This document shows positions 1-46,018 of a DNA stretch of 46,018 bases, piece by piece. Source of the stretch: Verrucomicrobiota bacterium. GTDB lineage: Bacteria > Verrucomicrobiota > Verrucomicrobiia > Limisphaerales > JACDHS01. The number at the start of each line of letters is the position of its first letter. The first letter of the stretch is position 1. Under the pieces are notes generated by a model that was not told where the DNA came from, ran no database searches, and was given only the letters and a program-made list of their open reading frames with translations. The stretch covers positions 1-46,018 of the forward strand of contig JACDHS010000023.1 in the NCBI GenBank assembly GCA_013820875.1, read 5' to 3'. The position numbers and the translations under genes are program-made.

Positions 1-124
1 AATCATTCCGGCATTGTGAGATGTACTTAAAAAAAGTACAAGTCATAAACAGCTATATATCAACATATTACACCTTATTATCAGAGGCGTTAATCCAACC
101 CTGAAAAGATGTGGGTAATGACAA
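1..124. other. AT-rich junction that ends hsdR
   Basis: This stretch is visibly richer in A and T than the hsd genes beside it and holds a short palindrome, GTACTTAAAAAAAGTAC, near position 26. Recognisable HsdR sequence stops at about position 125, and the frame then runs eleven unrelated codons to a TAA. It could be the end of an insertion element, a deletion junction or old decay. The other side of the junction lies outside the window, so the cause cannot be told. Confidence 0.45.
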
Positions 125-405
125 GGCGTTGAAACTGACCGAAGAGTTGGTCATCGAGATCATTGCGGTCAGTCAGTACCACCAGCGTCGGGTTCTGCAT
201 TGCGCTCTCGCGGATCGCCCGCGCGGCATAGAACAACATGGTGAAACTTTTACCGCTCCCCTGCGTGTGCCAGACCACGCCCGCACGACGATCGCCGGGT
301 TTGCCACCATGCATACGGCCCGCCCAGTAGCGGCCGGGGTCATCGCGCACCACGCCCGCGTCGCTCATGCCACTCGCGCGCACCGTTTCCTCCACCGCCG
401 CATTC

Positions 406-441
<36 letters not shown>

Positions 442-577
442 TGCAGCGCGCCGGTGTCCGCGTCTTCCTCGAAAACAATAAAATGTAGCAGCAGCTTGAG
501 GAAACGTTCCTTCTCAAAGACACCGTAAATCAGAGTCTGGAGTTCGAGCGCTGCTGTTGGGCGTGGTCGCTGCTGCC

Positions 578-1100
578 CCTCATCCCCGACCCTTCTCCCA
601 GGGGAAGAAGGGAGATGGGTTGCGATCTCCCGAAGCACGGCATCGGTGTCGTTCAGCACACGCGCATTCTCGAATCGGACGACGGTAAGGCCTTGCGACC
701 GAAGATAAGCATCACGTTTAGCGTCGTGCTTCTTGCGTGCATTTGCGGAATGCGGTTCCCCATCGCACTCCACGACGAGCTTCGCCTCGTTGCAGAAAAA
801 GTCGCAGATGTATTCACCGAACTGGTGCTGACGCCTGAACTTGGCCCCCATCAACTGGCGATCACGCAACAACTCCCAAAGCAGTTCTTCCGCCGGTGTC
901 TGATTCTTCCGTAGCTCTCGTGCCTTGATGGTCAGCCCAGCAAAGTCGAACCCGCCTCGGTAGTGCTCACTCCCTCTCCCGCTGGGAGAGGGCTGGGGTG
1001 AAGGTGGAGGGGAATTGGAGTCGATTTCCCTCCAACTCCCTCTCCCGCTGGGAGAGGGCTGGGGTGAGGGTGGAGGGGAATCGAAGTCGATTTCCCTCCA
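578..1100 (-). mobile_element. REP-flanked DUF559 nuclease domain inserted in hsdR
   Basis: Within hsdR, residues about 273-378 form a DUF559 domain (Vsr-like, PD-(D/E)XK superfamily). Visible family motifs are KNQTPAEELLWELLR, KFRRQHQFGEYICDFFC, KLVVECDGEPH and an RF-N-RVL end. On its N-terminal side lie two tandem 66 bp units at 969-1100, each ending in SPQPSPSGRGS, which is a translation of the palindrome CCCTCTCCCGCTGGGAGAGGG. On its C-terminal side is a related palindrome at about 585-613, read as LPSSPGRRVGDEG. HsdR homology resumes at ALELQTLIYGVFE. The frame is kept throughout, so the product could be a chimera with two nuclease domains. Free-standing DUF559 proteins beginning with similar palindrome-encoded peptides are familiar from other genomes; calling this a mobile cassette is inference. 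Confidence 0.7.
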
Positions 1101-1624
1101 TACCTTGAACCACTCCTGGTTTGCCGTCAGCGAGCCTATGCGCGCTTGCAAACCGTCGCTCACCACCAGCGCGGCGTTGTAGTGCAGCAGGCTCGGAACC
1201 TCGGCCTTGTAGGTCTGGAGTTGCGCGTAGGCGCTCCAGATCGTCGCATTCTCATCCGCCGCGTTCTTCAGCTCAATTAAAGCCAGTGGCAATCCATTGA
1301 CGAAGACCACCAGATCGGGCCGGCGATTGTGCTGGCCCTCGATCACCGTGAACTGATTCACCACCAACCAATCGTTTGTGTCCACGTTGGTAAAATCGAC
1401 GAGCCGCGCTTTGTCGCCTTTGATCGAGCCATCGGGCCGCGCATACTCCACATCCACGCCATCGCGCAGCATCTGGTGAAAAGCCCGGTTCGTCTGAACC
1501 AGCGAAGTAGTCGCCACACGCAACACTTTCCGCAACGCCTCTTCCCGCGCCTCCTCGGGGATGGCCGGGTTCAGCCGCCGGATGGCCTCGCGCAAGCGGC
1601 CCGCCAGCACCACGTCTGAATACG

Positions 1625-1660
1625 CCTCCCTCTCCCCATGGGAGAGGGCCGGGGTGAGGG
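1625..1660. repeat. REP-like palindrome inside hsdR codons 27-40
   Basis: The palindrome CCTCTCCCCATGGGAGAGG is followed by the GC-rich tail GGGTGAGGG seen with the other copies. It is translated in frame as LTPALSHGERE and replaces HsdR sequence of the type GYAIGHGPHLAPGE, which survives in the fragment at 2803-3048. Confidence 0.8.
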
Positions 1661-1738
1661 CTTCTGCCCCAAGGCAGGAGTAGCCCAGCTCCCCGAACCA
1701 ACTCAGTGCTGCGTCTTCGACGATGGATTCGTTAAGGC

Positions 1739-2806
1739 TCATGGCTGGTCGCTTTTCTCCGGCAGTTTCTGGATCATCTTGTCGAAGTCCGACTTGAACA
1801 GCCGGTCCTGCACGATGCGGTATTTCTCGAACTCACTCTCGGCGTGGGCCTGGGCGATTTCGGCGGTCACTTTGCCGGGGTCCTGTAAAATTTCCCGGTC
1901 GGTCGCGGCGATGAAGCGGTTGAGGCGGGTTTCCCAATCCTGCATGGTCATGGGAATCTCTCGCAGCGCCATGTCTTCAGCCACATCGAGGTAGGCGGAG
2001 ACGAGGCGTTGCAGTTGCGCCATTTCGTTTTCCGTGAGGTAGTTTTTCGCCACGCTCACATCGAACTTCTGGATCTTACCCGCTGGCGCGTCTTTCCAGG
2101 TGGTCAGGCCCATGTGGGTTTTGGCGGCGTCGGCTCGGGAGACGATCACCTCTGCTGCCGTCTGGCCGTGGATGGCCCAATGGAGCTTGTTCTGCACGGT
2201 GGCGAAGAAGCGATTGGTGGCGGCGGCGGTGACATCGTAGTCGATGGAGGTGGCGTAGATGTCGGTGATTTTCTGATAGAACTTCCGTTCGCTCAGGCGG
2301 ATTTCCCGGATGCGCTGGAGCTGTTCCTCAAAATATTTTTTGCCGAGGATGGAGCCGTCGTTTTTCAGTCGCTCATCATCCATCGCAAAGCCCTTGATGG
2401 TGAAGGACTCGATGATGCCGGTGGCCCACTTGCGGAATTGGACGGCGCGCTCGGAGTTCACCTTGTAGCCGACGGCGATAATGGCGGCGAGGTTGTAGTG
2501 CTGGGTGTCGTAGGTTTTGCCGTCGGCGGCAGTTATTCGAAAATTTCGAATCACTGAATCCTCCTGCAACTCGCTGTCCGCGAAGACCTTCTTGAGGTGG
2601 TAGTTGATGGTGTGGGTTTCCACGTCGTAGAGCTGCCCCATCATTTTCTGGCTGAGCCAGACGTTTTCATCGGCGTAAACAGCTTCGACGCCTCCCTGGC
2701 CGCTGGCCGCTAAAAAGGTCAGGTATTCGGCCGCCGAAGAGCGAACCAGCGAGACTTCGGTCTTCTTTTTGGAACGAGCGCCGGGAGTGGGTTCGTCTTT
2801 GCTCAC
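1739..2806 (-). CDS. rhuM: RhuM-family accessory protein of a type I R-M operon
   Basis: This 355-residue protein matches the virulence RhuM family by its conserved stretches: VWLSQKMMGQLYDVETHTIN near residues 49-68, DGKTYDTQHYNLAAIIAVGYKVNSERAVQFRKWA in the middle, and a C-terminal helical part with LTENEMAQLQRLVSAYLD. Members are often found in hsd operons, but their biochemical role is not established. The gene starts inside the 3' part of an hsdR 5' fragment (2803-3048) and its TGA overlaps the ATG of the second hsdR copy, so it is translationally coupled to hsdR. It is about full length for the family. Its position between two copies of the hsdR start suggests it was added to the operon with a duplication. 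Confidence 0.85.
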   Translation of the reverse strand: MSKDEPTPGARSKKKTEVSLVRSSAAEYLTFLAASGQGGVEAVYADENVWLSQKMMGQLYDVETHTINYHLKKVFADSELQEDSVIRNFRITAADGKTYDTQHYNLAAIIAVGYKVNSERAVQFRKWATGIIESFTIKGFAMDDERLKNDGSILGKKYFEEQLQRIREIRLSERKFYQKITDIYATSIDYDVTAAATNRFFATVQNKLHWAIHGQTAAEVIVSRADAAKTHMGLTTWKDAPAGKIQKFDVSVAKNYLTENEMAQLQRLVSAYLDVAEDMALREIPMTMQDWETRLNRFIAATDREILQDPGKVTAEIAQAHAESEFEKYRIVQDRLFKSDFDKMIQKLPEKSDQP

Positions 2807-3048
2807 GGGGTGCTCCTTTCAGATCGAACTTGCAAGTCCCGCTTACCAGTTGCCTGCGCCTCCTCGGGAATAGCCGGGTTCAGCCGCCGGATGGCTCCGC
2901 GCTTCTCCTCTCCCGCTGGGAGAGGCCGGGTGAGGGTGCCTCCGGCATATTCACCGGGCGCGAGATGTGGCCCGTGTCCAATCGCATAGCCAAGCTCCCT
3001 GAACCAAGTCAGGGCTGCATCTTCGACGATGGATTCGCTCAATTTCAT
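2803..3048 (-). pseudogene. hsdR 5' fragment (duplicated start)
   Basis: The first ~60 codons repeat the beginning of HsdR: MKLSESIVEDAALTWFRELG here against MSLNESIVEDAALSWFGELG at 1742, and both share AIRRLNPAIPEEA. This copy keeps the family sequence GYAIGHGPHLAPGE but has a REP palindrome at about 2905-2940 in place of the DVVLAGRLRE segment. After PAIPEEA the homology stops and the frame runs into the start of rhuM, overlapping it by four bases. It cannot make a working HsdR, though it may serve as a leader ORF that couples translation to rhuM. Confidence 0.8.
2904..2940. repeat. REP-like palindrome in the hsdR fragment
   Basis: CCTCTCCCGCTGGGAGAGG followed by a GGGTGAGGG tail, the same family as the copies in hsdR and hsdM. 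It is read in frame as TLTRPLPAGEE. It is the nearest match here to the intergenic copies at 12.0-12.2 kb. Confidence 0.8.
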
Positions 3049-3106
3049 TATGTTTTAGAGCTAGCGACGAGACCAAGCTACAAAGTGCTGTGTGTTAGAC
3101 TCCAAT

Positions 3107-3970
3107 TTATTTTGTGATGACTGCAAAATGTGGCAGCAAATCTTTAACGGTCCTACGCACACGTCTTTTTAACAGCCGGTGATCTTTCGACGGAGATTTT
3201 CTCCAGACCATATCGGCGATTAATTGGATAAGCGCATCGTCCGGAACAATCGATTTTGCGCCTCGTAATTTCCTCGTAACTTTTGTAAAAAGTAATCGGA
3301 GCATCCCAAAAACCAGATGCCCTTTCAAAAGATCGACCAACCGTCTTTCTCGTAGAAACAATGCGACGTCCTTTTTTGATGAGCGTAGTTGCTTTGAGGG
3401 AATTGAACGTTTTGCTGGAGCAACCAAAGACGCGATCCTTGGTGGGTCAAGGTCGGGCTCGTCTGGCCGTTTTAAAAGTATTTCCACGCGGTCCGGAAGA
3501 ACCTTCGGCGCAGAATCACATCTTCGAGCTGCAACATCAGCTTCGACTGCCTTTCGCAAGAGCTTTTCAATCTGAGAAGTGAGTCGATCAAATTCGGCGC
3601 CGATTATATCGACACGTTCGCCATTTTGACCATGTCTTAGACACGCTCGATTCAGCGGTTCTTTTTCCCAAAGGTAGTTTTCAAACGAATACCGGTTAAG
3701 TACAATCAGGCGATTATGCGAGAGTTGAGCTCCGCTCAACATTTGATAATCCCCATCGAGTACAATCACGTAGGGGTAGTCGTTTTTGACCAAAGCCTCA
3801 ATAAGAGCCTTTGCGTTGGTATTTCCGTGGAACGGCTCAATTCTGCATTCCAGGTCAGAAATAAGCGGTTCAAAGAAGAAAATGTCAGTCACACCCTCAA
3901 CCCAGAGAGTGGGAATCCGGTAAAATCGCCATTTTTCGGCTAAGCCGCCGGGCGTTCGCGTGAAATTCAT
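3107..3970 (-). CDS. ariB: DUF4435 TOPRIM-like protein, candidate PARIS effector AriB
   Basis: This 287-residue protein has the layout of DUF4435/TOPRIM proteins. An acidic first motif is LWVEGVTDIFFF with E25, a second is VIVLDGDYQ with D72 and D74, and RYSFENYLWE follows with E97 and N98. In PARIS, AriB of this family is released from the AriA ATPase when an anti-restriction protein is sensed and then acts as a toxic nuclease. The start lies two bases after the stop of the ATPase gene, so the pair is surely co-transcribed. The C-terminal third is basic and has no motif I can name. Family membership is fairly clear from sequence; the PARIS role rests on the ATPase partner and on length. An OLD-like Toprim partner of another two-gene system is the main alternative. 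Confidence 0.72.
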   Translation of the reverse strand: MNFTRTPGGLAEKWRFYRIPTLWVEGVTDIFFFEPLISDLECRIEPFHGNTNAKALIEALVKNDYPYVIVLDGDYQMLSGAQLSHNRLIVLNRYSFENYLWEKEPLNRACLRHGQNGERVDIIGAEFDRLTSQIEKLLRKAVEADVAARRCDSAPKVLPDRVEILLKRPDEPDLDPPRIASLVAPAKRSIPSKQLRSSKKDVALFLRERRLVDLLKGHLVFGMLRLLFTKVTRKLRGAKSIVPDDALIQLIADMVWRKSPSKDHRLLKRRVRRTVKDLLPHFAVITK

Positions 3971-3972
3971 AC

Positions 3973-5265
3973 TCAGAAACGTGCCAAATCAATGATCTTA
4001 CTTCCGAACCCAGCGGCGATATCGGGTGAATGGGTAGCAACAATGAACTGACAGCGTCCTGCCAATTTAGTAAGGGATCCGAGAAGTTTTTCTTGCCAAG
4101 TAACATGCAGAGACAACTCAGGTTCGTCTGCCACATATACAATAGGAGAGCGTCCGGACAGCAGAGCCTGTGTCAATAGAATCAGAATTTGTTTTTCCCC
4201 TGATGAAAGATGCCGCCATTCAATAGGACCTCGTTGTTCCCTATTTGGAGTTATTACTATTTCACCTCGATCAGAAACACTGACTTCCTTCTCATTCAAA
4301 AACGAATTAACTATCGATTCAAACTCATGGAGCGAAGCAAATAACTTTCCGCGCTTCGTTTCGAGCTCCTGCGCAAACGTCACTATTGATCGCGTGCGAG
4401 CAATCAACGGCATAATCATGAAGGCCCCAAAATCGATTTTTGAGGGGTCGGCGTTCAGTTTAGCAACCGCCTCTTTTGCGGCCGAAAAATGTTCATTGAT
4501 GCGAATTTCCATTCTCGCATCCACCAGCCCAACATCACGGAAAGCTTTTAAAAGCTGCTGTTTGTCTCCGTCAGACGGAGGGATAAGTGATGCACGGTTG
4601 CGTAACGACCGATCATGTTCTTTGTCAAAAAGAATGTTCTCTAATGCGTGCCGCTGAAATTCTTTCCGCAGTTCCGATAGCTCCGAGTTCAGAGATAACC
4701 TATACTTTTGGAGTTCATCTATTAAACCGCTTAAACATTCATCTACCGATTCAAGCGGCCGTCTGTGTAATGACCTTCTTGCCATTTCCTCTTCGTTCGC
4801 AATCGGTAGTCGCCGACTTACAGGTAACCACACAGCGGGCACTAGACCACAAAGTTGTTCGCGAATTCCCCGTAAATCCATTCGGAATTTTCTTTGCATC
4901 ATAATCTCCGGCGGAACGTCGTCGGGATCATTAACGTTTGAAAAATGTTGAAACGGCAGTAACGGGACTTTGAAGTTCAGGTTGCCTACCGCGATCTTGA
5001 GGTCTTCAGGTGTTTGCGTCACCGAAACGGTCTTTGTCTCATTCCCATCGAATGTCTTCAAACCGATGGTAACTTCAGAAAATTCTGTGCGTGACAGCCT
5101 AGAGAAATTTGCACTGAGGGTGTCGTACAGAATATTGATTAACGTCGTTTTACCGGACGCATTTGGTCCGATGATGACATTTACGTCTTTGCTAAACTTC
5201 AACGGATAATTTTTGTACCCCCAAAGTTTTTTTACGTTGAAGTCGGTGATGTAGTACTTACTCAT
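3973..5265 (-). CDS. ariA: AAA (ABC-type) ATPase, candidate PARIS sensor AriA
   Basis: I place the start at the ATG at 5265, giving 430 residues beginning MSKYYITDFN; a longer open frame upstream is just hsdS read in another frame. Walker A is GPNASGKT (33-40), the ABC signature is LSSGEKQ (353-359), Walker B is VADEPELSLH (378-387), and an H-loop THSPD lies at 411-415. The middle is probably a helical hairpin or coiled coil (residues ~190-330). This is the AAA_15/AAA_21 type seen in OLD, Gabija and PARIS. The partner is a DUF4435 gene, the combination described for PARIS, where the ATPase senses anti-restriction proteins. The start overlaps the hsdS stop by 8 bp, so translation is probably coupled to hsdS. 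Confidence 0.75.
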   Translation of the reverse strand: MSKYYITDFNVKKLWGYKNYPLKFSKDVNVIIGPNASGKTTLINILYDTLSANFSRLSRTEFSEVTIGLKTFDGNETKTVSVTQTPEDLKIAVGNLNFKVPLLPFQHFSNVNDPDDVPPEIMMQRKFRMDLRGIREQLCGLVPAVWLPVSRRLPIANEEEMARRSLHRRPLESVDECLSGLIDELQKYRLSLNSELSELRKEFQRHALENILFDKEHDRSLRNRASLIPPSDGDKQQLLKAFRDVGLVDARMEIRINEHFSAAKEAVAKLNADPSKIDFGAFMIMPLIARTRSIVTFAQELETKRGKLFASLHEFESIVNSFLNEKEVSVSDRGEIVITPNREQRGPIEWRHLSSGEKQILILLTQALLSGRSPIVYVADEPELSLHVTWQEKLLGSLTKLAGRCQFIVATHSPDIAAGFGSKIIDLARF

Positions 5266-6475
5266 AATTTTGAAAATTTGGTCGAATTGTCCCAGAAAGT
5301 AGCTTGGGCAGCAGCGTGTCGCGCAGGGTGGCGAGTGTGCGGGATTGCTCGGCGTTTGCCGCAATCTTGGCGTCGATGGGTTCGAGTTGCTTTGCAACCT
5401 CCTGCTGCGCTTTCGGTGGGGGCAGCTGGATGGCCATTTTTCGCTGGTCTTGAAGGCTGACGTAAGGAGCCATGTCTGTCTGCGTGCTGACTTGAGCGAC
5501 TTGGCGCGTAAAAGCATCGGTGTTCATCCAGCGATAAAGCACGGCAGGATTTAACCGTTGTGTATCCACTGCTCGCCAGAAACAAACTTGTGGTGAATAG
5601 ACGAAGGAGCCCGTCTTTGCTGAAACTCGGGTGATTCGTCCAACTGTTCCCTTAGAAGTGAAGGCAACATCTCCGATCTGTCCGATTTTGTGACCAGCTG
5701 CTGTCACACTACGCGCACTAAGGATTTCCGCACCATCCAGGTCGAAACCATCTAATTTTAGATTGCCAGCGCGCACGAAGGGAATGCCGCCGGAACCAAA
5801 TTCTGAATTCTTCGCCCGATAGCCATCCCCAATGATTAAAGTGCGCTCGTCGATCAAATTTTCAACGAGCTGCTCTTCAATCTCGTTCGCGTACCTCTGA
5901 ATCCACAGGGCGAACAGCGCCCGCGCCATCGCCTCCAGCGTCGCGTTCATCCGCCGATTCAACTCGATCTTGTCGTCCAGCGCCCCAAGCACCGCCGCGA
6001 CGGCTTTCTGCTCGGCAAGGGGTGGGATGCGGAGCGGGAACTTCGGAAATTCAATAAGCGCGAGTCGTTCGACGGTGCTGCCGTGAATCGTGCGCTCGCG
6101 AATCACATCCTGAAACTCCGGGCCGAGGTAATAGTAGAGCAGGAAACGGCTATCCAATCTCTGCGGGTCTGGTCGCATCAGCCCCATGCGTCGGCCAAGG
6201 CAGCAGCGAAGCCCTTCCGGAATAATAGCGGCTTCCCCTAACTTGGTTTCATAGGAGAACACGACATCGCCGGGCCGTGGCGTCACTCGCCGCGTCCACT
6301 TTGCGAAATCTTCTTCCGAGACATGGTCGCTGGAGTCGAGGTCGATGCGTCCCTTGTTCAGGCTGGTGATGCCCAAAAAGACAGGGCCGGAGTCCAGCCT
6401 TGTCGGTGTGGCATGTGGCCCATCGAAGACTTGGCAGACTTCGCCGACAGTTATTTCAGAAAGCCTACCCGACAT
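5258..6475 (-). CDS. hsdS: hsdS, type I specificity subunit
   Basis: The 405-residue protein has two target recognition halves. The first (residues ~1-150) ends in the central conserved region FPLRIPPLAEQKAVAAVLGA followed by KIELNRRMNATLEAMARALF, which forms the spacer helix. The second half (~195-350) ends in the matching distal region IQLPPPKAQQEVAKQLEPID and LRDTLLPKLLSGTI. HsdS sets the DNA sequence recognised by the methylase and the restriction complex. The gene follows a fragment of hsdM 3' sequence, which overlaps its start, and its last codons overlap the ATPase gene. Length is normal. The recognition sequence cannot be predicted from sequence alone. Confidence 0.92.
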   Translation of the reverse strand: MSGRLSEITVGEVCQVFDGPHATPTRLDSGPVFLGITSLNKGRIDLDSSDHVSEEDFAKWTRRVTPRPGDVVFSYETKLGEAAIIPEGLRCCLGRRMGLMRPDPQRLDSRFLLYYYLGPEFQDVIRERTIHGSTVERLALIEFPKFPLRIPPLAEQKAVAAVLGALDDKIELNRRMNATLEAMARALFALWIQRYANEIEEQLVENLIDERTLIIGDGYRAKNSEFGSGGIPFVRAGNLKLDGFDLDGAEILSARSVTAAGHKIGQIGDVAFTSKGTVGRITRVSAKTGSFVYSPQVCFWRAVDTQRLNPAVLYRWMNTDAFTRQVAQVSTQTDMAPYVSLQDQRKMAIQLPPPKAQQEVAKQLEPIDAKIAANAEQSRTLATLRDTLLPKLLSGTIRPNFQNYE

Positions 6476-6533
6476 AACCCACCCCCCTCAGATTTACTTT
6501 GATCACCTGCTCCAGTTTCGCGGACTCCGCCAC
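6465..6533 (-). pseudogene. Duplicated hsdM 3' end
   Basis: The last 20 codons of a small frame read ESAKLEQVIKVNLRGVGYVG and match the true HsdM end [19 protein letters not shown] at 7289-7348. The DNA is also alike, for example CTGCTCCAGTTTCGCGGACTC in part at both places. The stop overlaps the hsdS start exactly as the real hsdM stop overlaps the next gene. The frame upstream, up to an ATG at 6650, has no likeness to HsdM. It is best read as the original hsdM-hsdS junction left behind when the four-helix-bundle gene entered. Confidence 0.75.
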
Positions 6534-6627
6534 CCAAGCCTGCCATTCACTGAAAGAAAGGGACGGCAGGGACGGAAATGACCAAGGGACGGGGGGAAGC
6601 GGTGTGACGGAGAGCGTTGAGGTCGTT

Positions 6628-7296
6628 TCAGGAACCATGATGCCCTCCACGTTGTTGGCGGGCGCGTTCGGCGAGCCGGGCGCGGGTCATGCGCTCACGC
6701 AGACCCCCCTCCTTCACGAAATCCTGCTCGAGTCGGCGGAGCTGCTGGTCGAGCAGGTAGTTGGTGAGCTTGATCAGCCCAATCATCACGTTGGCGGCAA
6801 TCGCCGGATCAGAATGCTCGATGCCCTTCCTGAAGGTATCGTAATTGGCGTTGGGCTGGCGGTTGAGTTCACGGAGGCGGCGGGTGTGGGAGTGTTCCGT
6901 GGACCATTCCTCAAGGTCGCGCACGCGCAGGAAGTCGCGAAAATCTTCCAGCAATTCTTCAAGGCTCGCCCGGGCGACGTTGGTCAGCTTGATTTCAGTC
7001 TCCTTAGAGGTTCCGCTGGCCTGGCTGCCTTCGAGGATATTCTGTTTCCCGGAGCGGGCGGCCTGCACCATCTGATCGTGGGTGCGGGAGCGCTTGTCCA
7101 CAAAGCGGTTGCAGAAGCGCACCGTGCCGTCATAGACAATGCGTGATTTCTGAAATGACAACAGATCCTCGTAACCGCCATGAGCCGGAATAAAGCCTTC
7201 AACGGGAAAAAGGGAGGCGCGTGACTCCCGTGATGAAAGAGTCTTTCCGTCCTTTGCAGGTGTCCCTTGTGTCCCTTTAGTCTTTTGGTCAGGCAT
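6628..7296 (-). CDS. Four-helix-bundle protein (S23/IVS-like) of the hsd operon
   Basis: This is a 222-residue, helix-rich protein. The core from about residue 33 to 190 ([79 protein letters not shown] in pieces) matches four-helix-bundle proteins of the 23S rRNA intervening-sequence (S23) type, a longer form of which is found next to hsd genes. No enzymatic motif is visible. The start overlaps the hsdM stop by 8 bp and the gene lies between the true and duplicated hsdM ends. It may bind nucleic acid or help the complex assemble; this is inference. Confidence 0.8.
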
Positions 7297-8899
7297 AACC
7301 CAGTCCCCTCAGGTTTGCTTTGATGGCCTGCTCCAGTTTCGCGGACTCGCAGAATTGCGCGTGCAGTTCCGCGACGAGGCGCGGCATCTTTTCCTCGAAG
7401 GGTTCGCCGTCGTCTTCGACTTCCTCGGCACCGACGTAGCGGCCGGGCGTGAGGACGTGGCTATGTGCCGCAATCTCTGCCGTTGTTGCCGATTTACAGA
7501 AACCCGGAACGTCTGCGTATTTCTGCGGCACACCCTCATCCCCGGCCCTTCTCCCAGTGGGAGAAGGGAGGTCTCCACGCCAGGCATGGTAGGTGGTGAC
7601 GATTTTCTCGAGGTCCGCATCGGTCAACTCGCGATGCACACGGTCGATGAGGGTGCCCATTTTCCGCGCGTCGATGAAAAGAGTTTGGCCTCGGCGGTTG
7701 CGATGGGACGCATTCGCCCTATCCGGCTTTTCGGACTTATTCTTTGCCAAAAACCAGAGGCACACGGGAATCTGCGTGGAATAGAACAGTTGTCCGGGCA
7801 ACGCGACCATGCAGTCCACAAGATCGGCTTCCACAATTGCTTTGCGAATTTCACCTTCGCCGGACTGGTTGGAACTCATGCTGCCATTGGCGAGGACGAA
7901 ACCGGCCATGCCCTGGGGAGCGAGATGATGGATGAAGTGCTGCACCCAGGCGAAGTTGGCGTTGCCTTTGGGAGGGACGCCGAACTGCCAGCGCACGTCG
8001 TCGTCTTTGCGGAACCAGTCACTGTCGTTAAAAGGCGGATTGGCGAGGACGTAGTCGGCGCGGAGATCCGGGTGGAGGTCGCGACGGAAGGTATCGGCGT
8101 TCTCGGGGCCGAAGTCAGCCTCGATGCCGCGCAGAGCGAGATTCATCACCGCAAGGCGTCGCGTGGTGGGGTTACTCTCCTGGCCGTAGATGCTGATATC
8201 GCCAAGCTGGCCGCCGTGGGATTCCACGAATTTTTCGGACTGCACGAACATCCCGCCGGAGCCGCAAGCGGGGTCATAAATGCGGCCCTTGTAGGGAGCA
8301 AGCATCTCGACGAGGAGGCGCACGACGCAGGACGGGGTGTAGAACTGCCCACCGTTCTTGCCCTCGGCGCTGGCGAACTGGGTGAGAAAATATTCGAAGA
8401 CCCGGCCGAGCAGATCCTTCGACCGGCTGGCGACATCGGCGAGCTGGATGGAGCCGATGAGATCAATGAGTTCGCCAAGGCGGTGCTTGTCGAGGTCGGC
8501 GCGGCCGTAGTTTTTGTTGAGCGCGCCCTTGAGGCGGGGATTGTCGCGTTCGAGGGCGACCATGGCGTCATCCACGTCCTTGCCGATGCTCGGGAGTTTG
8601 GCGTTGGCCTGGAGTTGTGCCCACCGGGCTTCCTTCGGCACCCAGAAGACATTGGCAGCGAGGTATTCGTCCTTGTCCTCGGGATTCGCGCCGGCGAAGT
8701 CGCCTTTGCCCGCGACGAGCCTGGCGTGGTGCTCGTCAAAAGTATCGGAAATGTATTTGAGAAAGATGAGGCCGAGGACGACGTGCTTGTATTCCGCCGC
8801 GTCCATGTTGTTGCGGAGTTTGTCGGCGGCGAGCCAAAGCTTGGCTTCAAAGCCGAGGTTCGCGGAAGAATCGGAATTGCTAGATTTCGTACGTGCCAT
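7289..8899 (-). CDS. hsdM: hsdM, type I modification methyltransferase
   Basis: HsdM is the N6-adenine methyltransferase subunit that, with HsdS, protects host DNA. This 536-residue copy has the N-terminal HsdM helical domain (residues ~15-150, with [20 protein letters not shown]), the SAM-binding motif DPACGSGG (209-216), catalytic NPPF (287-290) and [17 protein letters not shown] downstream. Residues 443-456 ([15 protein letters not shown]) are the translation of a REP palindrome inserted in frame between the catalytic core and the C-terminal helices, probably in a surface loop. The gene is otherwise complete. It is the first gene of the minus-strand hsd operon; the 130 bp upstream hold no clear Shine-Dalgarno sequence at normal spacing. 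Confidence 0.93.
7530..7576. repeat. REP-like palindrome in hsdM
   Basis: CCCTTCTCCCAGTGGGAGAAGGG preceded by CTCATCCCCGG. It is the same variant as the copy at about 585-613 in hsdR, and both are read as PGRRVGDEG-type peptides. It keeps the hsdM frame. Confidence 0.8.
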
Positions 8900-9036
8900 G
8901 TTTTTGTGAACCCAGAGAACCTCCCGAGATTAACCTAGGAAAATCCCTGAGCAACGGTTTTTAGCCCGGACTTTGCGCAGATTTTCCCCAGCGCCGGTAA
9001 AATCGCAAATTGAGGATTGGAAATTAGAGCATCGAT

Positions 9037-9330
9037 CCCCTACAACCCCTTCCTCTTCAAATTCCCCTGCATCTTCTGGAGGGTGCAGGCGTGTCTTTCC
9101 ACCAACGCGGGAGGTTCGACGGGGTAGGCCTCGCCTTCGAAGGTCATCAGCCAGGGATGCACTTCCACGAGGCTGGTTAGTTTTTGGTGCAGTTGCACGT
9201 CGCCGTTCGGGAGTTCCACCAGTTGCTGTTGACCGGGCCAACGCTTTTCGCGGACGCGATGGGCCACACATTTGTTGAAGTGGATGATGATGTCGAATTC
9301 GCCGTCGCCCGAGAAGACGTTGAAACTGCT
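9037..9330 (-). pseudogene. Partial copy of the WYL regulator 3' end
   Basis: About 290 bp repeat the end of the WYL gene at 10471-10762 with few changes. Both encode FNVFSGDGE, NKCVAHRVREKRWPGQQQL, then LTSLVEVHPWLMTFEGEAYP and a QGNLK end. The copy starts abruptly at the palindrome pair at 9339, has no HTH or WYL core, and ends at nearly the same base as the full gene. Together with the full copy it brackets the RAYT transposase gene, so it marks a duplication linked to that insertion. Confidence 0.88.
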
Positions 9331-9338
9331 CAAGAAGC

Positions 9339-9517
9339 GTAGTGGCAGCTTTTCCAAGCTGCCAGTTCACGGTGCTTTCCAGCACCGTTTTCGGGGGACG
9401 AGAGGCAAACGCAGGTCGGTCTATTTGTTCTTTCTCACTTCAGTGCTGTTCGGCATCCACAGGAACACGGGACTGGAAAGTCCCGTGAACTGGCAGCTTG
9501 GAAAAGCTGCCACTACA
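9339..9517. repeat. Paired REP/BIME-like hairpins, left of the RAYT gene
   Basis: Four short hairpins are arranged as two inverted pairs: TGGCAGCTT-AAGCTGCCA and CGGTGCT-AGCACCG at 9341-9390, then CGGGACT-AGTCCCG and TGGCAGCTT-AAGCTGCCA at 9464-9514. The spacer of ~75 bp is not coding. Such inverted hairpin pairs beside a RAYT gene are what the transposase is expected to recognise. Confidence 0.85.
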
Positions 9518-9518
9518 T

Positions 9519-10157
9519 TCATCTGCGGCGGGATAAACTGCTCCATGGCCAATCTTCAGGACGTTCACACAAACGGGCGTTCACCGGATTCATGGTGGTG
9601 TAATTGCAGCAGCGATATAGATCTTCATCGTTGCGGATCAGGTGATTGTAAAATTCCTTTTGCCAAAACACCCCTCTACGTTTCAAAAGTTTGTTCGCCT
9701 CACGGGCAACGAATCCTTTCCAGCTTTGCAGTATCTTGCTCAACGTCCAGCCCGGCAGAGGTCGAAGCACGGCGTGAACATGGTTGGGCATCACAACCCA
9801 TGCGAGCAGATCAAAGCGTTGGCCGGCATGAAAACAAAGAGCTCCGGCCATCAATTTTGCGATCTCCGGTTTTCTTAACCAACAATTGCCGTGACCTGCG
9901 TCGAGGTATTGGTCAACGCGAGTTGTATACCAGTCATAAAGATCCTGTTGTTCCTGCCAGGTGAGAGGGCGTTTGGCGGCGAGTGCGTGAGCCATGATCA
10001 ATTCTCGCTCCTGTTTGAAACGGAGAATGACTTCGCGAGGCAGAGTTCCAGCCAACCGAAACGTCACGAAGTAAGAGCCCCCTTCCCGCTTAAGGTGCGG
10101 AAGATGATCCCGATGATGAAACCCTGCAATGAGATGTGACTGATCGCGTTCTGCCAT
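9519..10157 (-). CDS. REP-associated tyrosine transposase (RAYT, Y1 family)
   Basis: This 212-residue protein is a single-domain HUH (Y1) nuclease of the RAYT type. It shows YFVTFRLAGTLP near the N terminus, the metal-binding HUH motif in VVMPNHVHAVLRPLPG (HVH near residue 128), then WKGFVAREANKLL and FWQKEFYNHLIRNDEDL, which holds candidate catalytic tyrosines, and the family end NPVNARL with PEDWPWSS. RAYTs cut and join single-stranded REP hairpins. The gene is intact and is bracketed by two hairpin pairs with the same palindromes (9339-9517 and 10217-10462), so it may still be active. It lies between the WYL gene and hsdM and splits what was probably one regulatory unit. Confidence 0.92.
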   Translation of the reverse strand: MAERDQSHLIAGFHHRDHLPHLKREGGSYFVTFRLAGTLPREVILRFKQERELIMAHALAAKRPLTWQEQQDLYDWYTTRVDQYLDAGHGNCWLRKPEIAKLMAGALCFHAGQRFDLLAWVVMPNHVHAVLRPLPGWTLSKILQSWKGFVAREANKLLKRRGVFWQKEFYNHLIRNDEDLYRCCNYTTMNPVNARLCERPEDWPWSSLSRRR

Positions 10158-10216
10158 GAGCCGCTTTTTGTTTCAATATCCAGGAACCCCGTCAATGACA
10201 GATGCGCTTTTTAATG

Positions 10217-10462
10217 TAGTGGCAGCTTCAACCGCAAAGCGGTTCGTCTCGTTTATAGTTCTGATTTCCAAGCTGCCAGTTCACGGTGCTTTCCAGCACC
10301 GTTTCCGGAAACGCGTCAAACAACCCGACCCCATGCGCAGGGCAGATGATATGAAGTTTTTTTATCCTCAATAACATCCTCCAATTTGCGTCTCCCAACC
10401 AACCGGAACACGGGACTGGAAAGTCCCGTGAACTGGCAGGCTGGAAAGCCTGCCACTACATT
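10217..10462. repeat. Paired REP/BIME-like hairpins, right of the RAYT gene
   Basis: This is the second copy of the hairpin set flanking the transposase. The first palindrome (GTGGCAGCTT ... AAGCTGCCA) is interrupted by about 40 bp that include a small hairpin AACCGCAAAGCGGTT. CGGTGCT-AGCACCG follows at ~10280. The inverted pair CGGGACT-AGTCCCG and TGGCAGGCT-AGCCTGCCA lies at 10412-10460. Order and orientation match the left set. Confidence 0.85.
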
Positions 10463-10472
10463 CGGGCTGCCC

Positions 10473-11525
10473 CTACAACCTCTTCCCTTTCAAATTCCCC
10501 TGCATTTTCTGGAGGGTGCAGGCGTGTCTTTCCACCAACGCGGGGGGTTCGACGGGGTAGGCCTCGCCTTCGAAGGTCATCAGCCAGGGATGCACTTCCA
10601 CGAGGCTCGTTAGTTTCTGGTGCAGTTGCACGTCGCCGTTCGGGAGTTCCACCAGTTGCTGTTGACCGGGCCAGCGCTTTTCGCGGACGCGATGGGCCAC
10701 ACATTTGTTGAAATGGATGATGATGTTGTATTCGCCGTCGCCCGAGAAGACGTTGAAACTGCCTTTCAAAAATTCGGCCACACTGAATTTCGGGCGCACG
10801 AACGTTTTGCCGGTTCTTCTGCCTTCGTGGGCTCGTCTCGGATAGAAGGTGATGACTTTTCCCCGGTTGTCATCATCGGCGAAGAGATACCAACCGGTGG
10901 GCAAGGCCGAGAAGGAATAGGGTCGAATAACCCGCCAGGCAGGCGCTTTCCCGGGCGTTTCATAGAAAATTTCGAGTTCCCAACGATTCTTGCAGGCATT
11001 CACGAACAGCTCGTGGATCTCCGGTCTATCCAGGGATTGGGTGGCATTATGGAATGTGACCGTTTCCTCCAGTTCTGCGAGGTTGACGACAATTTCATCG
11101 GGCAGGAGGGCCGACAATTTCTTCAGCGAATCGCGCAATCGCCGTGCGATGACTCCACCGTCGTTGGATGAAGTCAACGCCTTGTGCGCCACGACCCAGG
11201 CGAACAGTTCTCCTTCCGTGAGACTCAATTCCGAGACATCGCCGATCGGCTCGGAATAGAAGTAGCCGTTCTTCAACGCATCCCATTCGAGCGGCAATTT
11301 GTGATAGGTGCGCAGGTGCCTGATGGCCCGGTATACGGCATCGGTGCTGCCGCCGAATTTAGCGATGAGCTTTTGGGCGTTGGGATAGGATCCGGATTGA
11401 ATTTCCCAATGGATCCAAAGAGCAAGGCCGTGCTTGCGTCGCTGGGTAGCGGGCTTGGGATCTTTTTTGGATATCTTCGCCGACTTGCCTGTTGTTTTTT
11501 TGACCTTTTTCCCTGTGGGTTTCAT
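10473..11525 (-). CDS. WYL-domain transcriptional regulator of the defence operon
   Basis: I use the ATG at 11525, giving 350 residues that begin with a lysine-rich tail; an in-frame TTG at 11558 is possible. The N-terminal winged helix lies at about residues 30-85 (AQKLIAKFGGSTDAVYRAIR). A helical linker follows, then the WYL region (~185-250; ALPTGWYLFADDDNRGKVIT carries the Y/L-type core) and a C-terminal WCX-like extension. Regulators of this class (BrxR, CapW) repress phage-defence operons and are relieved by a ligand or DNA damage. The gene lies upstream of hsdM on the same strand, with a 41-42 bp repeat array just before its start that could hold operators. Repression of the hsd/PARIS operon is inference. 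Confidence 0.82.
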   Translation of the reverse strand: MKPTGKKVKKTTGKSAKISKKDPKPATQRRKHGLALWIHWEIQSGSYPNAQKLIAKFGGSTDAVYRAIRHLRTYHKLPLEWDALKNGYFYSEPIGDVSELSLTEGELFAWVVAHKALTSSNDGGVIARRLRDSLKKLSALLPDEIVVNLAELEETVTFHNATQSLDRPEIHELFVNACKNRWELEIFYETPGKAPAWRVIRPYSFSALPTGWYLFADDDNRGKVITFYPRRAHEGRRTGKTFVRPKFSVAEFLKGSFNVFSGDGEYNIIIHFNKCVAHRVREKRWPGQQQLVELPNGDVQLHQKLTSLVEVHPWLMTFEGEAYPVEPPALVERHACTLQKMQGNLKGKRL

Positions 11526-11623
11526 AAGTGGGCCGGAGAATAGTTTCCATTGACTCAAAAGAAACTTTTTTCGCGTGGTTTGTATGCCTCGCGGACAATT
11601 CTTTTCACCGGGGGGACAGTCAT

Positions 11624-11915
11624 CCCGGTTGGCCGCTGAAAAAGACTTTTTTGGAGGCCGTCGGGTCCTGACATTGCGTAAAAAAGACTTTTTTGACCAA
11701 TGTCAGGACTGACTTTGGCCGGAAAAGACTTTTTTGGCCGTTGTCAGTCCTGACTTTGACCAAAAAAGTCCGTTTCGGTGGGCAGTCGGTCCTGACTTTG
11801 GTCAAAAAAGAGTTTTTCGAGCGTTGTCAGTCCTGACTTTGGCCAAAAAAGTCCGTTTCGATGGCCAGACGGTCCTGACTTTGGCCAAAAAAGTCTTTTT
11901 TGAGGGCCGTCTTGA
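11624..11915. repeat. 41-42 bp period repeat array upstream of the WYL gene
   Basis: Six units begin at about 11665, 11706, 11747, 11789, 11830 and 11872, with a partial unit before them. Each has GTCCTGACTTTGGCC, then AAAAAAGTC and a T-rich stretch, followed by a GGCC-containing part that varies more. The core GACTTTGGCCAAAAAAGTC is an imperfect palindrome. Spacing is 41, 41, 42, 41, 42 bp, close to four helical turns. There are no unique spacers, so it is not a CRISPR array. It ends about 100 bp from the WYL start. Confidence 0.85.
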
Positions 11916-11960
11916 AGGAACGGCAGGTTTTAAGTGCCTTTGTTGCAATGGGTTCGAAGG

Positions 11961-12281
11961 TAAGTTGAGCTATTTTCGGTGGAATAGAAAGAGTGAATGT
12001 TGTGTCTCTGGCAGATCTGAGGCTTGATTGGTGGGCGGAAGTTTTCTCCCTCACCCTAACCCTCTCCCGCTGGGAGAGGGAACTCGCTTTCGGCTTTCTT
12101 GGATGTTTTCCGCAGAAACCCGAGGTGATTGGCAGTCTTCGGCTTCTAAGAAGACGGGAGGCGTTTCTCCCTCTCCCAGCGGGAGAGGGCGGGGTGAGGG
12201 AGAATCTCAAGGCTTTTATAAAGGTGAATTCCACCGAAAACAGCGAGGAACCCAAGTTGAGCTATTTTCAGTGGAATAGCC
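11961..12281. repeat. REP pair flanked by short direct repeats
   Basis: AGTTGAGCTATTTTC-GTGGAATAG occurs at about 11963-11988 and again at 12254-12280 as direct repeats with one change. An inverted partial copy, ATTCCACCGAAAACAGC, lies at ~12228. Between them are two REP palindromes in opposite orientation, at 12046-12085 (CCCTCTCCCGCTGGGAGAGGG) and 12165-12205, each with its TCACCC or GGGTGAGGG tail pointing outward. No convincing gene is present. The layout resembles a miniature element with its own flanking repeats. Confidence 0.7.
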
Positions 12282-12348
12282 ATGGCGCCTTTCCGAAGGG
12301 CCACCACCCCCAGATCGTGGTTTGGACTCTTGAATTCTGCCCCGCATT

Positions 12349-12473
12349 TTGGACTGCGCTGGCAGAGCACAGCGGCGACAGCGCTTTCGGGCGCATTAAG
12401 TCACCAGGAAATTGAAAACTCCGCATTGAGCGTCCGAAAGCGGTGTCGCGCTTCGCTTGCCACCGCAGTCCAA
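12349..12473. repeat. Large inverted repeat (46 bp arms)
   Basis: The left arm at 12349-12394 (TTGGACTGCGCTGGCAG... to CTTTCGGGCGC) is nearly the reverse complement of the right arm at 12430-12473 (GCGTCCGAAAGCGG... to CCGCAGTCCAA), around a 35-base spacer. The whole can fold into a long hairpin. No ORF in it looks real. It may end transcripts or be a dispersed palindromic element. Confidence 0.7.
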
Positions 12474-12599
12474 ATTCGTCTCCTCGTCACCGGATAAAAT
12501 ATCGGTTGTCTCAGCAACCTTGTCCCAGACCCCGCTTTACATCAGACACTGTTTTCGGTGGAATCCTGATCTTGAGGATTAAGAGGGAACCTCCAGGCT

Positions 12600-13079
12600 T
12601 CACGCCGTTGGCAAATCTTCTCCCTGAAAACCCTGCTGGCGCTTCGCCTCAAAAAGCACAATCGCGACGCAGTTTGCGAGGTTGAGTGACCGGGCATTGG
12701 GATTAAACATCGGGAGTCGAATCCAGGTGTCGCGATGCTGTTCCAGCAGCGCCTTTGGAACCCCAGCGGTTTCGCGTCCGAACACCAGGTAATCATCGGG
12801 ACCGAACTCGGCTTGAGAATAGAGCTTTTCGCCGCCTTGCTCCACAAACCAGAGCTTCGCGTTCGGAGGCAACGATTCGGCGAATGCCTGCCAGTTACTC
12901 CACCGATGCCACTGCACATGCTGCCAATAATCCATCCCGGCGCGTTTTAACTGGGAATCATCCAGCTTGAAGCCCAGGGGTTCGATCAAATGCAGGGTGG
13001 TGTTGGTCGCGGCGCAGAGGCGGGCGACATTCCCGGTGTTGGGCGGAATTTCAGGTTCGAGGAGAACGACGTGCAGCAT
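12600..13079 (-). CDS. trmL: tRNA (cytidine/uridine-2'-O-)-methyltransferase TrmL
   Basis: This 159-residue SPOUT methyltransferase is about the usual length for TrmL, which 2'-O-methylates the wobble base of tRNA-Leu isoacceptors. Motif 1 is EPEIPPNTGNVARLCAAT near residue 8, motif 2 is VFGRETAGVP (~103), and motif 3 is NPNARSLNLANCVAIVLFEA (~130), which builds the deep trefoil knot and SAM pocket. It is a lone minus-strand gene beyond the repeat belt. The next gene upstream on the same strand ends about 90 bp away. Confidence 0.93.
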   Translation of the reverse strand: MLHVVLLEPEIPPNTGNVARLCAATNTTLHLIEPLGFKLDDSQLKRAGMDYWQHVQWHRWSNWQAFAESLPPNAKLWFVEQGGEKLYSQAEFGPDDYLVFGRETAGVPKALLEQHRDTWIRLPMFNPNARSLNLANCVAIVLFEAKRQQGFQGEDLPTA

Positions 13080-13169
13080 GCGATGTGAGTGTTAACGTTT
13101 CCAGAGTTGAAGTATTTTGCACCTGACGACAGCAAACGCAGCCTTCGCCACCCTGACCCGTAGTTTAGT

Positions 13170-14486
13170 TTAAGGGAGCGTTTCACCTTTCACCCATCGC
13201 CGGGCCTTCATTTCGAACCGGGGAAGAGTGCCGCGAGCCACGCAACGAACGGGAACCCGCAGGCTGAGAGCTGTTTGAAGTTTCTTTTCCACGGCACGGG
13301 CCAGTGAACGATCGTCCGCGCATTTCTCGACAGCTTCAATTTCTATGCTGAGTTCCGGCAGGTCGGTGGTTTGGATCAGGTGAACGCGGTATTCTGCAAC
13401 TTCTTCGAAACTGCGCAAAATCTCTTCCACAGCACTGGGATAAATGTTTACTCCACGCACGATAACCATGTCGTCGGAGCGCGCCAGGATTCCCCCTTCC
13501 AAACGCATTTCGTGACGGCCGCAACGGCACTGTTTGAACTCCCCTCGTTTCACCAAATCGCCCGTTCGATAGCGCACCAGCGGCGAACCTGTTCGTCCGA
13601 GAGTTGTCAGGATCAGTTCACCTGGTTCGTTTGCTTTCGCAACGCTTCCGTCCGGGGCGATGACCTCGGCTAAATAAGCGGTTTCGATCACATGCAAAAC
13701 GCCTGGTTCGACAGGACACTCGTAAGTCACGGGGCCGACCTCAGTCATACCGTGATGATCGAACACACGCACCCCGGGCCAGGCTTGTTCAATGCGTTGA
13801 CGTGTCGCAGGAATGCTCCCGCCGGGTTCGCCAGCCACAAGGAGGGTTTTGATTTTGGCAGACCGCAGATCGATGCCGTTTTCCGCTGCCACTTCCGCGA
13901 GGCGCAGCGCATAGGTAGAAGTGCAGCAGAGAACCGTCGCTTCGTTATCGAGCATTCCGCGCAGGCGCGCTTCACTACTCAATCCACCGCCCGGGATGCA
14001 GAGACACCCAAGCTGGGCGGCAGCATCGAATGCCAGCCAAAAGCCAATGAATGGCCCGAATGAAAAGGCAAAGTAAACCCGGTCTGAACGTTGCACTCCC
14101 GCAACTCGGAAAACTTCTTTCCAGTTATCGGTCATCCATTGCCAATTCTCCGGAGTATCAAGCCAGCGCAGTGGTGCGCCACTTGTGCCGCTGGTCTGAT
14201 GAAGGCGGGTGTAGCGGTCGAGCGGGAAAGTTAAATTGGTGCCAAAGAGTGGATTGGCTTTTTGATCTTCGACCAGGTCCTGCTTGATCGTGAAGCGAAC
14301 ATTTTCCGTAAACTGGGCAAGTGAAGAGAACTTCAGGTCACGAATGGGAAGAAGCTTTTTCGTATAAAAAAGATTGGCCGGAACAATCGCCTGCAACAGT
14401 TCGTTCAATTGCAGCAACTGCCGTTGCGCAATTTGTTCCCGAGTTAAAAATGTTTTTAAGCGAGGTAATTCCATCTGAAACAGCAA
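13170..14486 (-). CDS. Phenylacetate-CoA-ligase-like acyl-adenylating enzyme
   Basis: This 438-residue protein is of the PaaK branch of the ANL superfamily, which activates aromatic or other acids with ATP and joins them to CoA. The nucleotide-binding loop is LHQTSGTSGAPLRW (95-108), followed by DHHGMTEVGPVTYEC (motif A5-like), RYRTGDLVKRG, a Cys-containing CRCGR knuckle, and the C-terminal hinge RGVNIYPSAVEEILRSF. An ATG at 14474 four codons in is an equally good start. The substrate is unknown: no phenylacetate genes are near. It may be a stand-alone ligase used in fatty or aromatic acid metabolism. Confidence 0.85.
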   Translation of the reverse strand: MLFQMELPRLKTFLTREQIAQRQLLQLNELLQAIVPANLFYTKKLLPIRDLKFSSLAQFTENVRFTIKQDLVEDQKANPLFGTNLTFPLDRYTRLHQTSGTSGAPLRWLDTPENWQWMTDNWKEVFRVAGVQRSDRVYFAFSFGPFIGFWLAFDAAAQLGCLCIPGGGLSSEARLRGMLDNEATVLCCTSTYALRLAEVAAENGIDLRSAKIKTLLVAGEPGGSIPATRQRIEQAWPGVRVFDHHGMTEVGPVTYECPVEPGVLHVIETAYLAEVIAPDGSVAKANEPGELILTTLGRTGSPLVRYRTGDLVKRGEFKQCRCGRHEMRLEGGILARSDDMVIVRGVNIYPSAVEEILRSFEEVAEYRVHLIQTTDLPELSIEIEAVEKCADDRSLARAVEKKLQTALSLRVPVRCVARGTLPRFEMKARRWVKGETLP

Positions 14487-14504
14487 TGAACCGACACAAC
14501 TATT

Positions 14505-15035
14505 CTATTGCCTCTGAGTAGAAGCGGACTGACTCGGCGTTGGCGGTTTGGGAGCCGGAGCGCCCGGTTTGTAAAGAGTCACGAGACAACCGCCCAATGC
14601 GGCGAGCACTATGCCCAAATAGAATTGTGGTTTGATGGATCCCCAGCCACCGGCCGGAGGATGCATGGTCAACGAAACGATTGCGTTCACGATCGGTGCG
14701 CCTGCAAATACGATGGACATCACCACCGGCGGCGTCCCTTTTGCGCCGAACGCCAGCAGCACACCAAACGCGCCGATGGCACCGACGATCCCGGCGATCA
14801 ATGACCACCAGAGACCTTTTGGCGGATAACCCCAGAAATCGAGCCGGCCACCTTGAATCTTCAACATTATGATCGGACCAAGGACTGCGACGAGGAAGTA
14901 AGCGATGCCAACATAGAGGAATGCCATGTAGCGGCCGTTGACGGAATCTTTCATTCCCATCTGCCCGGTGTGAAGGAACACTCCGTAAACGCCCCAGGAG
15001 ACGACAGTCAGCAAAGCGAACACAAGCCAGTTCAT
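14505..15035 (-). CDS. Small DMT/EamA-like membrane protein
   Basis: From the ATG at 15035 the protein has 176 residues and about five hydrophobic segments (WLVFALLTVVSWGVYGVF, then ~37-60, ~75-98, ~105-125, and YLGIVLAALGGCLVTLY). It ends in a short Pro/Ser/Gln-rich tail. The pattern resembles half of a drug/metabolite transporter (EamA-type) repeat. Such half-size proteins may work as dimers. No substrate can be named. It ends ~20 bp before the PaaK-like gene begins, so the two may be in one operon. Confidence 0.7.
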   Translation of the reverse strand: MNWLVFALLTVVSWGVYGVFLHTGQMGMKDSVNGRYMAFLYVGIAYFLVAVLGPIIMLKIQGGRLDFWGYPPKGLWWSLIAGIVGAIGAFGVLLAFGAKGTPPVVMSIVFAGAPIVNAIVSLTMHPPAGGWGSIKPQFYLGIVLAALGGCLVTLYKPGAPAPKPPTPSQSASTQRQ

Positions 15036-15109
15036 GGCCCGGCAGTTTAGGGAGCCCAACTCTTTACAGCAAACCGTTTGTCAGCGAATTTGTGTTGATG
15101 GCAGAGCGT

Positions 15110-15544
15110 ATGAATGTTGTGAGCAGATGGTTGTTATTACTCACCTGTGTCTTTTTGGCAGGTTGTGCCACCAGCACGGTGGAGTCTCGCCGCGCGGAAA
15201 AGATGTCCAGTTACGCGACGTTTTCACCAGAGATTCAGCGCCTGGTGGATAGCGGGCAAATCACGGTCGGGATGCCTGCGGACGCAGTTTACATCGCGTG
15301 GGGCGCTCCCTCGGAAATTTTACAGAGCGAAGATGCGCGCGGCGCGGCGACGACATGGCTCTATCATGGAACTTATATGCAGCAGTATCGCTACTGGAAC
15401 TACCGTGAAGTAGCCAACGCGGACGGGGTGTTCCTGGAGCGATACCTGGATACCGAATATAATCCACGAAGTTTTCTTCACGCGGAAATTACTTTTCAGG
15501 GCGGGGTGGTGAAAAGCTGGCGGACTCTGCCGCGTCCGCATTAG
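15110..15544 (+). CDS. Predicted lipoprotein
   Basis: The N terminus is a type II signal peptide (MNVVSRWLLLLTCVFLAGC) with lipobox LAGC and Cys at residue 19, so the mature protein is lipid-anchored. An ATG at 15098 would add four residues. The mature part has ~126 residues and contains ITVGMPADAVYIAWGAPSEI, which resembles the start of SmpA/OmlA-type small outer-membrane lipoprotein domains, and an aromatic WLYHGTYMQQYRYWNYRE stretch. It is divergent from the DMT-like gene. Its function is unknown. Confidence 0.75.
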   Translation: MNVVSRWLLLLTCVFLAGCATSTVESRRAEKMSSYATFSPEIQRLVDSGQITVGMPADAVYIAWGAPSEILQSEDARGAATTWLYHGTYMQQYRYWNYREVANADGVFLERYLDTEYNPRSFLHAEITFQGGVVKSWRTLPRPH

Positions 15545-15690
15545 GTTTTCCCTTCTTAATCTCTATCCTTTTTTCCGGAGAGTAAGATTAAGATCAAGAT
15601 TAGGATTAAGAGGGGAAAGCCGTTTCCTTCTATTTCAACTTCAGGAATTCCCCTGACCCAATCGGGCTCAGCGCAGGGTATGTTTCTCCA
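15545..15690. other. Short intergenic stretch with AAGATTAAG-type repeats
   Basis: It contains the inverted words CTTAATCT and AGATTAAG around a TTTTTTCC run, followed by near-repeats of AAGATTAGGATTAAG. It could act as a weak terminator for the lipoprotein gene. I see no coding sequence. Confidence 0.35.
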
Positions 15691-15695
15691 AAGAT

Positions 15696-16388
15696 ATGCC
15701 TGTGGATTTTCCAGAAATGCTCCTCCGGGTCGGGCTCGCCTTTTTCAGTGGGGCCATTTTGGGATTGGAACGGGAAACCCGCGGTCGCCCCGCAGGACTG
15801 CGCACCATTGTTCTCGTCTGTGTCGCGTCTGCACTCGCGGCAATTTTGTCGGACAACTATTATCGAGGGAGCTTCACTGGCGAACACCAGAGCGACAATT
15901 GGCATCCGGATCCAGCCCGACTCGCCGCCGGTATTCTGACTGGCATCGGTTTTCTCGGAGCGGGAGTCATCATCCAGCAGGCGAGCTGGGTGCGCGGCGT
16001 CACGACTGCCTCTCAAATCTGGTTCGTCACCATTCTCGGGCTTTGCTATGGCAGCGGCCAACTCCTTCTCGGTCTCGTGGGGCTGGTTGTGAGCTTCGTG
16101 ACAGTTTATTTTCTGCACAAACTGGAAGCGCTCCTGAAGCGGGACTCCTACGCCATTCTAAAAGTGAAAGTGGCTGCCCGCGCCGCTAACAGCATGGAAA
16201 TCGCCAAAGCGATCACCGGTCTTGATGTGGAGGTCAAAAGCACCGAGTTGCAGCGCAATGTGGAGGAAGATAGTTCCACAATGGTTTTCTCACTGCGCTA
16301 CAAAACGACCGAGGAGAATGGAATGTTGGAAAAAGTTGTGAACGCAGTCAGCGCTCTCCATGGCATCATCTCGGTGCATTGGAAGTAG
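15696..16388 (+). CDS. MgtC/SapB-family membrane protein
   Basis: This 230-residue protein has the MgtC membrane domain over residues ~1-140: LLRVGLAFFSGAILGLERE, RGRPAGLRTIVLVCVASAL, LAAGILTGIGFLGAGVIIQ and RGVTTASQIWFVTILGLCYG are the family signatures. A soluble C-terminal ACT-like domain of ~85 residues follows. MgtC proteins aid growth at low magnesium and modulate ATP synthase and phosphate uptake in pathogens; in free-living bacteria the role is less clear. It stands alone on the plus strand, and the following gene starts 47 bp later. Confidence 0.9.
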   Translation: MPVDFPEMLLRVGLAFFSGAILGLERETRGRPAGLRTIVLVCVASALAAILSDNYYRGSFTGEHQSDNWHPDPARLAAGILTGIGFLGAGVIIQQASWVRGVTTASQIWFVTILGLCYGSGQLLLGLVGLVVSFVTVYFLHKLEALLKRDSYAILKVKVAARAANSMEIAKAITGLDVEVKSTELQRNVEEDSSTMVFSLRYKTTEENGMLEKVVNAVSALHGIISVHWK

Positions 16389-16435
16389 AACCAAAATTTT
16401 GTTTCTTTTTCCCGCTTCGAAAATAAGCTCGGGCC

Positions 16436-17260
16436 ATGGCAAACATTCCTCTTGAAGATACTTTCGCCGATATCATTGGCAAAGCGCAGCGCGGTTTGAA
16501 AATCGCCGATGAAGATCTGGCAGGTCGCGCAGGCATCAGCATTGAAGAACTTACCAAGGTCAAAGGAGGCGAATTCGACGAAGCCACCGTCCGCAAACTC
16601 GCGGCTCCGTTGAACCTCGGCGAGAAAGCCTTGGTGGAACTCGGCCAGAACGCCTGGCACCCGCCCTCCCATGAAATTCACGGCCTCGCGCAATTCACGA
16701 CCCAGTTCGAAGACATGACGGTGAATTCATACCTGGTCTATGAATTATTCACCAAAGCGGCCGTTGCTTTCGACACCGGCGCCAATGCCAGCGAGATGCT
16801 CACTTTCGCCCAGAAGAATCTTCTGCGCATCAAACTGATCCTCGTTACACACGCGCATCCAGATCACATCGCAGACCTGGCGCGCCTGCAGAAGATGACT
16901 TATTCCAAGGCTTACTCCAGTGAAGCTGAACCGGTCGAAGGCACTGAAACGTTTGCGCCAGGGAAAAAATTCGAGCTGGGCAATTTCGAGATCCAAACAC
17001 GCCAGACGAGCGGACACGCCAAAGGCGGCATTACTTATGTCGTGGCTGGTTTGAAACAACCGGTCGCCGTCGTTGGCGATGCCATCTTCTGCTGTTCCAT
17101 GGGCGGCGGCATGGTTTCCTACGAAGAAGCGCTCAGCACCAATCGCGAAAACCTTTTCACCCTGCCGGACAACACGATTATCTGTCCCGGACATGGCCCG
17201 CTGACAACCATCGCCGAACAAAAAGAGCACAACCCGTTCTTCCCGGAATTCACCAAGTGA
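16436..17260 (+). CDS. MBL-fold hydrolase with N-terminal HTH-like domain
   Basis: This 274-residue protein has two parts. Residues 1-65 look like a small helix-turn-helix (GISIEELTKVKGGEFDEATVRKLAAPLNL). The rest is a metallo-beta-lactamase fold with THAHPDHIAD (metal site 1), TSGHAKGGI, VVGDAIF and CPGHGP, so a di-metal hydrolase, perhaps glyoxalase II-like. The joining of a Cro/XRE-like segment to an MBL enzyme is unusual. A ~90 bp copy of its 5' end, including upstream bases, lies at 35472-35560. The substrate is unknown. Confidence 0.82.
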   Translation: MANIPLEDTFADIIGKAQRGLKIADEDLAGRAGISIEELTKVKGGEFDEATVRKLAAPLNLGEKALVELGQNAWHPPSHEIHGLAQFTTQFEDMTVNSYLVYELFTKAAVAFDTGANASEMLTFAQKNLLRIKLILVTHAHPDHIADLARLQKMTYSKAYSSEAEPVEGTETFAPGKKFELGNFEIQTRQTSGHAKGGITYVVAGLKQPVAVVGDAIFCCSMGGGMVSYEEALSTNRENLFTLPDNTIICPGHGPLTTIAEQKEHNPFFPEFTK

Positions 17261-17377
17261 TGAGAACATCAGGGTTTCACCGGTAAAGAAAATGCATCAA
17301 TGTGAACAAAAACCAATTGCCCGGCGTTCCCATTTTTTTTACGTTCCCTCCTCCAACTTAACGAAAGTATAAATATA

Positions 17378-17821
17378 ATGAGCAAAATAGTTCCATTGAT
17401 CAGTTCTGGCGTCGCCGGACCACTCGGAGTCCTCCATCTGCCTCGCCTCTGGCAAAAAGTTTCCCTGGAAGCGCGCGAAAAGCTCGCTCCCGGTTATCCT
17501 GGCGCTGGCAAAGGCTATGACCAGATGGTCATCGACGCACTCGGTCTGAACCGCGATGCCGTAATCGAATACATCAAGACCAGCCGCCCGACCTATCCGC
17601 AGTTTGAAGCCTGGATCAAGAGCCAGCCGGGCGTGAAGCTCGACAAAGCCACCGTGGATCAACTCAATGGCGCCATCCGTGGTTACAACCACGACGACGC
17701 CACCCGCCAATCGATTCTGGCGGCGAGCAACATTCCGGATGACAGCACCGCCCCGCGCGACGCCGTCAACCTCAACAACCTGGACGACTGGAAAGAACTC
17801 TGGGACGCTGAATTGAAGTAA
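17378..17821 (+). CDS. DUF5069 protein
   Basis: This 147-residue soluble protein fits DUF5069: LPRLWQKVSLEAREKLAPGY near the N terminus, GYDQMVIDALGLNRDAVIEY in the middle, then FEAWIKSQPG and a C-terminal part ending NLDDWKELWDAEL. The family is common in Verrucomicrobiota and has no known activity. Shine-Dalgarno pairing before the ATG is weak (AACGAAAG). It is followed closely by a clear terminator, so it is transcribed alone or with the MBL gene 117 bp upstream. Confidence 0.78.
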   Translation: MSKIVPLISSGVAGPLGVLHLPRLWQKVSLEAREKLAPGYPGAGKGYDQMVIDALGLNRDAVIEYIKTSRPTYPQFEAWIKSQPGVKLDKATVDQLNGAIRGYNHDDATRQSILAASNIPDDSTAPRDAVNLNNLDDWKELWDAELK

Positions 17822-17844
17822 TCTCAGGACACCGTTCTGAAGAG

Positions 17845-17876
17845 AAAACCGGCATTCGCAAGAGTGCCGGTTTTTA
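17845..17876 (+). terminator. Rho-independent terminator
   Basis: The stem AAAACCGGCA / TGCCGGTTTT around the loop TTCGCAAGAG runs directly into TTTTTATTT. It lies 24 bp after the DUF5069 stop. Confidence 0.9.
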
Positions 17877-18018
17877 TTTACACACACTCTCGGGCATTGT
17901 CCTTTTTCTGAACACTCTTTCCTGCTGCATCTACGACAAAATACGCGGATCCCGCGAAATACTGGTGTTTCTCAGCTTTGCGACAGATTGGCACGTATTT
18001 TGCAAACATGAGAATATC

Positions 18019-18189
18019 ATGAAAGATAAACAGCAAAAACTCTCCTTTATGCGAGGGCTGAAGTTTGTAGCGGTGTTTGCCATTCTTGCTGCCACACTCA
18101 CGATGTCTTTTGCTCCGGAACTGACCAAGCCACTTTTCCTCAAATACTACCGGTCGGTTTACGCAACCGAGGCCGCACGAACCTTGTAA
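18019..18189 (+). CDS. Small single-pass membrane protein
   Basis: The 56-residue frame starts MKDKQQKLSF and has one hydrophobic segment (LKFVAVFAILAATLTMSFA) flanked by lysines and arginine, then a short tail LFLKYYRSVY. It resembles no family I know. It is followed six bases later by another tiny frame, so the two may be co-transcribed. The terminator at 17845 isolates it from upstream genes. Confidence 0.45.
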   Translation: MKDKQQKLSFMRGLKFVAVFAILAATLTMSFAPELTKPLFLKYYRSVYATEAARTL

Positions 18190-18195
18190 GCTGTT

Positions 18196-18372
18196 ATGGA
18201 AGTACGTTGCATCCTGGACATTGAGAAAGACTCCGCACCGCCGCTGTATCAGTACGTCATTGTCTGTAGCGAAGAATTGAACTGCCTCGGTTTTCTGGAC
18301 CGTTTCGGGATCTGGCGTGATGCACATAGCCTGACAGCCTTACCCGAGGTGGATGGCTGGATAGATGCCTGA
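18196..18372 (+). CDS. Hypothetical 58-residue protein
   Basis: ATG at 18196 to TGA at 18370-18372 encodes MEVRCILDIEKDSAPPLYQY, then a part with VCSEELNCLGFLDRFGIW and an acidic end. Codon use is similar to neighbouring genes. It begins six bases after the small membrane protein, which supports an operon. No family is recognised. Confidence 0.4.
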   Translation: MEVRCILDIEKDSAPPLYQYVIVCSEELNCLGFLDRFGIWRDAHSLTALPEVDGWIDA

Positions 18373-18431
18373 GATTAGCGATATGAGTGCAGATTACCGG
18401 TTCAACTCCGGTTTAGATTCATTGCTGGCCC

Positions 18432-19211
18432 TTACCCCCCATTCAACACGAACTCGATTCCATCGGCCACACCGTGGCCGCAGTGCTGTTCGCTGATGTA
18501 ACCGTTTTGTTGCCGGACCTGTTCTTTGACCTGGGGGACAGCGTTCGCGTTGGTCACGAGCCAGCGAGCATGCTCGGTTTTCAACATGGGCAGATCATTC
18601 AAGTGATCTCCGGCAGCCAGAATGTGTTCTGAAGAAATATCGAGTCGGCGAGCGAGTTCCGTGAGAGCGGTACCCTTGTTGTAGTTCACGTGGCTGAACC
18701 GTGCATAGACATCATTTCGCACCACAACCAGTCCCGGCACACGCTCGCAATAACCATCCAGAAATTCGTGGATCGCTTCGGCGTCCGCCGTTTTCTCCGC
18801 GATTAAACAAAAAGGAGAATAAGGATCCGAGTAAATCGTTGCTTTGCTAAATCGTTGGCTGACCCAGTCATTCAAATAAGTGACATCCTGCCGCACCCGG
18901 GTGAAAACTTCTTCGTGATCGCGTGTGCAGGCGTCGTTCCATTCCGGCAACCCGACATATTGCAGATTATCGTGGGTGTAGATTTCACGTTCCACCAGGA
19001 CGAGATAATCGGGTTTGATCGTGAGATGCGCGCGGCCCATGGATTCCATCAGGCTGGAGAGTTCGCGCCCGGTGTTGATCACCCATTTCACTCCTTGCGT
19101 CTGAAGGCTGCCGATCAACTCCTGAAGCTTGCGTGGCACGGGAGGATTTTCGAATTCGGCAAAGAGTGTTCCGTCAAAATCAGTGGAGAGCAGCTTGAAT
19201 GGAAGAGACAT
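18432..19211 (-). CDS. HAD-superfamily (Cof-type) phosphatase
   Basis: From the ATG at 19211 the protein has 259 residues. HAD motif I is STDFDGTLF (catalytic D11 and D13), motif II is INTGRELSSL, and motif IV is AAGDHLNDLPMLKTEHA, followed by LVTNANAVPQVKEQV. The C2 cap between motifs II and III is of the Cof/sucrose-phosphatase type. Such enzymes dephosphorylate small sugar or nucleotide phosphates. It faces the TPR gene at 19276 across a 65 bp divergent promoter region. Confidence 0.88.
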   Translation of the reverse strand: MSLPFKLLSTDFDGTLFAEFENPPVPRKLQELIGSLQTQGVKWVINTGRELSSLMESMGRAHLTIKPDYLVLVEREIYTHDNLQYVGLPEWNDACTRDHEEVFTRVRQDVTYLNDWVSQRFSKATIYSDPYSPFCLIAEKTADAEAIHEFLDGYCERVPGLVVVRNDVYARFSHVNYNKGTALTELARRLDISSEHILAAGDHLNDLPMLKTEHARWLVTNANAVPQVKEQVRQQNGYISEQHCGHGVADGIEFVLNGG

Positions 19212-19275
19212 TGAACTTTGAACTTTATCGTTGGGGGCATACATTCGGTTTACACAGCGGTTTGTCAAAAATTTT

Positions 19276-19755
19276 ATGACCCATCAGGACCAATACGACG
19301 ACGCAATGTTTGACTTCAGCACGGGCGAATACGATTCGGCCATTGCGAAATTCAAAGCCATTCTGGCCGAAGACCTGCAACACTTCGACGCGCAACTTTC
19401 CCTCGGCATGGCCTACTATCGCAAGGGCGATTTTCCCACCGCGATCGCCGAGGGGCACAAAGCGGAACAATTGAACCCCAAAGAACAGCTCGTTCACACC
19501 AATCTGTCCCTGTTCTACATGAAATCCGGCGACAAAAAGACCGCCGAACATCATGGGCTCCAGGCGCGCATTGCGGGATGGCGGGAGAACATGGCTGCCC
19601 CCGGTGAAAAAAAGGTGGAGGGCGATCCCGAACTCCAGATGGCGCAACCAAAGCAGCCAACCATGAAGATGCCGGACAAATTTCCTGACCAGCCTTGGAA
19701 AAAGAAGCCGCCAATGGAAGGCGCGGCGCCGGAGGAGAAGAAGGCGACGGAGTAA
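19276..19755 (+). CDS. Small TPR protein
   Basis: The frame from ATG 19276 gives 159 residues. It has two or three tetratricopeptide repeats (YDDAMFDFSTGEYDSAIAKF, FDAQLSLGMAYYRKGDFPTA, VHTNLSLFYMKSGDKKTAEH) and a low-complexity Lys/Pro/Glu-rich tail. There is no signal peptide. TPRs bind partner proteins; none is indicated here. The next gene starts about 70 bp later on the same strand. Confidence 0.78.
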   Translation: MTHQDQYDDAMFDFSTGEYDSAIAKFKAILAEDLQHFDAQLSLGMAYYRKGDFPTAIAEGHKAEQLNPKEQLVHTNLSLFYMKSGDKKTAEHHGLQARIAGWRENMAAPGEKKVEGDPELQMAQPKQPTMKMPDKFPDQPWKKKPPMEGAAPEEKKATE

Positions 19756-19823
19756 TAATTAAGACAGGGTGCGCTAAAAAACTTTCTGGTCGAAGCCTCG
19801 GAGAAGATGCACACAGTAGAGGC

Positions 19824-20477
19824 GTGATCTCCGTTGTCATTCCTACGCTCAACGAGGCGGAACATTTGCCGCTGACACTGGAGCGAATCCGAGCCAATGC
19901 CGCAGCGCACGAAGTCATCGTGGCGGATGGAGGCAGCACGGACGCAACATTGCAGGTCGCAATGCGAAGGGGAGCAAAGGTGGTTTGCTCGGACAAGGGC
20001 CGTGCCAGGCAGATGAATGCAGGCGCACAGGTAGCCATGGGGAACATTCTTCTTTTTCTGCATGCTGACACGCAGATCCACCCCGGCGGCCTGAGGCAAA
20101 TCGAAGAGGCGTTGAAGGAAACGCGAATCGTTGGTGGCGGGTTTGCCCGCAAGTTTGATTCCGATTCATTATTCCTGCGATGCACCTGTGCGGTGGCAAC
20201 GATGCGTTGTTCCCTCTTTGGCTGGTTTCTGGGCGATCAAGGGATCTTTGTGCGCCGCGACGTGTTTGAACAACTGGGCGGTTTCAAGGAAATGGCAGCG
20301 TTTGAAGATGTGGATTTCTCCCGGCGGTTGGCGGGCAGCGGCAGGACCGTGACGTTGAAGCCAGCAGTTATTTCTTCGGCCCGCCGGTTCTCCCAGCGTG
20401 GTCCGTTTTTAACAACCTGCCGAGATCTCTGGATGACCTGCAAGTATGTGGGTGGAAAAAATTATTCCGCCAAATAG
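19824..20477 (+). CDS. TIGR04283-type glycosyltransferase, arsenosugar-associated
   Basis: I choose the GTG at 19824, which gives 217 residues beginning ISVVIPTLNEAEHLP, the usual start of this GT2 family; an open frame upstream lacks homology. Motifs are the nucleotide-binding VADGGSTDAT, the DxD-like FLHADTQIHPG, and the acceptor/base region FEDVDFSRRL. TIGR04283 proteins are typical members of arsenosugar biosynthesis clusters, which agrees with TIGR04282, arsM and arsS in this window. It ends overlapping the convergent sterol-desaturase-like gene by 16 bp. Confidence 0.85.
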   Translation: MISVVIPTLNEAEHLPLTLERIRANAAAHEVIVADGGSTDATLQVAMRRGAKVVCSDKGRARQMNAGAQVAMGNILLFLHADTQIHPGGLRQIEEALKETRIVGGGFARKFDSDSLFLRCTCAVATMRCSLFGWFLGDQGIFVRRDVFEQLGGFKEMAAFEDVDFSRRLAGSGRTVTLKPAVISSARRFSQRGPFLTTCRDLWMTCKYVGGKNYSAK

Positions 20478-21325
20478 TTTTTCTTTTTCTCGAGAGCGGC
20501 CGGATCACGGCTTGTGCGAGAGCCGTCCGGTTTACTCCAGTAATCGCGCTGCTTGATGAAGGGCATGATCATCGTGCGCCAAAGAGTGTTATCATCCGGC
20601 GAACTGTATCCGGGCACACCGATTTCTATTTTAGACTGTGGAATGTTCAGACCGAGTGTCCTGTGCAGGCGATCCCACCAGGGAAAGACCACGCCGTAAT
20701 TGGAATTCGTCTCAGGCCTCACTTGTGAATGATGGATGCCATGCATGCGCGGAGTGACGATCAATTTGTTCAACCAGCGTTCGAGGCGGATGGGAAGTCG
20801 GAGGTTGCTGTGATGGAAAAGCGTTCCCGCCTGGAAGACCAGTTCGTAGAGCAGAAACATTCCGAGGGCAGGCCCAATTATGATTACCTGGGCGACACGA
20901 AACAGGGTGGACAAGAAAACTTCACCGAAATGAAAACGAAACCCGGTCGAGACATCGAGAGCAGGATCGATGTGGTGAACGTTATGAAAACGCCAGAGCA
21001 ACGGAATTTTGTGATTCAGGAGATGCCAGTAATAAAAGCTGAGATCGAGCAGCAGGAACCCAACAATGAACTCAGCCCAAACGGGTAGCCGAAGGAGGTG
21101 GAGCAAACCGAAATGTTGCGCTGAAGACCAGTCGAGGGCCGAGAGCGAAGATGGGCGGACGACGAGCATGGCAACGACGAACACGAGCCCGGACAAGACC
21201 CCGTTTACGAAAAGACGGGAGAGCAGCCCTGTGCGGGAGGCACGCAATGGGAACCATTTTTCAATCGCAAACAGCAGGACGAAGAGGGCGAAGATTGCAA
21301 GTGGCGTGTAGACAAGCAAATTCAT
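20462..21325 (-). CDS. Sterol desaturase / fatty acid hydroxylase family protein
   Basis: The ATG at 21325 gives 287 residues with four or five membrane segments. The di-iron histidine clusters of the superfamily are all present: HLLNH, HNVHH, and HGIHH near the end of the catalytic part, with an FHHSN piece between them. Such enzymes hydroxylate or desaturate lipids. A link to arsenolipids is tempting given the neighbours but is only inference. It is transcribed opposite to the two glycosyltransferase-like genes that flank it. Confidence 0.88.
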   Translation of the reverse strand: MNLLVYTPLAIFALFVLLFAIEKWFPLRASRTGLLSRLFVNGVLSGLVFVVAMLVVRPSSLSALDWSSAQHFGLLHLLRLPVWAEFIVGFLLLDLSFYYWHLLNHKIPLLWRFHNVHHIDPALDVSTGFRFHFGEVFLSTLFRVAQVIIIGPALGMFLLYELVFQAGTLFHHSNLRLPIRLERWLNKLIVTPRMHGIHHSQVRPETNSNYGVVFPWWDRLHRTLGLNIPQSKIEIGVPGYSSPDDNTLWRTMIMPFIKQRDYWSKPDGSRTSRDPAALEKKKNYLAE

Positions 21326-21384
21326 GTCATCGAGCAGCAAACGGTTTATAATCAACTGTGACTGCTATCGGCATTGAACATAAG

Positions 21385-22023
21385 ATGAACGCAAAATCCT
21401 CAAGAACCAAGCTGTTCATTTTTCTGAAGGCACCCCGCCCTGGGCAGGTTAAAACAAGACTTGCTGCCAGCATTGGGGCGGAGGCGGCGCAGCGTGCCTA
21501 CAAAACGATGGTCGAACATCTGCTGGCAAATCTGCGGGGATTGACTGCGGTGCAACTCCGCTTTTCGCCTGAGGACGCAGAGCATGAACTGCGGGCGTGG
21601 CTGGGCCGAGGATTTGAATATCGGTGGCAAGGAAATGGCAACCTGGGTGAGCGGTTGCAAAAAGCATTTCAGGAGGGTTTCGAGGAAGGAAATGAAAGGG
21701 TCACCATCATCGGGTCCGACTGCCCATATATCACCAGCGAAGACATCGAAGCGGCGTTCGAATCACTGAAGACAAATGATGTCGTGCTGGGACCGGCTAA
21801 TGACGGTGGATATTGGCTGATCGGTTTGCGTGAAGTGCAAGCCTGCTTGTTCCAAGATATCCCGTGGAGTACGGAAGCTGTTCTGGAGACCACGTTGAAG
21901 CGGATTGTGGATGCGAGATTATCGCATCAGTGCCTGCGCAGCCTGAGTGACATTGATAACGAAAAGGAGTGGGACGGTTATTATAAAACCATTCCGAAGC
22001 CATCCGGTTCTGTTCCTGGATAG
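21385..22023 (+). CDS. TIGR04282-type sugar-nucleotide transferase, arsenosugar-associated
   Basis: From ATG 21385 the product has 212 residues (a GTG at 21358 would add nine). It has the DUF2064/TIGR04282 fold related to nucleotidyltransferases: FLKAPRPGQVKTRLA at the N terminus, IGSDCPYI and GPANDGGYWLIGL in the middle, and WSTEAVLETT near the end. Members occur with TIGR04283 and arsS in arsenosugar clusters, where they are thought to help build or attach the glyceryl or sugar part. It is divergent from the desaturase-like gene. Confidence 0.87.
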   Translation: MNAKSSRTKLFIFLKAPRPGQVKTRLAASIGAEAAQRAYKTMVEHLLANLRGLTAVQLRFSPEDAEHELRAWLGRGFEYRWQGNGNLGERLQKAFQEGFEEGNERVTIIGSDCPYITSEDIEAAFESLKTNDVVLGPANDGGYWLIGLREVQACLFQDIPWSTEAVLETTLKRIVDARLSHQCLRSLSDIDNEKEWDGYYKTIPKPSGSVPG

Positions 22024-22180
22024 CTTCCGCTGAACAGCAGTGTTGGGCGGCGCGACTTTTGTCACTTCCAGAGGCAGCTGCCCATAAAGTATTTAACCCT
22101 GATTAGAATGCGCCGGGCTTTCCTACGAAAGATTAGGGGGAGCGTTAATAGAATTTTCCCTGTCCTGAAACATCCTATAG

Positions 22181-22239
22181 AGAGAGCAAAACTCTGACGT
22201 TTTGTTTCTCTGGAAAATAACATCAACAAAGGAGAGGGA
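22181..22239 (+). promoter_or_regulatory. Inverted repeat and strong RBS before the exported protein
   Basis: AGAGAGCAAAAC (22181-22192) and GTTTTGTTTCTCT (22199-22211) form an imperfect inverted repeat with a 6-base centre. It is followed by a strong Shine-Dalgarno sequence, AAAGGAGAGGG, four to five bases before the ATG at 22243. The repeat could be an operator or a 5' hairpin. Confidence 0.4.
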
Positions 22240-22242
22240 AAA

Positions 22243-22962
22243 ATGAAGCTAAACAAATTATTAAAACCGTTGTGCCTGGGAGTGGCCGTAACGGTCGGCA
22301 GTGTCTACGCGCAGACGGAGCAAGACAGTTCTTCACCAGCCGGGACAGGAACATTGCAAAATGAGAGCCGGATTTTGGAGACTTCAGAAAGCGCTGCTGG
22401 GGCTGCGCGTGTTTCTGCGGAACAAAGCATACAGAACTGGAAGGCTAAACCCAAAGAGGTGGCGCAGCAGATGATCCAGAAATATGGGCAACCCGATGAA
22501 GTGACATCGCAGCGTCTCGTCTGGCATGACAAAGGGCCCTGGAAAGAGACGGAACTTGTAAACGAAGAAATCGAACACAATTTTCCGAAGCCACACCAGG
22601 ACATGTTAAAACAAACCGTTCTGTTGCAAGTGCCAACAGAGAAGCTACAGGATCTGGCGGAGTACGATGGGAGTGTGATTGTGGACAGGACACCTGGACA
22701 CATCTCAGCCCGTTGTGACAAAGAAGAAATGAACTTCCTGGCACTCAACCTGGCACACGACATCATCCAGGGAAAAAGATCCGTGAGTGAATCTCGCGAT
22801 TTCTATGCAAAAACAGTCATGGCGTTCATGAAGGGTGACAAGCACCCCTACACTCAAGGTCTTCAATTCCAGCCGATGCGTGCCGCCCAGGCTGCCACCC
22901 CGGATCAACCTTCTCCAATCATCCAAGAGAAGGCGGGAGCGAAGCTTGAGCAGAACGAATAA
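22243..22962 (+). CDS. Exported protein of unknown function
   Basis: This 239-residue protein starts with a Sec signal peptide (MKLNKLLKPLCLGVAVTVGS, cleavage likely after VYA). The mature part holds WKAKPKEVAQQMIQKYGQPD, which recalls small domains tied to SmpA-like lipoproteins, then a helical region with FLALNLAHDIIQGKRSVSES and a Pro/Gln-rich end. I do not recognise a family with known function. The RBS is the strongest in this area, so expression may be high. A GC-rich hairpin follows at once. Confidence 0.72.
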   Translation: MKLNKLLKPLCLGVAVTVGSVYAQTEQDSSSPAGTGTLQNESRILETSESAAGAARVSAEQSIQNWKAKPKEVAQQMIQKYGQPDEVTSQRLVWHDKGPWKETELVNEEIEHNFPKPHQDMLKQTVLLQVPTEKLQDLAEYDGSVIVDRTPGHISARCDKEEMNFLALNLAHDIIQGKRSVSESRDFYAKTVMAFMKGDKHPYTQGLQFQPMRAAQAATPDQPSPIIQEKAGAKLEQNE

Positions 22963-22968
22963 CTAAAA

Positions 22969-22990
22969 GGGCCGCCTCCGAGGGCGGCCC
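22969..22990 (+). terminator. GC-rich hairpin, probable terminator
   Basis: GGGCCGCC and GGCGGCCC pair around TCCGAG just after the exported-protein stop. There is only a weak T-rich tail (GCTTGTTC), so it may need a factor. Confidence 0.65.
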
Positions 22991-23097
22991 GCTTGTTCTA
23001 CTAAACATAATTATCGGCTCACCGTACGGCCCTTGCCTCCCATGGTGATGGCTATCGTTAGTCTTCACCCATATGAAGGAGTTCGAGAGGAGATTAC

Positions 23098-24162
23098 ATG
23101 AAACCTGATGACCAAAACGGGAGACTGCCAACAGCAGAAAGACCTTTTCGCGTCCTGATCATCGCCGGCTCAGACCGGCGCCAATACAATTGTCCGGGCG
23201 TGGATTCCAAGGCTCGCACCCTGATGTTGCGCATGGCGGATCGACTCCCGCGAGATTGGGAAATTGATTACGAAGACATTGGGAACCTGTTTGGTCGCGC
23301 CCGGATCCAGAGTTGCAATGCGTGCGTTTCCACTTCCATGGCCTTATGCGTCTGGCCGTGCAATTGTTACGAGCCGAAGAACTCAAAAGAACCTGATCTC
23401 ATGTGGGATCTCGACCTCTACAGTCGCCTGGACCTGGCTGATGCGTGGGCAATCATTGGGCCAATCAATTGGTACGGGCCCACCTCCAATCTCAAGCTCA
23501 TGTTCGACCGGCTTGTCTGCATGAATGGTGGCAATCCGAAAGAAGAGTTGATTGAGCACAAGAATCCTGAACTGGCGATGAAGCTGGAGCATTCACCGGA
23601 ATGGGAAGAGTTGAGTCGAAATCATTTGGAAGGTCGCACGGCAGGGTTCTTCTCTTATGGGGATGGCGGTGGAGATGAATTGGACGAAACGGGAAGACCG
23701 AAATTGCTGCGGCACAAACACTATTTCGATCCCGAGCAGGAGCCGGAAGACAACCGTGACCTGTATGCGCCATTGGTTTGGCAGTGTCGTTATGGTGGCA
23801 TCGAGGTTCCGGACCAGTTATGGCGATATGTGATGTTTGGCCAGGGGAAGAAGTACAGTGATAACCAGGCGGAAGACATGGCGGCGGAAACCAACGTTTA
23901 CGCGGAATTCGATGAATGGACCGACGCGTTTGCAGCGTTCGTTCTGCGAAAGGGAAAAGTGGAGTCGGGAGAATTCCGCGCCTATGGCTACGAGGCGCGG
24001 GGGCATCGTTGGGCAGACCTGAAGTTAAAATGGCGCGAACACAAAATGAAAAAGGGAACCGGCCCACGAAATTCATCGCCGCACGAGCAGGGAAAACTTG
24101 GCTTGAACGCGGACTCGGGCAGTGATGCTAAAGAGTCGGAGGGTGAAAAGCTGCGGCGTTAG
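23098..24162 (+). CDS. Flavodoxin-like / NADPH-dependent FMN reductase
   Basis: This 354-residue protein has a flavodoxin-like fold. RVLIIAGSDRR holds the FMN phosphate region, and ADAWAIIGPINWYGPTSNLK with FDRLVCM matches the family's PxYxGxxS-T-LK loop. A Cys-rich piece (IQSCNACVSTSMALCVWPCN) lies near residue 70-85 and could bind a metal or metalloid. The C-terminal third is polar and lysine-rich. A good RBS (AGGAG) precedes the ATG. In this setting it may reduce arsenicals, as ArsH-type flavoproteins do, but it is longer than ArsH and that role is a guess. Confidence 0.75.
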   Translation: MKPDDQNGRLPTAERPFRVLIIAGSDRRQYNCPGVDSKARTLMLRMADRLPRDWEIDYEDIGNLFGRARIQSCNACVSTSMALCVWPCNCYEPKNSKEPDLMWDLDLYSRLDLADAWAIIGPINWYGPTSNLKLMFDRLVCMNGGNPKEELIEHKNPELAMKLEHSPEWEELSRNHLEGRTAGFFSYGDGGGDELDETGRPKLLRHKHYFDPEQEPEDNRDLYAPLVWQCRYGGIEVPDQLWRYVMFGQGKKYSDNQAEDMAAETNVYAEFDEWTDAFAAFVLRKGKVESGEFRAYGYEARGHRWADLKLKWREHKMKKGTGPRNSSPHEQGKLGLNADSGSDAKESEGEKLRR

Positions 24163-24173
24163 CCAAACGAGCA

Positions 24174-24206
24174 GGAAAGCACCGCAAGGTGGTTGCGGTG
24201 CCTTCC
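24174..24206. terminator. Bidirectional hairpin between convergent genes
   Basis: GGAAAGCACCGCA and TGCGGTGCCTTCC form a 13-bp stem with one mismatch around AGGTGG. It lies between the ends of the flavodoxin-like gene and the thioredoxin-like gene, where a two-way terminator is expected. Confidence 0.8.
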
Positions 24207-24236
24207 CAGTATTTGTTTCCCGTGGTCGGTGGCCTC

Positions 24237-24497
24237 TCATTGCGAGGCTCCAAGACCAGCGCGGCGAAGCGAGGCTTCGTCAACTCCCGCGTTTGCGCAG
24301 CAATCCGCCAGCATTCCATTCACTGCCACAGCCGGAACCGTGCGCACCCCATACTGAGTTGCCTTTTTCGCAACGTCGGGGTTGTGCATGTCGAGCACCT
24401 CAATTTCGCAAGATGGGCAGGCAATGCGATTGACCAATGCAATTGTTTCTTCGCACGCCGGACAACCCGCCGTGAACACTTCAATTTTTCGTTTCAT
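24237..24497 (-). CDS. Small thioredoxin/glutaredoxin-like protein
   Basis: This 86-residue protein starts KRKIEVFTAGCPACEETIA, so it has a thioredoxin-fold beginning with a CPAC redox pair, and includes the cis-proline VRTVPAVAVNG. Extra cysteines occur in IACPSCEIEVLD and DCCANAG. Similar small proteins accompany mercury and arsenic resistance genes. It is transcribed together with the membrane-protein remnant just upstream (one base apart). Confidence 0.82.
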   Translation of the reverse strand: MKRKIEVFTAGCPACEETIALVNRIACPSCEIEVLDMHNPDVAKKATQYGVRTVPAVAVNGMLADCCANAGVDEASLRRAGLGASQ

Positions 24498-24498
24498 A

Positions 24499-24720
24499 TT
24501 ATTTACTTCCGGTTGCGCTCATTGGTTGATTCTCTTTCGGTCCGGCGCAATCGGGGCACGAAAGAGAATTTCGTTTTCGCAGTGGCCATGTGTTCCAGAC
24601 GGAAGCGCCGACGAGCAACGTCACTCCGCCATACAATGCCGGGGCGAAATCAAAGTAAAATTTGCCGGTTAGAATCGTAATCGCCGCCAACACTCCCAAA
24701 AGGAAAGGGCCATATCTACA
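24499..24720 (-). pseudogene. Remnant of a small membrane protein
   Basis: From the TGT at 24720 the frame reads CRYGPFLLGVLAAITILTG, then a second hydrophobic segment (YGGVTLLVGASVWNTWPL), and ends with a CPDCAG pair. A stop codon lies directly upstream and no ATG is present, only a TTG at 24699 without RBS. It looks like the C-terminal half of a two- to four-helix metal-related membrane protein that lost its start. If the TTG were used the product would have 66 residues. Confidence 0.5.
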
Positions 24721-24842
24721 GGGTCAAGGGCCTGTTCCTAAAAAAGAAGCCGCTCGCGAAGAGGGGTCGGAGCGGCCAAAGACCAGCGTAACATAATAGG
24801 AAGAAATCAGCTGACTTGCTGATGATTAACGGCAAAAGATCG

Positions 24843-25085
24843 CTAGGCCTTTGGTTTCTCTTTCTTCGCAGCACACTTGGCGCAGGTCTTTGCATCCTTG
24901 TCCTTGGCTGCTTCCTTGGCCGCTTTTTGGCAGCAGGCAGGAGCATCAGCGAGGCATTTGGCGCAGGTTTCACCCTTTTTGGTTTGCGACGCGGCTTTTT
25001 TGCAACACTCGCCCGCAAAAGCGCTGGAGGCGGATAAAGCAGTGGCTACAAGGGCAATAGAGAGGTATTGAATCAACTTTTTCAT
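24843..25085 (-). CDS. Exported small eight-cysteine protein
   Basis: From ATG 25085 the protein has 80 residues. A signal peptide (MKKLIQYLSIALVATALSAS, cleavage after AFA) is followed by a 56-residue lysine- and alanine-rich mature part with cysteines at 27, 28, 41, 44, 51, 52, 68 and 71, that is CC, CxxC, CC, CxxC. The even spacing suggests metal or metalloid binding outside the cytoplasm, perhaps arsenite given the neighbours; this is inference. I know no named family. A second copy of this locus at 28581-28822 has lost nearly all cysteine codons. Confidence 0.75.
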   Translation of the reverse strand: MKKLIQYLSIALVATALSASSAFAGECCKKAASQTKKGETCAKCLADAPACCQKAAKEAAKDKDAKTCAKCAAKKEKPKA

Positions 25086-25244
25086 TTTGTGATGTTGCCG
25101 CACAGGATTGTGCGACTTCCCAGGTAGGAGGGATTAGCAAAGGATTTATTCCCGGATTCTTCGGGGCGGCTTTCCACCGGCAATGGCTAAACCAAGGAAT
25201 GGCTGAGGGTAGTCAGTGCGCCATCGCCATGCCGGGCGCATGCA

Positions 25245-25276
25245 AGAAACCAGCGGGCTTATGCCCGCCGGTCTCT
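25245..25276 (-). terminator. Hairpin after the DUF4331 gene
   Basis: AGAAACCAGCGGGC and GCCCGCCGGTCTCT pair with few mismatches around TTAT. On the minus strand the stem is followed by TTTCTTGC. It lies 17 bp past the DUF4331 stop. Confidence 0.7.
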
Positions 25277-25292
25277 GGAGGAACTGCAATTT

Positions 25293-26900
25293 CTATTGGC
25301 TTGAATGATGCGTATGATTGCGCCCATTTAACGGAGTCGCGGCATATGGAAATACCTTGTTGTAGGTAATATCGTTGTCATTCACGTTGTCGCCGAACGG
25401 GCCGCGAATGGTTGGGGGAGCGGTGCGCAGATCGCTGGCAATGGCAGTGACTGCAATATCCACAACATCGTCACCGAAGCGACGACCATTGGGCCAACCT
25501 CCGGGAACCGTTCCGCCCCCAAACCCTTCCTGAATCTGACTGGTGAGGGTGTCGCCTCCGAAAATGCTCAAAGTGGAGAAACCCGGATCGTCCGCGGAGG
25601 CCCCTTTCAATCGGGCCGGGCCGGTGGAGAGATCCACTTTGATCACGTCAGGGATGAAAATTGCAACCAGATCTGTGCGATCTGACTCCGGTGCTACGCT
25701 GCTGCCGAAGACCAATGCATTAAGAAGAACAGCCAGTTCTGGGTCTCTGGCGTACTTGGCAAACAGAGCAGCATCGGTTTTGGGTGAACTCCGATTGTAG
25801 AGATCTTTGTCTGCAATGGCTACAAGACCTTCGCAAAAGAGCGGGTTACCCTGGCGCCCCACTTGAATCCATGGGCCGCTAATGTCGTTTGCCCGATTGG
25901 AGCGGCCTTCCGCGAAAGGTACACCAGAAGTCAATTCCGGCACTGTGAAACTTCTAACATCCCGGAGGACTGTGGTACGTTTGCGGCAAGTAGTTGCCCA
26001 AACACCTGCGATCTGTTGATCACCACCAATTTCGGACAGCGGAATTTCCAGCACAATGGTGTGAACATTGAAACCACCTTGGGCATCAACCCCCGGATCT
26101 CGCAATTTAAGCAGGTCAAAGATTGCCTGGATGTCTCCATAAAATCCATCATCTCGCTGCCCCGCGAATGCTCGATACCCGTTAAAAGAGAAGATAGTCT
26201 GGGACGTATAACGATCGAGGCTGTTGGTGTCTGAGACGCCGCCTTTGGCAGGGTTTTCTCCATTGTCCCCCTGATTATAGAAAGGGGTGGCATTGCCCTG
26301 ATTGTTCGGAGGGACAACGCCGTTGCCAAGAAAGGTCATGTTTCCCCCAGAGCTTTTGTGGACCTTATAGGTTTGGACGAGGTTTTGGGCCTCGTCATTT
26401 ACGTTCGTGACGACACCGGTATATGCTTGCAGAATCGTTTGCTTGTTTTTGAACTGGGTCGAAAAACCGAAGTGAAAACTGTGCGTTGCAATGCCATTGG
26501 CCAGGTCGCCATTGCCATTGCCATTGCCATTGCCATTGCCATTGCCATTGCCAGGTTGATGAGCTGGCCGCTGGCGAGTAGAATTCGCATTCTTGGGACC
26601 GCTCGTCGCGATTCTGATCGAGTAAAGAACGTTGTCATCGAATCGATAGTTGTTCGGTCCGGCGCCCGGCTCTTCAAATGGGTAAACCGCCAAAGCGGTG
26701 ACTAAATATTTTTGCCCCTCTCGTTCTGTGACAAATGCGTAAACATCTGTTGTGTTTGCTGCTGGATCGAAGGTGAGCAACGGTGCGTCCTGATGACTGG
26801 ATGCTTCGACGAGAGCCGGTGTGAATGCGAGCAACGCTGACAGCATTGTCAGTGCGACTGTTCTTCCTGCTTTGTGCCATTGTGTGATCCTGATTTTCAT
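25293..26900 (-). CDS. DUF4331 exported protein
   Basis: From ATG 26900 the protein has 535 residues; the open frame further upstream overlaps the TPR gene and lacks homology. A signal peptide (~residues 1-35, ending LVEA) precedes SSHQDAPLLTFDPAANTTDV, the hallmark start of DUF4331. Further family pieces are TIVLEIPLSEIGG and RFGDDVVDIAVTAIA near the end. Between residues ~115 and 130 a hexanucleotide repeat encodes seven Gly-Asn pairs. The family is extracellular and of unknown function, and is often paired with a TPR gene, as here: the TPR gene stops 41 bp upstream on the same strand. Confidence 0.88.
   Translation of the reverse strand: MKIRITQWHKAGRTVALTMLSALLAFTPALVEASSHQDAPLLTFDPAANTTDVYAFVTEREGQKYLVTALAVYPFEEPGAGPNNYRFDDNVLYSIRIATSGPKNANSTRQRPAHQPGNGNGNGNGNGNGNGDLANGIATHSFHFGFSTQFKNKQTILQAYTGVVTNVNDEAQNLVQTYKVHKSSGGNMTFLGNGVVPPNNQGNATPFYNQGDNGENPAKGGVSDTNSLDRYTSQTIFSFNGYRAFAGQRDDGFYGDIQAIFDLLKLRDPGVDAQGGFNVHTIVLEIPLSEIGGDQQIAGVWATTCRKRTTVLRDVRSFTVPELTSGVPFAEGRSNRANDISGPWIQVGRQGNPLFCEGLVAIADKDLYNRSSPKTDAALFAKYARDPELAVLLNALVFGSSVAPESDRTDLVAIFIPDVIKVDLSTGPARLKGASADDPGFSTLSIFGGDTLTSQIQEGFGGGTVPGGWPNGRRFGDDVVDIAVTAIASDLRTAPPTIRGPFGDNVNDNDITYNKVFPYAATPLNGRNHTHHSSQ
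26508..26553. repeat. GCCATT hexanucleotide tract (7 units)
   Basis: Seven GCCATT units plus GCC sit inside the DUF4331 gene and encode (Gly-Asn)7. Slippage would add or remove two residues at a time without breaking the frame. Confidence 0.9.
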
Positions 26901-26940
26901 ATTGGTTATATAATTTCCTGGTACGTTTAGTTCATTTAGT

Positions 26941-28302
26941 TTACTTACCCCGTCTAGGCTCTTTGTCGCCCGCTTCAGCCAATCGGTGGCCAAGCTTTTG
27001 GAGGTGTTGTTTTTCTGAGGGGAAAAGTGTGTGTTGTAACGGCTTGAGCTTTTCCAGCCAGGCTTTGGTGGCTTGGCCCTTTCCGAGAGCATCCGCTATG
27101 ATCGCAGCGTGGAGGAATAGCCGGGCGTCTGGCGTTTTTTCTGCAAGTGCTTTCTCCATTTCACGCTCGGCCTCTTCATTTTGGTTTGCTCCCCAAAGAG
27201 CCCAGGCAAGAGCGTCGTGAGTCAATACATCGGAACGTATGGACAACTCACGTCTCGCGAGATTTACCGCCGTGCCGGATCTGATTCCGCGAGTAGTGAG
27301 ATACAAGGCAAATGTTCTCGCATCATCAAATACCCCGTTTCTGTTCAGTTCTTCTTCAAGCTTTTGCGCTTCTTTCTCACGCCCCAAAATTTGCAGCACA
27401 TCTGCGAGCAACCATTGGTATTCCAGCTCCGGCTTGATAGCGCAGGCACGTTTCAATGAAGTCAATGCCCCTGTAATATCGTTCGAAGCCAGATCGATTC
27501 GAGCCTTGGCGAACAGTGCTGCAGCATGGTTTGGCACCAACTGCAAAGCTAAGTTTACATTCTGCCTCGCCTCGTTGGTTCCCTTGAGTTGCCACTGATA
27601 GAACGCCAGTGTCGATAGCGCCCAGGCAGCCGACTCTGGATCTCGCGACGATCCAGCCTCCGCCGCCATTTCGGCCATTTCCCTCGCGCCATCCAGATCC
27701 CCAGTGATCCAGCGCGCATGCGCGGCCCGGCAGTAGGATTGCAGATCGGGCCGCAAATCGATCATTTGTTGGTATGCATTGATCGCCTCTGCCACTCGGC
27801 CCTGCTCGATCAGCACATCACCCAGCAGGCCGAAGTCGAATGGTGCGCCCCGATTTTCACTCAAAGTTCGCGCCAATGTTTCCGCTTCTTTAAAGGAGTG
27901 AGAATGATGCAGGATATGCCCGCGCAAAAGCATCGCTTCGAAGCTTTTCGGCTGGCGGGCTTCGATGCACTCTGCGCACGATTGCGCCAGCTTATAGAAG
28001 CTGGAATCTTGCGTGAGCCGCGCTTTGGAAACAAACACCCAACCCAATCTGTCCAAGAACGGCACGGGGTCAGGTGCGTCCTTGATTTTGCTCTGAAGAC
28101 GTGCAATTTCCTGGTCAATTTTTTCTGTGCCCTTCGACGGAACTAATATCGCTTTGCACGGCATCAAATCGGCAAATCGGTCTGGCGTGCTGGTTGCACT
28201 CGCCGTTGCTGTTTTGGGAACCGATTTTAGTTGCTCCTCCTTCGCTTTGAGCTGAAGCGAAAGCAGCAGCAAAACGGTTAACCACAGGTGCGGCATTTTC
28301 AT
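26941..28302 (-). CDS. Exported TPR protein paired with DUF4331
   Basis: The ATG at 28302 gives 453 residues starting with a signal peptide (MKMPHLWLTVLLLLSLQLKA). The mature part is an array of TPR-type helices, including PFDFGLLGDVLIEQGRVAEA, AALFAKARIDLASNDITGAL and YQWLLADVLQILGREKEAQK. A cysteine-containing piece, LAQSCAECIEA, lies near residue 105. It is likely periplasmic. It is the first gene of a two-gene unit with DUF4331, with which this kind of protein is commonly found. Confidence 0.83.
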   Translation of the reverse strand: MKMPHLWLTVLLLLSLQLKAKEEQLKSVPKTATASATSTPDRFADLMPCKAILVPSKGTEKIDQEIARLQSKIKDAPDPVPFLDRLGWVFVSKARLTQDSSFYKLAQSCAECIEARQPKSFEAMLLRGHILHHSHSFKEAETLARTLSENRGAPFDFGLLGDVLIEQGRVAEAINAYQQMIDLRPDLQSYCRAAHARWITGDLDGAREMAEMAAEAGSSRDPESAAWALSTLAFYQWQLKGTNEARQNVNLALQLVPNHAAALFAKARIDLASNDITGALTSLKRACAIKPELEYQWLLADVLQILGREKEAQKLEEELNRNGVFDDARTFALYLTTRGIRSGTAVNLARRELSIRSDVLTHDALAWALWGANQNEEAEREMEKALAEKTPDARLFLHAAIIADALGKGQATKAWLEKLKPLQHTLFPSEKQHLQKLGHRLAEAGDKEPRRGK

Positions 28303-28580
28303 GTTTATTTTGGCCCTCGACCCAAGAGAGATCCAGAGACTTCCAGGAACTGGTTGTTTCCATTTCGAAGGCATGAAAGGCATGAAAGAACTTAGTTCTG
28401 CGATGCATATAGCCAATAGAGGAGGAAACCTATTTTGATATCGGTGAATGCATCGCGCGTCCTCTGTGGCGCATTGGTAAGAATGGGCCCCCTAAGACTA
28501 AGATTCTTTTTTTCAGAATCACGCTGTGACAAGACCAACACACCAATCTAAGCGCCGGTTCATAGTCGATAGCAAATTTA
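28303..28580. other. Intergenic region, no gene seen
   Basis: This is the upstream region of the TPR/DUF4331 unit. It holds a small hairpin GATTCTTTTTTTCAGAATC at about 28501-28520 but no convincing ORF or promoter match. Confidence 0.4.
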
Positions 28581-28822
28581 GCCGCTCGCGCAGAGGGACG
28601 GAGCGGCCAATGCCAGATTACTATAATAAGGAATCAGCTGGCTTGCTGATGATGAACGGCGAGAGGGCTGCTAGGCCTTTGGTTTTTCTTCTTTGAAGCG
28701 GATAAAACGGTGGTGACAAGGGCAATAGACAGGTATTGGATCAGTTTTTTCATTTTGTGATGTCGTTGCAGAACCACTGTGCAATTTCAAAAGTAAGAGG
28801 AATCATCAAACGATTTATTCCC
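28581..28822 (-). pseudogene. Decayed copy of the eight-cysteine protein locus
   Basis: The 242 bp match 24749-25153 along their whole length, including ~90 bp of downstream and ~70 bp of upstream DNA (AGCCGCTCGCG at one end, ATTTATTCCC at the other), with an internal loss of ~163 bp. The gene copy starts at 28753 and reads MKKLIQYLSIALV-TVLSAS, after which the deletion removes all eight cysteine codons and shifts the frame at the old 3' end (28671). It is probably not functional, though a short signal-peptide-like product could still be made. Confidence 0.85.
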
Positions 28823-28878
28823 CTGCTGCTTTCATGGGCGCAAAAAAATGTTTGGGAAGCGGAGGTTGGGGAATAAAC

Positions 28879-29439
28879 ATGGCAGTCCAGCATCATATCT
28901 TTGTGGAAGTGGATTTCGAACAGGTTGTAAACAGCTATTACGAGGCGCTCTACCGCTTCGCGCTGAGTCTTGCGCAGAACGAAGCGGAGGCGTGTGACCT
29001 GACGCAGGACACGTTCTATACGTTTGCGACCAAGGGGCACCAACTGCGGGACAAGGCGCGGGTGAAAACCTGGTTATTTACCACCTTGCACCGGAAATTT
29101 CTTGGAGCGCGCCGGCACAGCAACCGGTTTCCGCATTGCGAGATCAATGAGACCAGTGATGCGTTGCCGGTGGTGACACCCAACATGGTGAACGAGATGG
29201 ATGCCCGCACGGTTTGGGATGCATTGACGGAGCTCGATGAGATTTATCGCGCGCCACTGACGCTTCTCTATCTGCAAGAGCATTCCTACCGGGAAATAGG
29301 CGAGATGCTCGATATACCACTTGGAACCGTAATGTCCCGGATTTCACGAGGCAAAGCGCTTCTGCGGGAGAAGTTAACCAAACGCGATGGCGTTCGAAAG
29401 ATCGTCCCACTTGAACAACAGAAAAGAATTTCACAATGA
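28879..29439 (+). CDS. ECF-type RNA polymerase sigma factor
   Basis: From ATG 28879 the protein has 186 residues (an ATG at 28834 is also open). Region 2 is YYEALYRFALSLAQNEAEAC followed by DLTQDTFYTF and KTWLFTTLHRKFLG. Region 4 is ALTELDEIYRAPLTLLYLQE, HSYREIGEMLDIPLGTVMSR and SRGKALLREKL. It is co-transcribed with a membrane protein gene whose ATG overlaps its stop, the usual anti-sigma arrangement, and with arsM just beyond. Confidence 0.92.
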   Translation: MAVQHHIFVEVDFEQVVNSYYEALYRFALSLAQNEAEACDLTQDTFYTFATKGHQLRDKARVKTWLFTTLHRKFLGARRHSNRFPHCEINETSDALPVVTPNMVNEMDARTVWDALTELDEIYRAPLTLLYLQEHSYREIGEMLDIPLGTVMSRISRGKALLREKLTKRDGVRKIVPLEQQKRISQ

Positions 29440-30161
29440 CCAACGACGAAGCCAAATTCATATTGCAGTCCTACCGGCAGAATGGAGCTGATGCAGATGA
29501 TTCCGTGTTTGCGGAAGCATTGGAACATGCCCGGAGGGATCCGCTCTTAAGTCAATGGTTTGCGGAGGAATTGCAACTCGACGCAGCGATCATCCAGAAA
29601 GTGAAGTCGGTTCCGGTACCCTCCGACTTGAAGGCAACCATCCTTGCAGGCGGGAAAATTGTCCGTCCTGCGGCGTGGTATCGGCGTCCCTGGCTGGCAG
29701 CGGCCGCTTGTTTCCTCCTCCTGGCGAGCGTGTTGAGCGTGTGGATGCTGAACAGGCCCGCTTCATTTCCGGCGTATAGAACGGACATGGTTCATTTTGT
29801 GTCCGGGTTGGACCGGTTGGACCTGCAAAGCAATGATCTTGGGGAAATCAAACAGTGGTTGAGCGAGAATAAAGCGCATGTGGATTTCACTTTGCCGGAA
29901 GGTTTGAAGGAGATGCCTGGGATCGGCTGCCGTCTGCTGTCATGGAACGGGAGGAAGGTGACGCTGATCTGTTTTGGAAAAATGGGTGCGGAGGAAGTTC
30001 ACTTGTTGATTGCGGACCGGTCGACATTTACCCAACCACCGCCGCTAAGCCCGCAATTTTCCAAAGAAGATGGCTGGAGCACTGCGATCTGGTCACGAGG
30101 TGACAAGGTTTACATGCTGGCGGGAATGGGCGACCGTGAAACGCTGTCGAGGTATTTATAA
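29436..30161 (+). CDS. Probable anti-sigma factor, single-pass membrane protein
   Basis: This 241-residue protein starts in an ATGA overlap with the sigma gene. A cytoplasmic part of ~85 residues (helical, with DPLLSQWFAEELQLDAAI) precedes one transmembrane segment at 86-105 (WLAAAACFLLLASVLSVWML side), and a ~130-residue outer domain follows. There is no zinc-binding HxxxCxxC motif. Position and topology point to an anti-sigma factor that holds the ECF factor at the membrane; the signal is unknown. arsM starts 46 bp later. Confidence 0.75.
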   Translation: MTNDEAKFILQSYRQNGADADDSVFAEALEHARRDPLLSQWFAEELQLDAAIIQKVKSVPVPSDLKATILAGGKIVRPAAWYRRPWLAAAACFLLLASVLSVWMLNRPASFPAYRTDMVHFVSGLDRLDLQSNDLGEIKQWLSENKAHVDFTLPEGLKEMPGIGCRLLSWNGRKVTLICFGKMGAEEVHLLIADRSTFTQPPPLSPQFSKEDGWSTAIWSRGDKVYMLAGMGDRETLSRYL

Positions 30162-30206
30162 GCAAGGGAATCCCCCCAGCCTGGAATGAATTCTTAATTT
30201 ATTTTT

Positions 30207-31370
30207 ATGAGCAATTCAATGCGCGCGGAAACGGCAGTTAAGGAGCGTTATGCGGCGGCAGCGAAAGCCCCGGAAGCGGCACTTTGCTGCCCAGTGGAAT
30301 ACGAGCCGGAATATCTAAAAATCATTCCCCAGGAAGTGATCGAAAAGGATTACGGCTGCGGCAACCCTGCGAGATATTTAAACGCTGGCGAAACGGTGCT
30401 GGATCTTGGATCCGGCTGCGGAAAGATTTGTTTCATCGCGGCACAGGTGGTTGGTCCCACCGGGAAAGTCATTGGGGTGGATATGACAGATGACATGCTG
30501 GAAGTGGCGCGACGCAATGCCCCGCTGGTAGCCGAAAAGCTGGGCTACCAGAATGTGGAGTTCCGGAAAGGTCGCATTCAAGACCTGGCATTGGATTTGG
30601 AAAAGCTCGATGCCGATTTGCGACAGAATCCGATCGCGAACGCGGCATCGTTCCTGGCGGCGGACGAACGGGCCGAAGAATTGCGCATCACCCATCCGCT
30701 GGTGGGGAGTGATTCAGTGGATGTCGTGGTCTCGAATTGCGTGCTGAACCTGGTGGAATCGAAAGCCAAGAGACAGCTTTTCGCGGAGATTTTTCGAGTG
30801 TTGAAAAAAGGAGGACGCGCGGTGATTTCTGACATCGTCTCCGATGAAGAAGTTCCGGAGGAGATGCAAAAAGATCCGACACTGTGGAGCGGCTGTATTT
30901 CCGGGGCACTGACAGAAGAAGGTTTTCTCGGAGCATTTGCCGATGCCGGGTTTTACGGCATCCAAATCCTGAAACGAGACGAGAAACCGTGGCAGACGGT
31001 TGCGGGTATTGAGTTTCGTTCTGTGACGGTGCAGGCATTCAAGGGAAAACAAGGACCGTGCTTTGAGCGCAACCAGGCTGTGATTTATCAAGGTCCGTTT
31101 AAAGAGGTGCTCGATGATGATGGGCATCGACTGGAGCGGGGCAAGCGTTACGCGGTGTGCGACAAAACATTTCAGCTCTACAAGAAAGAGCCTTACAAAA
31201 AACATTTCGCATTGATTGAACCACTGAGTGAAATCCCTTTGGAAGAGGCGAAGCCATTTGATTGTTCCGGCACAAGGCTGCGTCATCCGAAAGAAACGAA
31301 AGGGCGGGACTACACGGTCACCACCCAGGCGGGCCAATGTATCGATGGTGGAAATGGAGCCTGTTGTTGA
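30207..31370 (+). CDS. arsM: arsM, arsenite S-adenosylmethionine methyltransferase
   Basis: ArsM methylates arsenite stepwise to mono- and dimethylarsenicals. This 387-residue protein has SAM motif I VLDLGSGCGKICFIAA, then GVDMTDDMLEVARRNA, and SNCVLNLVESK as the post-I region. The conserved cysteines that hold As(III) are likely those in DYGCGNP, SNCVLNL and WSGCISGAL. A ~120-residue C-terminal extension, with cysteines in FDCSGTRL and a final GACC, goes beyond the core methyltransferase. The gene ends exactly where arsS begins, so the two act in sequence. An ECF sigma/anti-sigma pair lies just upstream. Confidence 0.88.
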   Translation: MSNSMRAETAVKERYAAAAKAPEAALCCPVEYEPEYLKIIPQEVIEKDYGCGNPARYLNAGETVLDLGSGCGKICFIAAQVVGPTGKVIGVDMTDDMLEVARRNAPLVAEKLGYQNVEFRKGRIQDLALDLEKLDADLRQNPIANAASFLAADERAEELRITHPLVGSDSVDVVVSNCVLNLVESKAKRQLFAEIFRVLKKGGRAVISDIVSDEEVPEEMQKDPTLWSGCISGALTEEGFLGAFADAGFYGIQILKRDEKPWQTVAGIEFRSVTVQAFKGKQGPCFERNQAVIYQGPFKEVLDDDGHRLERGKRYAVCDKTFQLYKKEPYKKHFALIEPLSEIPLEEAKPFDCSGTRLRHPKETKGRDYTVTTQAGQCIDGGNGACC

Positions 31371-32315
31371 ATGAATCGCTTTACGGAAAAACTCTCGGAG
31401 CATGGGCTGGCCCTGCAACGCGGTAAATTGCAGACGCTGCAAATCAATGTGGGTCGCAAATGCAATCAAGCATGCCGGCATTGTCACGTGGACGCGGCAC
31501 CGTGGCGCACGGAAATGATGAACCAGGAAACGGCGCTCCGCATCGGTTCATGGATTAATGAGAATAGACCAGCCATTGTGGACATCACCGGAGGGGCGCC
31601 TGAGCTCAGCGACTATTTCAAGTATTTCGTCCAAACCGGGAAAGATGCGGGGTGCCATGTCATTGACCGGAACAATCTCACTATCATTGAGACGAACGGG
31701 TACGGGTATTTGCCGGAATTTTTGGCCGAGCATGAAGTCGAAGTCATTGCTTCGCTCCCCTGCTATTCAAAAGAGAATGTGGACAAGCAGCGTGGCAACC
31801 ATGTTTTCGAAAAGAGCATAGCGGCGCTCAAAAAACTGAACGCGGCGGGGTATGGAACAAAGCTTCCGTTGAACCTTGTTTATAATCCGCTCGGGGCCAG
31901 CCTGCCGGGGCCCCAAGAGGAACTGGAAACCGATTACAAAGAAGTTTTGCTTCGTGAATTCGGGATTGTGTTCAACAAGTTGTACGCCATCACGAACCAG
32001 CCGATTGCGCGTTTCGCGACCGATTTACGGGAACAAGGCAAATGGGAAGATTACATGGAACTGCTGGCGAGCCATTTCAACCCGGGAACGGTTGAAGGAT
32101 TAATGTGCCGCAGCACAATTAGCATCGGGTGGATGGGGGAACTATTTGACTGCGATTTCAACCAGATGCTCGGGATGCAGATGCGCAACAGCAAACCGCT
32201 TTACCTCTGGGACGTGACACCGGAGGAACTTGAAGGACGGGAGATTCAAACGGGCATTCATTGCCTGGCATGCACGGCCGGGTGTGGCAGCAGTTGCACC
32301 GGGGCTATGCAATGA
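31371..32315 (+). CDS. arsS: arsS, arsenosugar biosynthesis radical SAM protein
   Basis: ArsS is a radical SAM enzyme that joins dimethylarsenite to a 5'-deoxyadenosyl group, the first committed step to arsenosugars. The protein of 314 residues has the cluster motif CNQACRHC (C31, C35, C38) after LQTLQINVGRK, the family stretch DITGGAPEL, CRSTISIGWMGELFDCDFNQ, and a C-terminal cysteine-rich end HCLACTAGCGSSCTGAM. In some relatives a selenocysteine occurs in this C-terminal region; here the frame uses cysteine codons and no internal TGA. The start codon directly follows the arsM stop. Confidence 0.9.
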   Translation: MNRFTEKLSEHGLALQRGKLQTLQINVGRKCNQACRHCHVDAAPWRTEMMNQETALRIGSWINENRPAIVDITGGAPELSDYFKYFVQTGKDAGCHVIDRNNLTIIETNGYGYLPEFLAEHEVEVIASLPCYSKENVDKQRGNHVFEKSIAALKKLNAAGYGTKLPLNLVYNPLGASLPGPQEELETDYKEVLLREFGIVFNKLYAITNQPIARFATDLREQGKWEDYMELLASHFNPGTVEGLMCRSTISIGWMGELFDCDFNQMLGMQMRNSKPLYLWDVTPEELEGREIQTGIHCLACTAGCGSSCTGAMQ

Positions 32316-32351
32316 ACGTGTTACAAGAAACCTGCTCAACTATTTAGATTT

Positions 32352-32948
32352 ATGAAAAAGATCATTCTGTCCCTGCTTCTGCTGGGCACAACTCTAGCAC
32401 ACGCTGAAACCAAAACCGCTCCGTTGAAAGTGGGAGATTCCATTCCTGATGTCACGTTGCGGACTGAAGAGGATAAAGAGGTCAAGTTGCGCAGCCTGAC
32501 CGCGAAACAGCCCACCGTGCTGATCTTCTATCGTGGCGGATGGTGTCCATATTGCACCCGGCAGTTGAAGGATCTTGCCGACATTGAAAATGATTTAAAA
32601 AAAGCCGGGGCGCAACTGCTGGCCATCAGCATGGATCAACCGAGCAAGCTCCGGGAAACGCCGGATCGAGAAAATCTCGGGTACCGGCTCCTGTCGGATA
32701 GCGATGCAACTGCAATCAAAGCTTTTGGACTGGCGTTCAAGGTGGACGATGCGACGGTTGAGAAGTACAAGACCTACAAGATCGATCTGGATGCGGCGGC
32801 GGGTCGAAACCATCACCTTCTGCCGCACCCAGCGGTGTTTATTGTAAACACCAATGGAATCATTCGTTTCGCCCATATCGATTCCGATTACAAAGTGCGG
32901 CTGGAACCTGCAAAAATCCTGGAAGCGACCCGCGGCGCAAAGAACTGA
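32352..32948 (+). CDS. Exported peroxiredoxin-like (AhpC/TSA) protein
   Basis: This 198-residue protein has a signal peptide (MKKIILSLLLLGTTLAHA) and a thioredoxin fold with IFYRGGWCPYCTRQLKDL; C65 and C68 form a CxxC pair at the peroxiredoxin position. The cis-Pro region is HPAVFIVNTNGIIRF. Related proteins are found in arsenosugar clusters, where they might protect against or reduce oxidised arsenicals outside the cytoplasm. It follows arsS by 36 bp on the same strand. Confidence 0.87.
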   Translation: MKKIILSLLLLGTTLAHAETKTAPLKVGDSIPDVTLRTEEDKEVKLRSLTAKQPTVLIFYRGGWCPYCTRQLKDLADIENDLKKAGAQLLAISMDQPSKLRETPDRENLGYRLLSDSDATAIKAFGLAFKVDDATVEKYKTYKIDLDAAAGRNHHLLPHPAVFIVNTNGIIRFAHIDSDYKVRLEPAKILEATRGAKN

Positions 32949-33011
32949 GCCTCATCACTGCGAACCGGCGAGTGTGGGGTGCAACGGCATTGCCAACGGG
33001 AAAACCGTGTC

Positions 33012-33716
33012 ATGACAAAGGAGGAGGAAAGCACTTCGGAAAAACGCCATTTTCAATGGAAGTGGTTGATTTACCTGGGTGCCGCGATTGCACTGATTGT
33101 GGCGGCGCGATTTTTCGGTTTGCAAGAATGGCTGAAGCAAGTGGTTGAATGGGTGGGAGGACTCGGTCCATGGGGAGTTCTCCTCTTTATAGGCGTTTAC
33201 GTGGTCGCGACTGTTTTGTTCATTCCCGGATCAGTGCTGACGTTGGGAGCAGGCGCAGTGTTTGGAGTGGTGTGGGGCTCGATTTACGTTTCGATCGGTT
33301 CAACGCTGGGAGCCACCTGCGCGTTTCTCGTGGGACGACACCTCGCGCGTGACCTCGTTGCGCGGAAACTCGAAGGAAAAGAACGGTTCGCGGCGATTGA
33401 TAAAGCGGTGGAAAGGGAGGGCTGGAAGATTGTGGGGCTGACGCGGCTTTCACCGATTTTTCCTTTTACCCTGTTGAATTACGCCTACGGCCTCACGCGA
33501 GTAAAGCTTTGGCACTACGTCCTTGCCTCGTGGATTGGCATGATGCCGGGAACCGTGATGTACGTCTACCTGGGGTCCGTGGCCAAAGCGGTATCTGGTG
33601 ACAGAACCACGGGGGAATGGATTCTGTACGGTGTGGGACTGGTCGCCACGATCATCGTGACCGTCTATGTGACGCACCTGGCGCGAAACGCACTGAGAAA
33701 AAGGATCGAGGATTGA
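33012..33716 (+). CDS. TVP38/TMEM64 (VTT-domain) membrane protein
   Basis: From ATG 33012 the protein has 234 residues; a GTG at 32979 is also open. It has five or six membrane segments with VTT/DedA-type signatures: FIPGSVLTLGAGAVFG, GSTLGATCAFLVGRHLARD, and RLSPIFPFTLLNYAYGLTRV. Such proteins are frequent partners of the mercuric-reductase-like flavoprotein that follows two bases later. The transported substrate or lipid-scrambling role is unproven. Confidence 0.9.
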   Translation: MTKEEESTSEKRHFQWKWLIYLGAAIALIVAARFFGLQEWLKQVVEWVGGLGPWGVLLFIGVYVVATVLFIPGSVLTLGAGAVFGVVWGSIYVSIGSTLGATCAFLVGRHLARDLVARKLEGKERFAAIDKAVEREGWKIVGLTRLSPIFPFTLLNYAYGLTRVKLWHYVLASWIGMMPGTVMYVYLGSVAKAVSGDRTTGEWILYGVGLVATIIVTVYVTHLARNALRKRIED

Positions 33717-33718
33717 GC

Positions 33719-35242
33719 ATGAACGACCAAACATCTCCAGCGATCAGTCCCTGGGACATCCACAATCAAAAGCTGGTTTCGCAGGTGCATCCGGCTGACT
33801 GGAAAAATCCCGTTCCGACGTCGCGTTACAATCTTGTGGTGATTGGTGGCGGGACGGCTGGCCTGGTAGCAGCAGCGGGCGCGGCTGGCCTCGGGGCGAA
33901 AGTAGCTTTGATCGAAAAGCACCTTCTCGGGGGCGATTGCCTGAATGTGGGGTGCGTGCCATCCAAGGCGCTGCTTCGGGCGGGGCGGGCCGCAGCAGAG
34001 CTGCGCGGGGCTGAAGAGTTTGGGATCAGGATCAAAGGTGAGGTGACTGTGGACTTCAGTGCGGTGATGGAGAGGATGCGCCGGTTGCGCGCTGAAATCA
34101 GTCCGCACGATTCCGCAGCACGTTTTCGTGAGCTGGGGATTGACGTTTTCCTGGGCAACGCTCAATTCGCGGGCGCTGACACGGTGCAAGTTGGTGATCA
34201 GAGTTTGCGTTTTGCCAAAGCGGTGATTGCCACCGGAGCCCGTCCCGCAGCCCCGTCGATTCCAGGTTTACAGGAGGTTCCTTATCACACCAATGAAACG
34301 CTCTTTTCCCTGACTGAGTTGCCGAAAAGATTCGGGATCATAGGGGCGGGGCCGATTGGTTGTGAGATGGCGCAGGCTTTTGCGCGGTTCGGTTCGGAAG
34401 TGTTTCTCGTCGAAACCGAGCATGGAATTCTGCCGAAGGAAGACCGTGACGCAGCCGACATTATTCGGGCGGCACTGATCCGAGACGGAGTGAAACTGCT
34501 TTGCTGCGGGAAAGAGTTGAAGCTGTCAAAAAATGCGGAGGGCATTCATCTGCAGGCCGACTCGCACGGAAGAAGTTATAAGGTTCCGGTAGATCAGATC
34601 CTGGTTGCGGCTGGTCGCGCTCCGAATGTTGAAGGGCTTGGCCTGGAGAAAGCTGGGGTGTTGTATGACAGAAAAGGGGTCGAGGTGAATGACCGGTTAC
34701 AAACTTCGAATAGCCGGATTTACGCCTGTGGTGATGTGTGTTCGCGCTACCAATTCACGCACGCGGCCGATTTCATGGCCCGCATCGTCATCCAAAACGC
34801 TTTGTTCAAAGGACGCAAACGGGTCAGCGACCTGATCATCCCATGGAGCACCTACACGTCGCCGGAGATTGCGCATGTTGGTTTGTATGAAAAAGAAGCA
34901 CGAGAGAAGGGAATCGAGGTAGAGACGTTCACACAAAAGCTTTCTGAGGTGGATCGCGCTGTGCTCGATGGTGAGCGCGAAGGATTTGTGCGGATTCACG
35001 TTCGGAAAGGAACAAATACGATCCTGGGGGCAACGATTGTGGCTGCGCACGCGGGAGAGATGATTTCGGAAATTACATTGGCGATGAATGGAAAATTGGG
35101 GCTGAAAACAATTGGCGGAACGATTCACCCGTATCCAACGCAAACGGAAGCCATTCGGAAGCTTGGAGATGTTTACAACCGGAGCCGACTCACACCGCTG
35201 GTACGAGCATTGTTCGGACGTTGGCTGGCGTGGACGCGGTGA
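33719..35242 (+). CDS. Mercuric-reductase-like FAD/NAD(P) disulfide oxidoreductase
   Basis: From ATG 33719 the protein has 507 residues. The FAD-binding motif is VVIGGGTAGLVAAAGAAGLG (~40-59) and the redox-active pair is in GGDCLNVGCVPSKALL (C74, C79). The NAD(P) motif is IIGAGPIGCEMAQAFARFGS, followed by ACGDVC and the dimerisation end GGTIHPYPTQTEAIRKLGD. It lacks the C-terminal vicinal cysteines and the N-terminal HMA domain of true MerA, so it probably does not reduce mercury. It is the last gene of the run that begins with arsM and may act on a sulfur or arsenic compound. Confidence 0.9.
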   Translation: MNDQTSPAISPWDIHNQKLVSQVHPADWKNPVPTSRYNLVVIGGGTAGLVAAAGAAGLGAKVALIEKHLLGGDCLNVGCVPSKALLRAGRAAAELRGAEEFGIRIKGEVTVDFSAVMERMRRLRAEISPHDSAARFRELGIDVFLGNAQFAGADTVQVGDQSLRFAKAVIATGARPAAPSIPGLQEVPYHTNETLFSLTELPKRFGIIGAGPIGCEMAQAFARFGSEVFLVETEHGILPKEDRDAADIIRAALIRDGVKLLCCGKELKLSKNAEGIHLQADSHGRSYKVPVDQILVAAGRAPNVEGLGLEKAGVLYDRKGVEVNDRLQTSNSRIYACGDVCSRYQFTHAADFMARIVIQNALFKGRKRVSDLIIPWSTYTSPEIAHVGLYEKEAREKGIEVETFTQKLSEVDRAVLDGEREGFVRIHVRKGTNTILGATIVAAHAGEMISEITLAMNGKLGLKTIGGTIHPYPTQTEAIRKLGDVYNRSRLTPLVRALFGRWLAWTR

Positions 35243-35392
35243 GTTGTATGGGCAATGAGCTGCACAGGATGCCTTCGCAATCTGCAGATTCATCCCGACA
35301 TGCCGTGCAGCCTCGTTCTCGTTATCAAGGAGCCGTTGCGCTCTTCTTTGTTGCCAGTGCCTAAACTTTCGCGTTTGTTGGTGTAAGCATGC
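35243..35392. other. Intergenic stretch, nothing recognised
   Basis: After the flavoprotein stop I see no gene or clear hairpin terminator before the relic at 35393. Confidence 0.35.
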
Positions 35393-35560
35393 TCCTGTTG
35401 ATTTCGATTCTGGCTCTTTTCCCTCTGCGCACCATGGCGGAAACGAATTCTACAATCACTGCTTCGAGAATCAGCCCGGGCCATGGCAAACATTCCTCTT
35501 GAAGATACTTTCGCCGATATCATTGGCAAAGCGCAGCGCGGTTTGAAAATCGCCGATGGT
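35393..35560 (+). pseudogene. Chimeric relic of two gene starts
   Basis: ATG 35393 begins a signal-peptide-like frame (MLLLISILALFPLRTMAETN, then ST-TASRISP) that resembles residues of the exported TPR-like protein at 44375 (ILALAFSTLFSTAETNST, then SRPISP). At AGCCCGGGCC the sequence switches to a copy of the 5' end of the MBL-fold gene (16424-16507), including its ATG at 35483 and ~25 codons with no base change. The copy breaks off at GCCGATG. Neither part is a complete gene. Confidence 0.78.
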
Positions 35561-35686
35561 GATTATCACCGAGGCATAATGTCCGGCTGCAGATAACAAT
35601 GTCGATATCCCGATGTCTGAAACCAGCGCCGCCCATGCTAACACACTCCCCGTTCACTGCCTCCGCATAGTGAGAAGTCGATTGCC

Positions 35687-38600
35687 TTACCGGCTAATGG
35701 TGGCGGAGGTGACGACGTTCGCGCTTGGTTTGTAGGTGATACCAGTTCCCACCACACCCGTGACCGTGAAGGTGACGGTGCCATTCTTGATGCTGGAGGA
35801 TGAGGTGATGACCGCTCCGTTGGCGTCCGTGACTCCGGTGCGACCCGGGTTGTTAATGGAACCAGTGAAGTCTCCCGTAACGCTCACCCCGCTGTAGGGG
35901 GCCCCCATATTATCAACTATTTTAACCACGGCTGTCGTTTTGTGTTGGGAACCTTGTGCCACAAAACTCATGGTGATGCTTTGGACAAAAACCGAAGGCC
36001 CAGCGAATGCGCCCACCGGGGACGAGGTCGCGCTGTCACCACAAGGATAAATTACGGAAACGATGTAGTAATAAGCTGTTCCGACCTCCACCGTGGTGTC
36101 GGTGTAGTTGTTGGTGCTGGGATTGGCAATGGTGATGTAAGGCCCGCTCAAATTCGTCGCGCGCTGGAGGTGATGACCGGTCGCTCCGGGGAAGGCAGTC
36201 CAACTCAAGGTAATGCCGGCCTGTTCTGAGTTAGCGATCAACTGCGGCGCTACTGGCGGCGACTTCAGCCGAAAAAATTTACTCCCGGCGGAGGTCGGCA
36301 CTGTCACCGAAATCTGGCTGCCATTCGTCACCATCGATTGGGCAACTGGAGACCAACAGGAATTTGAAAGGTTCGTGCTTTCGAAAAGCCCAACACCAGT
36401 CGCGCCGGTGGGCCAGGAAATGATGACAGAACTGTCTGCTCGCGCAATGGTCAAGGAAGGCAAGGGCGCAATGAAATCGCCATAGAGCCGTGCCACGTAA
36501 GGGCGAACCACGCCATCCATCCAAAACTCGCCAAACTGAGTAAAGCCGCCCGCGATAAGCATCTTTCCGTCTGGTTGGAAGGCAGTCGCAAAAACTCCCA
36601 CGTCCGCGCCAGGATTGAACGTCTCGTCCTGGCTGCCATTGCTATTAAGTCGCGACACTCCCCGGATGTATCTGGACCCAAGGAAATAATTTCCGCCTAC
36701 GACGATCTTTCCATCCGGCTGCAATCCGAGCGAGACGTGTTCACTAAATGTGAAGGAAAGGCCTGCATCGAAGGTGGGGTCCAAAGTCCCGTTTGGATTC
36801 AGGCGGGCAATTCCCCTTCGGGTGACGCCATGCACATTTTCGAAATACCCGCCCATGAGAATTTTGCCGTCGGATTGCACGACAACCGCCACAGTGGAGC
36901 GGCCGAAGTTGTCGAACACATGTTGGAAGCTGCTGTCCAGACTTCCATCCACATTCAGCCGCGCGAGTTTACAGAAATTTCCTGAAAAAAATAATTCGCC
37001 GCCAACGAGCACCTTGCCATCGGCCTGGCAGGCAATGACATAAACGTTGGCGCTACTGAATGGTGGTGAATCGAAACCGGTGTCCAGGCTTCCATCAGAG
37101 TTCAGCCGCGCGAGGTAGAGGCGGGTAGCTCCATTTACGGTGTCAAAACCACCAGCGACGAGCACCTTGCCATCCGGCTGTAGCGTCATCATGTAAGGCC
37201 ACCCGCCACCAAACCCGGCTCCAGTATTGAAACTGGGATCAAGACTTCCGTCGGCAAAAATCCGCGTAATTCCGCTGGGCCCGGAGCCCCCGGCAAGGAG
37301 CAACCTGCCATCGGGCTGGAGCGCGGCGCGAAAAAAATACCCGCTGGCTAAAGGATCGAGGACAAAACTGCTATCCAGACTTCCATCAGAATTCAGCCGG
37401 GCGATTCCCCGGCTGCGCTTGCCGTTGATGAATCTGAATGAGCCACCGACCACGAGTTTACCATCAGGCTGGATGATCATCGATGACACCGCTCCTTCTA
37501 TTCCGCCACCAGCGATGAACGTATTGTCGCGACTGCCATCCGTTGTCAGGCGAACCAACACGTCATATGTCGAGCGGGTGCCCAGAAGATCGCGGCCACC
37601 TACGACGACTTTTCCATCGGGCTGCAGGGCCAGAGCAAAAACCTCCGGGCGATCAGCGCTGTCTGTGTCAAAACTCCCGTCAAGGCTGCCATTCGCGTTC
37701 AGCCGGGCAATGCGATTCCGAGGCGTGCCAACGACGGTGCGGAAAAGACCGCCAATGAGCACCTTTCCATCGGGCTGGAGCGTAATTGCAAAAACAGACC
37801 CAAATTCGTTCGGGCCTGAGCCGGGGTTGAAGCTTTCATCGAGACTTCCGTCGCCATTCACCCGGGCAATGGAGTTGCGGCTGCTGCCATGGACTTCTAA
37901 AAAAGCCCCACCAAACACCACGTTGCCATCCGGCTGCACGGTGATCGAATAAACGCTCGCCTCCTCGTGGTCGAGTCCGGGATCAAAGGAAGTATCCAGG
38001 CTGCCGTCGGTGTTGAGACGGGCGAAACCAGGCCGGTAAACGCCGTTGTAACCCCAGAAATAACCACCAATGAGCACTTTGCCATCTGCTTGCACCGCAA
38101 TGCAGTCAACCCTGGGCCAAAAGCCAATGACACCCGAACTGTGATCAAAGGAGCCATCCAAAGTCCCGTCCGCATTAAGACGGGCAATCCCGTATCGAAA
38201 CCCATTACCGACCACTTGAAAGTCGCCGCCGATAAGAATCTTCCCGTCCGCTTGGAGCGCGATTGCCCTGACGGCACGCGTGTAGCCATCCTCACCGGTG
38301 AGTGTCAGAACTATGAAAGTGGCATCCAAGGTTCCGTCGGAATTCAGGCGGGTGATGCCGGTTCCCAAACCCACCAACACCTTGCCATCAGGCTGGAGCA
38401 CGACGGTGGTTACGCTGCCATTCAACGAAGCCGTGGGCGGAACGAAGGTTGCATCCCCGGTTCCATCGGCATTGAGACGGGCAATCCCCGAGCGTACCAA
38501 CCCTTTGACCATGCTGAACCCCCCGCCAATGATCAATTTTCCATCCGGCTGTAGTGCCACCGAAGTGACCGCGCCATTTACACCGGAGCCGGGATCAAAG

Positions 38601-38710
38601 GAGAGATCCACGTCGCCCGGCGCAGAGTGCGAGTGAAAACAGAAGGCGCTCAGTTGCAGTGAAACGCTGCCGATGAGAATCATCGTTCGAAGAAGATTTG
38701 GTTTTTTCAT
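35687..38710 (-). CDS. Exported delta-60 repeat protein with FN3-like end
   Basis: This 1007-residue protein has a signal peptide and then more than a dozen delta-60 repeats, each with LQPDGKVLIGG and IARLNADGSLDxSF elements about 50-60 residues apart. These form a beta-propeller-like or solenoid surface. Near the C terminus are a fibronectin type III-like domain (PPVAPQLIANSEQAGITLSW to TAYYYIVSV) and an Ig-like end domain with NGTVTFTVTG. It is probably secreted or cell-surface bound and involved in adhesion or polymer contact. There is no clear sorting anchor. Confidence 0.88.
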   Translation of the reverse strand: MKKPNLLRTMILIGSVSLQLSAFCFHSHSAPGDVDLSFDPGSGVNGAVTSVALQPDGKLIIGGGFSMVKGLVRSGIARLNADGTGDATFVPPTASLNGSVTTVVLQPDGKVLVGLGTGITRLNSDGTLDATFIVLTLTGEDGYTRAVRAIALQADGKILIGGDFQVVGNGFRYGIARLNADGTLDGSFDHSSGVIGFWPRVDCIAVQADGKVLIGGYFWGYNGVYRPGFARLNTDGSLDTSFDPGLDHEEASVYSITVQPDGNVVFGGAFLEVHGSSRNSIARVNGDGSLDESFNPGSGPNEFGSVFAITLQPDGKVLIGGLFRTVVGTPRNRIARLNANGSLDGSFDTDSADRPEVFALALQPDGKVVVGGRDLLGTRSTYDVLVRLTTDGSRDNTFIAGGGIEGAVSSMIIQPDGKLVVGGSFRFINGKRSRGIARLNSDGSLDSSFVLDPLASGYFFRAALQPDGRLLLAGGSGPSGITRIFADGSLDPSFNTGAGFGGGWPYMMTLQPDGKVLVAGGFDTVNGATRLYLARLNSDGSLDTGFDSPPFSSANVYVIACQADGKVLVGGELFFSGNFCKLARLNVDGSLDSSFQHVFDNFGRSTVAVVVQSDGKILMGGYFENVHGVTRRGIARLNPNGTLDPTFDAGLSFTFSEHVSLGLQPDGKIVVGGNYFLGSRYIRGVSRLNSNGSQDETFNPGADVGVFATAFQPDGKMLIAGGFTQFGEFWMDGVVRPYVARLYGDFIAPLPSLTIARADSSVIISWPTGATGVGLFESTNLSNSCWSPVAQSMVTNGSQISVTVPTSAGSKFFRLKSPPVAPQLIANSEQAGITLSWTAFPGATGHHLQRATNLSGPYITIANPSTNNYTDTTVEVGTAYYYIVSVIYPCGDSATSSPVGAFAGPSVFVQSITMSFVAQGSQHKTTAVVKIVDNMGAPYSGVSVTGDFTGSINNPGRTGVTDANGAVITSSSSIKNGTVTFTVTGVVGTGITYKPSANVVTSATISR

Positions 38711-38749
38711 AAAAGGATGTTTTCAGTTCATCGGCAGCGGACCTCGGAT

Positions 38750-39583
38750 TTATTGGATGGATTCAAAACCTTTGAACACGTAGTGATGGGCATCCATGTT
38801 TTTGTCGTAAAGCACCACGCATTCGGTCGGATATTGCGTTGCTATTCCCAAAACGGCGGGCGTCGGAACCGGCAGCGTGAAGTTATGTCGTTCCAGCAGA
38901 AAATCACTGCTGACCATCGGCTCGATGAAATGCATGAAGCTCGCGTCGGGCAGGAAACCGGCGATCATCGTCGCGTCAAGCGGTCCGAGCGCGGTGAACT
39001 CGCTGAGCAAGGCGGCGTGCCGGCCCATTGCGGGAATAGAGCGCGCGTCCGGCTGTGCATATCCAACGGGCAGACGATCGGCCGAAACTGGCGTAAAGAA
39101 TAACCCGGGGGGAATCGGGAACACTTGCGCCACCGGGGTGTTGTAGAAGTGAATGTCGAAATGAGGTTCGCTGTTGCGATTCGTGTTCACAAAGTTCGGA
39201 TTGGTGGCGTGCCCATGAGGATTCGCCTGAATCTGGACGTGATTGAAGTAGGTAGTCTGCTGCACGACGGACGGATAATTCAACACCGCGAACGCGCCGG
39301 CCGGACCGGAGCCAGGGGACGGCATATTCTCCGCCAGCGAGACGGGCATCGTCAGGCCGACCCAAATAACCTTTCCTTTGCCGTTCACGCGCGCCCAGGT
39401 GGATACCGTCGCGCCATTGACGGTAGAAGATTCACCGACGATGATCTTGTCATTCGCGTTCGCGCTGGCGGCGCCGCCCGAAAGGGCGAGCACCGCTGCA
39501 GCAAGCAAAACCGACGAATGTTTCAACAACGCCGTTCGAATGCCCGGCGTAAACTGATGTTTAACTGGATTCTGATTTTTCAT
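38750..39583 (-). CDS. Exported DUF5602-like (TTHB210-like) protein
   Basis: From ATG 39583 the product has 277 residues with a signal peptide (ALLKHSSVLLAAAVLALSGG, ending SANA). The core has HVQIQANPHGH, SEPHFDIHFYNT, FMHFIEPMVSSDFL and several conserved histidines that could bind metal. This fits DUF5602/TTHB210-like proteins, whose function is unknown. The delta-60 repeat gene begins 40 bp past its stop on the same strand, so the two may form an operon. Confidence 0.72.
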   Translation of the reverse strand: MKNQNPVKHQFTPGIRTALLKHSSVLLAAAVLALSGGAASANANDKIIVGESSTVNGATVSTWARVNGKGKVIWVGLTMPVSLAENMPSPGSGPAGAFAVLNYPSVVQQTTYFNHVQIQANPHGHATNPNFVNTNRNSEPHFDIHFYNTPVAQVFPIPPGLFFTPVSADRLPVGYAQPDARSIPAMGRHAALLSEFTALGPLDATMIAGFLPDASFMHFIEPMVSSDFLLERHNFTLPVPTPAVLGIATQYPTECVVLYDKNMDAHHYVFKGFESIQ

Positions 39584-39813
39584 AATTTTTATTTTTTTCG
39601 AAATTTTTTTCAAAGTGTCCATCCACATTTTTTGCGGATGCAATACCATCAAACAGTCATGCGACGCGGGCACACGAAACCCCTCAAACATTTTTTGATT
39701 CCGTGAATTGCAGCCGTAGCTGATGAGACGGAAATTTGAAGTGGTCCGCGAATAACGCGAATCTGCGGCGCATCAAAAAAACATCCAGGCAGATTGGCGT
39801 TAGCTGCGGTTTC
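39584..39813. other. Intergenic stretch, nothing recognised
   Basis: This 230 bp stretch lies upstream of the DUF5602-like gene and after the kinase gene stop. It has A/T-rich tracts (TTTTTATTTTTTTCG near 39587) that may be part of a promoter, but no ORF I would call. Confidence 0.35.
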
Positions 39814-42800
39814 TCAAGGCGCTTTATGCCCGGCTTTGGCGTCGTCGAACTCCGCAAGCTTTGCTTTCCATTCGGCAGCTTTGTCCGAATGGCTGGTGGC
39901 TTGATAGAATTGTGCGAGCCGTTCAATGGCTTCTTTAATGCGAATCTTGCCTATTGCCGGGATTGCGCTTTCGCGTTGCTTCATTCCCTCATAACCAGAG
40001 AGCAACAACGGTTCAGCTTCAGCATATTTTTCCTGCCCGAGCAGGCTGGCTCCGAGCATACTGCGGGCGTTGAATGTCAGCCAATTGCCGGGAAGGGCAT
40101 CTTCTCGGATGGTCAGACACTCACGCGCTATCGGTTCAGCCTCAATGAATTTGTGTGCGACAAGCAGTATATGTGTCAACGGAGCGAGGCTGGCGGCCTG
40201 CTCACTTATGTAGAAAGTTCTTTTCGGCGAACCAGCGGCCAGCTCCGCATACAGGCTAATAGCCGAATTGTAATGGCGCGCCGCGTCATCCATTTGTCCC
40301 AGTGCGCCCGCCACACCTCCGAGATATCGGTGGGTGTATGCCTGCTCCTGTCGAAAGAAGGGATCGGCAGGAAAATCATGCGCGGCTTTCTCAAAACTTT
40401 GCAGAGCTTCCAGAAAGACCTTTCGGGCCTCCGCGTGCCGGGCAGCGGCTTGTAACGCCAGCCCCAACTGCCAGTGGCTGTGTCCTAATCTCACACGATA
40501 GTGGCTCTCCGTCGGATTTTTAGCCGCCAGTTTTTCAAATACCTTTACCGCATCGCGCGCGGTAGTTTCAGCTTCGAGCAATTTCCCTTGCTCCCGAAGA
40601 AAATAGGAAAGCTCTTTGAGAGATTCGGCTACATCGAGGTGCTCGTCTCCAAACAGCCTCTTTCTCATCGCCATCCCGTTCCGTAGTGCTGATTCAGCTT
40701 CTATCCTTGCGCCCCCCGCGGAAAGTCCCTTGCCAAGCTCGTGGAAGGCGTTCGCCACCGTCTCCGAATCGGCGCTCATAGACAGTTTCTGAATTAACAT
40801 CAGATGCTCGCGTCCAACTGGGCGACCGTCACGCTCGTCACCAACGGCTGACATGGGTGTTTTGACGGTTTTCAAAAGAAGTGCTGCTTGCTCCAACTTG
40901 CCTCCAGCACAAAGAATCTCGGCCAAAAGACTTAAAGAGTCGATTATATCGGGGCTGTTGTTTTTCTGGCGAATTGCCAGAGACTCGCGGGCAAACGGTT
41001 CTGCCTCAGTGAATTTCCCCAGGGCGAGCAACGTCTTCGCGAGTAAATCCAATGCGTTTTTCAGATCGCCAGCAGACACCTCTCGGGCGCGCAGGTTCTT
41101 CAATCGTTCTCGATACAGCTCCTCTGCCTCAGTCAGTTTTCCTTGCTCAAATAGAATGTCCCCCAGCCACTTAAGCGAATTCGCCACGTCTGCATGTCCA
41201 TCGCCCTGTAAAGGTCTCCGCATGGCCAAAGCCTCTCGATAAAGAGATTCAGCCTCGGCCTTCTTGTTTTGCCTCTGGAGCACATCAGCAAGTAAGTTCA
41301 GCGACACAACCAGTTCAAGATGCTCATTGCCATGAGTTTTTCTTCGTAGCGCGAGGGCATCGCGCCGCAGCGTTTCAGCCTCGGCCAGATTGCCGTTACC
41401 CATTGAAAATCCAGCTACATTCATCATAGAAGCGGACACTCTGTAACTATTGGTCCCGAATAACTTTATGCCCATTGCCAATGCTTGGCGTGCCAGTGAT
41501 TCGCCCTCAACCAACTTCCCTTGAAGCTTAAGAGTATAAGATAAACCGTCTAACGATCTGACGATGTCTTCATGCTCTGGGCCCAATAGCCTTTCGCGAA
41601 TAGCGAGAGCTTCACGATAGTTGGATTCGGACTCTTTTAATTTGCGTTGGTCCTCGAATGCAAGGCCAAGGAGATGGAGCGCTTTGGCTACCTCCGCGCT
41701 TTCGTTGCCGAACACTTTTCGTCGGATGGCCAAAGCCTCGGTAAAGAGTTGTAGTACTAACTGTTTATCTTCAGTATAGGGTCGCCCTGATCGCAACAAT
41801 AATCCTAGGCTCTCCAGCGACGTCGCGAGCTCTGGATGTTCGTTCCCCAGCAGTTTTCTACGCATGGCCAGCGCTTTTTGATAGTTCGCCTTTGCGCTGG
41901 GATATTGGCCGATCACCGAGTAAACCCCACCTAGGGTGTTTCGTAATTCTGCTTCGACATCTGGCTGATCCTTTAAGTCCTTGTCGATCCGTTCAGAGGT
42001 TTTGTCCAAGATCTCGCGCAGCATCGTGGTATCACGGCCCATCGCCACTACTGGCTTCACTCCTTCCAACATTTCTTTCAGAAACTGGGCAACCTGCTGA
42101 CTTTTGACCGCCTCCGCTGTGGCTTTTTTTTCGTTAGCTTCTGCTTGCTGCCGCGAGAGTTCCGCCTGCTGGGCCTGTTGTTCGGCGCGTGATTCATTCT
42201 CAGCGGCGACTTTCAAGGCGGCACGTTCTCGTACAAACAACCACGTCGAAAGCCCCAACCCGATGATCAACGCCATGCTCACTGCGGCAAACGAGGCAAC
42301 GGCAAACTTGTTGCGGCGCACCAGTTTTTGAAACCGATAGAGATTGCTCGGCGGACACGCGACGACCGGCTCGTTGTTCAAGTGCCGTTGCAAATCCATC
42401 GCCAAGGCGTTCGCCGTCTCATAGCGACGCGTGCGATCCTTCTCCAAACATTTCATCACCAGCCAATCGAGGTCGCCGCGAATCGAATGGATGAGTTTCG
42501 GTGGATCTTCCTGTCGGTTTTTCGCCACCGCAGTCAGGGCAATTGCCTGCATCGTGCTCAGGCAAGTTGAAGGTTTAGAAGGTTCTTCCTCGCGAATTCT
42601 GCGACGCATTTCATCCAAACCCGCGGCCAGAAGTTCTTGCGCATTGAACGGCGTGTTGCCGGTGAGCAATTCGTAAAGCAGAACGCCCAGCGAATAAATG
42701 TCGGCGCGCGTGTCGATGTCCAATCCGCTCAATTGCGCCTGCTCTGGACTCATGTAGGCGGGCGTGCCGATGAATTGCGCGAATGCCGTGAACAAGGTTT

Positions 42801-43506
42801 TGTCCGTGAGTTGTCCCGTCGTGGCTTTGGCGATGCCGAAATCAATCACCTTCGGCACCGCGACCTCGTCATGTTGCGCGACGAGAATATTCGAAGGTTT
42901 TATATCGCGATGAATGATTCCCTTTTGATGCGCGTGTTGAATCGCCTGGCAAACCTGAATAAAAAGTTCCAATCGCTCATTTGTGGAAAGATTATTCTGA
43001 TCGCAGTAATCGGTGATCTTGATCCCGCGCACCAATTCCATCACAAAAAAGGGTCGCCCCGTTTCCGTCGCGCCCGCATCGAGCACTTTGGCGATATTCG
43101 GATGATCCATCAAGGCCAGCGCCTGTCGCTCGGCCTCGAAGCGGGCGATCACTGATTTGGTATCCATGCCCAGCTTGATCACCTTGAGCGCCACGCGACG
43201 ACGCACCGGTTCCTCCTGCTCCGCCATGTAAACCACGCCGCAGCCGCCTTCGCCAATTTGCTCCAGCAATTTGTAACGGCCAATTCTGTCGCCCGGTTTT
43301 TCTGTCAGCAGTGGAGTGGAGAACATCAGCGGCGTGTTCTGGAGAAAATCACCCGCGCCTTCGTGAGCTTGCAACAGGGAAAGAACTTGCTCCTTTAACG
43401 CGGAGTCGCCGCGACAAACCTCATCGAGAAAACATTCGCGTTCGACACCCGCAGGGCGCGACTTCGCCTCGTTGAACACATCGATCATTCGGTCTGCGGT
43501 TGCCAT
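39814..43506 (-). CDS. Ser/Thr protein kinase with C-terminal TPR array
   Basis: I use the ATG at 43506 (1230 residues); ATG 43536 and TTG 43560 are also open and no start has a clear RBS. A PknB-type kinase domain comes first: glycine loop IGEGGCGVVY, VALKVIKLG, catalytic HRDIKPSNI, DFGIAKA and GTPAYMSPEQ. One membrane segment (FAAVSMALIIGLGLSTWLFV) and a Glu/Gln/Ala-rich coiled coil follow. The rest is some 700 residues of Kinesin-light-chain-type TPRs, many with EAESLYREALAMRR. All catalytic residues are present. The ECF sigma gene upstream on the same strand forms the well-known sigma-kinase pair. Confidence 0.92.
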   Translation of the reverse strand: MATADRMIDVFNEAKSRPAGVERECFLDEVCRGDSALKEQVLSLLQAHEGAGDFLQNTPLMFSTPLLTEKPGDRIGRYKLLEQIGEGGCGVVYMAEQEEPVRRRVALKVIKLGMDTKSVIARFEAERQALALMDHPNIAKVLDAGATETGRPFFVMELVRGIKITDYCDQNNLSTNERLELFIQVCQAIQHAHQKGIIHRDIKPSNILVAQHDEVAVPKVIDFGIAKATTGQLTDKTLFTAFAQFIGTPAYMSPEQAQLSGLDIDTRADIYSLGVLLYELLTGNTPFNAQELLAAGLDEMRRRIREEEPSKPSTCLSTMQAIALTAVAKNRQEDPPKLIHSIRGDLDWLVMKCLEKDRTRRYETANALAMDLQRHLNNEPVVACPPSNLYRFQKLVRRNKFAVASFAAVSMALIIGLGLSTWLFVRERAALKVAAENESRAEQQAQQAELSRQQAEANEKKATAEAVKSQQVAQFLKEMLEGVKPVVAMGRDTTMLREILDKTSERIDKDLKDQPDVEAELRNTLGGVYSVIGQYPSAKANYQKALAMRRKLLGNEHPELATSLESLGLLLRSGRPYTEDKQLVLQLFTEALAIRRKVFGNESAEVAKALHLLGLAFEDQRKLKESESNYREALAIRERLLGPEHEDIVRSLDGLSYTLKLQGKLVEGESLARQALAMGIKLFGTNSYRVSASMMNVAGFSMGNGNLAEAETLRRDALALRRKTHGNEHLELVVSLNLLADVLQRQNKKAEAESLYREALAMRRPLQGDGHADVANSLKWLGDILFEQGKLTEAEELYRERLKNLRAREVSAGDLKNALDLLAKTLLALGKFTEAEPFARESLAIRQKNNSPDIIDSLSLLAEILCAGGKLEQAALLLKTVKTPMSAVGDERDGRPVGREHLMLIQKLSMSADSETVANAFHELGKGLSAGGARIEAESALRNGMAMRKRLFGDEHLDVAESLKELSYFLREQGKLLEAETTARDAVKVFEKLAAKNPTESHYRVRLGHSHWQLGLALQAAARHAEARKVFLEALQSFEKAAHDFPADPFFRQEQAYTHRYLGGVAGALGQMDDAARHYNSAISLYAELAAGSPKRTFYISEQAASLAPLTHILLVAHKFIEAEPIARECLTIREDALPGNWLTFNARSMLGASLLGQEKYAEAEPLLLSGYEGMKQRESAIPAIGKIRIKEAIERLAQFYQATSHSDKAAEWKAKLAEFDDAKAGHKAP

Positions 43507-43626
43507 GATTTTTTTCAGCACTGCCCTTTCTTCCATAGGACAGGCGCCGTTTTCCTCCAATACCCCTCAACAAATTTCGCTGTGCGCCCGTTGGCGACCG
43601 GTTTTCCCCCAGTTTCAAAATCCTGC

Positions 43627-44184
43627 TCACGCTTTTTGCATCTCACGGAAAAGCCACGCCCGAGCAAAACTCCAGAGCCGTTCCGCAGTGGCGAGCGAGA
43701 CACCAAGTTCTTTCGCGGCCTGTTCCTGCGTCAACCCGACAAAAAAACAAAGCTTTACTACCATTGCCGCGCGTGAGTCCACGACCACAAGTCGATCCAA
43801 CGCTTCATCCAGCGCGAGCAATTCATCGTCCGGCAATGGCGATGGCAATTCCACGTCATTAACATCCACGCGTTGGAATTCGCCGCCATGCTTGACACGT
43901 TTTTTGCGCCGCGCCGACTCCACCAAAATCCTCCGCATAGCTTCGGCGGCAGCGGCAAAGAAGTGCCCGCGTCCATCCCATTCCTGCTTTTGAGTTGGTC
44001 CCATCAAACGCAACCAGGCTTCATGAACCAGCGCGGTCGGTTGCAGCGTGTGACCAGGAGCTTCCTTCGCCATCTTGTACCTCGCGAGCTTGCGCATCTC
44101 ATCGTACACCACCGGTAATAATTCATTAGCAGCTTGCCCGTCGCCTCCCTCGATTGCGGTCAGGATTCGGGTGATTTCACTCAT
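43627..44184 (-). CDS. ECF sigma factor of the kinase-linked type
   Basis: From ATG 44184 the protein has 185 residues. Region 2 includes LLPVVYDEMRKLARYKMAKE, TLQPTALVHEAWLRL and FFAAAAEAMRRILVESARRK. Region 4 includes LDEALDRLVVVDSRAAMVVK, GLTQEQAAKELGVSLATAER and SFARAWLFREM. This is the TIGR02999-like group found with Ser/Thr kinases in Planctomycetes and Verrucomicrobiota, in which phosphorylation is thought to control the sigma factor. The kinase gene follows ~120 bp downstream. Confidence 0.92.
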   Translation of the reverse strand: MSEITRILTAIEGGDGQAANELLPVVYDEMRKLARYKMAKEAPGHTLQPTALVHEAWLRLMGPTQKQEWDGRGHFFAAAAEAMRRILVESARRKKRVKHGGEFQRVDVNDVELPSPLPDDELLALDEALDRLVVVDSRAAMVVKLCFFVGLTQEQAAKELGVSLATAERLWSFARAWLFREMQKA

Positions 44185-44374
44185 GGCGATTGGGGAGTCT
44201 TGGAAGTAGTGACAATGTAGGTTGAATAGGGAGCGGCTTTCAACTACGATTATCTTGTTCGTAAACAAAGGCGATTTCAGTTCCCAACCTGTTGATTTGA
44301 AACTGTTTCTGAATTGTTTTGTCCGAAATCAATTCGTCCCTCCGCGACTTGCTGGCCATTCCTATACGAACCCA

Positions 44375-45229
44375 ATGTTTCAACACTGGCCTGTTCTCAC
44401 CTGTTCCTCCGGAACAAAACGGAAAGGCTGTTTATCACCGAACCTTCCCTGGATCTTCGCTCTAACTCGCTCGGAAAGGCTCCTGTGGATTCTGGCTTTG
44501 GCTTTTTCTACTCTGTTCAGCACCGCGGAAACAAATTCTACTAATACGGTTTCCAGACCAATCAGCCCGGAACAACACGCCCGAAATGCCTACCTCACCT
44601 ACCAGGCTCGTTTTGAGATAAACCCCTCTCATCCCGAATTGGCCTGGCAATTTTCGCGGGCAGCCTTCGATTGGGCGGAATTTGCCAGCAACAACAGGCA
44701 ACGTGAACAAATCGCTTTGCAGGGAATCGCCGCCGCCCGTCGCGGAATCGTCCTGGAGACAAATTCTGTGCCAGCACATTATTATCTCGGGATGAACCTG
44801 GGCCAACTTGCCCGCACCAAATCCATCGGCGCCCTCAAGTTGGTCGGGGAAATGGAAAGAGAGTTCAAAAAAGTGCGGGTATTGGATGAAACCTACGATT
44901 TCGCCGGGCCGGATCGGAATCTTGGGCTGCTCTACCTGGAAGCCCCCTCCTCCTTCAGCATTGGGGATCGGAAAAAAGCGCGCGAACATCTCCTGAAGGC
45001 GGTTGAACTGAGTCCAACTTATCCCGAAAACCGGCTGAACCTCATAGAAGCCTATCTTAAATGGAACGACAGCAAGTCTGCGCAAACCGCATTCAATGAA
45101 CTGGAACAGATCTGGACCGCTGCTCGCAAAGAGTTTGCCGGTGAAGAATGGAGGACAAGTTGGGTTGATTGGGAGAAACGTCGCAGTAAAGCTCTTGAGA
45201 AACTTCGCTCCATGACACCAAGGCGGTGA
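44375..45229 (+). CDS. Exported TPR-like protein
   Basis: The frame is open from 44222, but ATG 44375 is the nearest start to the hydrophobic segment (LLWILALAFSTLFSTAETN), which would be an uncleaved or long signal sequence. The mature part of ~190 residues holds TPR-like helices (YLTYQARFEINPSHPELAWQ, AHYYLGMNLGQLARTKSIGA, AREHLLKAVELSPTYPENRL). It resembles exported TPR proteins of the group. It is divergent from the ECF sigma gene, and a fragment of its start is echoed at 35393. Confidence 0.7.
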   Translation: MFQHWPVLTCSSGTKRKGCLSPNLPWIFALTRSERLLWILALAFSTLFSTAETNSTNTVSRPISPEQHARNAYLTYQARFEINPSHPELAWQFSRAAFDWAEFASNNRQREQIALQGIAAARRGIVLETNSVPAHYYLGMNLGQLARTKSIGALKLVGEMEREFKKVRVLDETYDFAGPDRNLGLLYLEAPSSFSIGDRKKAREHLLKAVELSPTYPENRLNLIEAYLKWNDSKSAQTAFNELEQIWTAARKEFAGEEWRTSWVDWEKRRSKALEKLRSMTPRR

Positions 45230-45278
45230 TTTCTTTAAACCGGAATTAGAGCCTGTCCGCAAAACGCGTATTTCCAAA

Positions 45279-45633
45279 GCCGGTGGGGTTTTGCGTAACC
45301 GCGGGAGCAGTTCGTCGACTAATCGGTGGGGTTTTCCTGTGTGAAAACCCTAATTTCTGCCTTCCGCAAATCTTCACCAAGACTTGGTACGTGCGTGTTG
45401 CTATTTGGCATCCATAAATTTCAAAACTAAACACGCACACACCAAACTTCACGAGGAATTGCGGAAGGCAGAAATCAGGGTTTTCACAAAACAGAACAAA
45501 TTGGTCGACGAACCGCTCCCGCGGTTACGGAAAACCCCACCGGGTTTTTGGAGGTGCTTCCGCACCGAAACACTTCCGCAAATCTTCACCAAGCCCGGTA
45601 CGTGCGTGTTGCTATTTGGCATCCATAAATTTC
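45279..45633. repeat. Long inverted repeat with a repeated loop segment
   Basis: The left arm 45279-45369 (CCGGTGGGGTTTTGCG... to TCTGCCTTCCGCAA) pairs with the right arm 45450-45544 (TTGCGGAAGGCAGAAA... to AAAACCCCACCGG) with few mismatches, giving a ~90 bp stem and an 80-base loop that itself contains shorter inverted words. Part of the loop (CTTCCGCAAATCTTCACCAA through CATAAATTTC) is repeated directly at 45572-45633. No believable ORF is present. It may be a miniature element, a structured RNA or a strong terminator region. Confidence 0.82.
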
Positions 45634-45727
45634 TCGAATTTGATTTTCGCGGCAGGTTCGAAAGCTTCTTCCGGACAAATTGTCGAAAAATAAGGGGTTT
45701 TTCGCTTTAGGTCGCCCGGAACGTGAG

Positions 45728-46018
45728 CTGGACGGTCTCCAGCCCATTTCCGGATCATCCGGAAACCGTCTGGATGGTCTCAAGGCCACTTCAGGATCAT
45801 CCGAAAACCGCCTGGATGGTCTCAAGCCCACTTCCGAATCATCTGGAAACCGCCTGGACGGTCTCAAGGCCACTTCAGGATCATCCGGAAACCGTCTGGA
45901 TGGTCTCAAGCCCACTTCAGGATCATCCGGAAACCGTCTGGATGGTCTCAAGCCCACTTCCGGATCATCCGGAAACCGTCTGGATGGTCTCAAGCCCACT
46001 TCCGGATCATCCGGAAAC
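45728..46018. repeat. 42 bp tandem array, running off the window
   Basis: Seven units start at 45728, 45770, 45812, 45854, 45896, 45938 and 45980. The consensus begins CTGGATGGTCTCAAGCCCAC and each unit holds the palindrome TTCCGGATCATCCGGAA with small changes. Because the period is a multiple of three, both strands show open repeat frames, but they lead into non-coding repeat sequence at 45.6 kb. The array continues past the window edge, so its length and neighbour are unknown. Confidence 0.9.

Follow-up and report, generated by a model that had tools for sequence, protein, structure and literature searches.

A RAYT unit behind a duplicated WYL gene end in a Verrucomicrobiota genome and the recurrence of bracketing gene-end repeats at RAYT loci of the order

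The window analysed here, a stretch of 46,018 nucleotides from a Verrucomicrobiota genome, carries a REP-associated tyrosine transposase (RAYT) gene within a REP pair-RAYT-REP pair unit that is added right behind the stop codon of an intact WYL-domain regulator gene (Table 1). Beyond the unit the end of the WYL gene appears a second time, followed by hsdM. The initial annotation had described a complete RAYT between inverted REP pairs, bracketed by copies of the WYL end of about 290 bp, in agreement with the ungapped direct repeat of 293 nt obtained with blastn (96% identity, E ~1e-138); the spacing of about 140 bp that it had given between the left copy and hsdM was measured as 140 bp from stop codon to hsdM start. 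This left copy, the stub, retains 96 codons without stop or frameshift, ends a few nucleotides beyond its stop codon and lacks the upstream part of the gene. The intact regulator has 361 residues when counted from a TTG, the first ATG being located at about 11525.

Table 1. Features of the WYL-RAYT-hsdM region of the window
Feature	Position	Strand	Basis
hsdM, type I restriction-modification methyltransferase, downstream of stub	7289..8899	-	Pfam N6_Mtase, HsdM_N
Stub: partial WYL gene 3' end, 96 codons plus stop	9037..9329	-	96% to 10470-10762; open frame
Insert, 1140 nt, REP head to REP head	9330..10469	.	edges set by repeat
Left inverted REP pair (BIME), GTAG...CTAC heads outward	9339..9516	.	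54-nt inverted arms, 91% complementary
RAYT, 212 aa, intact	9519..10157	-	ORF and profile match
Right inverted REP pair (BIME), direct repeat of left pair	10216..10459	.	repeat comparison
Second REP-like family member, 39 nt, in loop of one right-hand REP	10229..10267	.	genome-wide matches
WYL gene 3' end, second repeat copy	10470..10762	-	repeat match
WYL/WCX-domain regulator gene, intact	10473..11558	-	ORF and domain match

The transposase scores 101.9 bits with the NCBIfam profile REP_Tyr_transpos (NF047646), above the cut-off of 80, and matches Y1_Tnp (PF01797), with the HVH in MPNHVHAV and the tyrosine in WQKEFYNH recognized by eye. These traits, together with two flanking inverted GTAG REPs and further REPs in the genome, identify it as a RAYT. 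Outward GTAG heads with 9-bp stems are separated from the repeat edges by 9 and 10 nt. The gene is present in a single copy, the next RAYT of the genome being 43% identical, and REPs of its type are dispersed (tens of genome-wide matches, 11 of them exact to the pattern); the second REP-like family has around 25 copies genome-wide, matching query positions 1193-1231. Scanning 27 REP-hit loci of the same genome (±1.5 kb; some overlap, and two are views of the window itself) revealed no large bracketing repeat outside the window, implying that REPs alone are not the cause of the duplication.

The stub and the intact gene end in the window are separated by 7 synonymous and 4 non-synonymous differences, a split with p 0.003 against fully neutral change and about 0.08, by our own estimate, against decay with one copy neutral. 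Elsewhere in this genome, on contig C70 (L066 5171-6503), decayed WYL-end pieces lie on both sides of a DUF6036 nucleotidyltransferase gene, with no REPs, at 88-90% DNA identity and in permuted order; using them as outgroup, about three changes fall on the stub and four on the gene, as counted from the alignment. The initial annotation had considered that the left copy could prove to be an older, separate gene fragment found without RAYT in relatives. This was borne out by half, given that the C70 pair stands without REP or RAYT in the genome itself. The same pair, as well as 9 nt beside the left REP that align to WYL if a gap of 3 nt is allowed, so that the match reaches residue 263, would suit an origin of the stub in an older tandem WYL paralog that the RAYT unit cut short. 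We regard this as very improbable, since it leaves unexplained both the thrS, glyA and hsdM cases described below and a stub that ends at its stop beside the native downstream gene. In relatives, hsdM was found within 1.5 kb of WYL at none of the 30 best WYL loci; the genomes searched returned no genome of the same genus for the window, and a search of the WYL protein against the genome contigs found no relative.

RAYT loci were surveyed across one order, represented mostly by draft assemblies, in which the usual layout is BIME-RAYT-BIME. An automatic filter for non-palindromic bracketing repeats selected 17 of the 91 loci with usable flanks, and direct repeats of host, non-REP sequence were retained at ten of the 91 after a curation that was our own and was made with the cases in view, not blind. 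Besides the window (WYL end, 293 bp), these ten loci comprise thrS ends at L148 (110 bp), L141 (82 bp), L219 (120 bp) and L226, a glyA end at L215 (43 bp, 43/43 identical), the start of hsdM at L127 (84 bp), the start of a GH57 gene at L150 (38 bp, 38/38 identical), the start of a DUF4256 gene with upstream sequence at L232 (around 250 bp) and an intergenic repeat at L124 (36 bp, 94%). Repeats at L204, L205, L155, L138 and L172 were discarded, being BIME arrays. In control intervals of equal size, bracketing repeats were seen in 5 of 140 cases, or 1 of 140 once tandem paralogs were removed (Fisher p for the ten RAYT loci 0.03 and 0.0005, respectively). The control matches set aside as tandem paralogs were those at L199, L154, L166 and L138, the last by inspection and the other three by length and identity only. 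The remaining match, at L196 (G224), is a gene-start duplication (5698-5777 and 7824-7902, 80 bp, 90%) that encloses a long ORF and no RAYT. The bracketed loci are scattered across the RAYT tree, indicating that the arrangement arose several times, and the RAYTs adjacent to thrS form two separate groups, each covering several families. A left-versus-right tblastx comparison was dominated by REP and low-complexity noise.

Considering a REP head as GTAG, GGAG or GTGG followed by a hairpin, 12 of the 18 edges of nine inserts are located within 15 nt of an outward head, compared with 2% of random nearby points, and this coincidence implies that the inserts are discrete REP-headed units. The outer end of the stub lies at, or a few nucleotides from, the stop codon in the window, at three thrS loci and at glyA, and the GH57 stub ends at the start codon; the inner end varies between loci, with thrS stubs starting at query residues 5-7, 12, 17 and 25-26. 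Pooling four loci, stubs and intact ends differ by 41 synonymous and 31 non-synonymous changes (p 2e-9 against full neutrality and about 9e-4 against one-copy-neutral decay; the codon counts of L141 were left out of the analysis). REPs are often placed no more than 20 bp from the 3' ends of genes (PMC3733652), and this would account for the near edge of an insert under import as well as under transposition.

In the window, L141, L148 and L215, outward REP heads are found at both edges, as in a transposition unit. In a transposition-like insertion of the REP-RAYT-REP unit, RAYT would cut near the outer REPs, the unit would join a single-stranded target behind the stop codon, and gap repair would copy 40-300 bp to both sides, producing a long target duplication of variable length; TnpA-REP has been reported to cleave within a few nucleotides of REPs, between C and T (PMC8266576). 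The clearest case is L215, on contig C35 of genome G228, where the glyA-end repeats around the RAYT unit are identical. In the congeners G219 and G239 both flanks of this locus are joined, with one copy of the repeat and without the RAYT unit, and the 43-bp sequence there differs from both G228 copies. The empty site and the identical repeats show that the whole RAYT unit inserted along with a target duplication at L215 at least, which is a locus of a relative and not the window. The identical repeats at L150 and the 94% repeats at L124 also speak for such an insertion. At L209, L196 and L232 the flanks are non-syntenic and not adjacent in congeners of the same genera, and a chimeric query for L150, L124 and L148 matched one flank only, revealing in addition an array of thrS stubs in G112. 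Transposition with a long target duplication is a real possibility, which we nevertheless hold to be on the doubtful side, considering that most RAYT loci have no duplication and that a search for short direct repeats beside the outermost REP heads was mostly negative. Moreover, of the stubs at L141 the near one, which is presumably newer, has diverged further than the far one, and the family has been reported without larger target duplications (PMC2817692). The initial annotation was right in calling such a duplication unusual for a RAYT.

A further difficulty for transposition is that genes other than RAYT are bracketed in the same manner. In G112 (L304 1-4833, contig C65), thrS precedes bestrophin-like, Cys/Met PLP and YdjM genes, and a thrS 3'-end stub comes after each of the three. 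The bestrophin-like and Cys/Met PLP genes of this array use as stop codon a TGA inside the thrS stub. In G099, a DUF6036 gene comes after the third thrS end, and beyond the RAYT unit of G228 more glyA stubs bracket a PIN-domain (PIN/VapC-like) gene and a sigma-factor gene. Together with the C70 pair, such cargo implies that the process that leaves stubs is wider than RAYT and, along with the synonymous differences in the older stub pairs, argues against a target duplication made by RAYT only. The recurrence at many gene ends, the position of the insert edges at REP heads and the bracketing of non-RAYT genes had all escaped the initial annotation, whose two options, a gene end carried in with the element or entry by copying of the target, were the right ones to choose between.

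The evidence from the window alone does not decide between these models. Taking all loci together, we favour, with a probability of roughly one half, an import that is anchored within the host gene and illegitimately joined at a REP hairpin over transposition with a long target duplication. Donor DNA bearing a WYL end followed by the RAYT unit would arrive, and homologous recombination within the WYL gene would anchor one side; on the other, the outer REP hairpin would be joined illegitimately to a point inside the 3' end of the recipient WYL gene. The WYL gene would thus stay whole, and the last 293 bp of the recipient copy would be stranded beyond the unit as a stub, with the native hsdM flank attached. 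Import from a donor, the direction of replacement and the break and join at a REP hairpin are what we infer from the arrangement. For strings of displaced gene 3' ends at Vibrio T6SS loci, the published model invokes homology-facilitated illegitimate recombination (PMC5361080), and the window agrees with the layout of the product of such recombination, namely an anchor end, a non-homologous end and the old gene end behind.

In favour of anchored import we count the gene-end repeats at 10 of 91 RAYT loci against 1 of 140 controls, the stub outer ends at stop or start codons with variable inner ends, a bracketing that is not specific to RAYT, and the coincidence of insert edges with REP heads (within 15 nt for 12 of 18). 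The mainly synonymous differences between stubs and genes would fit alleles that had diverged before the event, and the two multi-family groups of thrS-adjacent RAYTs are as expected if the locus spreads through recombination in thrS. Counted against it are the fully identical repeats of L215 and L150, for which duplication in situ is simpler, and the REP heads at both edges, given that an illegitimate join would be expected anywhere unless directed by the hairpin. The synonymous bias in the window is weak against one-copy-neutral decay, and the donor allele was not found.

In enteric bacteria, REPs are known where the copies of tandem duplications join. A history in two steps would involve such a duplication: the RAYT unit would have settled behind the WYL stop without any duplication, and a later REP-mediated tandem duplication of gene end plus unit would have been followed by loss of one unit. 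A 425-bp direct repeat at L126 (3864-5107, G052), covering the 3' half of a RAYT plus a BIME and placing a truncated RAYT ahead of the intact one, has both copies ending at a REP head and points to duplications of this kind. We consider the two-step history improbable, as it requires an extra precise loss at every locus and its intermediate, gene end-unit-gene end-unit, was found at 0 of 91 loci.

The unit shares with described RAYT/REPtron systems a relative of the Y1/HUH transposases, the single copy, the inverted GTAG REPs arranged as BIMEs and the dispersed REPs (Nunvar 2010, PMC2817692; Corneloup 2021, PMC8266576). For those systems, mobility of tnpA-REP genes is described as without evidence (PMC8266576), whereas here units are bracketed by target duplications, one of them with empty sites in congeners. 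IS200/IS605 elements have in common the Y1 transposase fold and palindromic ends, but they insert without larger target duplications, whereas some units here are bracketed by repeats of 36-293 bp; the window unit has a 293-bp repeat and is found as one copy instead of multiple mobile copies. The resemblance to the arrays of displaced 3' ends at T6SS effector and Rhs loci (PMC5361080) is that an incoming module, anchored in a conserved gene, would leave the old 3' end downstream, and that arrays would be built by repeated events; the host genes here instead have housekeeping or regulatory roles (thrS, glyA, WYL), and RAYT units with REP-headed edges are part of the cargo. In integron cassette arrays and islands at gene 3' ends, cargo likewise piles up at a fixed site with site-like repeats in between; the present cases differ in their many target genes and in repeats of 36-293 bp with no common core. 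Instead of the fixed attachment core of a site-specific cassette, both the genes and the stub starts differ, and no integrase was found among the cargo genes examined.

With the empty site of L215, its perfect 43-bp duplication, the REP-headed edges and the independent recurrence across the RAYT tree, it becomes possible to test directly whether whole RAYT units move. The stub arrays of thrS and glyA also suggest that there is a general way of adding single genes downstream of conserved ones, leaving the latter unbroken. More speculatively, the 3' ends of thrS, glyA and WYL may be recurrent entry sites in the order, where arrays of single-gene cassettes (RAYT units, toxin-antitoxin and metabolic genes), each followed by a stub, would be built by an undescribed process with REP heads as possible element ends.

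Other repeats and genes lie around the locus. Just upstream of the WYL gene (window 11639-11903), palindromic units of around 41 bp with long inverted arms, AAAAAAGTC...GACTTTTTT with GTCCTGAC, form an array. A CTTCTCCCAGTGGGAGAAGG palindrome stands in frame within hsdM (window 7530-7570) and looks like a repeat inserted into coding sequence; similar palindromes are intergenic, near 12060 and 12170. The type I restriction locus also contains an AAA_21 ATPase gene (window 3973-5517) with weak likeness to the PtuA retron effector ATPase.

Follow-up and report, generated by a model that had tools for sequence, protein, structure and literature searches.

Two segments of common design flank a pair of unrelated genes in a Verrucomicrobiota genome. 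One carries an intact gene for a small exported protein with eight cysteines, and the other a version from which the cysteines have gone. What does the intact protein do, what controls its gene, and how did the pair come about? The window, the 46,018-nucleotide stretch analysed here, is contig C239 of a 5.7 Mb genome in 239 contigs with 2.2% contamination. The answer that we favour, with moderate confidence, is that the eight-cysteine (Cys) gene belongs to the regulon of an ECF sigma factor driving arsenic methylation and arsenosugar genes, that its product would serve as an exported, thiol-rich metal(loid) buffer, and that the two copies, A and B, arose by duplication. That one ECF regulon takes in both the Cys gene and the arsenic-modifying genes is the best-supported new claim to be drawn from these sequences. 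The repeats and the genes between them are as follows; C90 denotes a second arsenic cluster in the same genome, and G003 and G571 are other genomes.

24499..24714, minus strand: MerC-like remnant, C-terminal 71 aa; C90 has a whole MerC-like gene with MerR adjacent
24749..24777, minus strand: hairpin of the A terminator, with a T-run after it
24806..24823, minus strand: 3' hairpin of A, 6-bp stem; counterpart in B at 28633-28650
24843..25085, minus strand: intact gene A, 80-aa exported protein with eight cysteines, all shared by homologs in C90, G003 and G571
25293..27092, minus strand: ORF for a DUF4331 protein, lying between A and B; PF14224, E 3.9e-77
26941..28416, minus strand: TPR protein (ORF), partner of DUF4331; the pair occurs in five other genomes
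28581..28608, minus strand: terminator hairpin of B, T-run lost
28634..28753, minus strand: remnant gene B, a 39-codon ORF with a signal-peptide core and then a frameshifted tail; 160-bp deletion at 28694/28695

Segment A (24749-25153, 405 bp) and segment B (28581-28822, 242 bp) lie on the minus strand as direct repeats, 74% identical over 261 aligned columns. A preliminary description of the window had proposed a repeat in direct orientation that brackets the DUF4331/TPR unit. The orientation is borne out by three direct-repeat matches on the same strand (D1-D3; 76 nt at 84%, 77 nt at 70% and 45 nt at 78%), which also rule out a chance origin, and the bracketing follows from the coordinates. 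Each repeat amounts to a single transcription unit, comprising promoter, gene start, 3' hairpin and terminator hairpin, with an 80-codon gene in A. The repeat boundaries fall on the -35 element and the terminator; because of this coincidence, and because dS between A and B is about 0.9, the ends may mark the parts that selection retained rather than breakpoints.

The product of gene A has cysteines at positions 27, 28, 41, 44, 51, 52, 68 and 71, behind a Sec-type signal peptide; if the cut falls after AFA, the mature protein has 56 residues. The CC, CxxC, CC, CxxC pattern and the 56-residue mature form had both been proposed earlier, and the translation agrees with them. Between the A and C90 copies, 50 of the 56 mature residues are identical, against 12 of the 24 in the signal peptide. 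Over the mature part dN is 0.056 with dS saturated, and on this comparison the mature protein is under strong purifying selection. The A, C90 and G003 proteins matched nothing in NCBIfam or Pfam, and PDB sequences gave no match to the Cys protein either. The A and C90 copies had no match in PHROG or PADLOC; for the G003 copy PHROG gave two matches (E 0.099 and 0.16) and PADLOC one (E 0.034). A known-family identity was dropped, the first three collections giving no match and the last two matching the G003 copy only. Likewise, a phage or plasmid origin of the gene was rejected, as the viral_contigs and plasmids collections contained no relative. A structure model from two-sequence input (mean pLDDT 72, three helices), which matched nothing in PDB with E below 6, is given no weight.

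Segment B has lost 160 bp (24867-25026 of A) and carries small indels besides. The 163-bp gap reported earlier stands as the net difference in length, 405 versus 242, but not as the size of the deletion. Because 160 is not a multiple of three, the 39-codon remnant encodes MKKLIQYLSIALVTTVLSAS followed by an out-of-frame tail. Its frame is disabled relative to the intact copy by deletion and frameshift, which makes B a pseudogene, and the view that the second copy is dead is supported. Every cysteine codon had also been said to be missing from B, and all eight did go with the deletion. The claim that B kept its signal peptide and flanks holds for the n- and h-regions and fails for the AFA/G cleavage site and the terminator T-run, both of which are gone. 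Nor does the loss of exactly the cysteine region call for a special explanation, because 26 of the 81 possible placements of a 160-bp deletion within the 240-bp coding sequence, about one in three, would remove all eight cysteines. The 20 codons that A and B still have in common, a small sample, show 8 silent and 2 replacement differences. Because these are mostly silent, B was probably functional until a late deletion, and the two genes would have spent a long time apart under selection before B was disabled.

Might B nevertheless still work, as a short RNA with its own promoter and hairpins, or as a short peptide? It does retain the promoter and both 3' hairpins. Against this, the T-run that would complete its terminator has gone, the frame is shifted, the z-scores are only -1.8 and -2.2, and a scan of positions 24000-30500 against Rfam, with E as high as 0.5 allowed, gave no match. 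The missing Rfam match and the low z-scores leave little for an RNA function in particular, and we regard continued function of B in either form as very improbable.

What A and B share with their surroundings is a promoter, which leads to the sigma gene next to B and the genes behind it:

25124..25153, minus strand: predicted ECF-type promoter of A, GGGAATAAA (25145-25153), N15, TCCTAC (25124-25129)
28793..28822, minus strand: predicted ECF-type promoter retained by B, GGGAATAAA (28814-28822), N15, TCTTAC (28793-28798)
28869..28898, plus strand: predicted sigma-gene promoter, GGGAATAAA, N15, TCATAT
28903..29439, plus strand: gene for an ECF sigma factor, start probably at GTG 28903; TIGR02937, 76 bits (cut-off 42.9)
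29436..30161, plus strand: putative anti-sigma factor with one hydrophobic segment and, after it, C165 and C179, conserved in aligned sequences
30207..31370, plus strand: ArsM-type arsenite methyltransferase; NF040538, 353 bits, below the cut-off of 500
31371..32315, plus strand: ArsS, arsenosugar radical SAM enzyme; TIGR04167, 427 bits (cut-off 300)

The sequence GGGAATAAA-N15-TC(C/T)TA(C/A) stands upstream of Cys A, Cys B and the Cys gene of C90, the G003 Cys gene is preceded by GGGAATAAT-N15-TCGCAC, and related sites lie upstream of a TlpA-like gene in C90 and of both sigma genes. Common to the Cys genes, the sigma genes and the TlpA-like gene is GGGAATAAA-N15/16-TCnnAn, a two-element promoter that, at the level of sequence, precedes the sigma gene and its candidate targets alike. 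The motif was derived from the same sites that it later marks; finding them again proves nothing, and it is specificity that counts. Over the whole genome (5.7 Mb) the search returned seven sites, the six source cluster sites and one other, and the reversed-pattern control none. A looser pattern returned 11 sites, five of them elsewhere, against two for its reversed control. The site at C128 was set aside as chance, lying antisense within a PHP-domain-like gene (named by eye), and the site at C156 had no ORF of at least 55 codons starting within 180 bases downstream. Each of 12 genomes had between 1 and 19 motif sites, the set being the source genome (G000) and 11 picked for the motif in the anti-sigma gene region, G003 among them. 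The whole G003 genome has two pattern sites, one of them at its Cys gene and also used to set the spacing.

The same promoter type recurs at other sigma genes. Among 31 distinct sigma loci linked to this type of anti-sigma gene, 17 have a GGAATA-type -35, N15/16 and a TC-type -10, and at 14 the script matched no such pattern. Exactly four bases separate the -10 element from the start codon at 16 of the 17 matching loci. Because four bases separate -10 and start, the start of the sigma gene in the window was moved from the listed position, 28834, which is upstream of the promoter, to GTG 28903, the probable start, and a leaderless message is predicted. Both promoter elements, -35 and -10, and the leaderless start are assigned from the sequence. 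At three other ECF loci (L043, L045 and L048) this promoter type precedes long exported proteins that resemble NHL/ScyD propellers by eye, not a Cys gene.

The sigma assignment rests on a TIGR02937 score above the curated cut-off. The putative anti-sigma gene, which overlaps the sigma gene, has only weak profile matches (NF052375, 16 bits against a cut-off of 100; DUF3379, 16.5 bits against 33.2), and its hydrophobic segment, at about residues 86-105, was seen by eye. The C165 position is a cysteine in 28 of 31 aligned sequences and the C179 position in all 31; because they follow the hydrophobic segment, both are probably periplasmic. The genes arsM and arsS come next, giving the operon-like order sigma, anti-sigma, arsM, arsS. 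The methyltransferase falls short of the arsenosugar-type ArsM profiles (NF038099, 139.7 bits against 400; NF040538 as listed) and is best described as an ArsM relative, while ArsS, a mark of arsenosugar biosynthesis clusters, scores above its cut-off. Sigma, anti-sigma and ArsM occur together in three genomes of other genera (G081, G536 and G518), and a fourth (G052) has the sigma/anti-sigma pair with a broken ArsM and ArsS; the named relatives from the scan of genome contigs are Verrucomicrobia. The open-licence literature yielded no paper on Verrucomicrobia with arsenic and an ECF sigma factor, a weak absence, and no case surfaced there of ArsM/ArsS genes following an ECF sigma/anti-sigma pair that has a separate promoter.

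How closely is the Cys gene bound to this arrangement? The anti-sigma gene is found in 108 of 245 relatives, whereas the Cys gene is absent from most relatives having the sigma/anti-sigma pair. A three-sequence profile found the Cys family in 3 of 320 genomes of the order, the source genome (two intact copies), G003 and G571, and when 387 genomes of the phylum were searched with a single sequence, the source genome alone gave a match. All four proteins (A, C90, G003 and G571) have the CC, CxxC, CC, CxxC pattern; a further candidate from the genome-contig scan (L016) was dropped, as it shares mainly the signal peptide. G003 has no ArsS above the cut-off, though its contig ends just past the anti-sigma gene, and the G571 copy lies in an unrelated neighbourhood without such a promoter. 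Because of these two cases the family does not appear strictly tied to arsenic, and the link between Cys gene and arsenic looks weaker than that joining sigma, anti-sigma and ArsM.

The cysteine pattern, taken with the neighbours, makes extracytoplasmic metal(loid) binding the likeliest predicted function. A role as a redox or disulfide partner, whether envelope thiol buffer or oxidative-stress protein, has the CxxC motifs in its favour, along with a small thioredoxin-fold gene nearby and the TlpA-like gene that, in C90, is divergent from the Cys gene and has the same promoter type. The vicinal CC pairs in a lysine-rich sequence are more like metal-thiolate ligands, and the neighbours are ArsM, ArsS and MerC/MerR; neither point is decisive, and we hold the redox role to be rather doubtful as the alternative to metal binding. 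The targets of Caulobacter sigma-F are bufferins, and an exported cysteine-rich peptide under an ECF factor raises the thought of a RiPP precursor of that kind, with cysteines modified by an MNIO (DUF692) enzyme for copper binding. Indeed, the G518 contig with sigma, anti-sigma and ArsS also encodes an MNIO enzyme along with an exported peptide rich in cysteine. Yet PF05114 has no match in any of the three Cys-family genomes and the Cys protein has none in Pfam; already weakened, the idea was dropped as most unlikely. The G518 pair itself (L074, about 7480-8608; MNIO by PF05114) is bufferin-like by eye.

The history of the locus can be read against C90 (L006, L013 and L014). The preliminary description had thought it worth looking for single-copy loci that lack the DUF4331 block, and C90 is such a locus, with one intact Cys copy and no DUF4331/TPR. 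It is colinear with 19768-35250 of the window, at 80-90% nucleotide identity in aligned blocks. Colinearity is broken where C90 has extra genes between a flavodoxin-like gene (named by eye) and thioredoxin, where the window has lost MerR and most of MerC, and between Cys gene and sigma, where DUF4331, TPR and B in the window stand against TlpA and other genes in C90. Because the genome is fragmented and binned, with some contamination, C90 could derive from a related strain; it could be either that or a paralogous cluster. Over the 251 columns in common with C90, A and B are 74% identical, A and C90 56%, and B and C90 53%, and A-B is the closest pair in 2000 of 2000 bootstraps. The A/B split would therefore postdate the split from C90, barring gene conversion, and the duplication of the Cys locus, as first proposed, gains support from A and B being closest to each other. 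In G003 the intact Cys gene is divergent from sigma/anti-sigma, the place held here by B and not A, which suggests that the position of B, next to the sigma gene, is the older of the two.

Homologs of DUF4331 and TPR are adjacent in five other genomes of the order (L087, L088, L089, L090 and L092), at 56-61% and 44-48% identity, respectively, and DUF4331 at E 1e-10 is present in 18 of 97 genomes. Because the pair travels together in those five, the block is a module of its own, and insertion of the ready-made module is favoured. The DUF4331 protein contains a short in-frame Gly-Asn repeat, at about 26505-26556, seen in sequence and translation. No paper on DUF4331 was found in the open-licence literature, where absence is weak evidence. 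A DNA circle carrying DUF4331/TPR together with a Cys gene might instead have recombined homologously with a resident Cys gene. There would then have been no duplication in this genome, and A and B would already have differed when brought together. The A/B identity of 74%, the pair standing alone in five other genomes and the absence of the block from C90 are all compatible with such an event; what it does not sit well with is that A and B are mutually closest against C90, and the loci examined held no donor with both Cys and DUF4331. Both the circle and the prior divergence of the copies are possible, though on the unlikely side, and we retain duplication as the preferred account.

A fuller scheme, offered tentatively, is that an envelope thiol-sensing ECF pair with a leaderless sigma message ties the methylation of arsenic in the cytoplasm, and arsenosugar synthesis with it, to the capture of arsenicals or soft metals by an exported eight-cysteine protein, metallothionein-like and no bufferin. 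On the favoured reading, a thiol-reactive signal in the envelope (an arsenical, a soft metal or an oxidant) would act on the two conserved anti-sigma cysteines, and the anti-sigma factor would then free sigma. Freed sigma would transcribe its own operon, giving more sigma, arsenite methylation and arsenosugar synthesis, and would also transcribe the Cys gene. Sec would export the 56-residue thiol-rich protein, which, once out of the cytoplasm, would bind soft metal(loid)s; the TlpA-like thioredoxin of C90, behind the same promoter type, is a candidate for keeping it reduced. The A/B pair would go back to a duplication after the C90 split, or owe its likeness to gene conversion; B, adjoining the sigma gene, would have kept working for a long time before the part with the cysteines went, leaving A, beyond the DUF4331/TPR module, as the working copy. 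If this reading is right, an ECF sigma factor relays a signal sensed in the envelope to the arsenosugar genes of these Verrucomicrobiota, and the exported thiol-rich proteins, a rare family, gain a precise promoter and a role open to testing. The duplicate would also offer a natural control, an intact and a disabled gene behind the same promoter type.

Several known systems invite comparison. The bacterial metallothioneins SmtA and BmtA are proteins of about 56 residues with many cysteines and CxxC motifs, and the mature Cys protein is like them in length, cysteine content and CxxC; unlike them, it has a Sec signal peptide, and no sequence match in Pfam, NCBIfam or PDB, so that no bacterial metallothionein profile of Pfam or NCBIfam recognises it. 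Bufferins and related MNIO peptides are exported, cysteine-rich and proposed to protect against metals (PMC12538549). The Cys protein is likewise exported and cysteine-rich; it differs in having no Pfam match and no MNIO gene in its three genomes. As in known ArsM/ArsS arsenosugar genes (PMC12159101), the ArsS of the window, above the TIGR04167 cut-off, adjoins an ArsM-type enzyme; what differs in the window is that the two genes follow an ECF sigma/anti-sigma pair for which a separate promoter is predicted. For the regulatory pair the nearest parallel is Caulobacter sigma-F, whose downstream partner NrsF has two conserved cysteines that matter for the response to Cr and Cd, are thought to face the periplasm and are needed to hold sigma-F targets at basal level (PMC3511200). 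The sigma-F gene and its targets share promoter motifs, though under metal stress sigma-F shows no strong autoregulation (PMC3511200). Both systems would pair an ECF sigma factor with a downstream two-cysteine negative regulator and have a promoter motif common to the sigma gene and its targets. Unlike NrsF, the anti-sigma factor of the window appears to be of a single-segment type and of a different family, and the sigma-F/NrsF account, in the portion available, is without arsenosugar genes (PMC3511200). NrsF may nonetheless serve as a precedent for the proposed sensing logic, the likeness being one of logic rather than of homology.
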